Virus record (IMG/VR): IMGVR_UViG_3300036826_000015
Location: 1-40,707 of that record
Length of the DNA stretch: 40,707 bases
Direction: 5' to 3' (one strand)
Origin: a virus
The notes under the pieces were generated by a model, which was given only the letters and a program-made list of their open reading frames with translations, searched no databases and was not told where the DNA came from. The stretch's first letter is position 1. Every line of letters begins with the position of its first letter. This document shows, piece by piece, positions 1 to 40,707 of the stretch. The position numbers and the translations under genes were made by a program.

Positions 1-234
1 TTGAGGCTCATCACCCCTTATATTGAATTCAATATCAGGGTCAGTGTCCTCCTTTAATGCGTCGAGCATCGACCGCCGATGATAGACTTGTCGTGGCTCT
101 GGCTCAGGGACCGGTGCCAAAGGGCATTGGCTGTATAACGCCTCATGACCGTCACGGCCAAGCATGTAGCCACACTCACAGGTCCAGCGGTCTTTTCTCG
201 GATGGTAGGTCAGCTTATGGCTTAGTGTTCTCAT
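1..234 (-). CDS. Zinc-ribbon-like small protein, partial at left edge
   Basis: Open reading frame of 78 codons that runs off the left edge, so its C-terminus is unknown. It begins at ATG 234, inside the last codons of the upstream gene. An AAAGGAGG tract touches the start codon, which is closer than usual, so the start is uncertain. The N-terminal half holds C-x-C (CECGY) and a later QCP cysteine, which looks like half of a small metal-binding knuckle. The frame reads straight through palindrome copy 1 (translated as DPDIEFNIRG), whereas other copies lie between genes. The real protein could therefore be shorter or end just outside. Function not recognised. Confidence 0.5.
   Translation of the reverse strand, partial: MRTLSHKLTYHPRKDRWTCECGYMLGRDGHEALYSQCPLAPVPEPEPRQVYHRRSMLDALKEDTDPDIEFNIRGDEPQ
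14..43 (-). promoter_or_regulatory. Palindrome promoter/operator, copy 1
   Basis: Leftmost of 13 copies of a 22-bp dyad centred on GAATTC. On the minus strand it reads TGACCC, then a half-site altered by one base (CTGATA instead of CTTATA), then the intact half ending in TATAAG. The next bases carry GGGTGATG, the loop motif of the early leader hairpins, so an operon probably begins just off the left edge. The -35 here is CTGACC. Confidence 0.6.
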
Positions 235-517
235 CCTCCTTTGCGATATGTTCAGCCACCATCGCTTTCATTCGCTTATACAGAAACGCTCTGCCTTCTG
301 CCATGGCCACACCCGCGTCGAATGCCTCGCACGCGGACCGGATAGCCTTGCGGTGTAGCCTGACGACTGGCTCTTGTATGTCGCTGCCAGCCGATATGAT
401 GTCGTGGTCAATCAAGATGCTCTCCAATGACTCGCCACGGCTATGTCGGGCATAGGCATATTCGAACGATGACAACAAGGCTGCTATCAGCGCGTTGCCG
501 AAGTTTTCCTTGCTCAT
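215..517 (-). CDS. Hypothetical early protein, 100 aa
   Basis: Starts at ATG 517 (MSKENF), immediately after the stop of the upstream nuclease gene, so translation is probably coupled. The predicted protein is helical and soluble, with acidic and alanine-rich stretches and no cysteines needed for metal binding. I do not recognise a family. Its position at the end of an operon with an exonuclease, two Cys-rich small proteins and an ERF annealing protein suggests an accessory role in recombination or DNA metabolism, but that is only context. A longer frame reaching back to 676 has no separate ribosome binding site and lies inside the nuclease gene. Confidence 0.65.
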   Translation of the reverse strand: MSKENFGNALIAALLSSFEYAYARHSRGESLESILIDHDIISAGSDIQEPVVRLHRKAIRSACEAFDAGVAMAEGRAFLYKRMKAMVAEHIAKEDENTKP

Positions 518-518
518 A

Positions 519-1658
519 TTAGATGCTCCGTGACTCTTCCAGCCAATAGCGCGACTTCTTGAAGATGATGACTGACGCCAGCGCCGATCTAACTTGCTCC
601 TTGGCCTTGGTCGGACCGTATTTGTCAGCCAACTCCTTTTCCAGCGCCACCAAGTTGAACTTGAGCGCGGCAGCAACCGCCATCTGGCCGAATGCCTTGC
701 GGGTCAACTCGATGGCTGTTGCTTCGTTGGTGAGGTGCCGGTCCAGCTTGCGTGCCAGCCGGTAGCCTTTGACCGCGTTGGGATCACGTTCTGCCAGCGA
801 CACGTATTGCTCCAAGATGAACTCGATGTTTTTCTGTTGCTCCTTCAACGAGCGCACGTGCTCACCGCGTTCATCTGGCGACCGCCTATTGATGGCGGTG
901 AATCCTTGGTCTTGGACTTCATCGGCCACAGCTTGGGTCAGCGCAGCCGACCACGCTTGATACTCTGGACAAACTCGCTTGGCCGGACACCAGCGACATT
1001 GGATGCCGCCTGGGGTGCGTGGCTGATCTGGCTTTTGTATCTCTTCAACCAAGCGCCGTGTCGTGTCGAGTAGCGCCATCATTTCATCGTGGCTATACAC
1101 CTTGGCCTCCCAAAGTGAGTCAGGATGAAACGGATGGACCAGCGCCACGATGGTTTCGCGTGCTTCATGATACTCGGTCAGCAACGCGCCTTCGCTACGC
1201 AGCTGCCAATTCTCGTGAATGGCCGGTGGCAAGGTCCAACCGCTCTTGTCGTCTATGACCAGCAACCGCTTCTTGTCCGGTTGCCAGTCATAGCGGTCGA
1301 TGCGTGCCGACCAGGTATGGTTCAACTCGTCATCGGTGTCCCAAAAGCGTTGCTCAAACTCGATGTCAGCGCCTTCGAACCCGAACTCATGGACAATCTC
1401 GCCTTCACCATACATGATGCGGCTGGCGGTCCGCGCTTCACTGTCACTCAGACCTTCCAAGTCACTTTCCTTGAGTGCTTCGTGGATGCGATGACCGCTG
1501 TCAGCGGCATAGCTGCCTTTCTCCTTGGGCAACTGCTTACACAAGGCACGCTTGCCAAGGCATCGAAACTCAGCGTCAAATCCGCTGGCACTAGGTAAAA
1601 ACTCAGTCTCAACATCGTGCTCAGTTGGCTTCATTGTGAGCCTTTTTGCTCTTGCCAT
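519..1658 (-). CDS. PD-(D/E)XK exonuclease, Fe-S (Cas4/AddB/RecB-like)
   Basis: 379-residue nuclease of the RecB/Cas4-like PD-(D/E)XK superfamily. A His in GHRIHE (about 59), Asp in ARIDRYD (about 121) and IDDKSG (136-140) form the expected active-site series. One Cys near the N-terminus (C33 or C40) plus C221-x2-C224-x5-C230 (CRWCPAKRVC) match the split four-cysteine Fe-S staple of AddB and Cas4. It most likely degrades DNA ends to expose single strands. The ERF annealing gene lies two small genes upstream in the same operon, giving a two-component phage recombination system. ATG 1658 follows AAAGGAGG with 5-nt spacing. The start overlaps the preceding gene by 38 bp. Confidence 0.85.
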   Translation of the reverse strand: MARAKRLTMKPTEHDVETEFLPSASGFDAEFRCLGKRALCKQLPKEKGSYAADSGHRIHEALKESDLEGLSDSEARTASRIMYGEGEIVHEFGFEGADIEFEQRFWDTDDELNHTWSARIDRYDWQPDKKRLLVIDDKSGWTLPPAIHENWQLRSEGALLTEYHEARETIVALVHPFHPDSLWEAKVYSHDEMMALLDTTRRLVEEIQKPDQPRTPGGIQCRWCPAKRVCPEYQAWSAALTQAVADEVQDQGFTAINRRSPDERGEHVRSLKEQQKNIEFILEQYVSLAERDPNAVKGYRLARKLDRHLTNEATAIELTRKAFGQMAVAAALKFNLVALEKELADKYGPTKAKEQVRSALASVIIFKKSRYWLEESRSI

Positions 1659-1902
1659 GCTTGCCTCCTTTCTTCATCTGCTCGATGGCTTTCATCTTGG
1701 CTGCTCTCATGCCAATAGCTCGGTTGAACATTTCAGTTACCGTCACGGCATCCTTGTCCGACAAGCCAGCTGGTCGCAGCATCCGTATCGGCGTGACGAT
1801 CAAGTCATCGCAACGCGGACAGCATTGACCATCCTCGACAACTGGCCGACTGCTACAGGGAAACTCCTTGAATGGCTCACTACAGATGGCACACGTGTTC
1901 AT
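1621..1902 (-). CDS. Small Cys-rich protein, 93 aa
   Basis: The N-terminal third contains CAIC, a lone Cys, and CCPRC (roughly residues 4-31), which could form a zinc knuckle. The C-terminus is very basic (KKGGKHGKSKKAHN), suggesting nucleic-acid contact. It starts at ATG 1902 in an ATGA overlap with the upstream gene, and its last 38 bp overlap the nuclease start. This places it firmly in the ERF-exonuclease operon. No specific family recognised. Confidence 0.7.
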   Translation of the reverse strand: MNTCAICSEPFKEFPCSSRPVVEDGQCCPRCDDLIVTPIRMLRPAGLSDKDAVTVTEMFNRAIGMRAAKMKAIEQMKKGGKHGKSKKAHNEAN

Positions 1903-2147
1903 CGCTTACCTTTCTTCTTGCGCCATTTGTCCGCACTTGGACAGGTGGCGAAGTGGCTGATGTAACGTTTGAACTGCGGGTCTGGCTTGACGTAGATGGC
2001 CAGCGGCACGTTGCCGGAGCGGTCCTTCAAGATGATGTTGCCAGCATAGACCGGCTGTAAGTCAACCGGCATGCGCCGACCTTTCTCAGTCATCACCCAC
2101 TGGACCTTCTGACCGCAGCTGCGGCAGACTAGGTTGGCTTGGCTCAT
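1899..2147 (-). CDS. Zinc-finger-like protein, 82 aa
   Basis: Contains C-x2-C (CRSCG, residues 8-11) and a distal H-x3-C (HFATC), the layout of a treble-clef or ribbon zinc finger often seen in small phage proteins. The middle resembles a short beta domain (IYVKPDPQF). The tail KWRKKKGKR is basic. Start ATG 2147 follows GGAGG with 6-nt spacing and overlaps the upstream stop as ATGA. Probably an accessory DNA-binding protein of the recombination operon. The function is inferred only from context. Confidence 0.7.
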   Translation of the reverse strand: MSQANLVCRSCGQKVQWVMTEKGRRMPVDLQPVYAGNIILKDRSGNVPLAIYVKPDPQFKRYISHFATCPSADKWRKKKGKR

Positions 2148-3202
2148 TCGTTTCCTCCCGATAGTTCAGCGGACGCCAAGACCAAGGCAGCATCCAGCAA
2201 CAGGTCTTTCTCATCCCACGTGCCATGATACGGTTTGGGAAACCAGTTGGACACCCACCACGCCAGCGACTTGGTAGTCAGCTTGCCTAGCACAGTGCCT
2301 TTCTTGTCGCCAAAGTGAATCTCCACTTCGCGCCAATTTTCATAGCCTTCTTGTTCCAACAACTCGCGTGGCTCGCTGTCTTTATCGACCGGCTGCCGAC
2401 CGTTGCGCGTCTGGTCGCCTTCATTGGTCCGCACTTCAGTCTTGGCCTTGCTCTTGGCTGGTGGCTCTGCGCTGCCGCTGTCCTCATCGGCTTGCTGTAG
2501 CTCCCATGCCTTGGCCAAGTTTTCCAGTGACTTGGGCGCAAGCACTCGCCGCAACACGCCTGGTTTCAGTTGCGCCACGTTCTTGGTGTGACCGTCAATC
2601 AGCTTCTTTTCCTGTAACAGCCTGAGCAAGAATCCGTCTGGAATCTTGTGCTCAGTCAGATAGGCTTTGAGTTGGAGTAGGTCGGTGGCGACGTTCTTGT
2701 CACCCTCGCCTGTCTCTTCTTCATAGCGTTTGAGCCGCTTGTGACCGGCAGCGCCAGCCGGTTTCTCTTCTTTCTGGTCGCCTGTCTCTGGCTCAACCTC
2801 ATCTGTGACCAGGAAGTTTTTCATCATGGCGTATTTGGTAGCGCCAGTGATAGCCTTGTAAGCGCCTTTGTCGCCGCTGTCCCAACCGACACCTGCGCCG
2901 TTCACCTCAAACTCTTCGCCAGTATCGGCATCGACAAACGTGTGCTTGGTTGTGACTGCCACGAACACGCCTGCCTTGCCCTCGCCATAATGCGGTTCCA
3001 TTGTCTCCACGCTTGTGAAGAGAAAGATGCCACGGCTTGATAGCCGGTCGCGCAATGCTGCCATGATCTGACCTTCACTGATGTAGTCATAACCGAAGTG
3101 CGGGTTGCGATGCCCTTTGGCTATCGGTCCCAACTCAGCTAGGACTTCCACCAGCTTCTTGACCAAGCCTGTTGTGCCTGATTTGCTTTCCTTCTTTACC
3201 AT
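2144..3202 (-). CDS. erf: ERF-family single-strand annealing protein
   Basis: 352 residues. The N-terminal ~145 residues match the ERF superfamily: HFGYDYISEGQI, then VTTKHTFVDADTGE and the Gly-rich GDKGAYKAITGATKYAMMKNFLV core. ERF proteins bind single-stranded DNA and anneal complementary strands in phage recombination. The C-terminal half is charged and low in complexity, then ends in a domain with YENWREVEIHFGDKKG, which resembles a small DNA-repair-associated fold. Start ATG 3202 has AAAGGA upstream. An overlapping eight-codon ORF (MMKGQVAW) ends across the start codon. Co-transcribed with the Fe-S nuclease downstream. Confidence 0.85.
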   Translation of the reverse strand: MVKKESKSGTTGLVKKLVEVLAELGPIAKGHRNPHFGYDYISEGQIMAALRDRLSSRGIFLFTSVETMEPHYGEGKAGVFVAVTTKHTFVDADTGEEFEVNGAGVGWDSGDKGAYKAITGATKYAMMKNFLVTDEVEPETGDQKEEKPAGAAGHKRLKRYEEETGEGDKNVATDLLQLKAYLTEHKIPDGFLLRLLQEKKLIDGHTKNVAQLKPGVLRRVLAPKSLENLAKAWELQQADEDSGSAEPPAKSKAKTEVRTNEGDQTRNGRQPVDKDSEPRELLEQEGYENWREVEIHFGDKKGTVLGKLTTKSLAWWVSNWFPKPYHGTWDEKDLLLDAALVLASAELSGGNE

Positions 3203-3231
3203 GCTACTTGTCCTTTCATCATTGTTGTTTC

Positions 3232-3275
3232 GCTAGCCAGCCACGTCTGACTGATCTTCAGCGTGACTGGCTAGC
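3232..3275 (-). promoter_or_regulatory. Strong leader hairpin upstream of ERF gene
   Basis: On the minus strand GCTAGCCAGTCACG pairs with CGTGGCTGGCTAGC, a 14-bp stem with one G-U pair and a 16-nt loop. No U-tract follows, so it does not look like an intrinsic terminator. It lies between the preceding gene's stop and the ERF ribosome binding site. It may protect the mRNA 5' end after cleavage or control ERF expression. Confidence 0.7.
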
Positions 3276-3280
3276 TTGTT

Positions 3281-3502
3281 TTAGGGTTGTGCGTTGCTGG
3301 GGAGAGCATTCACCAAATCGGTGAGCCTCACATAGTAGTAAGCACCCTTTTTGTCGCTACTTCTTATGCTTGGCACTTTTCCGTCCACGACCGCTTGTCT
3401 GAGCGCGGTCACTGGCATCCACGGATACTCCTTTTTGAGTAGCTTCAGTGCCCTTGTTAGAGGCATCATGTCGGTGCCCTCCATGGTTGCTGTCTTGCCC
3501 AT
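3281..3502 (-). CDS. Small winged-HTH (excisionase/MerR-like) DNA-binding protein
   Basis: 73 residues from ATG 3502, which follows AAAGGAG with 6-nt spacing. The sequence PVTALRQAVVDGKVPSI followed by a wing-like KKGAYYYVRLTDLVNAL resembles the helix-turn-helix plus wing of excisionase and MerR-type small regulators. It overlaps the upstream gene out of frame for 146 bp (3357-3502). Role probably DNA binding or transcription control. No specific symbol can be given. Confidence 0.65.
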   Translation of the reverse strand: MGKTATMEGTDMMPLTRALKLLKKEYPWMPVTALRQAVVDGKVPSIRSSDKKGAYYYVRLTDLVNALPSNAQP

Positions 3503-3716
3503 CTTTAACTCCTTTCTGGTTGTTGTCAGCTGGCAGCACCTTTGGGGATAGACCGCCGACAATCCGCTGGCCGCATAAATACACACGGCGCTGGTCGGCC
3601 TCACTCAGACCTTCCAACGCCTCATCCATGCGGTCGCGCATCCTGACGTTGTTATGTAACCGTGCCCACTTCGAAGCGCGGTCACGAACCTCATCATCTG
3701 TGAGGACTTTTGTCAT
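3357..3716 (-). CDS. Hypothetical early protein with basic low-complexity tail
   Basis: 119 residues, ATG 3716 preceded by the recurring AAAGGAACAACA leader, first gene after palindrome copy 2. The N-terminal ~65 residues are helical and charged (DDEVRDRASKWARLHNNVRMRDRMDEALEGL). The rest is rich in K, G, H, D and S. That tail coincides exactly with the overlap with the winged-HTH gene in another frame, so it may be a by-product of overlapping coding or of a sequencing frameshift. Function unknown. Confidence 0.6.
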   Translation of the reverse strand: MTKVLTDDEVRDRASKWARLHNNVRMRDRMDEALEGLSEADQRRVYLCGQRIVGGLSPKVLPADNNQKGVKDGQDSNHGGHRHDASNKGTEATQKGVSVDASDRAQTSGRGRKSAKHKK

Positions 3717-3753
3717 TGTTGTTCCTTTCGTTTGTTGTTGTTTCGTTGTCCAG

Positions 3754-3783
3754 CCCCTTATAATGAATTCAATATAAGGGTCA
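3754..3783 (-). promoter_or_regulatory. Palindrome promoter/operator, copy 2
   Basis: Minus-strand order is GTGACC, 16 bp, TATAAG, with the GAATTC-centred dyad (one mismatch, TTATAAG half). The TGA of its TGACCC is the stop codon of the upstream gene (3781-3783). A leader of about 35 nt follows, then the AAAGGAACAACA ribosome binding site of the gene starting at 3716. Confidence 0.75.
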
Positions 3784-4053
3784 CTGCCTAGCTAGCCGCT
3801 TCCACAATTCCTCTTCCACGCCATCAACACCGCCTGGTGGCGGTATCTGACAGGCATGATTGCCGCTGTTGTAGCGTAGGCTTTGCCATTGTAGATGCTC
3901 GTCACGAATCATGACGACACGTCCCAAATCGCTGCCGTAGTCGGCCAGAGTGATGGTTCCAAAGCCATCATAATCCTTGGGCGCACTTGTGCAGCGCACG
4001 TGGAATAGCTCGCTGTGCTCGCCGATTGTTACGTTGATTTTGTTATCTGTCAT
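3781..4053 (-). CDS. Hypothetical protein, 90 aa
   Basis: ATG 4053 follows AGGAGG with 5-nt spacing, a strong start. The protein is small, mixed in character and soluble (FGTITLADYGSDLGRVVMIRDEHLQWQSL suggests a beta-rich fold). No family recognised. It is the last gene of the helicase operon, and its stop codon is supplied by palindrome copy 2. Confidence 0.65.
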   Translation of the reverse strand: MTDNKINVTIGEHSELFHVRCTSAPKDYDGFGTITLADYGSDLGRVVMIRDEHLQWQSLRYNSGNHACQIPPPGGVDGVEEELWKRLARQ

Positions 4054-4065
4054 TGTTGCCTCCTG

Positions 4066-4506
4066 TTAATGACGCCAGCGACTTCGCCGGTTGGACGCGC
4101 TTTGTTGCGGCGTGACCCACCGGCAATTGCTTGGCGTGTAGTTTCCGTTGTTGTTTATCCGGTCAATGTAACGACCTTCTTGATACCCATGAGCAAGCGC
4201 CCACTTTCGGAATGACTCATACGAGTGCCACGCCTTACAGACCGTGATACCACGTGAGCCATAATACGTGGTTGGTTTCCGACAGCGCCAAAGCATCGTG
4301 CCCCAAATGCCATACAGCTTGGTCCGACTCTCGCCGTGTTTGCGAGTGCCCCAATTGGTGAGACACCCGCACGACATAGCACGTTGGCCATTGTTGCGAT
4401 CACGTTCGACTAGGTTGCCGCAGTGATTACAACGAAACAGCGCCCAGCCTCTAACCTTGCCTTGGGTGCCTTCTGGCCTAGTGCCGATGAATTGGACTTC
4501 AATCAT
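4066..4506 (-). CDS. HNH/AP2-type homing-endonuclease-like DNA-binding protein
   Basis: 146 residues. An N-terminal zinc ribbon (CNHCG, then SCGCL) is followed by LYGIWGTMLWRC, YYGSRGITVCKAWHSYESFRKWA and YIDRINNNGNYTPSNCRWVTPQQSASNRR. These last blocks are typical of phage HNH/AP2-like homing endonuclease and DNA-binding proteins. It starts in an ATGA overlap with the helicase and has no clear SD, so it is probably translated by coupling. Proteins of this type are usually mobile within phages, but here it is embedded in the operon without visible disruption. Whether it still cuts DNA cannot be judged. Confidence 0.75.
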   Translation of the reverse strand: MIEVQFIGTRPEGTQGKVRGWALFRCNHCGNLVERDRNNGQRAMSCGCLTNWGTRKHGESRTKLYGIWGTMLWRCRKPTTYYGSRGITVCKAWHSYESFRKWALAHGYQEGRYIDRINNNGNYTPSNCRWVTPQQSASNRRSRWRH

Positions 4507-6179
4507 ATAGCAAGCGTGGCATCTAACTGATCGTCATTAAACACACTGACCCTTTGCATTCTAGCTCTCACTTTCTCGCAGACGCTTTCCTCAAGCGTGT
4601 CGGCTGCCCACACGATCTTTTGGACCGAATGCGCGCCACCGGCACGATGGCAACGACCTAGCGCCTGCTTCAAGTCGATGCCGCTGTAAGTGGGACTGAT
4701 TAGGACTAGCCGTGGTTTGCCTTTGACCGTGCCTTGCAGGTCAATCCCCAAGCCACCAGCTTTGATGTTCATGACAACTATGTCCTCATCATCCGCGTTG
4801 AACCGATCTATCAACCGTTGACGGTGTTCCATGTTGTCCTCGCCGGTGATGGTGTTGGTTGTCCGCAGCTTCTTGGATACAGCTGTCACGCTGTCTTGGA
4901 AGTTTAGGACCACCACCACGGCATTACCCTCGTCACGGCCATCCTTGGCCATCTGGACAATGGTTGGGACCTTGAGCAATTCCACCTTCTGGCGTGCCCG
5001 CAATAGCTCGGTCAGTATGCAACTGCCTTTATCCCTGCGCTTGGATTCTTCCAGCTTGGCTAGCTCACGGTGCATTTCAGCATACACATCGTTGATCTGG
5101 CTGGCCAGACCGTTCATGTCGTATGCCTCACTGATGATCTGTGTCTGTGGGAATCGGTCGCCAAGGTCCGCTATCCTGATGCGTGTCCCGCGTGCTGGAA
5201 AGATTTGCCGGTGAATCTTGGACAACACGTCGCGGCCACCTACAAACTCCCAGCCAAACCTAGCTTTGACCACGCCATGAGCACGCGCCCAGCCCCAATA
5301 AGCGTTGGGATGCGCTATCAGGTCGGTCAGCAACGCCACAAACTTCATGTGCAGCGGGTTATCGGCTGCCGTGGCGCTAGCTCCTATGACCTTGTAGCCT
5401 TGGTCCAAGGCAGCTATGCCCATGTGACAGTTTTGGGTCGTGGCATCCTTCAGCCGGTGACATTCATCGAACACGAACAGCCGGTTGTCAGGGTCCAGGT
5501 CGGTGAACTCAAACTGTCGCCACTTGCGGCCAGACTTGGGATGAACCTTCTCAACCCACTCGCCGTATTGGGTCCTGCCGGTCTTGAGCATTTCATAGTT
5601 GATAACGTCAATGCCCACCTTGAATCGGCGTGCCATGCGCTTCCACGGTCGCATTATGTTCTTGGGACAAACCACGAACAGCTTGCGTCCTAACACCTTG
5701 GCGACCGCCACGGCCACGCCTGTCTTGCCGGTGCCGGTGTCGCTGGCGTCCAGAGCGCCGTTGAAACCGTCCAGCACCATCGCTAACCGCCTCACACTTG
5801 GCAGCTGGTAGCGATAGTTGTTGCCGGTTTCCTTTTCGATCTCATGGTAAATCTCGCAGACTTCCAGAAACCGTTTCATCAGGTCATCGGGCAATTCTGC
5901 CTCAGCTTGCTCGGCACGTTGCTGGATAGCTTCACGCTGCTTGACCGCTTCCAAGTCTTTGGTCACTAGCTCGCCATCCACGTCGCTCCACTCGGTCAGC
6001 CGCCATTCGCCTTTCCATTTGGATATGGAATAGCCTTGCTGCCGGAGATAGCCGGTGCGCCATTCCTTCCAGAATGACTCGCCTTGAATCGGCCACTCAC
6101 GGATTCGACGCTTGCCGTGCTTGGTGTCGATGACCTTCGGCTCACCCCAAGGCACATCGTTGATACTGAATGGACTCAT
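4503..6179 (-). CDS. SNF2/SF2-type DNA helicase
   Basis: 558-residue superfamily 2 ATPase. Walker A DTGTGKTG is at 147-154, the DECH box at 238-241, motif III-like GASATA at 266-271, and the C-terminal motif VI QALGRCHRAGG at 505-515. NIKAGGLGIDLQG at 471-483 is typical of SNF2-like helicases. About 120 N-terminal residues precede the ATPase and form an uncharacterised helical domain. Its likely role is remodelling DNA or recombination intermediates during replication. Start ATG 6179 overlaps the upstream stop as ATGA, with an AAAGGCGG ribosome binding site. Confidence 0.85.
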   Translation of the reverse strand: MSPFSINDVPWGEPKVIDTKHGKRRIREWPIQGESFWKEWRTGYLRQQGYSISKWKGEWRLTEWSDVDGELVTKDLEAVKQREAIQQRAEQAEAELPDDLMKRFLEVCEIYHEIEKETGNNYRYQLPSVRRLAMVLDGFNGALDASDTGTGKTGVAVAVAKVLGRKLFVVCPKNIMRPWKRMARRFKVGIDVINYEMLKTGRTQYGEWVEKVHPKSGRKWRQFEFTDLDPDNRLFVFDECHRLKDATTQNCHMGIAALDQGYKVIGASATAADNPLHMKFVALLTDLIAHPNAYWGWARAHGVVKARFGWEFVGGRDVLSKIHRQIFPARGTRIRIADLGDRFPQTQIISEAYDMNGLASQINDVYAEMHRELAKLEESKRRDKGSCILTELLRARQKVELLKVPTIVQMAKDGRDEGNAVVVVLNFQDSVTAVSKKLRTTNTITGEDNMEHRQRLIDRFNADDEDIVVMNIKAGGLGIDLQGTVKGKPRLVLISPTYSGIDLKQALGRCHRAGGAHSVQKIVWAADTLEESVCEKVRARMQRVSVFNDDQLDATLAI

Positions 6180-6430
6180 GGCCGCACCGCCTTTCGCAAC
6201 TCACGCTGCCACTTGCCTACACCGTGAAGCGCAATGCCGGTTGCTCCGGTATAGCCGGTGGCACGTCCATCGTTGTCGAATACAACGCTGCCGGTGTCGG
6301 ACGTTTGCAACGTGGCGTGTCGCTCGCTGATTTGTAGGATTCTGGCCAAGCCGATTTCACAGTGCCACTTGTGTCGGCGTGTCGCTCTATACCAGACAGA
6401 CACCAGGTCGCCTCTCTTGAACTTTCTCAT
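6176..6430 (-). CDS. Small KOW/SH3-like protein, 84 aa
   Basis: Start ATG 6430 (MRKFKRG) follows AAAGGA with 6-nt spacing. An upstream in-frame ATG six codons earlier lies inside the SD region and is less likely. The opening FKRGDLVSVWYR and LARILQISERHATLQTSDTG look like a small beta-barrel of the KOW or SH3 kind. First gene of the helicase operon, downstream of a leader hairpin and palindrome copy 3. Function unknown. Confidence 0.65.
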   Translation of the reverse strand: MRKFKRGDLVSVWYRATRRHKWHCEIGLARILQISERHATLQTSDTGSVVFDNDGRATGYTGATGIALHGVGKWQRELRKAVRP

Positions 6431-6442
6431 CTTGTTTCCTTT

Positions 6443-6476
6443 CTTCAATGGCGCATCACCCGCGCCAAGGTTGAAG
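6443..6476 (-). promoter_or_regulatory. Leader hairpin with GGGTGAT loop (A)
   Basis: On the minus strand CTTCAA pairs with TTGAAG (outer stem) and TGGCGC with GCGCCA (inner stem) around the loop GGGTGAT. It ends 12 nt before the start codon, just before the SD. Same loop as at 7267, 10414 and 12126. Confidence 0.7.
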
Positions 6477-6508
6477 CGTCATTGCTTCATGCTGCCGTGT
6501 CGGTCCTA

Positions 6509-6538
6509 CCCTTATATTGAATTCAGTATAAGGGTCAA
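6509..6538 (-). promoter_or_regulatory. Palindrome promoter/operator, copy 3
   Basis: Best sigma70-like copy: minus-strand TTGACC, 16 bp, TATAAG. The spacer is the dyad CTTATACTGAA and TTCAATATAAG. It directs transcription into the KOW-like/helicase operon through a leader of about 75 nt carrying hairpin A. Confidence 0.8.
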
Positions 6539-6573
6539 CTCTCAACACGGCAGACCGGAGCAATCACTATAGG

Positions 6574-6807
6574 TTAGCGACCGCGAATGCCGACAAGGTT
6601 GTCACCCTCAAACATCTGGCCATTCGGATAGATGTCGATCTGCCGCTTGCCTATGATGATGCGGCTGGTTGGGACTCCCTGGACTTGGTAGGCTTGCTGC
6701 CTTCTCAGGATGTAATTGCGGTTGTCTGACCGGTGGCGCTGTCTCGGTTCTCCCAAGACCGTGCTCACGATACAGAGCAGCAGCAAAATGACGGTAGTCA
6801 TTCTCAT
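6574..6807 (-). CDS. Secreted small protein, 77 aa
   Basis: Has a classical signal peptide (MRMTTVILLLLCIVSTVLG, cleavage expected near residue 19) followed by a basic mature part of about 58 residues. Start ATG 6807 follows AAAGGAACAAC, the phage's recurring SD. The whole N-terminal 200 bp lies inside the gene starting at 6931 in another frame. A membrane protein with an embedded exported protein recalls Rz/Rz1 spanin gene nesting. There is no lipobox here, however, and the lipoprotein is the next gene upstream instead. Function unproven. Confidence 0.65.
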   Translation of the reverse strand: MRMTTVILLLLCIVSTVLGEPRQRHRSDNRNYILRRQQAYQVQGVPTSRIIIGKRQIDIYPNGQMFEGDNLVGIRGR

Positions 6808-6931
6808 GTTGTTCCTTTCGTTTGGTTAGGTGCTGCTTGATCGCCAGCCCTAAGAAGTAGGCAGCGACTAACAGCCACAATGTTTGCCACGCCCAAAACG
6901 CGGTCGGCAGACCGCGCAAGATAATGGGCAT
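6608..6931 (-). CDS. Inner-membrane protein, 107 aa, overlaps secreted protein gene
   Basis: Start ATG 6931, one base after the upstream stop, so translational coupling is likely and no SD is seen. One transmembrane helix (AFWAWQTLWLLVAAYFLGLAI, about residues 11-31) is followed by a charged KQHLTKRKEQHENDYRHF segment. The Pro- and His-rich remainder is the frame that overlaps the secreted protein gene for 200 bp. The N-terminal 50 residues look genuine, while the C-terminal half may be constrained mainly by the other frame. Candidate inner-membrane component of a lysis or envelope complex. Confidence 0.55.
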   Translation of the reverse strand: MPIILRGLPTAFWAWQTLWLLVAAYFLGLAIKQHLTKRKEQHENDYRHFAAALYREHGLGRTETAPPVRQPQLHPEKAASLPSPGSPNQPHHHRQAADRHLSEWPDV

Positions 6932-6932
6932 G

Positions 6933-7244
6933 CTAATAGCGATGCACATACACCGTAGTTGGTGGAGCGTAGATGATTGGGGTCCTAGCTGTGGCAGCGT
7001 ATATCGCACCGGCATTAGCCATGCCAGTAGCAAAGGCCATAGCCGCTTGCTGTGCTTGGGCCTGTTGACGCTGTTTGTCGGCCAATATCTGCTCATCCAG
7101 TCGCGCCTGTTCATAAAACTTTTGCGGACTGTTGGGCATGTTGGCTATCGCTGCTTGCCTGCTGTTGACGTATCGTTCAAAGGCAGGGTCAGCACACGAT
7201 ACTAGGGTGAACGCGGTCAAGATGACCGCCACTAACTTACTCAT
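6933..7244 (-). CDS. Lipoprotein, 103 aa
   Basis: N-terminus MSKLVAVILTAFTLVSC ends in a lipobox with Cys17 as the lipidation site. The mature part has a Q- and A-rich helix (QILADKQRQQAQAQQAAM) and a Tyr-rich C-terminus. It should be anchored in the outer membrane or outer leaflet. The genes downstream encode an inner-membrane and an exported protein, so the three could form an envelope or spanin-like set. This is inferred from topology only. Weak SD (AAAGACAAACAACA), preceded by leader hairpin B. Confidence 0.7.
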   Translation of the reverse strand: MSKLVAVILTAFTLVSCADPAFERYVNSRQAAIANMPNSPQKFYEQARLDEQILADKQRQQAQAQQAAMAFATGMANAGAIYAATARTPIIYAPPTTVYVHRY

Positions 7245-7266
7245 TGTTGTTTGTCTTTCTGTTGAA

Positions 7267-7287
7267 TGAGAGCATCACCCGCTCTCA
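7267..7287 (-). promoter_or_regulatory. Leader hairpin with GGGTGAT loop (B)
   Basis: TGAGAGC pairs with GCTCTCA around the loop GGGTGAT, a perfect 7-bp stem, 22 nt before the lipoprotein start codon. It lies in a 119-bp gap after the GHKL ATPase gene, so here the hairpin is intercistronic rather than promoter-linked. Confidence 0.7.
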
Positions 7288-7363
7288 GGGTTGGACCGTG
7301 ATTGGCCCTCACTGGCCGCCAAGCCGAATAGCCTGACGACCAGCTGAGGAGCAATCCCTTGGG

Positions 7364-8827
7364 TTACTTGTTTGTCATCCGATCTACAAGCGCACGATGA
7401 ATGCGCTGCCTGCGCAGCTGCCAGTCCTCAGTTTCCTTTAGCCGCTTGGCTGCGGACCGCGAGAACAACTGGTCAATGATCTTGACTGACTCATTGATCT
7501 TGGCCGCAAATTCACCCACGACCGTAGCCAGGATGGTCTTGCGGTTGCGTGCCGTGTCAACCATGTATGGATGTTCCTTGTTTATCCACGCCACGAATGC
7601 CGCATCTTGTCCGTCAAAGGACACCAGAGCGCCTTTCATCTGCTTGTCGCTCTTGAACACGAAGTTCAGCTTGGCCGCTCGCCGTGGCTCAGGCTTGCCA
7701 TCAGGGTCAAGTGGCTGATCTGGATGCGTATGCTTATGCTTGTTCGGACCGCGCTTGCCGCCTTTGCGCTCAAATTCCGGCACGTCGATGACAGCGCGGG
7801 TCACGGTCAAGTCGCCTTTCAGCAACAGGTCGCTCAACTCCAACGCTAGGTCGGCGAAAGCAATGGACAGTTTGTTTTCCTCTTCCATGTCCAAGATTGG
7901 CTGGATTTGATGGATGATCTGCTTGCGCAACGACTGATACACTACCTGGTCGGCAATCTCATCTTTCTCCGTGGTCAACGGCCAACTGCCTTTCAGCTTG
8001 ATGAAGCCGGTGACTTGGGTCGCTGGGACCGCCTCACCCTTGGCATTGAAAAAGAAGTCACGTGTTGACGTGATAACTCTGTCCGCATAGCACAGGTGAA
8101 TCTTGACCGCGTCTGAGGGTAGGTCATCACAGATGCCTACCTCACCGACCGCTTCCAACGCACCCACCTTGGCTTTGACCTTCACCGATGTTTTGAACAC
8201 CGGCATCGCTGTCTCCAACGGCTGGCCATTGAAGAATATCTCCACGCCAGCGGCCAAGGCAGGCGCAAACTTGATCGCCAAGTCACGCGTGATGTTCTCT
8301 TCACGAACAATCTTGCCCGCAACCACCTTGCCTATGATGGCTGTGCCGTGCCTCAGCTTGAGTAGGTCCTTGGGAGTGTTGTGAGAAGTCGGCTTGAACA
8401 CCTTGTCCTCAATCTCAGGGTATCGGTTGGACTCAAACACCGCATCCCAATCCACCTTGTCATGAGCCAGCTTGCCTTTGCGTAGCGTCCAGACCACGCA
8501 ATGATGGAACAGCCACAGGATGGCCTTGCTTCCACCGAAGCCAAACTTGCCGATGTCGCCTTCAACTTCATCAGCGCCCATGCCTAGCACGAACAAGGGG
8601 AACACGTCTGGCCGGTCGGGTTTGCTCGGCATCCTCATGCCCACGCCATCATCCACGATTGCCAACAGCCGGTTATGCCGGTTGTATCGAATCCAGATGC
8701 GGCCAGCGTTGCCACGACCTTTGCCGCGTGAGTTGTCAACGAGTTCAGCCAGAGCGCCGGACACTGACCAGCGTTCATTGCGGATGGCATACAACGCTCG
8801 TGGCGACGGTATCGCTTGACGCTTCAT
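7364..8827 (-). CDS. GHKL-superfamily ATPase (MORC/Hsp90/MutL-like)
   Basis: 487 residues beginning at ATG 8827 (AAAGGAG, 7-nt spacing). The N-terminal Bergerat ATP-binding fold is clear: N-box ALAELVDNS (E28, N32), G1 box IVDDGVGM (57-64), and G2 box GKFGFGGSK (93-101). It lacks a histidine-kinase dimerisation helix. The middle carries a second domain like the S5 transducer of GHKL machines, and the C-terminus is basic. Such proteins clamp or remodel DNA or proteins with ATP. The phage role is unknown. A basic 161-residue protein is encoded immediately upstream with an ATGA overlap and may be a partner. Confidence 0.8.
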   Translation of the reverse strand: MKRQAIPSPRALYAIRNERWSVSGALAELVDNSRGKGRGNAGRIWIRYNRHNRLLAIVDDGVGMRMPSKPDRPDVFPLFVLGMGADEVEGDIGKFGFGGSKAILWLFHHCVVWTLRKGKLAHDKVDWDAVFESNRYPEIEDKVFKPTSHNTPKDLLKLRHGTAIIGKVVAGKIVREENITRDLAIKFAPALAAGVEIFFNGQPLETAMPVFKTSVKVKAKVGALEAVGEVGICDDLPSDAVKIHLCYADRVITSTRDFFFNAKGEAVPATQVTGFIKLKGSWPLTTEKDEIADQVVYQSLRKQIIHQIQPILDMEEENKLSIAFADLALELSDLLLKGDLTVTRAVIDVPEFERKGGKRGPNKHKHTHPDQPLDPDGKPEPRRAAKLNFVFKSDKQMKGALVSFDGQDAAFVAWINKEHPYMVDTARNRKTILATVVGEFAAKINESVKIIDQLFSRSAAKRLKETEDWQLRRQRIHRALVDRMTNK

Positions 8828-9309
8828 TGATGCGCTCCTTTCTCGTTGATGCTCTTCCACTGCTCGCCATCCCATGCCCACCCCAGCGGTGCCACGAATG
8901 GCTTGGCTGGCGTGGCTCTGAGATATGCTCTCATCAGCTTGATGAACAGCGGCCAGTTACCTTCTTCACTTGCCTCGTGAATGAAGTCCCTGAATAATGC
9001 CTCATTGAACAAGCGCCAGACCGGAATCAGGCTTGGCACGTGGACCATCTGTAATGGACCTACACGGCCAATAACCTTGGACTTGAGCGCCTTTCCCTTG
9101 CCCTTAGATTTGTTTTGTCGCACCGGCAAAGATGCCTCAACCGGCTTGGTTGCGCCATTTCTGCCAGATTTGGGCCTGTAAGCCGGTTTTGGGCGTGCGA
9201 CGTTTGCGCCTATCGCGTTTTTATTCGCTGTCGGCTGTCTTGACCCAGGCTTTGGGAGATAGCGCCCAGTGACGCTATCCCGCAGCCGTTTAGTGGTGAT
9301 TGGCTTCAT
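8824..9309 (-). CDS. Basic protein with disordered N-terminus, 161 aa
   Basis: The first ~85 residues are rich in K, R, P and G (SVTGRYLPKPGSRQPTANK, PVRQNKSKGKGKALKSK), which suggests an unstructured nucleic-acid-binding arm. The last ~70 residues are helical (VWRLFNEALFRDFIHEA, WPLFIKLMRAYLRA). Its stop overlaps the GHKL ATPase start as TGA/ATG, so the two are probably made in concert. Family not recognised. Confidence 0.65.
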   Translation of the reverse strand: MKPITTKRLRDSVTGRYLPKPGSRQPTANKNAIGANVARPKPAYRPKSGRNGATKPVEASLPVRQNKSKGKGKALKSKVIGRVGPLQMVHVPSLIPVWRLFNEALFRDFIHEASEEGNWPLFIKLMRAYLRATPAKPFVAPLGWAWDGEQWKSINEKGAHQ

Positions 9310-9437
9310 AGCCGAATCCCCAAGGCATGTTCGATGCGCCGGATGGCTTGCGCCTTCTGGAGCACGAATGCCGGTTTGCCATGAGTGATCTTGGCCTTGC
9401 GCCTTGACCTATGGCGTTTGTTTTTGCGTGTTTTCAT
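9306..9437 (-). CDS. Very basic 43-aa peptide
   Basis: ATG 9437 follows AAAGGAACAACAAT, the phage's recurrent SD. The peptide begins MKTRKNKRHRSRRKAKI and ends IRRIEHALGIRL, overlapping the next start as ATGA. The composition suggests binding to nucleic acid. First gene of the GHKL operon, after palindrome copy 4. Confidence 0.55.
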   Translation of the reverse strand: MKTRKNKRHRSRRKAKITHGKPAFVLQKAQAIRRIEHALGIRL

Positions 9438-9465
9438 ATTGTTGTTCCTTTCATTGTTGGAGAAA

Positions 9466-9494
9466 CGCCACAGCCGAATTGAACAGCCGTGGCG
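9466..9494 (-). promoter_or_regulatory. Leader hairpin after promoter copy 4
   Basis: CGCCACGGC pairs with GCTGTGGCG (9 bp, one G-U) around an 11-nt loop. A short TTT follows, so it might act as a weak attenuator or as an mRNA-stabilising stem. It lies between promoter copy 4 and the SD of the basic peptide gene. Confidence 0.6.
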
Positions 9495-9505
9495 CTCTGT
9501 AGCCA

Positions 9506-9536
9506 CCCCTTATATTGAATTCAGTATAAGGGTCAG
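9506..9536 (-). promoter_or_regulatory. Palindrome promoter/operator, copy 4
   Basis: Minus strand CTGACC, 16 bp, TATAAG, with the dyad half-sites CTTATACTGAA and TTCAATATAAG. It separates the ParB-like gene from the basic peptide/GHKL operon and leads into a hairpin-bearing leader of about 70 nt. Confidence 0.75.
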
Positions 9537-9540
9537 CGCC

Positions 9541-10371
9541 TTACTTCTTGGCCTTGGCAGCCTTCTTTTTGGCTGGCGCTTTCTTCGCTGCCTTCGCTGC
9601 CTTGGCTGCTTCTGCTTTCTCTGCCTCAGCCTTCTCAACCGATGGCGTCTTGGCGTCAGCCGGTCGGCGGTCGTTGATGAACGCCTGGACGTGTTTGATC
9701 ACCTCACGGTGCTGCGTCTGCGGCCAGTGCTTGAGCAACCGGCTCCACGCCATCCACACCTCATCCTCAAACGTGCGGACCGTTTTGCGTGGTTTCTTCT
9801 TGCTCACGCCAGCTTTCTTGGATGCCTGTTTCAGCGTCATCTTCTTTTGGATGACATCTTCAATCAGACCAGCTTTGCGCGCTTTCTCAGCTTGCCCCAT
9901 CTTGTGGGTCGTGGTCTTGCCAGCAGCCGCCAACTGCGCGACTGACGTGCCTTTCTCGCCGTTGCCCTTGAATGAGCCTGACTTCTTGCCAGCGGCCAAT
10001 TGCCGCTCTCTGGCTGCCTTCTCATACTTGGGTCCTAGCACCTTGGACACGTAGCCAATGCGCTGATCTTCAGTCAAGTGGCGACGGAACACGTTGAGGC
10101 GAAGGATTTCAGCCTCAATCTCGCTGTCCTTACCCTGGAACACGTCATATGGAACATCCTTCTGGATGCCCAACTCGGTTGCGATCTGCCACCGGTTGCG
10201 ACCATCAATGATGGTGTCCAGCTTCTTGTTGACCAGAATCGGCACGACTATGCCGTTGGCCTTAATGTCATCACGCAATAGTTCCAACTCATCGCCGCCA
10301 AGCGTGTCGAACGTTCTTGCGAATGGATGTATCTTCATCACTGCTTTTAGTGGTTTGTCTTGTTCACTCAT
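9541..10371 (-). CDS. ParB/KorB-like DNA-binding protein with histone-like tail
   Basis: 276 residues. The N-terminal ParB/Srx-fold domain is visible: IHPFARTFDTL, then IKANGIVVPILVNK, IIDGRNRWQIATELG and NVFRRHLTEDQR. A central region with VAQLAAAGKTTTHKM and LKQASKKAGVSKKKP resembles ParB helix-turn-helix segments. The last ~45 residues are almost only A, K and E, like H1-type histone tails. ParB and KorB proteins bind palindromic sites and can act in partition or as global repressors. The 13 dispersed palindromes of this phage are possible targets. Start ATG 10371 has no strong SD. Confidence 0.75.
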   Translation of the reverse strand: MSEQDKPLKAVMKIHPFARTFDTLGGDELELLRDDIKANGIVVPILVNKKLDTIIDGRNRWQIATELGIQKDVPYDVFQGKDSEIEAEILRLNVFRRHLTEDQRIGYVSKVLGPKYEKAARERQLAAGKKSGSFKGNGEKGTSVAQLAAAGKTTTHKMGQAEKARKAGLIEDVIQKKMTLKQASKKAGVSKKKPRKTVRTFEDEVWMAWSRLLKHWPQTQHREVIKHVQAFINDRRPADAKTPSVEKAEAEKAEAAKAAKAAKKAPAKKKAAKAKK

Positions 10372-10413
10372 GTTGTTGTTTGGGCGTTATCCGTTGCCCT
10401 TCGGTTTTGGTTT

Positions 10414-10433
10414 GAAGTGCATCACCCGCCTTC
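10414..10433 (-). promoter_or_regulatory. Leader hairpin with GGGTGAT loop (C)
   Basis: GAAGGC and GCACTTC pair (with one bulged base) around the loop GGGTGAT, 42 nt before the ParB-like start. This stem is weaker than in A, B and D, but the loop and its GC closing pairs are identical. Confidence 0.55.
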
Positions 10434-10463
10434 TTGGGTCTGCCGCGTTGTGCCGCAGAATGA

Positions 10464-10487
10464 ACCGGCTGTTGCTGTCCAGCCGGT
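10464..10487 (-). promoter_or_regulatory. Intercistronic hairpin upstream of ParB-like gene
   Basis: ACCGGCTG and CAGCCGGT form a perfect 8-bp stem with an 8-nt loop in the 126-bp gap between two genes. No T-tract follows. Possible mRNA processing or attenuation element. Confidence 0.5.
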
Positions 10488-10497
10488 CGATCTGCCG

Positions 10498-10782
10498 TCA
10501 ATCGCAGAATCGGTCGCGTGCTCGCCGACCGAATTCACCGTTGCCCGCCTTTGGTGCGTCCGCGTTGCGACGTTTGCGCTTACGCACACGGACCACACAG
10601 GGATTGGCCGGTGCTGCGCCGACCAAGCTAAAACGTTTGCCCTGTTCACGTTCCCTCATGATTTGCGCTATACGGTGCCGAAAGTCGCTGACTGTCTCTT
10701 GAGCCAATTTGCGCGCTCCGGCAATTCTAGCGCAAACGTCGCTGCGGCGCTGGGCCTTTCTGCCGCGTGTCGGACCGCTCAT
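10498..10782 (-). CDS. Basic hypothetical protein, 94 aa
   Basis: ATG 10782 follows GGGAGG with a short spacer. The protein is Arg-rich throughout (MSGPTRGRKAQRRSD, VRVRKRKRRN) with a helical centre (LAQETVSDFRHRIAQIMRERE), as in small DNA- or RNA-binding proteins. It ends an operon of short genes reaching back to 12105. Family not recognised. Confidence 0.6.
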   Translation of the reverse strand: MSGPTRGRKAQRRSDVCARIAGARKLAQETVSDFRHRIAQIMREREQGKRFSLVGAAPANPCVVRVRKRKRRNADAPKAGNGEFGRRARDRFCD

Positions 10783-11000
10783 TTTGCCCTCCCGATGATA
10801 CCGTCCACCATACGCTGGAAACGGTCGGCATCAGCCAATTGCCGTTCTTGCGCTCCGGTGACGGTGTTCATCCGATGTAACCACGCCTTGGCGCTGCGCT
10901 CTTGCTCCCACGCAGGACCGAAAAACATTTCAACCCGCCGTGTCCCAAGGTAGCCATACCAATTGCCGTAGATGTTCTGATGTATCCTAGCTTTCATCAT
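10779..11000 (-). CDS. Hypothetical protein, 73 aa
   Basis: Starts at ATG 11000 (or the adjacent ATG 10997) behind GAGGAAAACAACA. The N-terminus reads as a small beta motif (IYGNWYGYLGTRRVEMFFGP), followed by a helix (SAKAWLHRM). The start lies within the last codons of the upstream gene and its stop overlaps the next start as ATGA. Unknown function. Confidence 0.65.
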   Translation of the reverse strand: MMKARIHQNIYGNWYGYLGTRRVEMFFGPAWEQERSAKAWLHRMNTVTGAQERQLADADRFQRMVDGIIGRAK

Positions 11001-11322
11001 TGTTGTTTTCCTCGTTGAATTGCTTCCATGAATGGTCGTATGTCAACCGCAACGACTGAACAAACAGCCGGTGCGTGGTCGTCATCCCAACCAGCCGTAT
11101 CTTGGCATGATTGGGCCAAACTGGACCGCCATTCTTCCAGTCGGTCGGCGTGACCTCATCCATTGACTCGTAAACGAGCAACTGACTTGGTTTGGCCGTG
11201 GCTGGCACTTCGTCTTGAGCCAACCGTATCGCTGCGGCTGGCACTTGGTGAATCCCAAAGCCATGCTCGCTGACCGCGATATAGAATGGCTTTGGCTTGT
11301 GTGCGAAGGATAGTTCACTCAT
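10987..11322 (-). CDS. Hypothetical protein, 111 aa
   Basis: ATG 11322 follows GGGAGCACAACA and overlaps the upstream stop as ATGA. Mixed alpha/beta soluble protein (PFYIAVSEHGFGIHQV, QLLVYESMDEV, IRLVGMTTTHRLFVQSLRL). No family or motif recognised. Part of the small-gene early operon between promoter copies 5 and 4. Confidence 0.6.
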   Translation of the reverse strand: MSELSFAHKPKPFYIAVSEHGFGIHQVPAAAIRLAQDEVPATAKPSQLLVYESMDEVTPTDWKNGGPVWPNHAKIRLVGMTTTHRLFVQSLRLTYDHSWKQFNEENNNDES

Positions 11323-11516
11323 TGTTGTGCTCCCAGGATGGCACCCGCGATTGCTGCCATGATGCGTTGCCGCTCTTCTGGCGTGACGCATTGCTCACAG
11401 ATGCTATCCAACTCTGCTTTGGCGTTGTCTGCGCCGTGGATTGACCGGCTAGCGGTCGCCAACCGGCAGCCGCATCGCCGACAAGACGTGGTTACAATTG
11501 TAATGCGCCTTCTCAT
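11319..11516 (-). CDS. Small zinc-ribbon protein, 65 aa
   Basis: Two Cys pairs, C-x2-C (CRRCGC near residues 12-17) and C-x2-C (CEQC near 40-43), followed by TPEERQRIMAAI, the layout of the short phage zinc ribbons often annotated as DUF2688. That assignment is from memory and tentative. The start at 11516 overlaps the upstream stop (TAATG). Confidence 0.65.
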   Translation of the reverse strand: MRRRITIVTTSCRRCGCRLATASRSIHGADNAKAELDSICEQCVTPEERQRIMAAIAGAILGAQQ

Positions 11517-11821
11517 TAGCGTGCTCCAATGTTGTAGCCACTGAACACAGCCACGCCATTCTCACGGAATGACTCAGCCATCCGCTTCTGGCGTGCCTGT
11601 TTGATGGCGCGTTTCTTGACCGCACCGAGAAACTCGATGCGCTTGCGCGCCTGCCTCTCAACGAAGCTGGTTGGCCGATTGTATGACTCACGCTTCCACG
11701 TGGCTCTCTCATCCCACGGTAGCTTCATCAGCTTGTCGGCCAGCGCGTTGACTTGCGCTTCAATCGCTGGCGACATGCGGTGATACTTCTTATGTGCTGA
11801 CGTGAAGTAAGGGTCCATCAT
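11516..11821 (-). CDS. Hypothetical basic protein, 101 aa
   Basis: ATG 11821 follows TAGGAGCGAAGCA and overlaps the upstream stop. Mostly helical with a basic middle (VERQARKRIEFLGAVKKRAIKQARQKRM). The opening MMDPYFTSAHKKYHRMSPAIEAQVNALADKL is helical too. Unknown function. The neighbour upstream is the Imm-like membrane protein. Confidence 0.6.
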   Translation of the reverse strand: MMDPYFTSAHKKYHRMSPAIEAQVNALADKLMKLPWDERATWKRESYNRPTSFVERQARKRIEFLGAVKKRAIKQARQKRMAESFRENGVAVFSGYNIGAR

Positions 11822-12105
11822 TGCTTCGCTCCTATCGCCGCGATCAATTGCCGGTGCTGCCACTCTTCACGTCGCAAGTCCGCTTTGGTCTTGCCGGTGA
11901 AGGCCCAGATGAAGCACACCACCCATCCCACTACGGTCCAACCCAGGACCGCATTGAGCAGGAATATGCCGATGCCGCCGTTGGCCTTGCCGCGAAACGC
12001 AGCGATGAACGCTGGCAGCATGTAGATGAAGAACAGCAACAGCAGCATGGATAGTCCCACCGCTGCGTTGCCGTCTGTCGTTGTAGTTGTTGCTAAGGTT
12101 ATCAT
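11818..12105 (-). CDS. Superinfection-immunity-like membrane protein (Imm family)
   Basis: 95 residues with two transmembrane helices (about 14-35 and 47-70). The block FLLNAVLGWTVVGWVVCFIWAFTG closely fits the signature of the superinfection immunity family (Pfam Imm_superinfect, T4 Imm-like). Members sit in the inner membrane and block DNA entry of related phages, but many family members are untested. First gene of its operon, ATG 12105 behind GAAAGAACAACA and leader hairpin D, so it may be made early after infection. Confidence 0.7.
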   Translation of the reverse strand: MITLATTTTTDGNAAVGLSMLLLLFFIYMLPAFIAAFRGKANGGIGIFLLNAVLGWTVVGWVVCFIWAFTGKTKADLRREEWQHRQLIAAIGAKQ

Positions 12106-12125
12106 TGTTGTTCTTTCTATTGTGA

Positions 12126-12144
12126 GAGCGCATTACCCGCGCTC
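12126..12144 (-). promoter_or_regulatory. Leader hairpin with GGGTAAT loop (D)
   Basis: GAGCGC pairs with GCGCTC around GGGTAAT, about 20 nt before the Imm-like start codon and downstream of promoter copy 5. The one loop change (G to A) keeps the GGGTRAT pattern seen in hairpins A, B and C. Confidence 0.7.
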
Positions 12145-12178
12145 ATTTGGTTCTGTCCGCGTGATGCGTCCAGAGAGA

Positions 12179-12208
12179 CACCCTTATATTGAATTCAGTA
12201 TAAGGGTG
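12179..12208 (-). promoter_or_regulatory. Palindrome promoter/operator, copy 5
   Basis: The symmetric core (half-sites CTTATACTGAA and TTCAATATAAG) extends to CACCC and GGGTG on both sides, the longest dyad of the set. The usual TGACCC is replaced by GCACCC, so the -35 box is the weakest. TATAAG is intact. It leads to the Imm-like operon. Confidence 0.65.
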
Positions 12209-12223
12209 CTTGCTCTGACTCAC

Positions 12224-12520
12224 TCAAGCCAACGTGGGCGCTATCCGCTCAACCCAACGCTTGGCTGCTTGGACCGTGGCGAAGTCGCGGCATTGCTCCG
12301 CGCCTGTGCCATACAGACCGCCAGGCAGGTCACGATAGACGTATGCCTTGGCGAACACCGGCTTGCCGTCACTGATTTCGTTTCTGTAGGTCAGATAGAA
12401 ACCGACCGGCTTTTGACCATCCCACGTCTGAGACAGACCGTCGATGTAGCACCAGCCACGTGGCGTGGTTGCTCCTTTCGGTTCATCCCAGCGGACCTTC
12501 TTGTTGTTAGCTTTTCTCAT
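12224..12520 (-). CDS. Hypothetical protein, 98 aa
   Basis: ATG 12520 follows AAAGGAAACAACA. Beta-rich, aromatic protein (GWCYIDGLSQTW, GFYLTYRNEI, FAKAYVYRDLPGGLYGTG) ending in a helix (VQAAKRWVERI). Family not recognised. Last gene of the operon that begins beyond the structured-RNA region. Confidence 0.65.
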   Translation of the reverse strand: MRKANNKKVRWDEPKGATTPRGWCYIDGLSQTWDGQKPVGFYLTYRNEISDGKPVFAKAYVYRDLPGGLYGTGAEQCRDFATVQAAKRWVERIAPTLA

Positions 12521-12695
12521 TGTTGTTTCCTTTCGGTTCACTGACGATTGCTTCAACGTCACTCCACTTGGCCTCGTAAACATGGTTGTCGTGAATGTCG
12601 CTGTAGCTGAATGTGCGCTTGCTCTTGTGCGGCCAAATCACCGCCACGCAGCGCGTATCGTGATGGCTTGGCTTTCCTTTCCACTTGATGGTCAT
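12507..12695 (-). CDS. Hypothetical protein, 62 aa
   Basis: ATG 12695 lies seven bases after the upstream stop and is preceded by AAACAACA without a clear SD, so coupling is likely. Contains CVAVIWPHKSKRTFSYSDI and VYEAKWSDVEAIV, resembling a small alpha/beta fold. The stop overlaps the next start region by 14 bp. Unknown function. Confidence 0.55.
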   Translation of the reverse strand: MTIKWKGKPSHHDTRCVAVIWPHKSKRTFSYSDIHDNHVYEAKWSDVEAIVSEPKGNNNEKS

Positions 12696-12701
12696 TGTTG
12701 T

Positions 12702-12974
12702 TTAGCTGTTGATGATGCGCTGCCGGTAGTCGTTGCCGTAGATGGACCACCACTGACGCTCAACTTTGAGCAGTGGCAGCTTTCCGTTGGCCGTGCGCTG
12801 CTGGTTAATCTCCCTGAGCGCCATCGCCTTGGCCAGCTTCAATAAGCCGGTCTCATAGCATTGCTGCATCCGATAGATGCTGGTGTTGTTAGCTATCGCC
12901 ATCACTTCCCAACTCATGTTCGGATGGTCGATGACGTATTGCTCACGCTTGGTCAGTTTGTATGCTTCGTTCAT
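12702..12974 (-). CDS. Putative helix-turn-helix small protein, 90 aa
   Basis: ATG 12974 overlaps the upstream stop as ATGA. The N-terminal KLTKREQYVIDHPNMSWEVMAIANNTSIYRMQQC reads like a helix-turn-helix in which MAIANNTSIYRMQQ is the recognition region. This is a visual impression only. The C-terminus has paired Trp and Tyr residues. Could be an early regulator. Confidence 0.55.
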   Translation of the reverse strand: MNEAYKLTKREQYVIDHPNMSWEVMAIANNTSIYRMQQCYETGLLKLAKAMALREINQQRTANGKLPLLKVERQWWSIYGNDYRQRIINS

Positions 12975-13105
12975 TGTTGTTCTACTGCTACCCGCCTTTC
13001 AAACGGGTTGTTGTTGGCTGTCTTGTTGTTGGTGTAGCGTCCAGCGCATTGGCCGAACATAAACGCGGCCACGAACAGCGCGGCCACGATCAATACGATT
13101 CTCAT
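12971..13105 (-). CDS. Short exported or membrane peptide, 44 aa
   Basis: Too short for ordinary gene callers but well supported: ATG 13105 behind AAAGGACAACAACA, with the stop overlapping the next start as ATGA. The N-terminal MRIVLIVAALFVAAFMFGQC is a signal-anchor or lipoprotein-type sequence ending in Cys20. The rest is Asn-rich. First coding gene after the candidate structured RNA, so its leader may be the RNA itself. Confidence 0.6.
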   Translation of the reverse strand: MRIVLIVAALFVAAFMFGQCAGRYTNNKTANNNPFERRVAVEQQ

Positions 13106-13139
13106 TGTTGTTGTCCTTTCGTTCTATTGCTTGATGCAA

Positions 13140-13720
13140 CAGAGAGAAACGGCTGTGTGTCACTCATAGCCGCTCGTGCTCTGTAGCACTTCGTTGACTG
13201 CCTACATTTGTGTGTCCTACTGTCGTTGGCCATTTAGCTGGCACTTTCGGTCCACAAGACTTTCGGCAATCGCCTTATCCAAGTCACTTTCGCAACGTCC
13301 CACGTTTAGCACGTTCACCCTACTTTCATTGGAGATATTGCGCTTGGCGCACTCACTTTCGGGTTTGCCACGGTTCTGCGTGGGTCATCCACTAATCATT
13401 GACTTGGCTCATTCCTCGCCTCACTCAACGTGGCTCTCTGCTCGCCGATCTTACGTTGGCCGCTCACGCACGATGCATCGTGCTCCTGATGAGGTGACTT
13501 CGCTGGGCGCTTCGTCACTCGCCTTTGGGCAATGGCTCCTTTCGGATTTTACGACCTATCCTTGCGTGCAAGGTCTCAGTGGGACTTCCACCGGCCTGAG
13601 CGTTTCCCTCGCTCACCCGCCGCGTCCGCTTTTCACTTCGCTTCTACCGGCTGTCCGGTCACTTCAGCTTACTTCGCTTTCGCCGCTTTTCCCTATCAAA
13701 ATCAGACTATCCATATGACG
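13140..13720 (-). ncRNA. Candidate large structured RNA (about 560 nt)
   Basis: The minus strand has frequent stops in all frames and reads as structured RNA. Visible local stems include CAGAG/CTCTG enclosing CGGCT/AGCCG (13146-13181), TGTAG/CTACA, GACTT/AAGTC, AACGT/ACGTT, TGCGC/GCGCA, the self-complementary GCACGATGCATCGTGC (13467-13482), CCTTG/CAAGG, GTGG/CCAC, TGAGCG/CGCTCA and ACCGG/CCGGT. GCCACG pairs at long range with CGTGGC. CGAAAG occurs six times (13244, 13260, 13287, 13356, 13539, 13677). Phages are known to carry large ornate RNAs (ROOL, GOLLD), but I cannot assign this to one. I see no group I or group II intron core. Ends are approximate and the strand is inferred from gene direction. 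Confidence 0.5.
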
Positions 13721-13760
13721 GAACGTTCGAAAAGAAAAGAACTTTTTTTGCTCCGCGCAC

Positions 13761-14008
13761 CGATTTTTGGGAAGTAACAGAGGGTCTGTGTTTTACGCTG
13801 CGAAATTTATTCGTGGGCATACGTGTCCACGCCGTGGGCATAAAACTTTTTTGGCGTTTTTGGCGCTCGCCGGTCGATTTTTGAGCCGGTCGAATCGGTT
13901 TGCGCCGACCGGATTTGAACGCATTTCTGGCCACGTTCTGGTGGCGCGTGGGCATAGCGAGTTTATGGACACGCGTGGGCACGCTCTGTCCACGTGCGTA
14001 GGATTGCG
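13761..14008. other. Non-coding repeat-rich spacer, possible control or origin region
   Basis: About 250 bp with no convincing gene. On the minus strand TATGCCCACG-like boxes occur several times among CGTGG/CCACG stems, GACCGG-containing repeats appear three times, and CAAAAATCG occurs twice in a longer imperfect repeat. TGGACA and TGTCCA form a hairpin just after the kinase stop. Iteron-like repeats beside A-tracts would fit a replication origin or a protein-binding control region. A terminator function for the hairpin is also possible. Short frames here (CPR- or MPT-repeats) simply mirror the DNA repeats. Confidence 0.4.
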
Positions 14009-14533
14009 CTAGATTGCGAGCGTATCCGTGACGCGGTCGGCTATTGCGCTCACATCTTCGAACGATTCGTTGCGCATCCTCGACACGGGAAACGTGTGGG
14101 CGATACGGTCGATGAGCGTGGCGCGTGACCGGTGAAATTGCTCCGGTTGCGTATCGTGACGCGCTGTGTGTCGCCGCGACTTTTCCGGTGCGCTCGTTTC
14201 GATGAGGAAAAGCGTGAGCCGGTCGCCAGCCGCTTGAAAGAAACCAGCGCGTGTGAGCCGGTCGCCTTCGAAAAGGATGGTGGCCTTGTCAGGCACCTTG
14301 GAAAGAAACCGGATTGCGTCTGGCTGGACCGCCATTGATAGCCGGTCGGTCCCACCAAACAACTCATCATCGTGATAGATGCCCAAGACGTAAAGACCGC
14401 GCTTGGCGTATTGGCGACCGACCACCAGCCGGTATTTGAACAGCGTGTAATCATCGCCCAGGCGCTTGAGCACTTCGCGCATGACGGTTGTCTTGCCGGT
14501 TGCTGGCTCACCGATTATGCCCACGACTCTCAC
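14009..14533 (-). CDS. P-loop nucleotide/DNA kinase, candidate base-modification kinase
   Basis: 174 residues. GEPATGKTT at 8-16 is a Walker A loop, followed by an NMP-kinase-like core (TILFEGDRLTRAGFF, LTLFLIETSAPEKSRRHTAR). Small P-loop kinases of this type phosphorylate 5-hydroxymethyluracil in DNA in hypermodifying phages (HMUDK). The helical-domain protein next door supports that reading. A deoxynucleotide kinase is the main alternative. The start is GTG 14533, only 9 nt downstream of the TATAAG of promoter copy 6 and with no SD, so the mRNA should be leaderless or nearly so. Confidence 0.7.
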   Translation of the reverse strand: MRVVGIIGEPATGKTTVMREVLKRLGDDYTLFKYRLVVGRQYAKRGLYVLGIYHDDELFGGTDRLSMAVQPDAIRFLSKVPDKATILFEGDRLTRAGFFQAAGDRLTLFLIETSAPEKSRRHTARHDTQPEQFHRSRATLIDRIAHTFPVSRMRNESFEDVSAIADRVTDTLAI

Positions 14534-14540
14534 ACGCCTA

Positions 14541-14571
14541 CCCTTATATTGAATTCATTATAAGGGGTCAA
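14541..14571 (-). promoter_or_regulatory. Palindrome promoter/operator, copy 6
   Basis: Minus strand TTGACC, 17 bp, TATAAG: the closest match to sigma70 consensus spacing in the set. The dyad has one changed base (CTTATAATGAA half). TGA of TGACC is the stop codon of the upstream gene (14568-14570). The kinase GTG lies 9 nt past the -10 box. Confidence 0.8.
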
Positions 14572-15473
14572 GCCACACGATTCTCGCAGAGCAAATCCGG
14601 TCGAAACGTTTCACGCCGATAGTCCCACAGGACCGACCAATCAACGCCATCTGTAACATTTGTTTGCGCGGACCGGATTTCATCGGCCTGTCTGTCGATG
14701 TAGTATCCTGGCCAGCGTTTCCCAAGGTGATACTTCTTGTAGGCGCAGAGGGTTGTTTCAATGTTCCATACGTTGCTACCTGGTTGCTGTTCGCGCAACT
14801 CGTCCACAACATCTTGGAAGCAGGCTTGTAGGTAGCCCATGTCACGCTGCGATAGCCGCTTGCCGTTGCCGTGGGTGTTGAACTCCGGCATCCCAAGCGC
14901 CATCACCAGACCGTTGCGACAACTCTCAGCGTCACGCATCTTCATGGTGCGTGGTTCCATTGGAAAGCCGGTCACTACATGGACCGCTTCGGTGTAAAGC
15001 CATAGCCCAAAACGTCCCATTTGAAACCACTTGGATGCCTCGTCACTCACGATCTTGTAAGTGGTGAACGGGTCATGCGGCACTTCGAATTGGCGCAGGT
15101 AGCCTTCTTGTGTGAGCGGTCGGACCGCTGCGCTGTAGCTGCGAAGCATATCCACCCACTGGTTACGCGAGCGGACCCAGCGCCGGTCGGTCTGGAACAC
15201 TACCTTGTCACGATTGGCTTTCCACCAGCGGTCAGCGCGATTGAAGTCAACATTCTCCCAATCGGGAAACTCATTGTAGATGTAGAACGTGGTCGCACCG
15301 CAGTAGCAAGTGCTGTAGATGTAGGCCAGCCAATAGCGTTGTTCCGTATTTAACTCAAAACGATCGCAGATGTAGCGCAGCATGGAATAGCTAGGGTCAA
15401 CATCGCCGATTGCCCTGCTTTCAGCGTGATATTCTGGATAGGACTTGAGTGACGGATAGCTGGCCCAATTCAT
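14568..15473 (-). CDS. HMUDK-helical / aGPT-Pplase-like DNA hypermodification protein
   Basis: 301 residues, mainly helical. RYWLAYIYSTCYCGATTFYIYNEFP (46-70), FQTDRRWVRSRNQ (93-105) and YTEAVHVVTGF recall the helical domain that accompanies 5-hydroxymethyl-dU DNA kinases and the alpha-glutamyl/putrescinyl-thymine pyrophosphorylase (aGPT-Pplase) families. This is recognition from memory, not a search. Those proteins act with a P-loop kinase to activate hmU and displace the phosphate with another group. Here the kinase is a separate gene just downstream, and an amidotransferase and a TET/JBP oxygenase are just upstream. Starts in an ATGA overlap at 15473. Confidence 0.6.
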   Translation of the reverse strand: MNWASYPSLKSYPEYHAESRAIGDVDPSYSMLRYICDRFELNTEQRYWLAYIYSTCYCGATTFYIYNEFPDWENVDFNRADRWWKANRDKVVFQTDRRWVRSRNQWVDMLRSYSAAVRPLTQEGYLRQFEVPHDPFTTYKIVSDEASKWFQMGRFGLWLYTEAVHVVTGFPMEPRTMKMRDAESCRNGLVMALGMPEFNTHGNGKRLSQRDMGYLQACFQDVVDELREQQPGSNVWNIETTLCAYKKYHLGKRWPGYYIDRQADEIRSAQTNVTDGVDWSVLWDYRRETFRPDLLCENRVA

Positions 15474-16096
15474 ACCGCCAAGGCATAACCAGGTGGCACC
15501 GGCTTGGCATCCTTGAAGCCAGCACGTTCAAATATGTCTCGCGTGGATGCGAAGTAGTTGGAGCCATTATCTTGGACACGCCAGAGCGGTCGCTGTTTGT
15601 TACGCAAGGCCACCAGCTTCTTGTTGTGAAGCATGACACCGGCAAAACTGAATTCGCCGGTCGCTACCCAAGTCACCCAATCCTCGCCAGCTAGGACTTT
15701 GCGCACGAATATCTCGCCATCATTGTCCGTGATCGGCTTGAACCCAAACTCCTTGCCCCATTCCTTCTTGGTGCTCATTCGGATAACACCGTTGAACGCC
15801 ATGGCAACACCGTCGATGTAGATTGGCTGGTTGTTAGTTTCATCCTTCCAATCGCCGCTGGTGGAGTAGCGGCAGTGAGCTATCAGCTTGAGCGATATGT
15901 TCTGGCTGGCTACAACGCGCAAGTGAGTTTGAGCCATGTCCAACTCGCTGAACCGAGCACAGAACAACTTGGGTCCGTTGTAATAGGCCAAACCAAAGGC
16001 GTGAAGGCCACGAATCTTGCTCTCATTGAACAAGGTCAGTAGGCGCTCACTCGTTTGTTTGCTGCCCTTGCCTTGAAAGCCTATCACTGCGCACAT
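15470..16096 (-). CDS. Class II glutamine amidotransferase (stand-alone glutaminase domain)
   Basis: 208 residues. Cys2 follows the initiator Met, as required for the Ntn-type nucleophile after Met removal. RGLHAFG (29-35), HCRYSTSG (74-81, like GlmS HTRWATHG), NNQP (88-91) and AFNGVI (100-105) match the GATase II glutamine-binding and oxyanion positions. It would release ammonia from glutamine for a partner enzyme. No synthase domain is fused, so the acceptor enzyme is separate, and neighbours suggest a modified base as acceptor. Start 16096 follows AAAGGAG with 7-nt spacing and overlaps the upstream gene by 50 bp. Confidence 0.8.
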   Translation of the reverse strand: MCAVIGFQGKGSKQTSERLLTLFNESKIRGLHAFGLAYYNGPKLFCARFSELDMAQTHLRVVASQNISLKLIAHCRYSTSGDWKDETNNQPIYIDGVAMAFNGVIRMSTKKEWGKEFGFKPITDNDGEIFVRKVLAGEDWVTWVATGEFSFAGVMLHNKKLVALRNKQRPLWRVQDNGSNYFASTRDIFERAGFKDAKPVPPGYALAV

Positions 16097-17093
16097 CGCC
16101 TAGCTCCTTTGCTCGCCGCAACTCGTGTGTAGCATCGCCGCATTCCATCATCTTTTCCCTGTAATACAGGACAAGTGAGACTCGTTCAAACATGCCTTTG
16201 TTACCACGCATCGGACTATTGCCATGCCACTCGTGAACGTCCGCGCAGAGGACACAGCCGGTCCTCATATCCAGGGCAACACGGTAACGTGGAAACACGA
16301 AGTAACAACCGTCAAACCGGCCACGGCGCAAACAACTCATCACGCCAAAGCCTTCTTTCAAGTCGCCTACGTCCTTGTGAACGGCTGTCTGGAAGTTGCG
16401 GTTGACCGTGACAGTGGTGAAACACGTCCCATGAATGTAGAAGTCCTTGCTGGTATCGGTGATGAACTTCTTTTGTCGGCTGTAACGCTCAGGCACTAGG
16501 TCCTTGAATTCGCGGTCGATCTTTTGGATGAATGGAATGACACGAGCGAAGCGTGTTGGATGGTTCAAGTTGTAGGCAGTCAGCCGACAATACGGGTTGC
16601 GTGCGCTCCGGTCGAAGTAACCCACGATGCCGCTCTGGACCTTCTTGGCATAGTTGGTGTTGGACAACGTGCCATCATGCTTGATTGGCCGTGCTCGCGT
16701 TGCGCTGATCTGTTTCGCTCCGATGCCGTGTGCCTGTAGGACCTGTTCTGCTTCCTGCTCGGTCATCATGCCAGCTGCGTAGCCACGGTTGAAGGTTGGC
16801 GCTGCCGCATCCTTCCAAACGGGAAACGCGGCAGCGCACTCTTCTGCGCTCAACACGCATTGCCGCAACCGACAAAGCAACGAGCCATCCGGCTTGAACA
16901 CGTCCGCGTCATCCGTGAGCAACAAGTCATAGCTGTCATCGTCTAACAGGTGCGCGGCCAGCTTGTCGGTTTCTGCCTCGGTTAAGGCTGCGCGCTTGAG
17001 GTGAATCACCTTGACCGGTGTTTTGGTCTTGGGCCTGTAGTCCAGCTGAATTGCTCGTGGTGGGACGTTTACCGTCTGTTGAATCGTTGCCAT
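16047..17093 (-). CDS. TET/JBP-family 2-oxoglutarate/Fe(II) DNA-base dioxygenase
   Basis: 348 residues from ATG 17093. The double-stranded beta-helix is at 215-312: TAVHKDVGD gives the HxD iron ligands (H239, D241), YFVFPRYRVALDMRTGCVLCADVHEWHGN gives the distal His (H287 or H290), and RVSLVLYYR gives the 2-oxoglutarate Arg (R304). The order and HGN motif are typical of phage TET/JBP enzymes, which hydroxylate 5-methylcytosine or thymine in DNA. The N-terminal ~210 residues are uncharacterised. No C5-cytosine methyltransferase lies in the window, so thymine is a serious candidate substrate. The N-terminus overlaps the ParB-like gene by 158 bp. Confidence 0.8.
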   Translation of the reverse strand: MATIQQTVNVPPRAIQLDYRPKTKTPVKVIHLKRAALTEAETDKLAAHLLDDDSYDLLLTDDADVFKPDGSLLCRLRQCVLSAEECAAAFPVWKDAAAPTFNRGYAAGMMTEQEAEQVLQAHGIGAKQISATRARPIKHDGTLSNTNYAKKVQSGIVGYFDRSARNPYCRLTAYNLNHPTRFARVIPFIQKIDREFKDLVPERYSRQKKFITDTSKDFYIHGTCFTTVTVNRNFQTAVHKDVGDLKEGFGVMSCLRRGRFDGCYFVFPRYRVALDMRTGCVLCADVHEWHGNSPMRGNKGMFERVSLVLYYREKMMECGDATHELRRAKELGDVRSDRLSRQGQQTNE

Positions 17094-17766
17094 GCCCACG
17101 ATGGTAGCATGTGTCCACGGCAGCGACAACGGTGTCTGTGACGTTCTCAGTTGCGAATTGTTCTTGGAGCGTCCGCACCTGGTCCATGAACATAGGCAGC
17201 GTTTCGACCGTCAGGAATAGCTGGACCATCCTGATATGCGCTGGCAACAAGTCGATTTCATCCTTGGACAACGGCTGTATCTCATCGTCATCGTTGGCTG
17301 CGATGCCGCGCACCATTCGTTCCAACTCACCCGCGCTGAATCCGGTCAACGACAAGTCGAATGCGCCGGTGTCCAATTCCATTAACAACTCACTCAGCTG
17401 CGGAAAGTCCCAGTCACCGCCATGCTTGTTGGCTGCAATCATGGCCGCTTTCTCCGTGGCCTCATCCCACTGGACAACACGGTAGTTGTAACGCTCGCCT
17501 TCAAACAACACGTAGCCTTCGGCAACGGTGCCCTTGGCTGTTGGGACCTTGTAGCGCCTCACGATCTTGACCGGTGCTTCGCCTAGCTCCTTGACACGCT
17601 GGTGGCCGCCGACCAGGTGGCCGGTCCGCTCGTTGAGAATCAAGCCGGATAGGTCGCCAAACTTACGCAAACTGTCAGCCAGCATCTTGAGTTGTTCTGG
17701 CGTGATCTTGCGCGGGTTGAGCGGGTTGGCCGCATCAGCCAGTTGAGCTACAGATTTGATCTTCAT
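16936..17766 (-). CDS. ParB/Srx-like protein leading the hypermodification operon
   Basis: 276 residues. The first ~100 form a ParB/sulfiredoxin-like domain: LNPRKITPEQ (16-25), LRKFGDLSGLILNERTGHLVGGHQR (33-57, with the conserved GGHQR), and EGYVLFEGERYNYRVVQWDEATEKAAMIAANK. Such domains often travel with DNA methylases and other base-modifying enzymes. The last ~50 residues are low in complexity and coincide with the out-of-frame overlap with the TET/JBP gene. ATG 17766 is 6 nt downstream of the TATAAC box of promoter copy 7 with no SD, so it should be translated from a leaderless mRNA. Confidence 0.75.
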   Translation of the reverse strand: MKIKSVAQLADAANPLNPRKITPEQLKMLADSLRKFGDLSGLILNERTGHLVGGHQRVKELGEAPVKIVRRYKVPTAKGTVAEGYVLFEGERYNYRVVQWDEATEKAAMIAANKHGGDWDFPQLSELLMELDTGAFDLSLTGFSAGELERMVRGIAANDDDEIQPLSKDEIDLLPAHIRMVQLFLTVETLPMFMDQVRTLQEQFATENVTDTVVAAVDTCYHRGHGNDSTDGKRPTTSNSAGLQAQDQNTGQGDSPQARSLNRGRNRQAGRAPVRR

Positions 17767-17772
17767 GGGATG

Positions 17773-17800
17773 GTTATATTGAATTCAATATAAGGGTCAG
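17773..17800 (-). promoter_or_regulatory. Palindrome promoter/operator, copy 7
   Basis: CTGACC, 16 bp, TATAAC on the minus strand. This is the only copy with C at the last -10 position. The next gene's ATG is 6 nt past the -10 box. TGA of TGACCC is the fibre gene's stop (17797-17799). It drives the TET/JBP operon. Confidence 0.8.
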
Positions 17801-19587
17801 GCTGTTACGTGAATGTAGGAGTTTTGATTACCAGGAGCGCCTTCTGGTGGATTGCAGATTGGGTTCTGATTGCCGTTGTTGGCATAGTGATACTCGATGT
17901 AAGCCATGCCTTGCGCCGACAGGTCGGTGGTGTTGTTATACATATAACAAGACTGATTGGTGCCCGTGCCTACCACGATGGTTGCACCTTTGAATGCTGC
18001 CAAAGCCGTGTCGCACGTGTCGATGAGTATTGCGCCACCTGACATCTGACCGCCACTCGTAACAAAAACACCATTCTGACAATGGCTGATATAGGCGATA
18101 ACATCTGGCATGCCTCCTATCAGCGCAGCGACCGCACCGGCAGCGGTTCCAGGCGAGAATCCATTGCCGCAACCGTTAATGATTTGAATTGCCTTGATTC
18201 CTGGGCCTGATGAGACAGCCAGCCAGAATGGCGAAAAACCGGTGATGCCAAAGTCGCAGTCCGTGATGACCATTTCACCGCCAGTCATAACAATGTCGCC
18301 ACCGCCGCTTATGCCTCGACGGAATGGTCCCATGATCTGACAATCAACGACTGATCCACCAGCGCCAGCGATGGCCATGCCATAGCCGCCTAACGTGCCA
18401 GCTGTGTTTAACACAAGGACGTTGGTAATGGAGCCGATGCCATACGGGAAGTTCCAACATACCTGCTTATTGGCGTCATTGAACGCCACGATGGTTGTGT
18501 ATCGCCGCATGTGATGCGCCGCCACGTAAGCTGTGTTGTAAGGATTGCTTGCCCCTCGGTTGCCACGATAAGGCACCGACACGTTGACGTAGTTCATGCC
18601 AGCTGGTGCGGATAACACCTTGCAGCCGCCGATGTAGTAAAGGACGCTGTCAGGCAGATAGACAACGTTGTTCACTTGTAACCCATGCGTTGTTGTATCC
18701 AGCGTGACCTTCTTTTGGGTGGCTGAAATTGGGTCAACGCGGGTCACGTTGTAGCTCACTCGCGGCCAACCTATCACTTGTATCTGCTGACAGTCAGGGT
18801 GATTGAAGTTGATCGACGCTTGCGTGAACGTGCCGGACCAGATGTTGATGCGCGCTGTCCGGCCAGCTGGAATCCGGTATTGTAACAGGAAGTCATGCGC
18901 TGCCTGAATGGTTGGAAACCCAACCGATGCGTCAGGACAGTTGGGGTGATTGGCTGGCACATACACGTCCAAGTCAACTTTCAATATCTTGGTTCCTATG
19001 GTGATGTAGGTTTGCGCGGCATCTTCAACTAACTCGATGCCTGAGCCGGCAGCCAGCCGCTTGAAGCTAAGAATGTTGCCAGCGGCATCCTTGTAAACGC
19101 CTGGGCCAACCGTATCGTTGGACAGATTTTGACCTACAACGTTCTCACTCGGACCGATCTGGATGACTAAGCTGGTCGCTGGAATCCGGTCGATGACCAG
19201 CTTGACCTTGAACGCTTGGAGACTTGGACTGGCAGGGTCAATGGTGTCGGGTGGGTCCGTCAGCGCATTGCCCACGGAATACAGCCGGTCAGCTTCAGCG
19301 CCGATGTGCGCCATCACGCCGACTTCGCGCAATTGGAAGGCATGCGGCGCAGCACTGCTCAGGAATGAGCCTTCAACTAACAACGTGCCTTGGCCATAAT
19401 CGTTCTTGGCGCTGATGGTCACGTCCATTTCCTTGGCGATCAACGCCGTGAGCGGCCACAACTGATCTGGCGTGGTAGCGCCACCACTGCCAACAACAAT
19501 CTTGGTGATGGTTAAAACTTCGCCAGCTTGGGCGCGTCCAAGCATTGAGCGACCGGCATTGGTGAATTCGTGTTTTGCTAAACTCAT
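17797..19587 (-). CDS. Tail fibre with collar-type N-terminus and beta-helix shaft
   Basis: 596 residues. The N-terminal ~150 (MSLAKHEFTNAGRSML, TITKIVVGSGG, MDVTISAKNDYGQGTLLVEGSF, FQLREVGVMAH) match the baseplate-attachment part of P2-like fibres. Residues ~215 onward have repeated short beta strands and Gly-rich turns (GGYGMAIAGAGGSVVDCQI, GGDIVMTGGEMVITDC) typical of a right-handed beta-helix, often a receptor-binding or polysaccharide-degrading domain. It follows gpI with an ATGA overlap, as fibre genes do in P2. Likely determines host range. Confidence 0.85.
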   Translation of the reverse strand: MSLAKHEFTNAGRSMLGRAQAGEVLTITKIVVGSGGATTPDQLWPLTALIAKEMDVTISAKNDYGQGTLLVEGSFLSSAAPHAFQLREVGVMAHIGAEADRLYSVGNALTDPPDTIDPASPSLQAFKVKLVIDRIPATSLVIQIGPSENVVGQNLSNDTVGPGVYKDAAGNILSFKRLAAGSGIELVEDAAQTYITIGTKILKVDLDVYVPANHPNCPDASVGFPTIQAAHDFLLQYRIPAGRTARINIWSGTFTQASINFNHPDCQQIQVIGWPRVSYNVTRVDPISATQKKVTLDTTTHGLQVNNVVYLPDSVLYYIGGCKVLSAPAGMNYVNVSVPYRGNRGASNPYNTAYVAAHHMRRYTTIVAFNDANKQVCWNFPYGIGSITNVLVLNTAGTLGGYGMAIAGAGGSVVDCQIMGPFRRGISGGGDIVMTGGEMVITDCDFGITGFSPFWLAVSSGPGIKAIQIINGCGNGFSPGTAAGAVAALIGGMPDVIAYISHCQNGVFVTSGGQMSGGAILIDTCDTALAAFKGATIVVGTGTNQSCYMYNNTTDLSAQGMAYIEYHYANNGNQNPICNPPEGAPGNQNSYIHVTA

Positions 19588-20495
19588 GGGTAATTCGGTG
19601 CCTCACTTTCTCTGTAGATGAACCGCAACGTCATTCCAGCCCAACCTATATCACACTCGCTGGTGTGCGGTCGAACAATAGCGTCCAACCATCGGCTGAT
19701 CGGCTTGTAACGATAAATGAGCGCCATCATCTGGTTTTCCAAGTCAGGGTCGGTTATGACCGTTTCGTCCAACATGATGCGGAATTTGTAGCGATCATGC
19801 CAAGTGCCGGTCCCTTTCCTGAATACGTCGATCTGCGCGTTGCCAGCCGTGGTAATGTCGATGGCTGGGCCATTGGGAGTTGACGCCACCTTGAACGTGT
19901 TGGCCGTGTCTGGCACAACGAAGTAAAACAAGCCTTGTAACAAAGGTTGAGGCATCGGCAGCGTTGGGCCAGTCGGCGAATAATGGACTTGAAACCGAAT
20001 CTGGTTATTGAGCGCCAAGCCGTGCGCGGTGATGCCGATAGTGTTGTTGGCCACGTTGACGTTAGCTGGCATGAATGAACCGACCTGGCTGCCGGTGTCG
20101 TCAGTGGGATAGTTAGGCGGGAATGGCGACATATATTCAAACCATTCCTGTAACGTCGCGCCACCTGGAAAGAACATATTGATGACTTGCTCGACCAAGG
20201 CAACCGTGCCCTTGGTTTTATGCCAGACAATGGATAGCTGAACCAGCTGCTTGCGAAACTCCAAGTCACGTGTTGGGTCGTAAAAGTCCACGTGGAATTG
20301 CCACGCCAGAATGTTAATGAGATTCTCATCGTCAATCTCCATGATGCTTGGAATCATGATGACCTGGCCGGTCTCATCTATGATCTCAAACATCTGCTGG
20401 TCGAACGCAGTGCTGGCCGCTTGGACTTGGCGGTCATACGCTATGGAAGGCGTGCAGTTGTCGATCAGGTGAGTGGCGCGTAGGACGCTGCTCAT
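19584..20495 (-). CDS. Tail protein I (P2 gpI-like baseplate protein) with insertion
   Basis: 303 residues. The N-terminal ~115 (DQQMFEIIDETGQVIMIPSIMEIDDENLINILAWQFHVDFYD, FRKQLVQLSIVWHKTKGTVALVEQVI) are typical of P2 gpI, which links baseplate protein J to the fibres. The C-terminal IYRYKPISRWLD is also typical. Between them lie about 110 extra residues (SQVGSFMPANVNVANNTIGITAHGLALNNQIRF, TANTFKVASTPNG) that read as an inserted beta-sandwich, so the protein is longer than P2 gpI. ATGA overlap with gpJ. Confidence 0.85.
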   Translation of the reverse strand: MSSVLRATHLIDNCTPSIAYDRQVQAASTAFDQQMFEIIDETGQVIMIPSIMEIDDENLINILAWQFHVDFYDPTRDLEFRKQLVQLSIVWHKTKGTVALVEQVINMFFPGGATLQEWFEYMSPFPPNYPTDDTGSQVGSFMPANVNVANNTIGITAHGLALNNQIRFQVHYSPTGPTLPMPQPLLQGLFYFVVPDTANTFKVASTPNGPAIDITTAGNAQIDVFRKGTGTWHDRYKFRIMLDETVITDPDLENQMMALIYRYKPISRWLDAIVRPHTSECDIGWAGMTLRFIYRESEAPNYP

Positions 20496-21694
20496 GGTTC
20501 TTCAACGCCTCCATAATTGATGACCGGCTGGACGTTGGGGTCATGGACCGCTAGCTGGTCGAAATTGAGGACTTGGAACATGGCTGGCGACGCGATGGTC
20601 ACACGCTTGGCACCAGCTTCCAGGCATCGCCTGATTAACTCATCGCAGTTAATGTCGCGACTGATAAAGGACCGTTGCCACAGAATCCAGTCATCAACAG
20701 CTTTTTGTATGTTGGCTTGAATCGTGGATAGCAGCACGTCATTGTCCACAAGCACGTAGTAGGTCATGTTGAGCGTGTAAATAAACTCTGTGGCCAGCTT
20801 GGCGGTCACGAAGTCGGTCACAGGTCGCACCGTGTCCGCGCTACACTTGGCCTCAACCAAGTCCAGAATCTCTTGGCTAGGTAACACACCGCCTTTCATT
20901 AGCGGGTAAATCCAGACTTCACCGGCTATCTCCGGTGCGCTATGTATCTGCGCTTGGATGATGTCAGGATGCGCTGAGAGCGCCCAAAACTCATAGGCAT
21001 CATGCGGACCGCAGGTGCTATAGCTTTCGATGGCCAGCCAGACGCGGTAGCGGTATTGCTCATCCTCTTCTTCATCGCTGCCGCCTGCCGTGGTTGTGAG
21101 ATTGGTTACTTGAAGCGCAAACGGCTGATTCCAGTTGACGATGGAATTGACTTGCCCAGGCGCGAAGTCGTTGCCGATCACGCCATCCAAGGTGCATTGA
21201 GCAGCCACGTCCGCAGTCAGGACGCCAGCGCCAAGTCGCGCATCATCAAGCGTTTCGAAGATGACAGCGTTAGGCGCTTGGACTTGGGTTCCACGTGGAA
21301 CAAGAGCGTCGAACGCCAAGCCAGCGGACAACGTGAACCGGAGCGTGGTCAGCGCCGGTTGCGCCTGTAACCGCAAGCACCGGTTGCCGTGTAAGGCAGC
21401 CAGGTTGTCCAAGTAGTCATCGTGCGCGTATTTGAGAAGGTTCTGTTTGCCGGTGAAGTCGATGATGGTCCGCTGATGCGAAAGCCAATGGCAGACCGCC
21501 AGCAAGTGTAGCCTTACAGGGTCGCCTGGGGCCAGCGTCTTGGCTATGCCGGTGAGGGTGAGAAACGCAGCTTGATAATCGGCGATGACTTCGCTCTCGA
21601 TGATGGTTGGGTCCTTGACCGCGAAGTCGATGTCTGGAACAAGGGCCAAGCCATACTCAGGTGCGCCCACATCACTTAGGTCGTTGTTTGCCAT
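20492..21694 (-). CDS. Baseplate assembly protein J (P2 gpJ-like)
   Basis: 400 residues from ATG 21694, which follows AAGGAGG with 9-nt spacing. The pattern LLKYAHDDYLDNLAALHGNRCLRLQ, GTQVQAPNAVIFET, ALQVTNLTTTAGGSDEEEDEQYRYRVWLA and VWIYPLMKGGVLPSQEIL is diagnostic for the gpJ family, the outer baseplate wedge protein. It forms the wedge with the gp25-like protein and gpI and directs contraction. Ends in an ATGA overlap with gpI. Confidence 0.9.
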   Translation of the reverse strand: MANNDLSDVGAPEYGLALVPDIDFAVKDPTIIESEVIADYQAAFLTLTGIAKTLAPGDPVRLHLLAVCHWLSHQRTIIDFTGKQNLLKYAHDDYLDNLAALHGNRCLRLQAQPALTTLRFTLSAGLAFDALVPRGTQVQAPNAVIFETLDDARLGAGVLTADVAAQCTLDGVIGNDFAPGQVNSIVNWNQPFALQVTNLTTTAGGSDEEEDEQYRYRVWLAIESYSTCGPHDAYEFWALSAHPDIIQAQIHSAPEIAGEVWIYPLMKGGVLPSQEILDLVEAKCSADTVRPVTDFVTAKLATEFIYTLNMTYYVLVDNDVLLSTIQANIQKAVDDWILWQRSFISRDINCDELIRRCLEAGAKRVTIASPAMFQVLNFDQLAVHDPNVQPVINYGGVEEP

Positions 21695-21911
21695 CTTTCT
21701 TTTCCTCCTTGGGTTCTTGACCATCCTTCTGAATGGCTTCCAGTTCAGCTATAGCGCCTGCGATCTGTTGAAACCGATTCTGATTGGCAGCTACGCGCTC
21801 TTGAAACAGCTTCACCGTTTCCTGATGCGCGGCAATCATGGCATCGTGATTCTGTTGTAACGTGGCACTTTCAATCCTCAACTCTGTTATGCGCTCTTCG
21901 ATCTTTGTCAT
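21672..21911 (-). CDS. Coiled-coil protein, 79 aa, leaderless start
   Basis: From ATG 21911 the sequence is almost wholly a heptad-bearing helix (MTKIEERITELRIESATLQ, FQERVAANQNRFQQIAGAIAEL) ending in a Lys- and Glu-rich tail. The start is 10 nt past the TATAAG of promoter copy 8, with no SD. The stop overlaps gpJ by 23 bp. Possibly a small baseplate or chaperone protein, or a soluble part of lysis. No membrane segment supports a spanin role. Confidence 0.65.
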   Translation of the reverse strand: MTKIEERITELRIESATLQQNHDAMIAAHQETVKLFQERVAANQNRFQQIAGAIAELEAIQKDGQEPKEEKKDGKQRPK

Positions 21912-21921
21912 AGGTAGGTAG

Positions 21922-21949
21922 CTTATATTGAATTCAATATAAGGGTCAT
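21922..21949 (-). promoter_or_regulatory. Palindrome promoter/operator, copy 8
   Basis: Perfect 22-bp dyad with half-sites CTTATATTGAA and TTCAATATAAG. ATGACC, 16 bp, TATAAG on the minus strand. TGA of TGACCC ends the GH75-like gene. It drives the coiled-coil/gpJ/gpI/fibre block. Confidence 0.8.
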
Positions 21950-22458
21950 CCGGCAGGTTCCAGCTTGTAGGTCTTGCCGTCAACTACAGCTGGTTTACCA
22001 GGCCATAGCTCGTAAAAGTAAATCATCGACGTGTCGCCGCTGTTATGAGTGATCTTCGGGTTGAGGATTTTGGCAAGGCAATAGGCTGCTTCACCGGTCT
22101 TGTCATCGGGTCCAATCTCACCTGTGACAGCTGGACTTGTCACTCGTGAAGTAAGATTGGTGGCCTTGCCTTGGCATCCCATGACAACAGGTGGCACCAT
22201 CGAACGCACCTGTGGCGGCACCACGATGTATTTGTCCTTTTGGGCATTGAGGAATTTGCCGCCGTTGTAGTAAGCAGTCTGGCTCTGATGGTATTCATCG
22301 CCGAACGCTGGACCGCTACCATCGTTGCAAATGTCCAAGTCACTCACGAAACAGACGTAATCACCCTTGGCTGTGGCATAGATAGTCACGCAGCCAATCG
22401 TCAACAGTTCATGTAGCTGATGCGCTTTGATGTATGCCTTGGCTTTTTCACTTTTCAT
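21946..22458 (-). CDS. GH75-like (chitosanase fold) hydrolase, candidate endolysin
   Basis: 170 residues. FVSDLDICNDGSGPAFGDEYHQSQTAYYNGG, LNAQKDKYIVVPPQV and TGEIGPDDKTGEAAYCLAKIL follow the motif order of glycoside hydrolase family 75 (aspartates in the DLDxCNDG region and Glu/Asp in the second). Family members cleave chitosan, but domains of this fold also occur in phage lysis and tail genes. It directly follows a two-helix holin-like gene (ATGA overlap, SD GGAGAACACAA). No signal peptide. I infer a cell-wall-degrading role. The substrate is open. Confidence 0.65.
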   Translation of the reverse strand: MKSEKAKAYIKAHQLHELLTIGCVTIYATAKGDYVCFVSDLDICNDGSGPAFGDEYHQSQTAYYNGGKFLNAQKDKYIVVPPQVRSMVPPVVMGCQGKATNLTSRVTSPAVTGEIGPDDKTGEAAYCLAKILNPKITHNSGDTSMIYFYELWPGKPAVVDGKTYKLEPAG

Positions 22459-22715
22459 TTGTGTTCTCCGTTTGCTTCACGTTCTTCTCGCCGACCGTAA
22501 GCGCGGCCACTGATGAATCCTACAAGTGCGCCTATGATCGTGGATAGCATGTTGTTGATGGCTTCAGCTGCTCTGGTCACTTCCAAGTCTGGTCGCCAGA
22601 TTTTGGCGATGATTGTTCCTGTGGTCACAATAATCATAACAGCGCAGATGAGCAGGGTGAACAGGATCACCACAACTTCTGTCGTAGGTCGATGCGATAA
22701 GTCCAGCCATTTCAT
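22455..22715 (-). CDS. Holin-like membrane protein, 86 aa
   Basis: Two hydrophobic segments: VVVILFTLLICAVMIIVTTGTI (about 14-35) and a shorter MLSTIIGALVGFISG (about 56-70). They are separated by a charged stretch, and the protein ends in a basic-acidic tail (RAYGRREEREANGEHK). Size, topology and its place just before the hydrolase gene fit a phage holin. Start ATG 22715 overlaps an SD-like GAGGA and is probably coupled to the fibre gene ending four bases upstream. Confidence 0.7.
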   Translation of the reverse strand: MKWLDLSHRPTTEVVVILFTLLICAVMIIVTTGTIIAKIWRPDLEVTRAAEAINNMLSTIIGALVGFISGRAYGRREEREANGEHK

Positions 22716-22718
22716 TCC

Positions 22719-24839
22719 TCAAAATTCAATTGCGCAGAGTGAAACCGTGTTGAGCCTTGCTGTCGAGCCTGCTGCGCTGCTGCCGTAAACAACGTCCAGC
22801 CAGTAGGTCGTGCCGACTGTTAGCCCTGTAATGATCACAGCCAGCGAGAACGGCACTGAAAAGTTCGCGCTCGAAGAATGCCCGAATGCGTTCGGACAAT
22901 TCGGAATTGCTGTGCCCGTCGCCGCTGCGCCATGCGAAGGCGCACTGCCTGTGCCGTAGCGCATCGAGACGATGCAGGCAAACGCACCTGCGCTGCTTGA
23001 AGTCAGATAACCGCTGACAATGAACATCACTCTGCCTGTTGTCGAAGGTGTGATGCTACCAGGCAGACCAGCCATGACGCCAGCGGTGCTCGTCGTGCCA
23101 GCTGTAACACTGACCTGCGTGCCTTGCACGTAGCTATGTTGGTCCCAGCTACAGTCATAGTTGGTTGAGCTATTCTTTTTGAGGTATTGCCCAGTTGTGC
23201 CACCCGTTGGAACATTGGCGATAACACCATTGATCTTGTAACCGCCAGCCGATGGCGTGTTGATATAGCCAGCGCCTGGGTCAGCCGCACCGTTGATGCT
23301 GACGCCTTTGCTCGGCCATAGCTTCAGCACTGATGTGCCATATAGACCGTCACCCTGCGAGCAGAACAACTCCATGTAGGCGCTGCGCGTCGCATCTGTC
23401 GGATCGAGCCAGCGCGATGAAATTAGGCATTGGCCTCTGTCATTGGTCGTGCTGCTCTTGGCTCCCAGTTCGATGCGCGAACCTAAGCCAGCTAGCGGCG
23501 TGCCGGTGGAATTGCGGTAAACACCAAAACAAGTCTGGACATCGCTCGTTGCGCTGGTCGATAGCTTGATGGTCTGCAACGCCTGCATTCCCATGTCCTG
23601 GGTGTTGTTCATTTCACTCGCACCGATGGCGTTTGCCGCAATCTCGGTCGCTGTGATTACACCGGCTGCTATCTGACAATTGATGCTTGTTGTCCCGCTG
23701 CCTGTAACATCACCTGTAAGCGTGATGGTTTGAGCGCCACCCACGGCTATCCACGAGCGCACGCCAGCTGTAGTTGAACTGAGCACCATGCCGTTGCTAG
23801 CTGGATTGCCAAGCGCCGGTTCGAACGATGGAGCGCCGGTGATCTTGCTCCAAGCCAATCCCGTTATCCAAGACGGATTGTTGTAGCTGGCGCTCAACTG
23901 CGGATAAAAGGCTGAATAGTCGCCAACTGCCGCAGCGATTGCGCCTGTGCGTCCAAACACGCTTGTTACTGCCGCAGCTGGGAATTGATAAAAGCCACGC
24001 GTGTTACTGGCGTTGATTCCATAGTATCGCTCAGTGCCCGCATCCGGTCCGCTTGTTGGGTCAGCCACGTCGCCCACCAGCTTGACGGTGTTAGTCGTGC
24101 GCGACAACGATTGTGCGAAGGTGAGTGGCACTTCATAGAATGACGCATAGTCACCGCTCTGCGCTACTACCGCGCCGGTTCGACCGAACACGCTGGACAC
24201 AGGAATTGTCGGTGGCGCTGGCAGCGAACCAAAGTGTTGGACGCCAAGGTTGTCGATGTAAGTCACGAAGTCGCCAAGGCTGGCGCTGACACCGCCGACC
24301 GCGACCGGATTGGTGCTGTTGGGAATCAGCAATGCTCTACTCGTGCCGCTTGGGATATTGGCAAGGCTGAGAGTCAGTAGCTTGGTCGGGTCTGAGTTGT
24401 CAGAGAAAGCAAACTGCGGACCTGCTCGCATCTGGACTTGGGAGCCAACCATCGTGAGAGCGTTCTGACCAGCGAATGCACCGTTGTTGTTGTATTGAAA
24501 CTGCTTGTCACTGCCTCCAGGTGGCGTTGGCGTGTAAGCCGGTAGCTGGTAAAAACCGCGCACGTTGGCTGGACTGAGGCCATAGTAGCGTGCCGTGCCA
24601 GCGTCCGGTCCGCTGGTCGGGTCAGCTAGGTCGTTGACCAAGTCAATCGTGTTGACGTTGCGCCGTAATGATCGCGTGAACGTCAACACCGACTCATATG
24701 CGCCCAATGGAGCATAATATGCCGAGTAATCGGCTGGGTCAGCTACAATTGCTCCCAACCGGCCAAATACGCTTGTTACAGGAGCATCCGCGACGGTCCC
24801 AGGTGGACCTTTGATGTTGCCTGCTAATGCCCAACTCAT
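22719..24839 (-). CDS. Second tail fibre/appendage protein with VFGRTGA repeats
   Basis: 706 residues from ATG 24839 (GGGAGG, 8-nt spacer). Three copies of a repeat like VTSVFGRTGAIVAxxGDYSAFY occur at about 21, 218 and 293, each followed by a block such as DLVNDLADPTSGPDAGTARYYG. This repeat is common in phage tail fibre and appendage proteins. The middle is Ser/Thr/Gly-rich shaft and the last ~150 residues form a beta domain (STTGRVMFIVSGYLTS, ITGLTVGTTYWLDVVY), probably a receptor-binding tip. Follows the gp25-like gene. Confidence 0.8.
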   Translation of the reverse strand: MSWALAGNIKGPPGTVADAPVTSVFGRLGAIVADPADYSAYYAPLGAYESVLTFTRSLRRNVNTIDLVNDLADPTSGPDAGTARYYGLSPANVRGFYQLPAYTPTPPGGSDKQFQYNNNGAFAGQNALTMVGSQVQMRAGPQFAFSDNSDPTKLLTLSLANIPSGTSRALLIPNSTNPVAVGGVSASLGDFVTYIDNLGVQHFGSLPAPPTIPVSSVFGRTGAVVAQSGDYASFYEVPLTFAQSLSRTTNTVKLVGDVADPTSGPDAGTERYYGINASNTRGFYQFPAAAVTSVFGRTGAIAAAVGDYSAFYPQLSASYNNPSWITGLAWSKITGAPSFEPALGNPASNGMVLSSTTAGVRSWIAVGGAQTITLTGDVTGSGTTSINCQIAAGVITATEIAANAIGASEMNNTQDMGMQALQTIKLSTSATSDVQTCFGVYRNSTGTPLAGLGSRIELGAKSSTTNDRGQCLISSRWLDPTDATRSAYMELFCSQGDGLYGTSVLKLWPSKGVSINGAADPGAGYINTPSAGGYKINGVIANVPTGGTTGQYLKKNSSTNYDCSWDQHSYVQGTQVSVTAGTTSTAGVMAGLPGSITPSTTGRVMFIVSGYLTSSSAGAFACIVSMRYGTGSAPSHGAAATGTAIPNCPNAFGHSSSANFSVPFSLAVIITGLTVGTTYWLDVVYGSSAAGSTARLNTVSLCAIEF

Positions 24840-25528
24840 GATGGTTTCCTCCCGATTCGTTTCCACGTGCCGCCTGTAGGTGACGGTGCGTCATAAACAA
24901 ACACGTCACCGCTGGTGGTGTTGAGATACAAGTCTTGGTCTAACACGCCTGGAATCTGGCCAGCTGTAGGGTCGGTGTCGCCGGTGAACCACAGACTGCC
25001 GCGAACACCTTTCTCTCCTTGCGGCCCAGGCGGTCCAGGTATCAATACGGGTTTGCCCATGACTGGTAGCTCCTGTTTGACTGGCGTTGGTTCTGCGAAA
25101 GCGTTGTTGGTCGTGTAAGGCGCATTGGTTCCATATATCACGTTCCTGATTTTCAGTTGTAGGTTAACACCAAGATGCCCATTGAGCGCGTCACTGTAAT
25201 CAAAGTCGATGTTCATGACTTCCACGCGTGGTTCCCACCACGTGATAGCGTCCAGAATAGCGACCGTGATAACACTGGCTTCATCAATTGGCCGGTCCAC
25301 GATGTTCTGGTCCAAGCCAAGTGTGCGTTCCAGGGCAGCTGAAAATATCGGCGTGGCCAGAATCGTTTTGACGTTCTGAAATATCTCCTTGTAACTGATT
25401 GCCCCGAAGTCGATGACTTCGAAGCTGACCATGTTGAGCGGAACACCGTCAGCATCCATGAACTGGACGCGCCAGTTGGCTCCCAACTCAGGGATGCCGG
25501 TATGCTCTGGAAACGATGTGACTGGCAT
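24836..25528 (-). CDS. gp25-like baseplate wedge protein fused to collagen-like segment
   Basis: 230 residues. Residues ~43-134 match the T4 gp25 / P2 gpW-type baseplate fold (AISYKEIFQNVKTILATPIFSAALERTLGLD, VAILDAITWWEPRVEV, LKIRNV). Residues ~164-177 are GPPGPQGEKG collagen-like repeats, and a short C-terminal domain follows (GQIPGVLDQDLYLNTTSGDVFVY). The fusion may bridge the wedge to the fibre encoded next. ATG 25528 is 6 nt past the -10 box of promoter copy 9 with no SD, so leaderless translation is expected. Confidence 0.85.
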   Translation of the reverse strand: MPVTSFPEHTGIPELGANWRVQFMDADGVPLNMVSFEVIDFGAISYKEIFQNVKTILATPIFSAALERTLGLDQNIVDRPIDEASVITVAILDAITWWEPRVEVMNIDFDYSDALNGHLGVNLQLKIRNVIYGTNAPYTTNNAFAEPTPVKQELPVMGKPVLIPGPPGPQGEKGVRGSLWFTGDTDPTAGQIPGVLDQDLYLNTTSGDVFVYDAPSPTGGTWKRIGRKPS

Positions 25529-25534
25529 GGTTAG

Positions 25535-25563
25535 CTTATATTGAATTCAGTATAAGGGGTCAA
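25535..25563 (-). promoter_or_regulatory. Palindrome promoter/operator, copy 9
   Basis: TTGACC, 17 bp, TATAAG on the minus strand, with half-sites CTTATACTGAA and TTCAATATAAG. TGA of TGACC is the stop of the gpU-like gene. The downstream ATG is 6 nt from the -10 box. Strong consensus match. Confidence 0.85.
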
Positions 25564-26021
25564 AACAATCCTCCAAATCCTGGGACACCGAGTGAGGACA
25601 AGCCAGCGCCCAACTCCGTGAACGGTATGTATTCCTTGAACGTGGCGTGTAGCTCCACGGCAATCAATCGGCCAGGTGGCAGCCAATGTTTGTGATGCTC
25701 GGATAGGTCCGTGATGACGAACAAACTCAAGCCAGGTCCCATCGGCTTGCCTCCAACGATGAGTGGCGCAGCCATCGCGTTCTCATGATAGAAATGCCAC
25801 TCTGCCAATATGGCTAACGGGTCGCCGCACCAGCTGGCGTCCAGCGTTAGGGACATTTCGATTTCAACAAGGTCATTGCCAGCCCACTCCAAGAGAGGCT
25901 TGCGCAAGTGAACCATGTGGCTGCCGAAACGTCCGCTGTATTTGCGGTCAATCTCATAGAAGGTGTGAATGCGTCCACCGCCACGACCATAGATAATGGA
26001 TCCAAAAAGTCCTTCAGTCAT
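25560..26021 (-). CDS. Tail protein U-like (P2 gpU), 153 aa
   Basis: LRKPLLEWAGNDLVEIEMSLTLD, ILAEWHFYHENAMAAPLIVGGKPMGPGLSLFVITDLSEHHKHWLPPGRLIAVELHATFKEY follows the gpU family pattern (beta-strand pairs ending with an L-x-KEY strand). gpU-type proteins cap or tether the tail tip near the spike and tape measure. ATGA overlap with gpV upstream. The stop codon is shared with promoter copy 9. Confidence 0.7.
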   Translation of the reverse strand: MTEGLFGSIIYGRGGGRIHTFYEIDRKYSGRFGSHMVHLRKPLLEWAGNDLVEIEMSLTLDASWCGDPLAILAEWHFYHENAMAAPLIVGGKPMGPGLSLFVITDLSEHHKHWLPPGRLIAVELHATFKEYIPFTELGAGLSSLGVPGFGGLF

Positions 26022-26719
26022 AGCTGTCGTGCCTCCAACTCACCCACTCTTCGTTCCAAGGCTTCAACTCTGGCAATCAAATCTTCCATGCCTTTACCGC
26101 TGGTGTGCAAGCCACGAGTATCAGTGTGCGTGCCGCTGGTGTTGATGTTGCCTTGGTGCGTTATGTCGCCGGTGAATTTCAGAGCGCCTTTCAACTCGAT
26201 GTTGGGCGCGTCGATCAACACGTCACCTTGCGGAGTGATGGTCATACCCTTGCCCAGCTTCACGATGAATGCGCCTTCGTTGTCCCAATTGACGTCACCT
26301 TTCAGCTTCCAAGACTCAGTGCCGTTGCTGGCGTTAAACTCCTTGGTGGAACCATCGTCATACACGCAATGGTCCAACATCGGGTCCGTGACCGGTGGCG
26401 GGTTGGCTGTCGTATAGAAGCTGCCAGTGACTAGATAGCTGCTCGTGCCGTTGGCCATCTTCTGGACCGCAACCATGTCGCCTTTCCGTGGCACAGCGAA
26501 ACTCTTCTTGGCTTGGCTTGCGATCTGTAGGACCGGAATTGGCTTGGTGATGAGTGGTTGGCCTTTGTGATCGACGCGATCAGGAAAAATGACGCGCACA
26601 TTGGCCTGGGTGTCGTCAACTATCACCTCAGACACGTAGCCGATGGACACGGCATTCTGGAAACGGTTGTCGTGGCCTTTGGTGTAATCGGTGTCAGCCA
26701 GTATGTTCTTGCCTCTCAT
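26018..26719 (-). CDS. Baseplate spike protein V (P2 gpV-like)
   Basis: 233 residues from ATG 26719 behind GGAGGGATACTA (TAATG overlap). IGYVSEVIVDDTQANVRVIFPDRVDHKGQPLITKPIPVLQIASQAKKSFAVPRKGDMVAVQKMANGTSSYLVTGSFY is the OB-fold of gpV spikes. A beta-prism shaft follows (GMTITPQGDVLIDAPNIELKGALKFTGDITHQGNI) and the protein ends in a coiled-coil (VEALERRVGELEARQL). It forms the membrane-piercing tip. Confidence 0.85.
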   Translation of the reverse strand: MRGKNILADTDYTKGHDNRFQNAVSIGYVSEVIVDDTQANVRVIFPDRVDHKGQPLITKPIPVLQIASQAKKSFAVPRKGDMVAVQKMANGTSSYLVTGSFYTTANPPPVTDPMLDHCVYDDGSTKEFNASNGTESWKLKGDVNWDNEGAFIVKLGKGMTITPQGDVLIDAPNIELKGALKFTGDITHQGNINTSGTHTDTRGLHTSGKGMEDLIARVEALERRVGELEARQL

Positions 26720-27891
26720 TAGTATCCCTCCAAGCAACGTCGAATGTTCAAGCTGGTCTCATACATCGGACCGACCTTGTGGGTGGCGCTCTCGATGAAC
26801 CATTTGCCGTCGAATTGTCCCACGCCTTGTAACATGAACGTCTGACCGGCTGCGATGAGCGGGTTGCCTATCGACATTTCAACGCTGGCATTCTCCTTGT
26901 CCTTGTTAGCGTCGCGCAACTCAGCCTTGGCTCTGCGTTGTCCCTTGGCTGAACCGCCAGCGCCTTTGCCGGCATTATCGCCTGGGTTGTTAGCATCCCA
27001 ATTGATGAGGCCATCAGCGCGTGGCGTCACCTTGAAGCCTTCGCCGCCATTGGATTCGTCAGGGTCAAACTGCGGGTCATCTATCAACTCTGTCCCATAG
27101 TCAGGCACTTCATCGTCATCTGTCTCAGCATCCTCCTTGGTCAACCGGCCTGTCTCTGGATTGGTGTATTTGAGTGAGGCTTTCTTCTTGCTGTCCGTGA
27201 CCTTGAGCGAGAAATGACCGCCACTCATCCGGTAGCTGGCCATGCCTGTGCCGCCAGCCACGTTGCCATAGACAATCGTGAACGCGGGTGGCTGCGCTTC
27301 CATGTCCTCTTCATCGAAGAAAATCAGTTTGTTGCGACAGACCTTGACCGCCAGCTTGGCTTCGTTGGCTCGCTTCTTGAGGAAACACAAGCCACTTTCT
27401 TCGGTCTGTTCCACTCGTTTGTAGCGCGGGTCATAATCGGCCTGCCAGTCAACAAGCATATCGTTCTCACCGGCTATCTGAGTGGCTATGCCTTGGAGCG
27501 TGTTGTCCTCCCAACCGCGTGTCTCATTGCCGCCTTTGATGCGCACGTCCGTGGGAATGGATTGCGCTTTGATGCTCACGGTGTGCTGCGGCAATTCGAA
27601 GTCAACCGAGTCAATCCAGAAGCGTCCGCAATCCAGCTTGAGGCTTGCTGCGTTAGGCGCGAACCACCTTTCACAGATGATCGACACGTCCATGAACACG
27701 CCTGGGTCTGGCCGCCAATCGCTGATGAATCGCTTGTCGCGGTCGGCCAGCTGTAGTTGAAGGTCATCCGCTTTCTCGCCATCGCTGTTGTCGGTGTAGC
27801 TCATGTTCAGGAAGTAAGGCGCAAGGCTACTGTAGAAGTCCTGTCCATTCAGGATGATCTCTGGTCGGGCAAGTCGGACCTGTGTAATCAT
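26719..27891 (-). CDS. Late control/tail hub protein D (P2 gpD-like)
   Basis: 390 residues. ARPEIILNGQDFYSSLAPYFLNMSYTDNSDGEKADDLQLQLADRDKRFISDW and GLCFLKKRANEAKLAVKVCRNKLIFFDEED match the gpD hub (T4 gp27-like). There is an acidic insertion (DAETDDDEVPD). The hub carries the gpV spike. ATG 27891 has no SD but overlaps the stop of a short upstream frame as ATGA. A GTG eight codons earlier is an alternative start. Confidence 0.85.
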   Translation of the reverse strand: MITQVRLARPEIILNGQDFYSSLAPYFLNMSYTDNSDGEKADDLQLQLADRDKRFISDWRPDPGVFMDVSIICERWFAPNAASLKLDCGRFWIDSVDFELPQHTVSIKAQSIPTDVRIKGGNETRGWEDNTLQGIATQIAGENDMLVDWQADYDPRYKRVEQTEESGLCFLKKRANEAKLAVKVCRNKLIFFDEEDMEAQPPAFTIVYGNVAGGTGMASYRMSGGHFSLKVTDSKKKASLKYTNPETGRLTKEDAETDDDEVPDYGTELIDDPQFDPDESNGGEGFKVTPRADGLINWDANNPGDNAGKGAGGSAKGQRRAKAELRDANKDKENASVEMSIGNPLIAAGQTFMLQGVGQFDGKWFIESATHKVGPMYETSLNIRRCLEGY

Positions 27892-28049
27892 GATTTGAGG
27901 CGATACGGAAAGCACCAGCGCCGCAACGCGGCAGGGGCAAGGTGAAGTTTTGGGACGCTGAGGGTATCAGAGTCCAGCAAGGGGTATAAAAACGTGATAG
28001 CGGTCATCCTGGCGCGTTTTATTTCACTCAAAATGATCGAAACAGGCAA
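27888..28049 (-). CDS. Possible leaderless 53-aa ORF coupled to gpD
   Basis: After promoter copy 10 there is no ATG or SD close by, but a TTG lies 7 nt past the -10 box, the spacing seen for other leaderless starts here. From it an open frame of 53 codons runs to a TGA that overlaps the gpD start as ATGA. The sequence (PVSIILSEIKRARMTAITFLYP) has no known family. It may only serve to carry ribosomes to gpD. An internal ATG at 28007 is an alternative start. Confidence 0.4.
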   Translation of the reverse strand: MPVSIILSEIKRARMTAITFLYPLLDSDTLSVPKLHLAPAALRRWCFPYRLKS

Positions 28050-28056
28050 AATCGAC

Positions 28057-28084
28057 CTTATATTGAATTCAGTATAAGGGGTCA
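28057..28084 (-). promoter_or_regulatory. Palindrome promoter/operator, copy 10
   Basis: ATGACC, 17 bp, TATAAG on the minus strand. Half-sites CTTATACTGAA and TTCAATATAAG. TGA of TGACC ends the gpX gene (28082-28084). A 165-nt region before gpD follows, with a short GCCGC/GCGGC hairpin and the frame at 27888-28049. Confidence 0.8.
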
Positions 28085-28414
28085 TGTTGGTGTTATCACG
28101 GTTGCTTTCTTCCATGGGACAAGGGGTATTTCTGTCTTGACCGGCACGTCAGGGACATACACGACAACACCGGCTGGGAAGTGGCTCACGTCGCGCAAAT
28201 CATAGTTGGCTTCAATCAGCTTGTGCATGAGGTGATCGTCACCGCGACGCATCCCATAGACCTTGAGTGAAATCAGGTCCCACCAATCGCCTTGGATAGA
28301 AATGTAAGTGCGCTTGGGCCGTGGCTCAGGGATAGGCAACGGCGTGGCTGTGGCGTTGGATAGCACCAGCTGGGCTGGACCGCCTTGAAAGATTGGTGGG
28401 TTGGGTGCTCTCAT
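28082..28414 (-). CDS. Tail protein X, LysM-like (P2 gpX)
   Basis: 110 residues. The C-terminal ~75 contain GDWWDLISLKVYGMRRGDDHLMHKLIEANYDLRD and FPAGVVVYVPDV, the LysM-like fold of gpX, which joins tail tube or tape measure to the hub. The N-terminal ~35 residues are Pro-rich and longer than in P2 gpX. ATGA overlap with the tape measure gene. Confidence 0.8.
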   Translation of the reverse strand: MRAPNPPIFQGGPAQLVLSNATATPLPIPEPRPKRTYISIQGDWWDLISLKVYGMRRGDDHLMHKLIEANYDLRDVSHFPAGVVVYVPDVPVKTEIPLVPWKKATVITPT

Positions 28415-30324
28415 CCGTAGCCGCTCTCGTAACTGAGCCTGCGTTCCTGTTGTTGTGCTGCCTTGAATTGTTTGATGAAGTCGCTGGCCAAGTCGCGCAG
28501 CCGTGAATCCATGGCACGTTGTTCTGCTTCGGATGCGCTGCCGTTGATGGTGACGTTGGGCGCGAAAGTGACTGTGGTAGGACCGGCAGCCGGTCGTCCC
28601 ATGCCAATGACGCGGTTGGCATAGTCAAGCAGACCTTCGGCACGCCGACCGCCGGTGAGTGGAATGATGGCCTCCGGTCCGCGCTCTGCGACTTGTAACA
28701 AGGACCGTTGCTTGAAGATACCGCCAAACTGAGCGCCAGGTGGCACTGGCGCGGGTGCTGGTGGTGCGCCACCGGTCCCACCAAGCCAAGTCGGTCGATT
28801 CTTGAACGATTCAACCAGACCGCTCCAAGCGTTCTTGACCGCGTTAATCGGTGTCATGAGAAACGAAGTAATGGCGCTGCCGATCTGGCTCAACGCAGCC
28901 ATGATGATGCTCACGCTTTCCGTGAACACGTCAGTCACAGTCTGCCATGCCGCTACCGCGCCTTGGCTGATGGTATCCCAAATGCCTTTCAGCGAGCCAA
29001 TTGGGTTAACAACGAAGTTGTAAAGCGCCTGATAAAATGCTTCCAGCGCCTTGATAACATCGCCAAGGATAGGCACCTGCTTCATCTGGCTGTAAAAGTC
29101 GCTGATGACGATGACGCCATTGGCCAAGCCGATCTGGAAATGCTCGATGTTCAGCTTGGCCTGGTTGATGTTGTTGCGGAAGTCGATGATGGCTTGAGTC
29201 AATCCGCGAAGGTCGCCAGCCATCTTGTTCATATCGGATACGGCAAACTGACCCAAGGCTTTGCCGAAGCTATCCGTCTGAGGCGCAACGATACCAAACG
29301 CGCTGCCTAGCAAGCGCACCGCGTCCAGCAACCCGCTGAAAGCATCCTTGAGATTGTTCCATGCCTCGACAGCCGGTGGCGTCTGCAACACAGCAATGAA
29401 GTCTTTCACCTGTAGCGACAGCCACGTCACTACCCGCCCAAACGCTTTCATCGAGGATAGCAGGACCGGCCTAATGACAGGCAGCATTTCCCGCCACGCA
29501 TCGGCTATGTCGGCCATCACTGGCAGCATTTCCTTGCCCAAGTCCTGGGACAGTTGCTTGACCGCCTTCTGAAACTCCACGATGCGGCCAGTGGGTGTTA
29601 ATCGTTCAGCTGCCGCTCTGCCAGCCGACATTCTCTGGTAGATTTTGAGCAGCCTCGCGTGAGCCTGTTCGATCTTTCCCGCCTTGGCCAATGACTGGAA
29701 CTCCTTGGCCTCATTCTTGGTCAGATAGATGCCATACGCTTCCAGCCCTTTGACCTGACCTTTCATGATGGCGCGACCGTGAGCCACAGCCAAGCCAAGC
29801 GCATCCTCTTCCGTGGCACGCGCACCTTTGGCATACACCAGCTGGTCGGCCATGATCTTGTTAGCGTCAGCCAATCGTTTGGGCGACAACCGATACAACG
29901 CCATCTGGCTGGTCATCACGTCCAGATGATCGGCGCTCAGGACTTGTTGCTTGGCCAATTCCTCGTTGTGCTGTTGGAGCAACCCGACTTGTTGCTTGGC
30001 TACGTCCATGCCCAGCTTGCGCATCTTCTCATTGGCCATCAGAGCGCCGGTCAATTTCTGAGTGCGGCGTTCAGCTTCTTCAGCCTGTTGGACTGCCCCG
30101 CTGAAGATGGATTCGAACAACTTGGATGCAGCAAAACCAGCAAACACGGTCCCAAGTCCCAGGAAACCGAGCGCCAAGCCTTTCATGATGCCCATGACTC
30201 GCCTTGCGGCCATGGCCAATCCTTTCAGCCGCGTCTGCGCGGCAGCCATTGCGCCGCGAAACGAGCCAAGCAACCGAGCGCCAATGCTGAATATGGCTAC
30301 ATACTCACGCTTTGCCTCAGCCAA
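28411..30324 (-). CDS. Tail tape measure protein, TTG start
   Basis: 637 residues. Start codon TTG 30324 behind a near-perfect SD AAAGGAGGTGA, chosen because no ATG has one. A hydrophobic segment (VMGIMKGLALGFLGLGTVFAGF, about 43-64) precedes long helices, a central region similar to P2-type tape measures (AEERLTPTGRIVEFQKAVKQLSQDL-like), and a C-terminal GGxFxxRSLLQVAERGPEAIIPL motif typical of these proteins. It sets tail length. The SD lies in the last codons of the GpE gene. Confidence 0.85.
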   Translation of the reverse strand: MAEAKREYVAIFSIGARLLGSFRGAMAAAQTRLKGLAMAARRVMGIMKGLALGFLGLGTVFAGFAASKLFESIFSGAVQQAEEAERRTQKLTGALMANEKMRKLGMDVAKQQVGLLQQHNEELAKQQVLSADHLDVMTSQMALYRLSPKRLADANKIMADQLVYAKGARATEEDALGLAVAHGRAIMKGQVKGLEAYGIYLTKNEAKEFQSLAKAGKIEQAHARLLKIYQRMSAGRAAAERLTPTGRIVEFQKAVKQLSQDLGKEMLPVMADIADAWREMLPVIRPVLLSSMKAFGRVVTWLSLQVKDFIAVLQTPPAVEAWNNLKDAFSGLLDAVRLLGSAFGIVAPQTDSFGKALGQFAVSDMNKMAGDLRGLTQAIIDFRNNINQAKLNIEHFQIGLANGVIVISDFYSQMKQVPILGDVIKALEAFYQALYNFVVNPIGSLKGIWDTISQGAVAAWQTVTDVFTESVSIIMAALSQIGSAITSFLMTPINAVKNAWSGLVESFKNRPTWLGGTGGAPPAPAPVPPGAQFGGIFKQRSLLQVAERGPEAIIPLTGGRRAEGLLDYANRVIGMGRPAAGPTTVTFAPNVTINGSASEAEQRAMDSRLRDLASDFIKQFKAAQQQERRLSYESGYG

Positions 30325-30331
30325 GTGTCCT

Positions 30332-30475
30332 TCACCTCCTTTCTTGTGCGCGTTCCAAAGCCGCCTGCTCTTCGGTCAGTTGGTCGGCCAACTCCAACAT
30401 GAACTTCAACAACTCTGGTAATGGCAGCCCTAACCAGTAATCGACGCCACCACCTACGGCACGAGCCAAACGCAT
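30332..30475 (-). CDS. GpE-like tail assembly protein, 47 aa
   Basis: Short gene in the gap between the tail assembly chaperone and the tape measure, where P2-like phages carry GpE. ATG 30475. LGLPLPELLKFMLELADQLTEEQAALERAQERR resembles GpE (Leu-Pro turn then a helix). Its frame is -1 relative to the chaperone gene and is open back through that gene's stop. A programmed -1 shift joining the two is therefore possible, though the only nearby slippery run is a weak CTAAAAG. Confidence 0.65.
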   Translation of the reverse strand: MRLARAVGGGVDYWLGLPLPELLKFMLELADQLTEEQAALERAQERR

Positions 30476-30498
30476 CGTGATGGTGCGTAGGAGTTTTG

Positions 30499-30945
30499 TT
30501 ACTGATTCTCCTGTTCCGGTGAGCTGCCACAGGCTTTTAGGACTTCAAGCCGCAACGGTGTGTAATACCGCCGTGGCAGTTTCATGATGAGGCCAACCGG
30601 AACATCGGCCACCTGCGCTGCCAGGATGCAATGATACAGATGCTTCATTTCGGGAAGCACTGCCTCATTCTTCTCAGCTTTGTATAGCTTCGTGAAGGTC
30701 CGCTCTGCTCGCTGAAAGTCTTTCCCAATCAAGCTGTCGAAGTCGAAGATGAGTTTGTCATACTTCGTTCCATCATACTCGATAGGTGGCTCAAACTTGA
30801 GCCTGAGCGGTCGCTGTGGCTGGTCGATCACCAACTCACGAAAGTCCGTGAGCGTGTCATCTGCGGCTGGTTCTATCTCATTGGTGACAGGCAACCGATT
30901 GGCTGTCTCGGTTGTCCCATGGTTTTGATCGTTGTCTTGCGTCAT
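30499..30945 (-). CDS. Tail assembly chaperone (P2 gpE/Mu gp41-like)
   Basis: 148 residues. LRLKFEPPIEYDGTKYDKLIFDFDSLIGKDFQRAERTF, YHCILAAQVADVPVGLIMKLPRRYYTPLRLEV matches the Phage_TAC family, which binds the tape measure during tail assembly. Located between tube and tape measure, as expected. ATG 30945 follows AAGGTG. The C-terminus is where a -1 frameshift would produce the extended form. Confidence 0.8.
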   Translation of the reverse strand: MTQDNDQNHGTTETANRLPVTNEIEPAADDTLTDFRELVIDQPQRPLRLKFEPPIEYDGTKYDKLIFDFDSLIGKDFQRAERTFTKLYKAEKNEAVLPEMKHLYHCILAAQVADVPVGLIMKLPRRYYTPLRLEVLKACGSSPEQENQ

Positions 30946-30977
30946 AGACCAACACCTTAGTCATAAACCTGACGACT

Positions 30978-31505
30978 TTACAAGCCAATCAATTGCCGGA
31001 TGCGCCGACCTTGGTCAACCAGCTGCGCGCCATCCCACCAGCGGCAGACAGCATTCTCCTTGTCGATCTCCACCACGACACGATCATCCCGAAAGATTCG
31101 CAGGCTGATTAACTCATACTCACTGACCGCTTCGCTCTTGGTGCCCACTTCCAGCTTGCCAAGATTGAACGACTTAGGCGCGGTCCCCATGATAAAGCGC
31201 CAGCCTTGGTGAATGATCTTGTGCGTGGATGACTCATCGGCTTGGATGGCTGCCCAGGCGTCCAGCATGGACTTTTCTTGGAGCGTGGCAAGCACCATGT
31301 CGTCGATAACGGTGTTCCAGTTCAACGTGACCGACATGGCTTGGAAATGGCACTGCACAGGCATGTCTATCTCACCAAAGACACCGCTGCCTTTGAGTGT
31401 GTCGGTCAAGTTTTGAAGGTTGGGCAAGGTCACGTCCGCGAGGCCAATGAGCCTGCGGCCATCCTTGAAGATTGAATAGTTTGCTACGTGGTTTGGGATT
31501 CGCAT
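30978..31505 (-). CDS. Major tail tube protein (P2 FII-like)
   Basis: 175 residues. IPNHVANYSIFKDGRRLIGLADVTLPNLQNLTDTLKGSGVFGEID and FRDDRVVVEIDKENAVCRWWDGAQLVDQGRRIRQLIGL are diagnostic for the P2 FII tube family. It forms the inner tube. ATG 31505 follows AGGAGG with 7-nt spacing. That SD is inside a five-codon leader frame started from promoter copy 11. Confidence 0.9.
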   Translation of the reverse strand: MRIPNHVANYSIFKDGRRLIGLADVTLPNLQNLTDTLKGSGVFGEIDMPVQCHFQAMSVTLNWNTVIDDMVLATLQEKSMLDAWAAIQADESSTHKIIHQGWRFIMGTAPKSFNLGKLEVGTKSEAVSEYELISLRIFRDDRVVVEIDKENAVCRWWDGAQLVDQGRRIRQLIGL

Positions 31506-31508
31506 TTG

Positions 31509-31526
31509 TTAGCCTCCTGATTTCAT
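31509..31526 (-). CDS. Five-codon leader ORF (MKSGG) before tube gene
   Basis: ATG AAA TCA GGA GGC TAA begins 12 nt past the TATAAG of promoter copy 11 and ends three bases before the tube ATG. Its GGAGG codons are the tube gene's SD. Ribosomes starting on this near-leaderless frame would stop on the SD and could re-initiate at the tube gene. Whether it is translated is unknown. Confidence 0.35.
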   Translation of the reverse strand: MKSGG

Positions 31527-31538
31527 GGTGTTGGTTAG

Positions 31539-31566
31539 CTTATATTGAATTCAATATAAGGGTCAT
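31539..31566 (-). promoter_or_regulatory. Palindrome promoter/operator, copy 11
   Basis: Perfect 22-bp dyad. ATGACC, 16 bp, TATAAG on the minus strand. TGA of TGACCC is the sheath gene's stop (31563-31565). It drives tube, chaperones, tape measure and gpX. Confidence 0.8.
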
Positions 31567-33059
31567 GCTGCTGCTTGTTCCTCTTCAAACAAGGTCTGGA
31601 TGTATGGCACCCAATACTCGATGCGGAAGTCCAGCCACTCAGCCGGTGTTGGCACTGCGATGTAAACGTGAAACACGTAGTGACCATTGAGGATTTCCGT
31701 TGTTGGGTTCTCATCCTGGCGAAACTCGATGCGAGCGCCAAGCAACGCTTCGCTGTTAGTCAAGCCATCCAACCACATCTGCAAGCTGTTCACTACCGCG
31801 TCGATCAATCGACGGTTGCCAGGTTCATCGACCTTCTGCCAGATGGTCAACACGATGGTGTTGCCGATGTAGTCAAACATTCTGCGGACCGGAATGAACA
31901 TATCCTTCACGTCGCTGTTAGCTGGATATGCCGCTGTCCGGTTGCCCCACGACCGCCAGCCGCCGATGAAGTTGAGCGCAGTCACGACACCTTGGCTGTT
32001 GAGCATATTGGCGTCGAACAGGTTCATGTTGACTTCGGTTCCATCCTCCAAGGTCAACGAATTCATCCGAAGGTTCTTGTTGGATGGCGAGTGATACGGC
32101 AGACCTTGGCCGCGATAGGTGTCTGTCCATTGAAGGAGCGCACCTTGCTGGCTGGCGAAATTCCAGACCTTTCTGTCTGTGGTGCCGACCAGCGCCGGTT
32201 TGCCAAACAAGCATTCCTGCCGTGGGAACACGATGTTGTTGCTGTTCTTCCAGGCATTCACGTCCTGTGCCTTGAGCACCGTGGTCGTGTCCACGTCGAT
32301 CAAGCAAGTGCAGGCGAAACAACCGTTGATTGACTCACTCTTCGCTTCCATTGCCGAGGCAACGAGTGGGTCCTTGCTCCACTTGGGACAAACGATGACA
32401 CCTGGGACACGTGCGGTCTTTTGAAACACGTCCTCGATGACTTCCAAGCCGGAGCGTTTGCCCGTTGTAACGTCCACGCCACCGATGATGTCGGTCGCGT
32501 CAATTGGCGTGTCACTCGGTTTGTCGCCGCTGATTTGTATGTCAGCGTCATCAGCCGGAATGGTGCCGGTCGCCAAGCGCGTAACAACCCACGTGCCTTG
32601 TTTGGACAGTGACAACGTGTAGTCCGTGCCTTCTTCATAGGTGGTCGCACCGGTCCCATCCTTGACTTCGATGGTCCAGGCAATGAGTTGTTCCTGCGAA
32701 TCGACTTGGCCGTTGACCAGCGTCAACGTCTTGGGAGTCAGCGGTGTTGCGCCGACAGTGGGATCATTGCAAGCGACATAGATGACAGGGAACATTCCAA
32801 ACTCGACAAACACGGCATCCATGTGCTCGCAAATGTCGTAGGTGTCCCAATCATTGCTGTAGCCTAACTCTGCCACGGCATCTTCGAAACGATTGTAAAT
32901 GCGCGGCACGTTGACGTAGCTCGCGCCGTCTTTGATCTGCCACAAAGGGGCAGAACCAAAAACCACGTTGATGCCAGGGTAAGCTGGCACTGGGCTGATA
33001 ACACTAGTGGGAACGTCAGACCAACTGACGCCATGTTTGAAAGGTCCAAGATTAGGCAT
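31563..33059 (-). CDS. Tail sheath protein (P2 FI-like)
   Basis: 498 residues. HGVSWSDVPTSVISPVPAYPGINVVFGSAP, IIGGVDVTTGKRSGLEVIEDVFQKTARVPGVIVCPKWS and the C-terminal LVLTIWQKVDEPGNRRLIDAVVNSLQMWLDGLTNSEALLGARIEF are typical of contractile sheath proteins. The C-terminal domain joins neighbouring subunits. Start ATG 33059, eight bases inside the upstream gene, behind AGGAG with long spacing, so coupling is probable. Confidence 0.9.
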   Translation of the reverse strand: MPNLGPFKHGVSWSDVPTSVISPVPAYPGINVVFGSAPLWQIKDGASYVNVPRIYNRFEDAVAELGYSNDWDTYDICEHMDAVFVEFGMFPVIYVACNDPTVGATPLTPKTLTLVNGQVDSQEQLIAWTIEVKDGTGATTYEEGTDYTLSLSKQGTWVVTRLATGTIPADDADIQISGDKPSDTPIDATDIIGGVDVTTGKRSGLEVIEDVFQKTARVPGVIVCPKWSKDPLVASAMEAKSESINGCFACTCLIDVDTTTVLKAQDVNAWKNSNNIVFPRQECLFGKPALVGTTDRKVWNFASQQGALLQWTDTYRGQGLPYHSPSNKNLRMNSLTLEDGTEVNMNLFDANMLNSQGVVTALNFIGGWRSWGNRTAAYPANSDVKDMFIPVRRMFDYIGNTIVLTIWQKVDEPGNRRLIDAVVNSLQMWLDGLTNSEALLGARIEFRQDENPTTEILNGHYVFHVYIAVPTPAEWLDFRIEYWVPYIQTLFEEEQAAA

Positions 33060-33378
33060 GGTGTAATTCTACTCCTGTGGTTGGTTGTTGCGGTTGTTGT
33101 TTTGCTCGTGTTGCGAGCCACTTCTGAACTTCCTGATAAAAGGTAACGTATTTGCCACTGGTGCCGCGCATAACACGGCCAAGGTCGATGTTAAGCTGGC
33201 GTGCTACAAAAGCGCGGTCAGCTATTGGGATGAACAATTCAGCGAGCGCCGGACACTCTTCCAAGTAAGGATAAAAATGCGGGTAGATGCCATCCTTGAA
33301 GATGTTGCGGCCAGTCAGTCCAAGCCACGGTATCGGCGGTCCGCAATAAACAACTTGTCCTGTGATTTGTTTCTTCAC
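33052..33378 (-). CDS. Hypothetical tail protein, GTG start, 108 aa
   Basis: GTG 33378 overlaps the upstream stop (GTGA). QVVYCGPPIPWLGLTGRNIFKDGIYPHFYPYLEECPALAELFIPI is helical and aromatic and recalls small proteins encoded just before the sheath in Mu/P2-like phages, though I cannot name the family. The C-terminus is Gln-rich (AKQQPQQPTTG). Perhaps a tail completion or neck protein. Confidence 0.6.
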   Translation of the reverse strand: MKKQITGQVVYCGPPIPWLGLTGRNIFKDGIYPHFYPYLEECPALAELFIPIADRAFVARQLNIDLGRVMRGTSGKYVTFYQEVQKWLATRAKQQPQQPTTGVELHHA

Positions 33379-34085
33379 GGTCTAAAAATTTGGTTGTAGC
33401 CAGACACGTCGCCCAGGTCCATTTTGATTCCCACGCCGATGTGTTCGCTTGGGATGATGCTCTCAAGCAGGTCAGGTGTCGGTCGGCCACTAGGTAGCTC
33501 CCACGCGCTGGTTATCTCCGCGCAGAAGTGTGGAAAGGTATCCGGCTCAATCATCTTCCAATCCAGTGGCAGGATGATCGGAAACGCTTGGTCAAGAGCG
33601 CCTTGGCCATAGCTGGTAAGGTGCATTGCTATGGTCTCAGTCACGTTGAGGCAGTCTTGGTAGCCGCTGCCATCAGGGTTCTCGTCATACATATTGACGA
33701 AGATGCGAGCAGTCGCCGTTGTCTGTGGTTGCTCGACACGAGCACTCACAGCTTGAACGATGATGCTAGGAATGTCCGACAGCTTATCAATGGCAATCTC
33801 GCCGGTAACAGTCCGTGGGATACGGCCACGCACAACTCGTGGCTTGACCTTCAAATAAAGTGTTTGCGCTCGTTTCACAGGGTCATAAGACACCGGTGCC
33901 TCATCAGGGTCCGGTGGCTCAATCGGTGGCGCTGGCGCTGTTTGCGCCAAGTTGAGCGTTGGATTGTCAAACCGGAAAGCGTCAACAAGCTGGCTGATGA
34001 AAGCCACCAGCACACGCTCCAACTCATAGGCGGTCCGCGTCCGCACGCCATAGTCAGGCTGACTGATAGGTTGCGGTGCGCTCAT
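33375..34085 (-). CDS. Head-tail connector or tail terminator-like protein, 236 aa
   Basis: ATG 34085 in an ATGA overlap. The N-terminal helix (TRTAYELERVLVAFISQLVDAFRF), a Pro/Glu-rich linker, and a beta-rich domain (GEIAIDKLSDIPSIIVQAVSARVEQPQTTATARIFVNMYDENPDGSGYQDCLNV-like) fit phage tail terminator or head-tail adaptor proteins. Its place between gpZ-like and sheath genes supports this. Exact family not identified. Confidence 0.6.
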   Translation of the reverse strand: MSAPQPISQPDYGVRTRTAYELERVLVAFISQLVDAFRFDNPTLNLAQTAPAPPIEPPDPDEAPVSYDPVKRAQTLYLKVKPRVVRGRIPRTVTGEIAIDKLSDIPSIIVQAVSARVEQPQTTATARIFVNMYDENPDGSGYQDCLNVTETIAMHLTSYGQGALDQAFPIILPLDWKMIEPDTFPHFCAEITSAWELPSGRPTPDLLESIIPSEHIGVGIKMDLGDVSGYNQIFRP

Positions 34086-34621
34086 GTGTGACCTCCGGCA
34101 CTTGCTAGCACCCGTTTAATCTCATGGTCAATACGTTTGTCCAACGTGTCGCCCATGGCTTTGTTTACAGCCGGTCCGACCGCTGGCTGGCTGGCCATGA
34201 TCGGCGCTCCGATGGTAAGCAGTCGGCGAATAGGTAGCCGTGGCGGTCCTACCCTTTCGAATGACATCAGGTTCCATCTGAATGCGTGAGCTATCTCGCC
34301 GCCACCACCTTTCTTGACTCGTGCGAAGAGTGGCCTGCCTTTGAACCCACCAGATACCAGAAACTTGTCCAAGTGTAACATGCCTTGCTCAATGACAAGT
34401 GCGCCACCTAACGTGGCACGATTAGCGCCTTTGCGCTTGATGGGAATGTCGCTGGCCTTGATAAGATACTCCTTGCGGATTTCACGCTTCACGGTCGTCT
34501 TGCCGCTATCCAGAGCGCGATTGATAGCTGGCACCAGCGCCTTGGGCACACCATTCTTGATGTGACCGAGCGCCTTTTGCAGCTTGCCTAGCTGCGCTGA
34601 GTTGATCGTGAGTGCTACCAT
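34082..34621 (-). CDS. Minor tail protein Z-like (GPZ), 179 aa
   Basis: ATG 34621 behind GGAGG, 7-nt spacer (the TGATG overlaps the previous stop). ALVPAINRALDSGKTTVKREIRKEYLIKASDIPIKRKGANRATLGGALVI and FKGRPLFARVKKGGGGEIAHAFRW follow the prophage minor tail protein Z pattern (a helix, then a small beta domain). In lambda-like phages Z acts late in tail completion. Moderately confident. Confidence 0.7.
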   Translation of the reverse strand: MVALTINSAQLGKLQKALGHIKNGVPKALVPAINRALDSGKTTVKREIRKEYLIKASDIPIKRKGANRATLGGALVIEQGMLHLDKFLVSGGFKGRPLFARVKKGGGGEIAHAFRWNLMSFERVGPPRLPIRRLLTIGAPIMASQPAVGPAVNKAMGDTLDKRIDHEIKRVLASAGGHT

Positions 34622-34986
34622 CAGTTGCCTCCGTAGTGGGCTGGCTGCGAGCGCGTGCTGCTTAACAACAACACCCACACGCCTTCTTCATCGTGACACT
34701 CCATCACTTCCAGTGGCTTGTTGGCAGGCGAGTAGATTAGCTCACCTGCCAACGGTCGGCGTGGTAAGTCCTCGTGCATAATGTAGAGCAATTCGTCACC
34801 CTGATACACGCCCATGCGTGTGGTGGCCAGCCTCTTCAGCTGGTCGGTGTCGTGGATGACGGTCGCATTGAACACGGTAAAGCCACCTTGCCCGTTGTTG
34901 ATGCGAAACTCTTCGACCGTGGCGTGTTCATCCGTATTGAAGAACACGTTGCGCCGGTCGGAATACATCTGTTCACGAAGGCTCAT
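34621..34986 (-). CDS. Head-tail joining protein-like (lambda FII type), 121 aa
   Basis: ATG 34986. FFNTDEHATVEEFRINNGQGGFTVFNATVIHD, LLYIMHEDLPRRPLAGELIYSPANKPLEVMECHDEEGVWVLLL resembles the small all-beta connectors of the lambda FII/attachment type. Position between the head genes and gpZ-like agrees. Assignment is from fold pattern only. Confidence 0.55.
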   Translation of the reverse strand: MSLREQMYSDRRNVFFNTDEHATVEEFRINNGQGGFTVFNATVIHDTDQLKRLATTRMGVYQGDELLYIMHEDLPRRPLAGELIYSPANKPLEVMECHDEEGVWVLLLSSTRSQPAHYGGN

Positions 34987-34988
34987 AA

Positions 34989-35141
34989 CTACAGGTGTCC
35001 TAGCAACAGCAAAATGAGAACAACGACTAACAACAGCCCGATCACGCCACCTGGATAGTAGCCCCACCCACGGCTGTAAGGCCAGTGTGGGACCGCTCCG
35101 ATGAGCAGCAGAATCAGGATGATGATGAGGATTGTTCCCAT
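34989..35141 (-). CDS. DUF3309-like two-helix membrane peptide, 50 aa
   Basis: Too short for most gene callers. MGTILIIILILLLIGAVPHWPYSRGWGYYPGGVIGLLLVVVLILLLLG-like layout: two hydrophobic helices joined by an aromatic Pro/Gly loop, the signature of DUF3309. Families of this sort occur widely in bacteria with no known function. It starts six bases after the upstream stop. A membrane protein inside a head-tail operon is unusual. It might relate to lysis or infection. Confidence 0.65.
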   Translation of the reverse strand: MGTILIIILILLLIGAVPHWPYSRGWGYYPGGVIGLLLVVVLILLLLGHL

Positions 35142-35144
35142 GCG

Positions 35145-35303
35145 CTACCAAGTTGGCTTGAGTATTTTCAACCCGATAATGACGAACAGAAGCAACGTCG
35201 CCGCTGCGTTTGCTCGTGGATACCAGGTCCATGCTGGTGAGGCAAACACTCCCAGCAGAATCAGTAACAGGATGATCCAGTAAAAGATGGTGAGTAATCC
35301 CAT
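35145..35303 (-). CDS. Two-helix membrane peptide, 52 aa, leaderless
   Basis: ATG 35303 lies 10 nt past the TATAAG of promoter copy 12 with no SD. MGLLTIFYWIILLLILLGVF and AATLLLFVIIGLKIL are transmembrane helices joined by an aromatic loop (SPAWTWYPRA). The layout parallels the DUF3309-like neighbour, so the pair may stem from duplication or act together. Function unknown. Confidence 0.6.
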   Translation of the reverse strand: MGLLTIFYWIILLLILLGVFASPAWTWYPRANAAATLLLFVIIGLKILKPTW

Positions 35304-35313
35304 AGGTGGTTAG

Positions 35314-35341
35314 CTTATATTGAATTCAATATAAGGGTCTG
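35314..35341 (-). promoter_or_regulatory. Palindrome promoter/operator, copy 12
   Basis: Perfect 22-bp dyad. CAGACC replaces TGACC at the -35 position, followed by 16 bp and TATAAG. A second TGACCC-like element (GGGTCAGACCC) abuts it. It separates the capsid gene from the membrane peptide/connector block. Confidence 0.75.
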
Positions 35342-35348
35342 ACCCTTG

Positions 35349-36722
35349 TTACTTGCTCTTCCTGCCTTTCTTGATCGCCTTGATGATGTCTGCCTTGTGC
35401 GCGCCACTGGGCACGTCAACACCTTCGTCAGCAGCTATCTCCTTCAACTCTTCCACCGTGGCATCTTCCAAGTTGCTGTCGTTTTCCTTCTCACCTTTGG
35501 CGGTCGCTTTCTGGCCCAACTCTTCTTTCAACTCAGCCGCTACTTCGGGCATGTTTTTCTCATGCGCCGTTTCGTTGGTGGGCGCGAAGTATGGTCTGCC
35601 TTCGACCGTGCGGCCTTGGACCTGGCCTTCACCGGAGTCATCGCCAATCTCCTTTCCACCACGAAGTCCAGGTGGCAGAGCGTCGATGATCCTCCAGCCA
35701 AGCACGTCATTCGGCATCGGCAGCGGACAGCTGGTCAGCCGATAGAACAGGTGGCCATTCTCTTCATCACCATAAACAAACGGGATGCGTGCCGTTTGAT
35801 AGGTGACATACTTCTTGGTCTTGGCATCCTCCAACTGCGTGTAAGCGCCATACACGATTTTGTTAGTCACGTCCGTGGAAAGCAACATGACCAACTCAGG
35901 CGGCAGCATCGGGAACAACACACCCATGTCATCCTCGAAATACTCGCTGTATTGATAGACTTCCATCCCAGGCACGCGACCTAGCCGCACAACCGAATCA
36001 CTTTCGATGATCGGTGCTACGGTCAGCCATTGGAAGCGCGTGTTGTCCAGAAACTTCGCCACTTGCGCGTTGTTGACGAAGGCACTGGCTGCGTCTGTGC
36101 CCATCAGCACCACGTTGGGCGAAACACCCGACAGCTTGATTGTCTCAAGCCGCGCTGACTCCAAGTCACTGAGTGGCGTTGAAGCAGGCTGGTCCCAAGT
36201 GCCATTGGCTGGCGCTTGATGGTTGTCTATCGGACCGGCTGAACTCTCCAAGAAGTCCACGACCATCGTGTAGCCGTGGTCAGCTGTAACAGTCAGCTTG
36301 CCGTTGACCAACACTTCGCGGCACATCCACTCTTCCCTGCGAGTGATAGCCTCATCACAGTAGATGGCATCCTCAGCCAACAACTCCGCAGCGCGGTCCT
36401 GTGGCGTGCGGCCACTGTAGATGGTTTCACCGAACATCCTTGGCTCCAAGTCAGGGATGCGAAGGTTGCGCACCGGAGCGATGCGCGGTGCCTTGAAGAA
36501 TCGTGTCTCAAATCCCTCACGCTCCATCACCTTGCCGCCAATCAAAGGAGCAACAAAGGGTGCCATCTTCCGCCGACCGCGCCTGAAATCAAATTCGACC
36601 AGGTTGGTCGGTGGATACTCGCGGCCACCAAAGAAGGTGTCACGCAAGAAAGTCTCAACGACTGGCCCTTGTTCGAAAGGTGCCAGCAACGTCCTTGGTT
36701 CGTAGTTTTTATCATGAATCAT
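35349..36722 (-). CDS. Major capsid protein (lambda gpE-like) with C-terminal HeH/SAP-like domain
   Basis: 457 residues. RTLLAPFEQGPVVETFLRDTFFGGREYPPTNLVEFDFRRGRRKMAPFVAP and TADHGYTMVVDFL, ALPPGLRGG match the lambda gpE-type HK97-fold capsid family. An Ala/Lys/Glu-rich linker leads to a ~35-residue domain (VEELKEIAADEGVDVPSGAHKADIIKAI) of the HeH/Rho-N/SAP type, which usually binds DNA or protein. This tail is not part of lambda gpE. ATG 36722, SD AAAGGA. Confidence 0.85.
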   Translation of the reverse strand: MIHDKNYEPRTLLAPFEQGPVVETFLRDTFFGGREYPPTNLVEFDFRRGRRKMAPFVAPLIGGKVMEREGFETRFFKAPRIAPVRNLRIPDLEPRMFGETIYSGRTPQDRAAELLAEDAIYCDEAITRREEWMCREVLVNGKLTVTADHGYTMVVDFLESSAGPIDNHQAPANGTWDQPASTPLSDLESARLETIKLSGVSPNVVLMGTDAASAFVNNAQVAKFLDNTRFQWLTVAPIIESDSVVRLGRVPGMEVYQYSEYFEDDMGVLFPMLPPELVMLLSTDVTNKIVYGAYTQLEDAKTKKYVTYQTARIPFVYGDEENGHLFYRLTSCPLPMPNDVLGWRIIDALPPGLRGGKEIGDDSGEGQVQGRTVEGRPYFAPTNETAHEKNMPEVAAELKEELGQKATAKGEKENDSNLEDATVEELKEIAADEGVDVPSGAHKADIIKAIKKGRKSK

Positions 36723-36755
36723 GATGCTTGTTTCCTTTTCTTTCGGTTGGTTGAC

Positions 36756-37169
36756 TTATGGAGCGAATGGACCAGCCGGAACAGCAGGGTCCAAGAAGAT
36801 GTTAAGCGTCCGCAGCCTTTCAACTGCGGCTGCGCTCAACGCCGTGGGCGTGTCGCCTTCTGCGTGCGCGTTGGCGTAATGGATTTGGTTGCGATTGAAC
36901 CTGCCTTGGACAGCGACAGCCACTGTCCCTGGCGCTGGTTCACCGTCATCCGGCAAGTCCACGATGATGCCGCTCAACACAGCGTCATCCGCTGCGAGTG
37001 CAGGCACAACCGCGTTACCAGCCGCATTGAACTTGACTAGGTAGCCAGGTTTCATGACGTCAATGGTTTCCGTGCCCACTTCTGTAAACGGGTAACGGAA
37101 ACACACCCAGTCTGAACTGGTGTCCAAGCCAAGAATGTTGATGGGATAGAATTGAACAGGTGCGATCAT
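36756..37169 (-). CDS. Head decoration protein (lambda gpD-like)
   Basis: 137 residues. DTSSDWVCFRYPFTEVGTETI, GYLVKFNAAGNAVVPALAADDAVLSGIIVDLPDDGEPAPGTVAVAVQGRFN fits the HDPD/gpD decoration family, which stabilises the expanded capsid. ATG 37169, SD AAAGGAAACC. Located between capsid and protease/scaffold as in lambda. Confidence 0.8.
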   Translation of the reverse strand: MIAPVQFYPINILGLDTSSDWVCFRYPFTEVGTETIDVMKPGYLVKFNAAGNAVVPALAADDAVLSGIIVDLPDDGEPAPGTVAVAVQGRFNRNQIHYANAHAEGDTPTALSAAAVERLRTLNIFLDPAVPAGPFAP

Positions 37170-37202
37170 ATGTTTGGTTTCCTTTCTCTCTTGGTTGGTT
37201 GT

Positions 37203-38363
37203 TTAACTTTGCCTGCGGAGTGGGCTGCGGCCTTTCATCCGCGCCTTGACTTTCTTGGTGAGCAGAGCACCGAAGTTGTTGTTGCCGTCATCCGCGCCAT
37301 CACTTGGCGGGATGTTGTTGAGCACCGAGGCATCTTGATGCCGGTCCGACTGTTTGCCAGCCTTTTCCATGGCAGCAAACACCTCAGTGTAGATGTCGCT
37401 GACCTGCTTTCCATCCTTGATGGCTGCCTCAATGATGGCATGGGTCGCCGGTCGGTCCAGCGCCTGTAGCGCCGTGACTCGTGCGCGTTCTGCTTCAACG
37501 CCTTTGTTGAAGTCCGCGCTGGCGGTGGTTGTTGCAGTCTTGGGTGGCTGCGGCGGTGGTGTCGGCGTCTGAGGCGGTGGCGGTGGCGTGGGAGTTTGCT
37601 GTTCCTCCTTGCCTTCCTTTTCCTTGCCTTCGCCGCCTTCACCATTGCCATTCTGCTCTTCTTCTTCTTCAGCTGTGTTTGTTACTTTTCTTTTCATGGT
37701 TTTGGTTGTGGTTGAGCCGGTGAACGCCGGCACGTTGTGAAATCTCGACAAGTCAAACGTGGCACCGTTGAAGATGGCACGTTTGTTATCAATCATGGCC
37801 GCAGCTTTTACCACGCCACGGACTTCATCTGCAAATCCTTTTTCAATCGCTTGATCTGGACTGAACCAAGTCTCAGCCGCTAACAAGTCACGAATCTCGT
37901 TGCGGTCCAAGCCGGTCCGCTTGGCGTAAACGTTAATCATCGACTCAGTGACGGTATCCAAGGCACCAGCCATCTTGCGCATATCATCGGCATTGCCCAT
38001 TACAAGACCGCTGGGCAGATGGACCATCATGGTGGCGTTGGCACGAATGTAGATTTTGTGACCGACCATGGCCACGATACTCGCTGCGCTGGCTGCCAAG
38101 CCATCAACATAAACTATCTTGTCGGCACGATGATCGGCCAGCCGTGAATAGATGGCGCTGGCTTCGAACAGCGATCCACCTGGGCTGTTGATATGAATGT
38201 CCAGCCGTTTCACGCTGGAAGGCAGCTTGGCCAAGTCACGAGCGAACGCCTTGGCGCTGACTTCGCCCATGTCCTCCCAATTGCCGATCACGTCGAACAC
38301 TAACAACTCGGCACTTGTTGGTTCATCGACTGCCTCGCATCGGAAAGAATAAAACTCATTCAT
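37203..38363 (-). CDS. ClpP-like prohead protease with C-terminal scaffold region
   Basis: 386 residues. N-terminal ~200 are a ClpP-type serine protease: INSPGGS (59-65) oxyanion loop, DGLAASAAS with nucleophile S92, and MMVHLPS with H115. A Glu-rich then Pro-rich linker (EEEEEQ, TPPPPPQTPTPPPQPP) follows, then a helical C-terminus (VEAERARVTALQAL) that probably serves as scaffold, as lambda C/Nu3 does from one gene. ATG 38363 overlaps the portal stop. An internal ATG just before the linker could give a scaffold-only product, but no SD is seen. Confidence 0.85.
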   Translation of the reverse strand: MNEFYSFRCEAVDEPTSAELLVFDVIGNWEDMGEVSAKAFARDLAKLPSSVKRLDIHINSPGGSLFEASAIYSRLADHRADKIVYVDGLAASAASIVAMVGHKIYIRANATMMVHLPSGLVMGNADDMRKMAGALDTVTESMINVYAKRTGLDRNEIRDLLAAETWFSPDQAIEKGFADEVRGVVKAAAMIDNKRAIFNGATFDLSRFHNVPAFTGSTTTKTMKRKVTNTAEEEEEQNGNGEGGEGKEKEGKEEQQTPTPPPPPQTPTPPPQPPKTATTTASADFNKGVEAERARVTALQALDRPATHAIIEAAIKDGKQVSDIYTEVFAAMEKAGKQSDRHQDASVLNNIPPSDGADDGNNNFGALLTKKVKARMKGRSPLRRQS

Positions 38364-40093
38364 CGTTCGAATCTCCCACTGAGACCGCTGGCCAGCGCGG
38401 TCCGGCTTGTTCGTTTCCTGGCCTTGGCCTTGGCCGGTGGTTTAGGTGTCGGTGGCGCTGGCGCAGCTGGCGTCTTGGGTGCCTTGGGCGCTGGCGCGGG
38501 ACCAAACCCAACACCGCCACCACTTGGTCGATATGGCGGGTAGATGAGGCCAGCTTCATCAAACTCCATCTGTTCCAACGATTGCTGCCTGATGTTGTCG
38601 CGGTAGTTGCTGCCATTCAACTCTGCGCTCTCTCGTTCAATCGTGGAGAAACCGCACTTCACCTTCTGGTCAGCTGCCGCGACTTCTTTCTGCGGGTCAA
38701 GCGAGCCAGCACTTGAGCCGGTCCAGATACAACGTGTCATAGCCTTGCGAACAAACGGGTCATCCCAATCAAAGGTGAACCGTTCAATGCGACTCAATCC
38801 CACGGCATCAGTCAACCATTCCTCATAGCTAGGCTGACAGAATTGATCGACCATCAGCGCACGATACTTGCGGACACGCTTCCAGAAGTCTAACAACGCA
38901 GCGCGACTTGCGCTGTAGCTGGCGTTGTATTGTTTGAGCAACACTTCATAAGGCATGCCCAAGGCAGCGCCGATAAACTTGGCGACAGCAATAGTGAACT
39001 CGCCAAAGGTCGATTGCGGCTGCGTGGGTGTAGCGAAGTTAACAGCGTGCCCTGGCCGCATGAAATTCACGATGCCTGGACCTAACTGGACGTTGTAAGG
39101 GTTGAGGTCAAAAATTTCCTTCTTTTGTTCCTCAGTTAACAACGAGTCAAACAAGTTGGGGTCAGGAAACTCACTGGTGATGAAGGCAGTGAAATAGCTC
39201 TGGATGACAGCGCCGATTACAGTTGCGTCCGTGAAACGTCCCATCTGCTTGAGTAGCTCCAGACAGACAGCCAGGATTGGCACGCCACGCCGTTGCTCAG
39301 GACGCTCCGGCTTGATTAAGAAAGCGATGTTGCGCCTGCCGGTGAGAGCGCCGAATGGCTCAATGCGATAGGTTTTGCCGATGTTGAGCGTGGCTACAGT
39401 CTTGGCCGATGACAATGGATGCCTAGCTGCGATGTGATAGGCCAACAACTCGCCTTCGTCACTTAGCTCCACGCCACTGAAAACATTGGCCCTAAAATCT
39501 TGGACAGCTGGATTGACAACACGGTCCGCTTCCAAGACGCGCAGCTTCAACTCAAACAACGACTTGGGACGCGCCTTGAGCGGCATTAACACAGGGCAAT
39601 CTCCACTGAGCAACATGGATTTGAACGCCACGGATTGGAGCGTGTAAAAGCTGTGCTTGGCTTCGAAGTCGCACTCACGCGGGTCACTTGCCCACCACTC
39701 AAACTTGTCGGCCAACTCTTGGTTTAGGTCGGCTGTTTGCTCTTCATCCAGGCCAAGTGCTTCGCCATCGACATTGGGCGCTGGATACAAGCCTTCACCG
39801 ATGACATTGGTGTCGAACGTTTCCACGGCACCGGCAGCCAGCGGGATACCCATGAAAGCGTCACGGCTACGTTCACGCAACGTCTGGACGTTGAGACCTA
39901 TGTCCGTGTCAGCGTCACCGCCATGGAACAGCCAGCCAATGAGCGAGTTTTTCTGAACATTCGCGCCATAGTTGCCATAGCCGGTGTTTTGGACGTGATG
40001 AAGCGTCCTGCCGATAACATGACCGCTGGCATCCAAGAGAGCGCCACGCGGCAGCCGCTTCACTTCGCCATTACCATTGAGTGTTGCGGTCAT
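38360..40093 (-). CDS. Portal protein (lambda gpB family)
   Basis: 577 residues. LRERSRDAFMGIPLAAGAVETFDTNVIGEGLYPAPNVD, WASDPRECDFEAKHSFYTLQSVAFKSMLLSGD, VLEADRVVNPA, GVPILAVCLELLKQMGRFTDA and YNASYSASRAALLDFWKRVRKYRALMVDQFCQPSYEEWL are classic lambda-type portal motifs. It forms the dodecameric DNA gate. The C-terminus is Pro/Ala/Lys-rich. ATGA overlaps on both sides. Confidence 0.9.
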   Translation of the reverse strand: MTATLNGNGEVKRLPRGALLDASGHVIGRTLHHVQNTGYGNYGANVQKNSLIGWLFHGGDADTDIGLNVQTLRERSRDAFMGIPLAAGAVETFDTNVIGEGLYPAPNVDGEALGLDEEQTADLNQELADKFEWWASDPRECDFEAKHSFYTLQSVAFKSMLLSGDCPVLMPLKARPKSLFELKLRVLEADRVVNPAVQDFRANVFSGVELSDEGELLAYHIAARHPLSSAKTVATLNIGKTYRIEPFGALTGRRNIAFLIKPERPEQRRGVPILAVCLELLKQMGRFTDATVIGAVIQSYFTAFITSEFPDPNLFDSLLTEEQKKEIFDLNPYNVQLGPGIVNFMRPGHAVNFATPTQPQSTFGEFTIAVAKFIGAALGMPYEVLLKQYNASYSASRAALLDFWKRVRKYRALMVDQFCQPSYEEWLTDAVGLSRIERFTFDWDDPFVRKAMTRCIWTGSSAGSLDPQKEVAAADQKVKCGFSTIERESAELNGSNYRDNIRQQSLEQMEFDEAGLIYPPYRPSGGGVGFGPAPAPKAPKTPAAPAPPTPKPPAKAKARKRTSRTALASGLSGRFER

Positions 40094-40401
40094 ATATCAC
40101 GAGGGACAACGCGGACCGCGCTATCACGGCCAGTGAGAGCGGTCGGCAAAGCGTCGATGCCGCAGTAATACTCAACCAGCCGCATCCAGTAATCGACTGA
40201 CTTGCCTTGTTCGCCTGCGCCTTTGTATTGGACAGCGCGGGTGCCGATCTTGTAACCGGCCACGCCACTTGTGGCACCGCCCATGCCTTCCAACGCCTTG
40301 CGCAAACCGTCTTGCGCCCAGTCGCACCAAGTCTGGAATGGCGCTGGTGGTGCGCCTTTGGGTAGCTTTGGGACAATGACAACGGCTGCTTGCTCAGGCA
40401 T
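40090..40401 (-). CDS. gpW-like head-completion/connector protein, 103 aa
   Basis: ATG 40401. CDWAQDGLRKALEGMGGATSGVAGYKIGTRAVQYKGAGEQGKSVDYWMRLVEYYCGI has the helix, beta-hairpin, helix outline of gpW-type connectors, and in lambda-like phages gpW is encoded just before the portal. GTG 40413 is an alternative start. SD unclear. Family assignment is tentative. Confidence 0.55.
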   Translation of the reverse strand: MPEQAAVVIVPKLPKGAPPAPFQTWCDWAQDGLRKALEGMGGATSGVAGYKIGTRAVQYKGAGEQGKSVDYWMRLVEYYCGIDALPTALTGRDSAVRVVPRDI

Positions 40402-40481
40402 TCCAGCCAGCACCTCTATCAGTCATTGGATTAGGATTCAATGCGGATTTTGGGTTGACGATTAAAAGGCCAGAAAACAGC

Positions 40482-40511
40482 TTGACCCTTATATTGAATT
40501 CAGTATAAGGG
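40482..40511 (+). promoter_or_regulatory. Palindrome promoter/operator, copy 13 (divergent)
   Basis: On the plus strand TTGACC (40482-40487), 16 bp, TATAAG (40504-40509), facing the right-edge regulator. On the minus strand TGGACA, 18 bp, TATAAG faces the head operon. One dyad could thus control both directions. The regulator ATG is 7 nt past the plus-strand -10 box, again leaderless. Confidence 0.8.
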
Positions 40512-40516
40512 TGTCC

Positions 40517-40707
40517 ATGCGAGTGCAGGTGAAGCGTGGCAGAGGCAGACCGCGTTGCGGTGACAGGCTTGTCAAGTGTGTTGTGCCACAGGCAGCTTAC
40601 GATGAACTCATGAGGCGTGAGAACGCTGGCAATGGCTATCGGACGCGGATTGCCGCCAACATCTTGTGCGCTGAGTTGATTGGACACGTCAACGCACCGG
40701 TCGGTTC
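40517..40707 (+). CDS. Ribbon-helix-helix-like regulator, partial at right edge
   Basis: 63 complete codons, open at the right edge. After a basic arm (VQVKRGRGRPR), DRLVKCVVPQAAYDELMRR fits a beta-strand plus first helix, and RTRIAANILCAELIGHV fits the second helix of Arc/MetJ-type ribbon-helix-helix proteins. These bind palindromic operators as dimers, often their own promoter. This is the only plus-strand gene I find, and it is led by palindrome copy 13. It is therefore a prime candidate reader of the 13 palindromes. Function inferred. Confidence 0.6.
   Translation, partial: MRVQVKRGRGRPRCGDRLVKCVVPQAAYDELMRRENAGNGYRTRIAANILCAELIGHVNAPVG

Follow-up and report, generated by a model that had tools for sequence, protein, structure and literature searches.

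Expression platforms of riboswitches and attenuators consist of mutually exclusive helices with one strand in common. The term RAGATH denotes RNAs associated with genes associated with twister and hammerhead. In the haloviruses HF1 and HF2, a hammerhead variant is reported to precede a helicase gene by 13 nt; a hammerhead pseudoknot between loop I and the 3' tail is reported as well (Perreault et al., 2011, PMC3088659). The mRNA of the type I toxin TimP is described as harboring a pseudoknot in its 5'UTR, a leader structure acting in translation start (PMC11228461). The stretch of DNA analysed here, from an uncultured bacterial virus (40,707 nucleotides, denoted as the window), contains four intergenic elements that resemble these systems in part. 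They are tentatively read, at slightly less than even chances, as cis-acting bistable pseudoknot leader switches preceding early genes.

A preliminary description of this DNA had listed four hairpins with a common GGGTRAT loop, located 12-45 nt before an early gene start. All four, denoted hairpin C below, were found at their sites (Table 1) on the minus strand, the one that carries the genes, each upstream of an early gene, and three of them show perfect stems of 6-7 bp. The distances hold as well, the inner stems lying 18, 22, 43, and 20 nt from the ATG and the outer stem at 6443 lying 12 nt from it. A fifth loop sequence at the left edge, GGGTGATG, exists, but its flanks are unpaired and it borders the contig edge, so it does not belong to the group. 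The sequence GCGGGTRATGC occurs four times on the minus strand of the window and neither on the plus strand nor in the reversed control. On its own, the heptamer is not out of the ordinary, with 11 matches versus 6.3 expected (4 of 100 shuffles reach 11). Three hairpins of at least 6 bp with a common loop (at most one mismatch) were reached in none of 300 dinucleotide shuffles, and three GGGTRAT hairpins with stems of at least 6 bp in none of 500. The 6-bp criterion matters, since with stems of at least 5 bp a cluster of three is also reached in 8 of 100 shuffles. The T-run of an intrinsic terminator is absent after each hairpin C of the window.

Altogether, 16 copies were found in three phages: four in the window, one in G025, and 11 in L160, a phage contig whose helicase is 57% identical to that of the window; as the 11 L160 copies include near-duplicates, copy counts are not independent. 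Across the 16 copies, the five stem pairs of hairpin C are paired in 96.3% of 80 cells, with two-sided changes at all five. Stem covariation amounts to 0.95 versus 0.25 after shuffling (0 of 500 reaching it) and to at most 0.15 when slid. Every copy has GGT in the loop and an A two positions further on, while the seventh base varies between A and T. When a model built solely from L160 copies (R2) was run on 97.6 kb, it returned just five hits at E up to 5, namely the window's four copies and that of G025. The RNA-level function suggested in the preliminary description is strongly supported by the common loop, the covarying stems in relatives, and the constant position before start codons.

Conservation of the loop in relatives, on which that suggestion had been made to depend, is borne out in part: GGGTRAW or AGGTGAA is kept in two relatives, but the loop is absent from most of the family. 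GCGGGTRATGC is missing from all 18 portal relatives and from 45 of 46 relatives identified through the structural protein (31563-33059), many of which are late-region fragments. With model R1, the best E among 995,621 bases of relatives was 0.15, for a hit located within coding sequence. The element is clade-limited, since most other relatives lack it, and the idea of a widespread phage motif was abandoned: an IMG/VR scan for GCGGGTRATGC with ACAACAATG returned 15 stretches, none with a convincing stem, and among 53 stretches with CGGGTGAWG, GAAAGGA, and ATG clear copies occur only in L160's own contig (L228, L233), next to one marginal candidate (L254; 6-bp stem including one G-U). Alignment of the helicase revealed no relative among the genome contigs searched, window positions 1-14000 no near match in GenBank phages, and the single-protein and palindrome scans no matches.

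Table 1. Positions of the four elements, their parts, and the excluded loop sequence in the window
Feature	Position	Strand	Details
Element copy 1	6428..6576	minus	stop 6576-6574 of gene 6574-6807 to ATG 6430
Copy 1 strand 1	6564-6559	minus	ATTGCT
Copy 1 hairpin A	6553-6492	minus	encloses dispersed palindrome
Copy 1 strand 2	6486-6481	minus	AGCAAT
Copy 1 hairpin B	6489-6472	minus	
Copy 1 linker	6471-6469	minus	ACC
Copy 1 hairpin C with outer stem	6443-6476	minus	outer CTTCAA/TTGAAG
Copy 1 hairpin C inner stem-loop	6467-6449	minus	TGGCGC-GGGTGAT-GCGCCA; loop 6461-6455; then SD AAAGGA; 26.1 bits by independent model R2
Element copy 2	7242..7366	minus	stop 7366-7364 of gene 7364-8824 to ATG 7244
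Copy 2 strand 1	7356-7345	minus	GATTG.TCCTCA
Copy 2 hairpin A	7343-7312	minus	
Copy 2 strand 2	from 7311	minus	TGAGG..CAATC
Copy 2 hairpin B	7308-7293	minus	GGGCC-AATCAC-GGTCC
Copy 2 linker	7291-7288	minus	ACCC
Copy 2 hairpin C	7287-7267	minus	TGAGAGC-GGGTGAT-GCTCTCA; loop 7280-7274; R2 25.3 bits
Element copy 3 (before ParB-like gene)	10369..10500	minus	stop 10500-10498 to ATG 10371
Copy 3 strand 1	near 10496-10491	minus	
Copy 3 hairpin A	10487-10464	minus	
Copy 3 hairpin B	10458-10440	minus	CTGCGGC-ACAAC-GCGGCAG
Copy 3 linker	10439-10436	minus	ACCC
Copy 3 hairpin C	10433-10414	minus	GAAGGC-GGGTGAT-GC(A)CTTC, bulged A; loop 10427-10421; R2 14.6 bits, E 0.28, weakest of the four
Element copy 4	12103..12226	minus	stop TGA 12226-12224 to ATG 12105
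Copy 4 strand 1	12219-12213	minus	GTCAGAG
Copy 4 hairpin A	12208-12179	minus	is the dispersed palindrome
Copy 4 strand 2	12175-12168	minus	CTCTGGAC
Copy 4 candidate hairpin B	12173-12153	minus	CTGGACGC-ATCAC-GCGGACAG; tandem GA mismatches
Copy 4 linker	12151-12149	minus	ACC
Copy 4 hairpin C	12144-12126	minus	GAGCGC-GGGTAAT-GCGCTC; loop 12138-12132; R2 16.7 bits, E 0.075
Fifth GGGTGAT, after palindrome copy 1	10..16	minus	no stem; non-member

The hairpin noticed earlier is real, yet it makes up no more than the 3' portion of a larger element between genes. From 5' to 3', this element comprises an upstream strand that closes hairpin A, then hairpin B, a linker with the sequence ACC, hairpin C, the Shine-Dalgarno sequence, and the ATG. 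An ACC within 12 nt 5' of the stem of hairpin C is present in 14 of 16 copies versus 69 of 446 control hairpins (background in leader 12-mers: 134 of 936). It lies 0-5 nt from the stem, is complementary to the loop GGU in these 14 copies, and can probably pair with it as an H-type pseudoknot. This pairing (S1, ACC:GGU) hardly varies across the 16 copies, so that no covariation is seen in S1 and the pseudoknot is not proven by this means. Two L160 copies carry ACT or GCC instead, where G-U wobble pairing is possible, though wobble-allowed triplets are frequent by chance. In 15 of 16 copies, the linker follows the end of hairpin B after 0-2 nt, versus 115 of 656 control ACC sites; copy 4 (12138) is without hairpin B under the strict rule, and a conserved, A-rich hairpin-B loop was dismissed, its enrichment not being clear. 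An outer helix of at least four Watson-Crick pairs surrounds hairpin A in 10 of 16 copies versus 102 of 1254 control hairpins. In the copies, it usually comes with a 3x2 internal loop and an overlap with the 5' arm of B; under this rule, hairpin A was not found in two of 16 copies. When the 3' arm of B is withheld, 3-10 nt of its 5' arm pair upstream in all 16 copies. Since the 5' arm of B can thus pair either way, the element looks bistable in these predictions, the energy difference between the two states ranging from -5.5 to +3.6 kcal/mol. Shuffle tests of strand 1 by itself are weak (p at most 0.05 in three of 16 copies; Fisher combined 0.005). The Shine-Dalgarno sequence is mostly unpaired in both predicted states, which weighs against the switch reading given below, and hairpin C is spaced 12-22 nt from the Shine-Dalgarno/ATG in 14 of 16 copies.

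The element is best read as a cis-acting leader switch, which would act on translation or mRNA processing. This reading builds on what the sequence comparison establishes (hairpin C, its stem covariation and loop, the linker enrichment, hairpin B, and the place before the ATG) and on the pseudoknot pairing and alternative helix, which are supported but not proven. Hairpin C would represent the 3' domain of a structured RNA filling the gap between co-oriented, probably co-transcribed early genes. In one state, strand 1, which in most copies begins at or shortly after the upstream stop codon, would pair with strand 2 and close hairpin A via a small internal loop. In the alternative state, strand 2 would pair with strand 3 to form hairpin B, and the ACC(C) right after B could pair with GGU/GGGU of the GGGTRAW loop. 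The resulting short H-type pseudoknot would consist of a conserved S1 of 3-4 bp and a freely varying S2 of 5-7 bp, with the RAW residues crossing S1. As trigger and outcome we infer the ribosome and an effect on expression: on completing the upstream gene, a ribosome would occupy strand 1 and free strand 2 for B, the B-pseudoknot state would be favoured beside the start site, and downstream translation or mRNA processing/stability would be coupled to upstream translation.

The element might instead serve in RNA processing, cutting the polycistronic early mRNA between genes or protecting it there, in the position at which relatives hold a hammerhead-II-like ribozyme; it could then be a self-cleaving ribozyme that has gone unrecognised or a site of RNase cleavage. 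This reading is unlikely. In its favour, directly upstream of the ParB homologue, Rfam Hammerhead_II matches G025, G047, G035, and G023 with 35.5, 34.6, 31.7, and 28.8 bits, all below the gathering threshold of 37, and it exceeds the threshold upstream of another G025 gene (46.2 bits). In the window (10500-10369) and L160 (7168-7275), the ParB leader holds the element, not a hammerhead. For one copy, L160_9933, an alignment with the G023 hammerhead spans GCCTGCA(C)TGAT(GA)GCAG(A)GAACCCACA and ranks first among 85 comparisons (0 of 200 shuffles), but the likeness is clear for this copy only, with a mean z of 0.7 over the 85 comparisons. A CUGANGA/GAAA/UH core is not seen in the element, nor was CTGA.GA found in the ParB leader of L160; only about six bases are nearly invariant, and in G025 hammerheads and element occupy different leaders. 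Rfam returned no match at or above the gathering threshold in the whole window, only an unrelated weak miRNA match at E <= 1 in positions 1-15000, and no family match for the element at E <= 1 in the L160 copies.

A translational operator, whose loop and linker would be recognised directly by an RNA-binding protein of phage or host, would fit a loop that stays constant while the stems change, the high copy number per genome, and the position before start codons. It is nevertheless distinctly improbable: loop conservation has a simpler reason in the probable pairing of GGU with the linker ACC, which adjoins the stem on its 5' side, a simple operator needs no alternative helices, and among the early genes tested none is common to the carriers alone, leaving no candidate for such a protein. 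The 3' tail of 16S rRNA reads UCACCU, and a ribosome standby site complementary to it through the loop GGGUGA could explain why GGUGA is present in most loops, as well as the spacing upstream of a regular Shine-Dalgarno sequence. As the cause of loop conservation this very unlikely reading is rejected, because GGGTAAT in one window copy breaks the 16S pairing and the seventh base varies between A and T while the ACC-pairing bases stay constant. Chance hairpins or a composition artefact, in line with the hardly enriched heptamer and the 5-bp shuffles, are scarcely conceivable given the empty shuffle sets at 6 bp, and are refuted in practice by stem covariation and by the independent model, built from a different phage, that recovers the copies. 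For a leader peptide (AGDA in one reading frame of the 11-mer), inspection gave no support. The large non-coding region, considered as the source of a kissing partner, aligned poorly, TCACC being too common to be informative.

If the preferred leader switch is right, four copies in one phage and eleven in a relative provide a natural mutational series, with constant loop and linker and freely changing stems, for a compact RNA device absent from the RNA library searched (Rfam). Its presence at the ParB leader, where relatives carry hammerhead-like ribozymes, would then offer a handle on the role of self-cleaving ribozymes in phage mRNAs. It is conceivable, though doubtful, that a new multi-copy intergenic RNA device of tailed phages is at hand, a translation-sensing bistable pseudoknot spanning from the stop codon of one early gene to the ribosome-binding site of the next. 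It might derive from a hammerhead leader or be exchangeable with one, an RNA switch having replaced self-cleavage at the same gene in a single phage lineage.

Like riboswitch and attenuator platforms, the element has mutually exclusive helices using one strand, but its 5' half is without a conserved aptamer-like core and no terminator follows the hairpin. With RAGATH-type RNAs it has in common a structured RNA near phage-type genes and hammerheads, whereas no Rfam family matched it at E <= 1 in window positions 1-15000 or L160. The timP leader likewise holds a pseudoknot, which acts at translation start, but is described for a single chromosomal toxin gene with stem-loop to stem-loop pairing of 7 bp and a sequestered Shine-Dalgarno sequence, the latter not predicted for the phage element (PMC11228461). 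From the type II hammerhead (RF02276) the element differs in having no visible catalytic core, no Rfam match, a different strand order, and an AACC tail that pairs, if at all, with the downstream loop and not with loop I; yet both are compact multi-stem RNAs that lie between phage genes, right in front of one of them, and in four relatives the hammerhead occupies the ParB leader, the very place of the element in the window and L160.

The four hairpins with a GGGTRAT heptaloop that the preliminary description placed before early genes were all found by direct scan, on the minus, i.e. coding, strand. This observation was correct, but the hairpins are the 3' end piece of a larger repeated intergenic RNA, more interesting than first stated. 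The element comprises a 5' strand, hairpin A, hairpin B, an ACC linker, and hairpin C (the heptaloop hairpin), followed by an SD sequence and ATG. Of the four window copies (named by loop position: 6461, 7280, 10427, and 12138), three show perfect stems of 6, 7, and 6 bp, and the stem at 10427 requires one bulged A; a suggested fifth copy (16-10) is stemless, and hence no further hairpin. In the window, the heptamer alone is unremarkable (11 matches vs 6.3 expected). The 11-mer GCGGGTRATGC occurs four times on the minus strand and neither on the plus strand nor in the reversed control. None of 300 dinucleotide shuffles yielded three hairpins of at least 6 bp with a common loop (within one change), and none of 500 reproduced the window result for GGGTRAT within such stems; with the limit lowered to 5 bp, a three-hairpin cluster was also reached in 8/100 shuffles.

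The 40,707-base virus record represents a tailed phage encoding portal, major head, tape measure, and tail fibre genes, with Erf, exonuclease, helicase, and ParB-like genes in its early half. IMG/VR relatives reach at most 77% identity for the portal gene and at most 89% over part of the length of a structural protein (see table). Most contigs found via these two lack the early region, and further early regions were located through a helicase alignment (A1). In its C-terminal part, residues 385-452, the major head protein has matches to phage endonuclease VII families; the gene encodes a fusion of head protein and HNH-like nuclease domain. Another product, of 486 aa, has no PHROG match and a single distant match among GenBank phages; it carries what we take to be a GHKL-ATPase-like motif.

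Coordinates of features in the window and its relatives
Feature	Sequence	Position	Strand
Portal gene	window	38360-40093	
Major head gene	window	35349-36722	minus
Structural protein	window	31563-33059	
486-aa protein	window	7364-8824	minus
Palindrome copies 1-7	window	14-49, 3754-3789, 6508-6543, 9506-9541, 12180-12215, 14540-14575, 17770-17805	
Palindrome copies 8-13	window	21919-21954, 25532-25567, 28054-28089, 31536-31571, 35311-35346, 40485-40520	
Long non-coding stretch 5' of early genes, many small stems	window	13190-13760	minus
Same	L160	2400-2930	
Same	L156	3000-3780	
Hammerhead_II matches in early-gene leaders (four directly upstream of a ParB homologue)	L156	3680-3758, 6904-6979	
Same	L116	2092-2172	
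Same	L153	16783-16881	minus
Same	L127	15615-15684	

The proposed search for the loop-stem pattern in related phages succeeded in two relatives, and the others searched gave no convincing copy. L160 (IMGVR_UViG_3300047160_002076; helicase 57% identical) carries a series of leader hairpins with GGGTGAT or GGGTGAA loops and one AGGTGAA, each directly 5' of a start codon, and G025 a single GGGCGC-GGGTGAT-GCGCCC, giving 16 copies (L160 11, window 4, G025 1). A variant at 8056 in L160 (CCTGC-GGTGAAA-GCAGG), which lacks the ACC linker and precedes a homologue of window gene 6574-6807, was excluded from every count. In the alignment of the 16 (A2), the five stem pairs of hairpin C are 96.3% paired, with two-sided changes in 5/5 and a covariation score of 0.95 vs 0.25 shuffled (0/500) and at most 0.15 for slid structures, part of which arises by construction because the aligned sites were chosen for having a hairpin. 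The fair test is a model built solely from the 11 L160 copies (R2), whose search of the window plus three G025 loci (97.6 kb) gave five hits at E 5 or below, all known hairpins (window 1.6e-4, 2.7e-4, 0.075, and 0.28; G025 1.7e-3). A model of all 16 copies (R1), run on 995,621 bases from further relatives, gave no convincing new copy, its best match there falling inside coding sequence, and a pattern scan of all IMG/VR gave clear copies solely in L160's contig. From the R2 recovery and these two scans, the element is therefore genuine but confined to a small clade.

Upstream of hairpin C, ACC lies within 12 nt of the stem in 14/16 copies, compared with 69/446 other hairpins of the same three sequences and 134/936 leader 12-mers; the exceptions, ACT and GCC, could still pair through G-U. 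The loop GGU (GGGU) is complementary to the linker ACC (ACCC); in A2 (n=16), neither GGU nor the A two places after it ever varies, with a purine between. A stem of 5-7 bp, an ACC-stem gap of 0-5 nt, and three leftover loop bases (RAW) would suit an H-type pseudoknot, whose candidate helix hardly varies, so that no covariation is available to prove it. Hairpin B ends 0-2 nt from the linker in 15/16 copies vs 115/656 control ACC sites (at the exception, 12138, a candidate B has tandem GA mismatches), and its stems are mostly unlike from copy to copy. The distance from C to ATG is 12-22 nt in 14/16 copies.

Hairpin A is strong and lies upstream of B. Beyond an internal loop, mostly of 3x2 nt, its flanks can pair as an outer helix, the 3' strand of which is the 5' arm of B. 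At least four Watson-Crick pairs can form in this helix in 10/16 copies vs 102/1254 control hairpins; under this search rule copies 6461 and L160_8924 have no hairpin A. Shuffling the 5' strand only gives a weaker result (p <= 0.05 in 3/16, combined 0.005). When the 3' arm of B is withheld in folding, 3-10 nt of its 5' arm pair upstream in 16/16, and the predicted B and outer-helix states differ by -5.5 to +3.6 kcal/mol. On inspection, the 5' strand of most copies begins at or within ~15 nt of the preceding gene's stop codon; a ribosome terminating there would occupy this strand and favour B. The structure of the element is well supported and the pseudoknot and switch moderately so; its function we infer.

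A palindrome with GAATTC at its centre, TTATAYTGAATTCARTATAA, recurs at 13 scattered places in the window, 2.4-5.2 kb apart, two of them within hairpin A; relatives L089, L087, L116, L127/L128, and L135 have their own, with other sequences. The window palindromes are possibly ParB-like or repressor sites. The long non-coding stretches of L160 and G025 have TCAATCGACAATTTGG in common, and Rfam matched nothing in the three stretches but a hammerhead ending that of G025; each is possibly a large structured RNA.

This hammerhead, at 3680-3758 of the G025 contig L156 (46.2 bits), exceeds the Hammerhead_II gathering threshold (37). Sub-threshold matches with visible CTGATGA cores lie directly 5' of the ParB homologue in G025, G047, G035, and G023 (35.5, 34.6, 31.7, and 28.8 bits). 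In the window and L160, the ParB leader holds the element in place of a hammerhead; among ten distinct ParB leaders, the window's own being read separately, four are hammerhead-like, one has the element (L160, equal to L228), and five have neither. The element is not classed as a hammerhead because it has neither a core visible by eye nor an Rfam match. One copy, L160_9933, and the G023 ribozyme can be aligned along ~25 nt that span stem I, core, and tail; this was the best result among 85 comparisons (0/200 shuffles; mean z over all 0.7). The likeness may serve as a lead to a common origin, not as proof.

Judging by titles and abstract openings, no published description of the element was found, and none of the papers listed for this motif has GGGUGA. 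Known RNAs with which it can be compared include the RAGATH RNAs. Hammerhead and twister ribozymes are described as enriched near Mu-like phage genes (PMC10085705). Type II hammerheads are described together with a pseudoknot between loop I and the tail and a phage hammerhead variant 13 nt before a helicase gene (PMC3088659). A leader pseudoknot governs translation of a toxin (PMC11228461).

Follow-up and report, generated by a model that had tools for sequence, protein, structure and literature searches.

The locus considered here raises the question of what occupies a long noncoding gap in a phage genome, at the point where the DNA-modification genes end and the early genes begin. The window, i.e., the whole stretch of DNA that was analysed, is the 40,707-base IMG/VR phage record IMGVR_UViG_3300036826_000015. 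Upstream of the gap lies a DNA-hypermodification block that encodes a Tet/JBP oxygenase, a glutamine amidotransferase, ADDT (amino acid:DNA transferase) and a P-loop kinase. Downstream are small ORFs and genes for a ParB-like protein, an HSP90-like ATPase, a helicase, an Erf annealing protein and an exonuclease, and the opposite end of the window carries portal, protease, head protein and tail sheath genes. The gene map thus agrees with the original prediction, made from the sequence of this stretch, that the gap is placed between the kinase gene and a run of small early ORFs. The first small ORFs downstream of the gap have no Pfam matches. The features that define the setting, with L002, L015 and L275 denoting related IMG/VR phage loci, are:

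14568–17129, minus strand: ADDT, glutamine amidotransferase and Tet_JBP genes (Pfam)
14009–14533, minus strand: P-loop kinase, the last DNA-hypermodification gene (weak Pfam/PHROG matches)
13110–13725, minus strand: proposed untranslated early leader or noncoding RNA (absence of ORFs; syntenic noncoding gaps in L002, L015 and L275)
12971–13105, minus strand: first small early ORF past the gap, 44 aa, without a Pfam match

No credible gene is found on either strand of the region 13110–13725. The longest ORFs on the minus strand inside the gap are 40–43 aa, in keeping with the claim that no minus-strand ORF survives there. The plus strand contains an ORF of 180 aa (13176–13718), but its codon score is −0.214 per codon, compared with 0.129 to 0.325 for 14 genes, and a tblastn search with its product against 50,697 phage records gave zero matches; by codon score and absence of homologues, a protein-coding gene in the gap was rejected. 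The minus strand of the gap is rich in A and G, with an AT skew of 0.31 and a GC skew of 0.17.

Relatives were sought with kinase and ADDT searches, and then with a ParB search. Two close relatives were obtained with the kinase and ADDT, namely L002 (a 10-kb fragment) and L015 (the 35.8-kb record G011), and among the best 80 of 171 relatives in the ADDT alignment search, the next after these two is 58% identical. The ParB search added L275 (the 50-kb record G049), in which matching tail and early genes are present. Scans of genome contigs gave no relative, and tblastn searches of phage records with the exonuclease, helicase, ADDT, kinase and portal gave only distant matches of <60% identity. 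All four phages have a noncoding gap at the junction between modification and early genes. Its length from the last modification gene to the first early ORF is ~0.9 kb (window), 1.06 kb (L002), 0.94 kb (L015) or 0.8 kb (L275), of which some 0.6–0.75 kb follows the A/T block or the end of the gene. Kinase homologues stand ahead of the gap in L002 and L015 too. In L275, a QueC/PTPS/radical SAM/GTP cyclohydrolase block (3243–6501) takes the place of the TET/ADDT block of the other three phages, i.e., the DNA-modification chemistry is swapped at one genome position. Because the upstream genes differ in L275, it is the junction that is conserved rather than any one neighbour. In L015, the first larger ORF past the gap (10500–10952) encodes a small HNH endonuclease.

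The conserved proteins that flank the gap are about 40–77% identical among the relatives, while the gaps themselves barely align. Two segments of the gap region in the window were aligned to relatives:

13730–13774, minus strand: A/T-tract block at the 5' edge of the gap, aligned to L015 9762–9806
13600–13674, minus strand: stretch weakly aligned to L002 8505–8580

The local score of the 45-nt A/T-tract block shared with L015 was reached by 1/400 and 2/400 block shuffles, and that of the 75-nt stretch shared with L002 by 17/400 and 8/400. A similar A/T block is present in L002 (8355–8399), with a sigma-70-like promoter beside it. Between L002 and L015, the score of the A/T block is reached by 25 of 400 block shuffles, and that of the stretch directly past the kinase by 1 of 400. 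The gaps of the window and L275 have nothing in common by alignment, the score being reached by 198/400 shuffles. Long pairwise alignments with loose gaps were left out, since their gap costs allowed runs over the entire region. The L002 and L015 stretches contain one promoter-like site each, only at the 5' A/T block and within chance as single sites (shuffle mean 0.6–0.7); no such site is present at the A/T block of the window, and none in L275. Scanning viral contigs for the A/T-block pattern returned 17 records, where kinase and ADDT matches occur only in the L015 record, and the other 16 have 32–35% GC.

In L002 and L275, candidate Hammerhead_II ribozymes lie where the gap ends on its 3' side, and the first start codons, at 9095 and 7317, follow 45 and 27 bases later, respectively. 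By permissive cmscan, the L002 site (8956–9050) scores 38.4 bits against a cut-off of 37 (E 2e-4 in 46 kb), and the L275 site (7217–7290) scores 33.6 bits, which is under the cut-off (E 1.2e-4). The L002 site was missed by a fast-filter scan, and also by a search of 49 records with RF02276, which gave nothing over the cut-off. An independent descriptor scan of both strands of 267 loci (2,103,650 bases) matched at these two sites only, and zero matches were returned from one block-shuffled copy of the same DNA. Unconstrained folding produces a three-way junction in L002 and L275 alike, and pairing between loop I and the 3' tail, as read by eye, is possible in both (UGGCU/AGCCA in L002 and UGGUC/GACCA in L275); such a pseudoknot is known for type II hammerheads, according to the available text of PMC3088659. 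With a score over the cut-off, the core and the pseudoknot, the L002 site is predicted to be a type II hammerhead. In the L275 core, CAGAUGA replaces CUGAUGA, and because of this single change the ribozyme may be inactive. Hammerheads at the 3' edge would mean that this strand is transcribed there in L002 and L275, and that the transcript probably cuts itself. In the window, neither Rfam nor the descriptor detects the Hammerhead_II core (CGAAAC, GUC and CUGAUGA with three stems) or any other ribozyme, and Rfam finds none in L015.

Taken together, the noncoding junction is conserved and most probably serves as the leader of the early transcripts; in two of the four phages, this leader appears to be cut off by a hammerhead. 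For the window itself, we consider it about an even call that the region is an untranslated leader at the head of the early transcription unit, in a small set of phages that have contractile tails and modified DNA. Transcription would start near the A/T-tract block (~13730–13774) and extend across the gap and on into the small early ORFs. A ribozyme cut after position 9006 in L002 and 7249 in L275 would release a free leader RNA of ~580 and up to 750 nt, respectively, and the early mRNA left behind would carry a hairpin and a 5' hydroxyl. Because no recognised ribozyme is present in the window, its leader would either stay joined or be cut otherwise, possibly by a host RNase or at the hairpins between 13175 and 13123:

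13147–13175, minus strand: hairpin followed by a pyrimidine-rich run, a possible 3' end or processing site (folding)
13123–13143, minus strand: hairpin immediately ahead of the first small ORF's ribosome-binding site (folding)

The first of these was not selected in a terminator scan. The second is the 3' hairpin that had been described as adjoining a ribosome binding site; it has 8 bp with a mean pair probability of 0.91, and is followed by a GAAAGG ribosome-binding site and an ATG at 13105. The leader would set the level or stability of the early mRNA and, in phages that release it, may function as a free RNA. Against a leader stand the lack of a ribozyme or promoter-like site here in the window, the lack of a ribozyme in L015, the core change in L275, the chance-level promoter-like sites and the weak similarity among the gaps. 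Hammerheads are widespread in bacterial and phage DNA, and to our knowledge it is mostly unclear what they do there. Their repeated presence between a long noncoding stretch and the early genes would provide a concrete case, in which a leader is detached from the early mRNA.

The gap could instead be mainly a DNA element, i.e., a replication origin or early control region composed of the repeat cluster, the A/T-tract block and the spacer, with no folded-RNA function in the window. We regard this as rather unlikely, but because the upstream edge of the gap is at a GC-skew minimum beside a repeat cluster, a DNA role is a serious rival. Two features are relevant:

13762, minus strand read 5' to 3': minimum of the detrended cumulative GC skew of the window
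13726–14008: kinase–leader spacer carrying the GTGGGCA repeats at 13813, 13834, 13948 and 13975, possible protein-binding sites

The skew minimum is 37 nt from the upstream edge of the gap (13725) in the window, and the detrended minimum of G049 is 160 nt from the gap start in L275, both as plain distances; for L002, a 10-kb fragment, the raw minimum is at 8362, inside the A/T block. The minimum in G011 is 3.5 kb from the L015 gap, which speaks against a DNA element, although it lies on a flat plateau. Of the 15 genome-wide copies of GTGGGCA, counted on both strands, four lie within the 283 bases directly upstream of the gap. The spacer in the window, where GTGGGCA/GTGTCCA repeats cluster beside the A/T-tract block at the skew minimum, is origin-like. 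The absence of a fold signal, described below, also favours a DNA element, but the hammerheads in L002 and L275 require RNA, and an origin and a leader are able to coexist. The junction may double as an origin or early control region and, if it is an origin, the ribozyme is placed beside a replication start.

A near-perfect 24-bp palindrome, CCTTATA(C/T)TGAATTCAATATAAGG, is present in 13 copies across positions 17–40508 of the window, where none is expected by chance. The copies are centred near 27, 3767, 6521, 9519, 12193, 14553, 17783, 21932, 25545, 28067, 31549, 35324 and 40498, with a spacing of 2.4–5.2 kb through early and late modules, and are apparently intergenic, often at the stop codon of the upstream gene. 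L002 has one copy, and in the L015 phage there are CAACTAACTTGAATTCAAGTTAGTTG-like sites that share the core of the palindrome in the window but differ in the arms. The L275 phage has a dispersed hairpin of its own, GAAGCTTAATCGAAAAACCGATTAAGC, whose 14-mers occur up to 8 times, and one copy related to it is found at the start of the noncoding gap. The dispersed palindromes are possibly stoperator-like, partition-site-like or RNA-processing hairpins.

It is doubtful that the gaps constitute a fast-evolving class of large phage RNAs of ~0.6–0.75 kb, transcribed at the outset of infection from the modification/early junction, cut from the early mRNA by a hammerhead or an equivalent, and acting in trans as folded RNAs. 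A leader that is also active as a free RNA would extend the short list of large phage RNAs without known function. A new large ornate RNA of the ROOL/GOLLD kind, acting in trans with a conserved fold and perhaps forming multimers, is in our judgement improbable. Its size and strand composition, the hammerhead in the relatives and a palindrome in the gap agree with such an RNA, and the gap also contains a repeated hexamer:

13468–13483: perfect 16-nt palindrome GCACGATGCATCGTGC
13244–13361, minus strand: cluster of four CGAAAG (13244, 13260, 13287 and 13356)

The palindrome had been reported as a self-complementary hairpin at 13467–13482 and is perfect, though shifted by one base; any 16-nt palindrome is present in 4/1000 dinucleotide shuffles of the gap. 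The sixfold occurrence of CGAAAG, as originally counted, is correct for the minus strand of 13140–13720 (the copies outside the cluster are at 13539 and 13677, and a seventh is at 13116–13121) and exceeds the shuffle expectation, with six copies reached in 0/1000 dinucleotide shuffles and, after post-hoc correction, some hexamer at ≥6 copies in 5/1000. CGAAAG is not retained in the relatives, the L002 gap having two copies and the L015 gap none.

With respect to folding, the z score of the whole gap on the minus strand is −1.65 (20 shuffles) or −1.22 (100 shuffles), compared with −1.45 ± 1.83 for 26 pieces of 600 nt from the same genome. Windows of 200 nt within the gap have z from about 0 to −2.9, where 136 such windows across the genome give a mean of −0.87, an s.d. 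of 1.47 and a 5th percentile of −3.6. The values are within the background and therefore stems are as numerous in the gap as anywhere in the genome, so the description of the minus strand as full of short stems does not hold as a signal. The L015 gap folds well (z −5.4), but pieces of its own genome give −2.15 ± 2.19, and folding energy was rejected as evidence, as other pieces of the same genomes reach z of −5 to −7. Early intergenic or small-gene segments at L015 10901–11100 and L002 9151–9250 have unusually stable folds, with 200-nt z down to −7.0 and −5.8, respectively.

Scores from a purpose-written, structure-aware pairwise aligner give no signal of a conserved fold across the gaps, which are four very diverged members. 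The window–L002 score (135.6) was reached by 0/12 shuffles (117.7 ± 8.5) but by 2/12 genomic pieces (126.7 ± 11.4). For the window and L015, 5/12 shuffles and 5/12 genomic pieces reach the score, for L002 and L015 8/12 of each, and for L002 and L275 2/12 of each. Because self-comparison was the only positive control of the aligner, this negative result is weak evidence.

The gap matches no Rfam family. The ROOL and GOLLD models gave zero hits in the full window, whether at the gathering score or with E allowed up to 2, and zero in 12900–14100 at E up to 10, where the group I and II intron models gave none either. This places the gap outside these families, discards a group I or group II intron, and makes the initial reluctance to name it ROOL or GOLLD correct. 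Weak matches in the window, such as those to asX2, the L20 leader and miRNAs, were rejected as far under the cut-off. ROOL and GOLLD RNAs often sit near tRNA islands, which is typical but not strictly defining, and no tRNA or tmRNA was found anywhere in the window. Of the original reading as a large structured phage RNA, the noncoding nature stands, supported by a junction that recurs in four phages and a 3' hammerhead in two relatives; a conserved fold is not supported, with no excess stability, convincing whole-gap alignment, Rfam match or nearby tRNA. A fast-evolving spacer of the ordinary kind, whose features arose by chance and with ribozymes peculiar to the two relatives, would agree with the folding inside the background and the lack of similarity between the window and L275, but is very improbable given the identical position in four phages, the enrichment of CGAAAG and the palindrome, the 5' block common to the window and L015, and ORF-less gaps of at least 350 nt being uncommon among the other loci compared.

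Comparison with known systems begins with the neighbouring genes. The Tet_JBP, ADDT, amidotransferase and kinase genes immediately upstream of the gap are the same as in what we take to be phage 5mC hypermodification modules with TET/JBP enzymes; they tell of phage DNA chemistry, and say nothing of the nature of the noncoding region. ROOL and GOLLD, as presented in the available part of PMC12286853, are likewise several-hundred-nt noncoding stretches in phage DNA, and the gap in the window differs from them in having no Rfam match, no nearby tRNA and no demonstrated conserved fold. The VIPR vrRNA arrays, some with hammerheads interspersed in the account available from PMC13142463, share with our loci a phage noncoding region adjoining a hammerhead. 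They are recognised by 9–16 YNNGG repeats, but the five-base GGY/NN repeats are absent from all four gaps, and a VIPR guide RNA was rejected as the best repeat fit in the four gaps, 15–16/24 positions, is no higher than elsewhere in the genomes. A ribozyme-ended early leader was not found described in the open-licence literature. Type II hammerheads are found in phage intergenic regions (PMC3088659, as far as its available text goes), and the candidates in L002 and L275 would belong to this class, with its pseudoknot between loop I and tail. Unlike in the window, which has none, the putative ribozyme in these two relatives closes a long noncoding stretch right before the early genes.

Follow-up and report, generated by a model that had tools for sequence, protein, structure and literature searches.

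A candidate post-replicative DNA hypermodification cassette that couples a TET/JBP dioxygenase to a stand-alone glutaminase in a viral genome fragment

Results

Five genes on the minus strand

The window, by which we mean the whole stretch of 40,707 nucleotides of viral DNA that was analysed (IMG/VR record IMGVR_UViG_3300036826_000015), is a fragment without a terminase. Its minus strand carries, from 17766 down to 14009, a cassette of five genes whose open reading frames overlap or almost abut, and which are transcribed in the following order: ParB-like protein, TET/JBP dioxygenase, class II glutaminase (GAT), amino acid:DNA transferase family protein (ADDT) and P-loop kinase. The first-pass annotation had placed five genes here in this order, and all five reading frames are indeed present. 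The order ParB-TET-GAT-(acetyltransferase)-ADDT-kinase is kept across dozens of viral contigs, with about 35-77% protein identity; hence, the cassette is not due to chance. Such cassettes recur in uncultured viruses, where they are widespread.

The first gene (16936..17766, minus strand) encodes a protein of 276 aa which the PHROG profile search assigns to PHROG 620, "ParB-like partition protein" (1.4e-30), and for which the Pfam search gave no match. It overlaps the TET gene by 158 nt and adjoins TET in nearly all related loci. The protein probably binds or targets DNA.

The second gene encodes a dioxygenase of the TET/JBP Fe(II)/2-oxoglutarate type. The ORF call begins at a TTG at 17129, whereas the alignment of relatives favours the ATG at 17093, which gives 348 aa (16047..17093, minus strand). 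The protein matches Tet_JBP (PF12851) at 9e-23, above the Pfam cut-off, and the HxD...H...R motif, earlier described as intact, is so: H239, D241, H290 and R304 are invariant among 34 aligned homologues. Its AF2 model (pLDDT 91.5) resembles CcTet, TET2, NgTET1 and CMD1 with a Foldseek probability of 1.0, the structurally closest TETs being eukaryotic enzymes solved with 5-methylcytosine (5mC) or 6mA DNA. Three residues past the catalytic Asp lies D244, aligned to a base-contacting position of TET2. This residue does not tell thymine from 5mC, since Asp is found there with and without a C5-methyltransferase (the Melnitz TET has Asp; that of L114, also accompanied by a C5-methyltransferase, has Asn). 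D244 would be compatible with cytosine as the substrate base.

The third gene (15470..16096, minus strand) encodes GAT, 208 aa long, which matches GATase_7 (1.4e-6) and GATase_6 (4.4e-6), both barely above the Pfam cut-off. It consists of the glutaminase domain alone, without a synthetase domain, and aligns with the glutaminase domain of GlmS. The features of class II are all there (N-terminal Cys nucleophile, Gln-binding Arg, Asn-Gly oxyanion hole and Asp), and Cys2, R76, N102-G103 and D126 are invariant in 18 homologues, which bears out its description as a stand-alone class II glutamine amidotransferase.

The fourth gene (14568..15473, minus strand), whose start overlaps the stop of GAT by 4 nt, encodes a protein of 301 aa that had been called HMUDK-helical/aGPT-Pplase-like. 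In Pfam the protein matches nothing but ADDT (PF18724, "Amino acid:DNA transferase"; 2e-19, 70.6 bits against a cut-off of 26.2), and the annotation of one homologue, from a phage, reads "alpha-glutamyl/putrescinyl thymine pyrophosphorylase clade 2"; the HMUDK-helical family (PF18723), which M6 gp55 does match, was rejected. G153, E239 and C243 are invariant across the aligned ADDTs. A PDB profile built from three ADDTs retrieved nothing relevant, but a broader profile and Foldseek gave matches: the AF2 model (pLDDT 95) matches PaMx11 gp46, the 5-phosphomethyl-dU (5-PmdU) glycinyltransferase (8z2n/8z2m), with probability 1.0 and a TM score of about 0.6. The predicted fold of ADDT thus matches that of the PaMx11 enzyme. 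One pattern scan found no bacterial or prophage copies of this clade of ADDT.

The fifth gene (14009..14533, minus strand, GTG start) encodes a P-loop kinase of 174 aa with the Walker A motif GEPATGKT, a candidate hydroxymethyl-base DNA kinase. Its best Pfam match, Ploopntkinase3 (PF18751; 3.8e-5), has 23.8 bits against a cut-off of 27, while its Lolalove homologue reaches 238 bits with the same model. An iterated profile of the kinase retrieves M6 gp54 (4e-7), PaMx11 gp49 (1e-7) and Lolalove gene 4 (7e-31). The Pfam models of 5-hmdU DNA kinases, PF18748 and PF18747, do not match it, although they do match M6 gp54 (PF18748) and ViI orf00243. The earlier assignment as a P-loop kinase is upheld by the Walker A motif and by the retrieval of M6 gp54, without extending to the Pfam 5-hmdU kinase model. 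Judged by these profiles, the protein is a member of a P-loop family related to the PF18748 5-hmdU kinase and distinct from it. The profile searches that had been proposed as a check on the 301-aa and 174-aa proteins thus place neither of them in an unrelated family.

A glutaminase linked to one clade of ADDT

We found GAT within 4 kb of ADDT for 70/70 distinct ADDTs of the clade of the window, and for 0/20 other ADDTs. Where enough upstream sequence was available, the distance was at most 600 bp in every case (64/64). Most of these 70 ADDTs had been retrieved by ADDT or TET patterns rather than by GAT. In the tree, the ADDTs linked to GAT are monophyletic (support 0.999), and their sister is the ViI gp247/Lolalove group, within the amino-acid transferases.

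A clear exchange of GAT for another enzyme is seen at one locus, L093, which has retained ParB, the kinase, the terminase and a TET whose motifs are the same, and from which GAT is absent. Its ADDT falls outside the GAT clade, and it encodes an FAD oxidoreductase resembling PaMx11 gp47 (E 4e-16). Among the loci compared, the FAD enzyme and GAT were never found together. PaMx11 gp46 and gp47 reportedly make 5-aminomethyl-dU (Wen 2024); by analogy, the exchange would put an FAD enzyme of the PaMx11 type, part of a known route to 5-aminomethyl-dU, in the place of GAT. This exclusive presence of GAT with one ADDT clade and its complementarity to the FAD enzyme are what one expects of an ammonia donor.

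An acetyltransferase gene (GNAT) lies near 50 of the 70 ADDTs, and none is found in the window. The GNAT of the cassettes is weakly similar to the PaMx11 gp48 acetyltransferase (5e-9), a likeness which may be one of superfamily only.

Discussion

Proposed pathway and alternatives

We consider it very probable that the cassette hypermodifies DNA by way of a phosphorylated hydroxymethyl base. For the individual reactions, the base and the nucleophile, we infer the following scheme. The TET/JBP enzyme would act on a 5-methylpyrimidine that DNA already contains, most likely thymine, and hydroxylate its methyl group, which would give 5-hydroxymethyluracil (5hmU); the kinase would phosphorylate the hydroxymethyl group; ADDT would then displace the phosphate, GAT supplying ammonia from glutamine, to yield a 5-aminomethyl base. 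In most relatives, though not in the window, GNAT would probably acylate the resulting amine. With thymine and ammonia as the likeliest choices, we give this reading of the five genes as a post-replicative hypermodification cassette a probability of about 0.48, a joint figure which was weighted by hand and is not a strict product. Hydroxylation, phosphorylation and amination, as proposed in the first-pass annotation, stand as the best-supported model, with strong comparative support from the GAT-ADDT linkage, the exchange at L093 and the fold of ADDT; the base would be T or 5mC.

Ammonia is somewhat favoured over an amino acid as the group installed by ADDT. It is a less probable alternative that ADDT attaches an amino acid and that GAT later acts as an Ntn hydrolase on the side chain, or adjusts the supply of glutamine and glutamate. 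ViI gp247 and PaMx11 gp46 are thought to attach amino acids, the GAT clade has its sister among such transferases, and GAT itself lacks a synthetase domain; against this, the residues of GAT for free glutamine are invariant, and its restriction to one ADDT clade and its complementarity to the FAD enzyme have been described above. It is very improbable that GAT serves some other pathway, of peptides or of an amidoligase, which may be the case for its relatives in phages tf and Salgado: the nearest GATs of isolated phages do adjoin amidoligases and gamma-glutamyl cyclotransferases, but we saw no such genes in the GAT cassettes, where GAT is strictly linked to ADDT. It is also improbable that the kinase stands outside the pathway, as a nucleotide kinase or a packaging gene. 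In its family the label "terminase small subunit" is frequent (PHROG 800, of that name, is the sole PHROG match of the kinase), the gene lies upstream of terminase genes in many relatives, and a homologue is found within the preQ0/DpdA cluster of phage Rinkes. However, M6 gp54, a 5-hmdU DNA kinase according to Pfam and found by our kinase profile, bears the same label, which we therefore regard as an artefact; several cassettes have a separate small-terminase-like gene after the kinase, and the kinase accompanies 64/70 of the GAT-clade ADDTs.

Gene content makes thymine the likely base rather than 5mC, because a C5-methyltransferase is absent from the window and from complete genomes with TET and ADDT, and rare in the records with a GAT cassette. 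PF00145 was found neither in the window nor in Tonitrus, Lolalove and Cr30, whose genomes are complete; it occurs in 4/47 GAT-cassette records (L061, L114, L125 and L186), leaving 43 without it, and one scan of 48 records gave no match. As the window is a fragment lacking the terminase, a methyltransferase could be missing from it. The PF00303 enzyme, which makes hydroxymethylated dUMP in hypermodification of the M6/ViI type, is present in M6, PaMx11 and ViI, and was found neither in Lolalove and Tonitrus nor in the window (which is incomplete) and the GAT cassettes tested, so that TET would replace the nucleotide route. A ThyX-like source of hydroxymethyl-dUMP (PF02511) was found in 0/17 records. 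It is unlikely that the same pathway acts on cytosine, with a C5-methyltransferase of the host or the phage making the 5mC that TET oxidises, and the kinase with ADDT/GAT converting 5hmC to an aminated cytosine. The phage TETs tested reportedly act on 5mC and co-occur with C5-methyltransferases, the Melnitz C5-methyltransferase adjoins TET and kinase, the four records named above do have PF00145, and TETs in complex with 5mC DNA are among the solved structures nearest in fold; moreover, a methyltransferase outside PF00145 is possible, and absence from fragments is weak evidence. Opposed to this are the many records and the complete genomes without PF00145, and the fact that all characterised ADDT products are, to our knowledge, thymidine derivatives.

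More tentatively, we propose that the GAT-fed ADDT directly aminates phosphorylated, TET-made 5hmU in double-stranded DNA to 5-aminomethyluracil, bypassing the route through glycine and an FAD enzyme. Since the sister ADDTs presumably transfer amino acids, the use of ammonia would be a change of substrate. If this is true, a glutamine-dependent amidotransferase would act on DNA itself, a type not described before, joined to a phage TET that hydroxylates thymine; there would be a second way to aminated thymine in DNA, and a JBP-like oxidation of thymine in phages would feed hypermodification. The cassette makes it testable whether phage TETs act on thymine. The module comes with GAT or the FAD enzyme and with or without GNAT; being both widespread and modular, it would allow the chemistry of a phage to be predicted from gene content. 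If active, TET, kinase and ADDT/GAT would offer a means of introducing a reactive amine into DNA.

Comparison with known systems

Thymidine hypermodification in M6 and ViI shares with the window ADDT (gp51 and gp247, respectively) and P-loop kinases, but a PF00303 enzyme stands in the stead of TET, the kinases are HMUDK_HMUD1/HMUD2 (in M6 also HMUDK_hel), and no GAT was seen in the regions examined. PaMx11, where gp46, gp47, gp48 and gp49 are the 5-phosphomethyl-dU glycinyltransferase, the FAD enzyme, the acetyltransferase and the kinase, has the ADDT fold and the phosphomethyl intermediate, and has its acetyltransferase in common with most GAT cassettes; it differs by taking its hydroxymethylated nucleotide from a PF00303 enzyme, and by using glycine and the FAD enzyme instead of GAT. 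In the phage 5mC-TET systems reported by Burke in 2021, a phage TET likewise starts hypermodification, but these systems co-occur with C5-methyltransferases, of which none was found in the window.

Two phages combine TET with ADDT and a kinase. Rhodococcus phage Tonitrus (PP978825), whose "thymidine hypermodification" genes have been published (PMC11955845), has ParB, a TET-like J-binding protein, ADDT (aGPT-Pplase2) and a P-loop kinase; it differs from the window by the absence of GAT, by extra hypothetical genes and by a distant TET and ADDT (about 21-24% identity for ADDT). Mycobacteriophage Lolalove (MT818419, Coopervirus) has ParB, a TET-like protein, ADDT and Ploopntkinase3, followed by the terminase; it too lacks GAT, its TET is divergent (the "hydroxylase" is Tet_JBP-like at 5.5e-6, under the Pfam cut-off) and its ADDT lies outside the GAT clade. 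Hence, the combination of TET, ADDT and kinase, which had been put forward as new, is not: it is published for Tonitrus and present in Lolalove. An earlier mention of the form coupled to GAT may exist, most plausibly in Iyer 2013; in the literature read, this form appears to be unreported, and the GAT-coupled clade of ADDT is what the cassette of the window would add to these systems.

A conserved unit in which GAT follows one ADDT clade

Five genes of the window overlap or almost adjoin on the minus strand, from 17766 to 14009: a ParB-like gene (17766-16936), then those of a TET/JBP-type dioxygenase (TET, 17093-16047; Pfam Tet_JBP, 9e-23), a stand-alone class II glutamine amidotransferase (GAT, 16096-15470; GATase_7, 1.4e-6, and GATase_6, 4.4e-6), an amino acid:DNA transferase (ADDT, 15473-14568; Pfam ADDT, 2e-19) and a P-loop kinase (14533-14009; weak Pfam P-loop kinase matches). 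The first-pass annotation had described the ADDT as HMUDK-helical/aGPT-Pplase-like; the HMUDK-helical part must be dropped, as HMUDK_hel is a separate Pfam family, which matches gp55 of phage M6. The window, a single viral record, also carries portal, head protease, tail and baseplate genes, and no terminase was recognised in its 40,707 bases; hence, we consider it a fragment. Two further genes on this strand, in a region which also holds ERF and helicase genes, encode a GHKL-type ATPase (7364-8881; HATPase_c_3, 3.1e-8) and another ParB-like protein (9541-10371).

We scanned viral contigs with alignments of TET, GAT and ADDT, and added a profile survey of loci. The cassette is a unit, and the order ParB-TET-GAT-(GNAT)-ADDT-kinase, GNAT being an acetyltransferase absent from the window, is found in dozens of viral contigs; in several, small- and large-terminase-like genes come next. 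A GAT lies within 4 kb of the ADDT for 70/70 distinct ADDTs of the window's clade, and within 600 bp for all 64 which have at least 1.2 kb of upstream sequence. None of the 20 other ADDTs has a GAT nearby, yet most adjoin a TET (17/20) and a kinase (15/20), which shows that GAT tracks the ADDT clade and not TET. In a tree, the 12 representatives linked to GAT form a monophyletic group (support 0.999); their sister group contains ViI gp247 and Lolalove, M6 and PaMx11 being placed elsewhere. One pattern scan of bacterial and archaeal genomes found no copy of the cassette's ADDT clade. One of the nearest complete cassettes has a GP88-family gene (L002:9283-10038; Pfam, 1.6e-54) between ParB and TET.

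Predicted activities

Judging from alignments and models, the cassette enzymes look active. TET keeps H239, D241, H290 and R304, invariant across 34 aligned homologues, and its model (pLDDT 91.5) is nearest to CcTet, human TET2, NgTET1 and CMD1. GAT, which can be aligned with the glutaminase domain of GlmS and has no synthetase domain, keeps Cys2, R76, N102-G103 and D126, as do 18 homologues. The ADDT model (pLDDT 95) most resembles PaMx11 gp46, a 5-phosphomethyl-dU glycinyltransferase (8z2n/8z2m), DNA glycosylases coming next and far weaker. After iteration, the kinase profile also recovers PaMx11 gp49 and M6 gp54, the latter named 5-hmdU DNA kinase in Pfam; for these phages, phosphorylation of 5hmdU in DNA by such a kinase is described as preceding further modification (PMC6449724). 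The labels "terminase small subunit" and "adenylate kinase", widespread in this superfamily (PHROG 800; M6 gp54, PaMx11 gp49, Cr30 gp114, MementoMori gp03), are probably wrong.

One locus, L093, has ParB, TET, kinase and terminase in common with the GAT cassettes, its TET carrying the L067-type motifs. It has neither GAT nor GNAT; its ADDT falls outside the GAT clade and is followed by an FAD oxidoreductase resembling PaMx11 gp47 (E 4e-16). Such an FAD gene lies beside a non-GAT ADDT in five TET loci, and beside no GAT-clade ADDT. PaMx11 gp46 and gp47 reportedly (Wen 2024) turn phosphomethyl-dU into glycinyl-thymidine and then 5-aminomethyl-dU. The simplest reading of the swap, from genome context, is that ADDT and GAT would use ammonia to arrive at this aminomethyl product in a single step. 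GNAT, which lies near 50 of the 70 window-clade ADDTs and weakly resembles the PaMx11 acetyltransferase, would fit a free amine as its substrate.

The target base

In phages known to modify thymine, hydroxymethyl-dUMP is produced by a PF00303 enzyme, which we found in M6, PaMx11 and ViI. No such enzyme was found in Tonitrus, Lolalove, the window or those GAT cassettes that were tested, so that TET seems to stand in for the nucleotide route; Cr30, which has a thymidylate synthase, is the only tested TET phage with a PF00303 enzyme. Were cytosine the target, a C5-methyltransferase (PF00145) would be expected. It occurs in 4/47 GAT-cassette records (L061, L114, L125, L186) and in none of the complete genomes of Tonitrus, Lolalove and Cr30, which favours thymine over cytosine as the putative TET target; since the records are partly fragments and other methyltransferase types are possible, cytosine may still be the base. 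The TET active sites, compared with those of relatives, do not separate thymine from cytosine. Melnitz (Methylophilales phage, MZ577097) has PF00145, and no ADDT in the region examined: C5-methyltransferase, TET, a gene without assigned function and a kinase of the cassette family are consecutive there, which suggests phosphorylated 5hmC.

Other gene combinations

Two GAT-ADDT-kinase cassettes (L125:4578-10012 and L148:3647-8210) have no TET nearby and a radical-SAM-like protein after the kinase, slightly under the Pfam cut-off in the former (Radical_SAM, 2.9e-6) and, in the latter, a homologue with clustered cysteines and no Pfam match, hinting at an alternative means of activating the methyl group. 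At L006:4144-7244, a ParB-TET pair closely related to that of the window is followed by an iron-containing alcohol dehydrogenase-like protein, which may be a glycerol-1-phosphate dehydrogenase, and by a HAD hydrolase; another decoration might be built there on the same TET start. Caulobacter phage Cr30 (NC_025422) has its TET, ADDT-like and kinase genes scattered across about 9 kb, with an annotated inositol-phosphate synthase and cysteine dioxygenase between or beside them. Mycobacterium phage Rinkes (PQ449568) has the cassette kinase family in a ParB-preQ0-DpdA (7-deazaguanine) cluster, directly before the terminase.

Comparison with known systems

Iyer 2013 reportedly proposed TET-made hydroxymethylpyrimidines as starting points for hypermodification, and may already mention the GAT link. 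No report of a glutaminase-coupled ADDT was found in the literature searched. The pairing of a TET/JBP oxygenase with an hmU-type kinase and amidotransferase, first proposed as new, is not so as regards TET, ADDT, kinase and ParB, a combination described in Tonitrus as a thymidine hypermodification system (PMC11955845) and shared by the window with mycobacteriophage Lolalove. From its sequences, the glutaminase-coupled ADDT would be a variant of this known type of hypermodification, apparently a previously unreported one within the literature searched.
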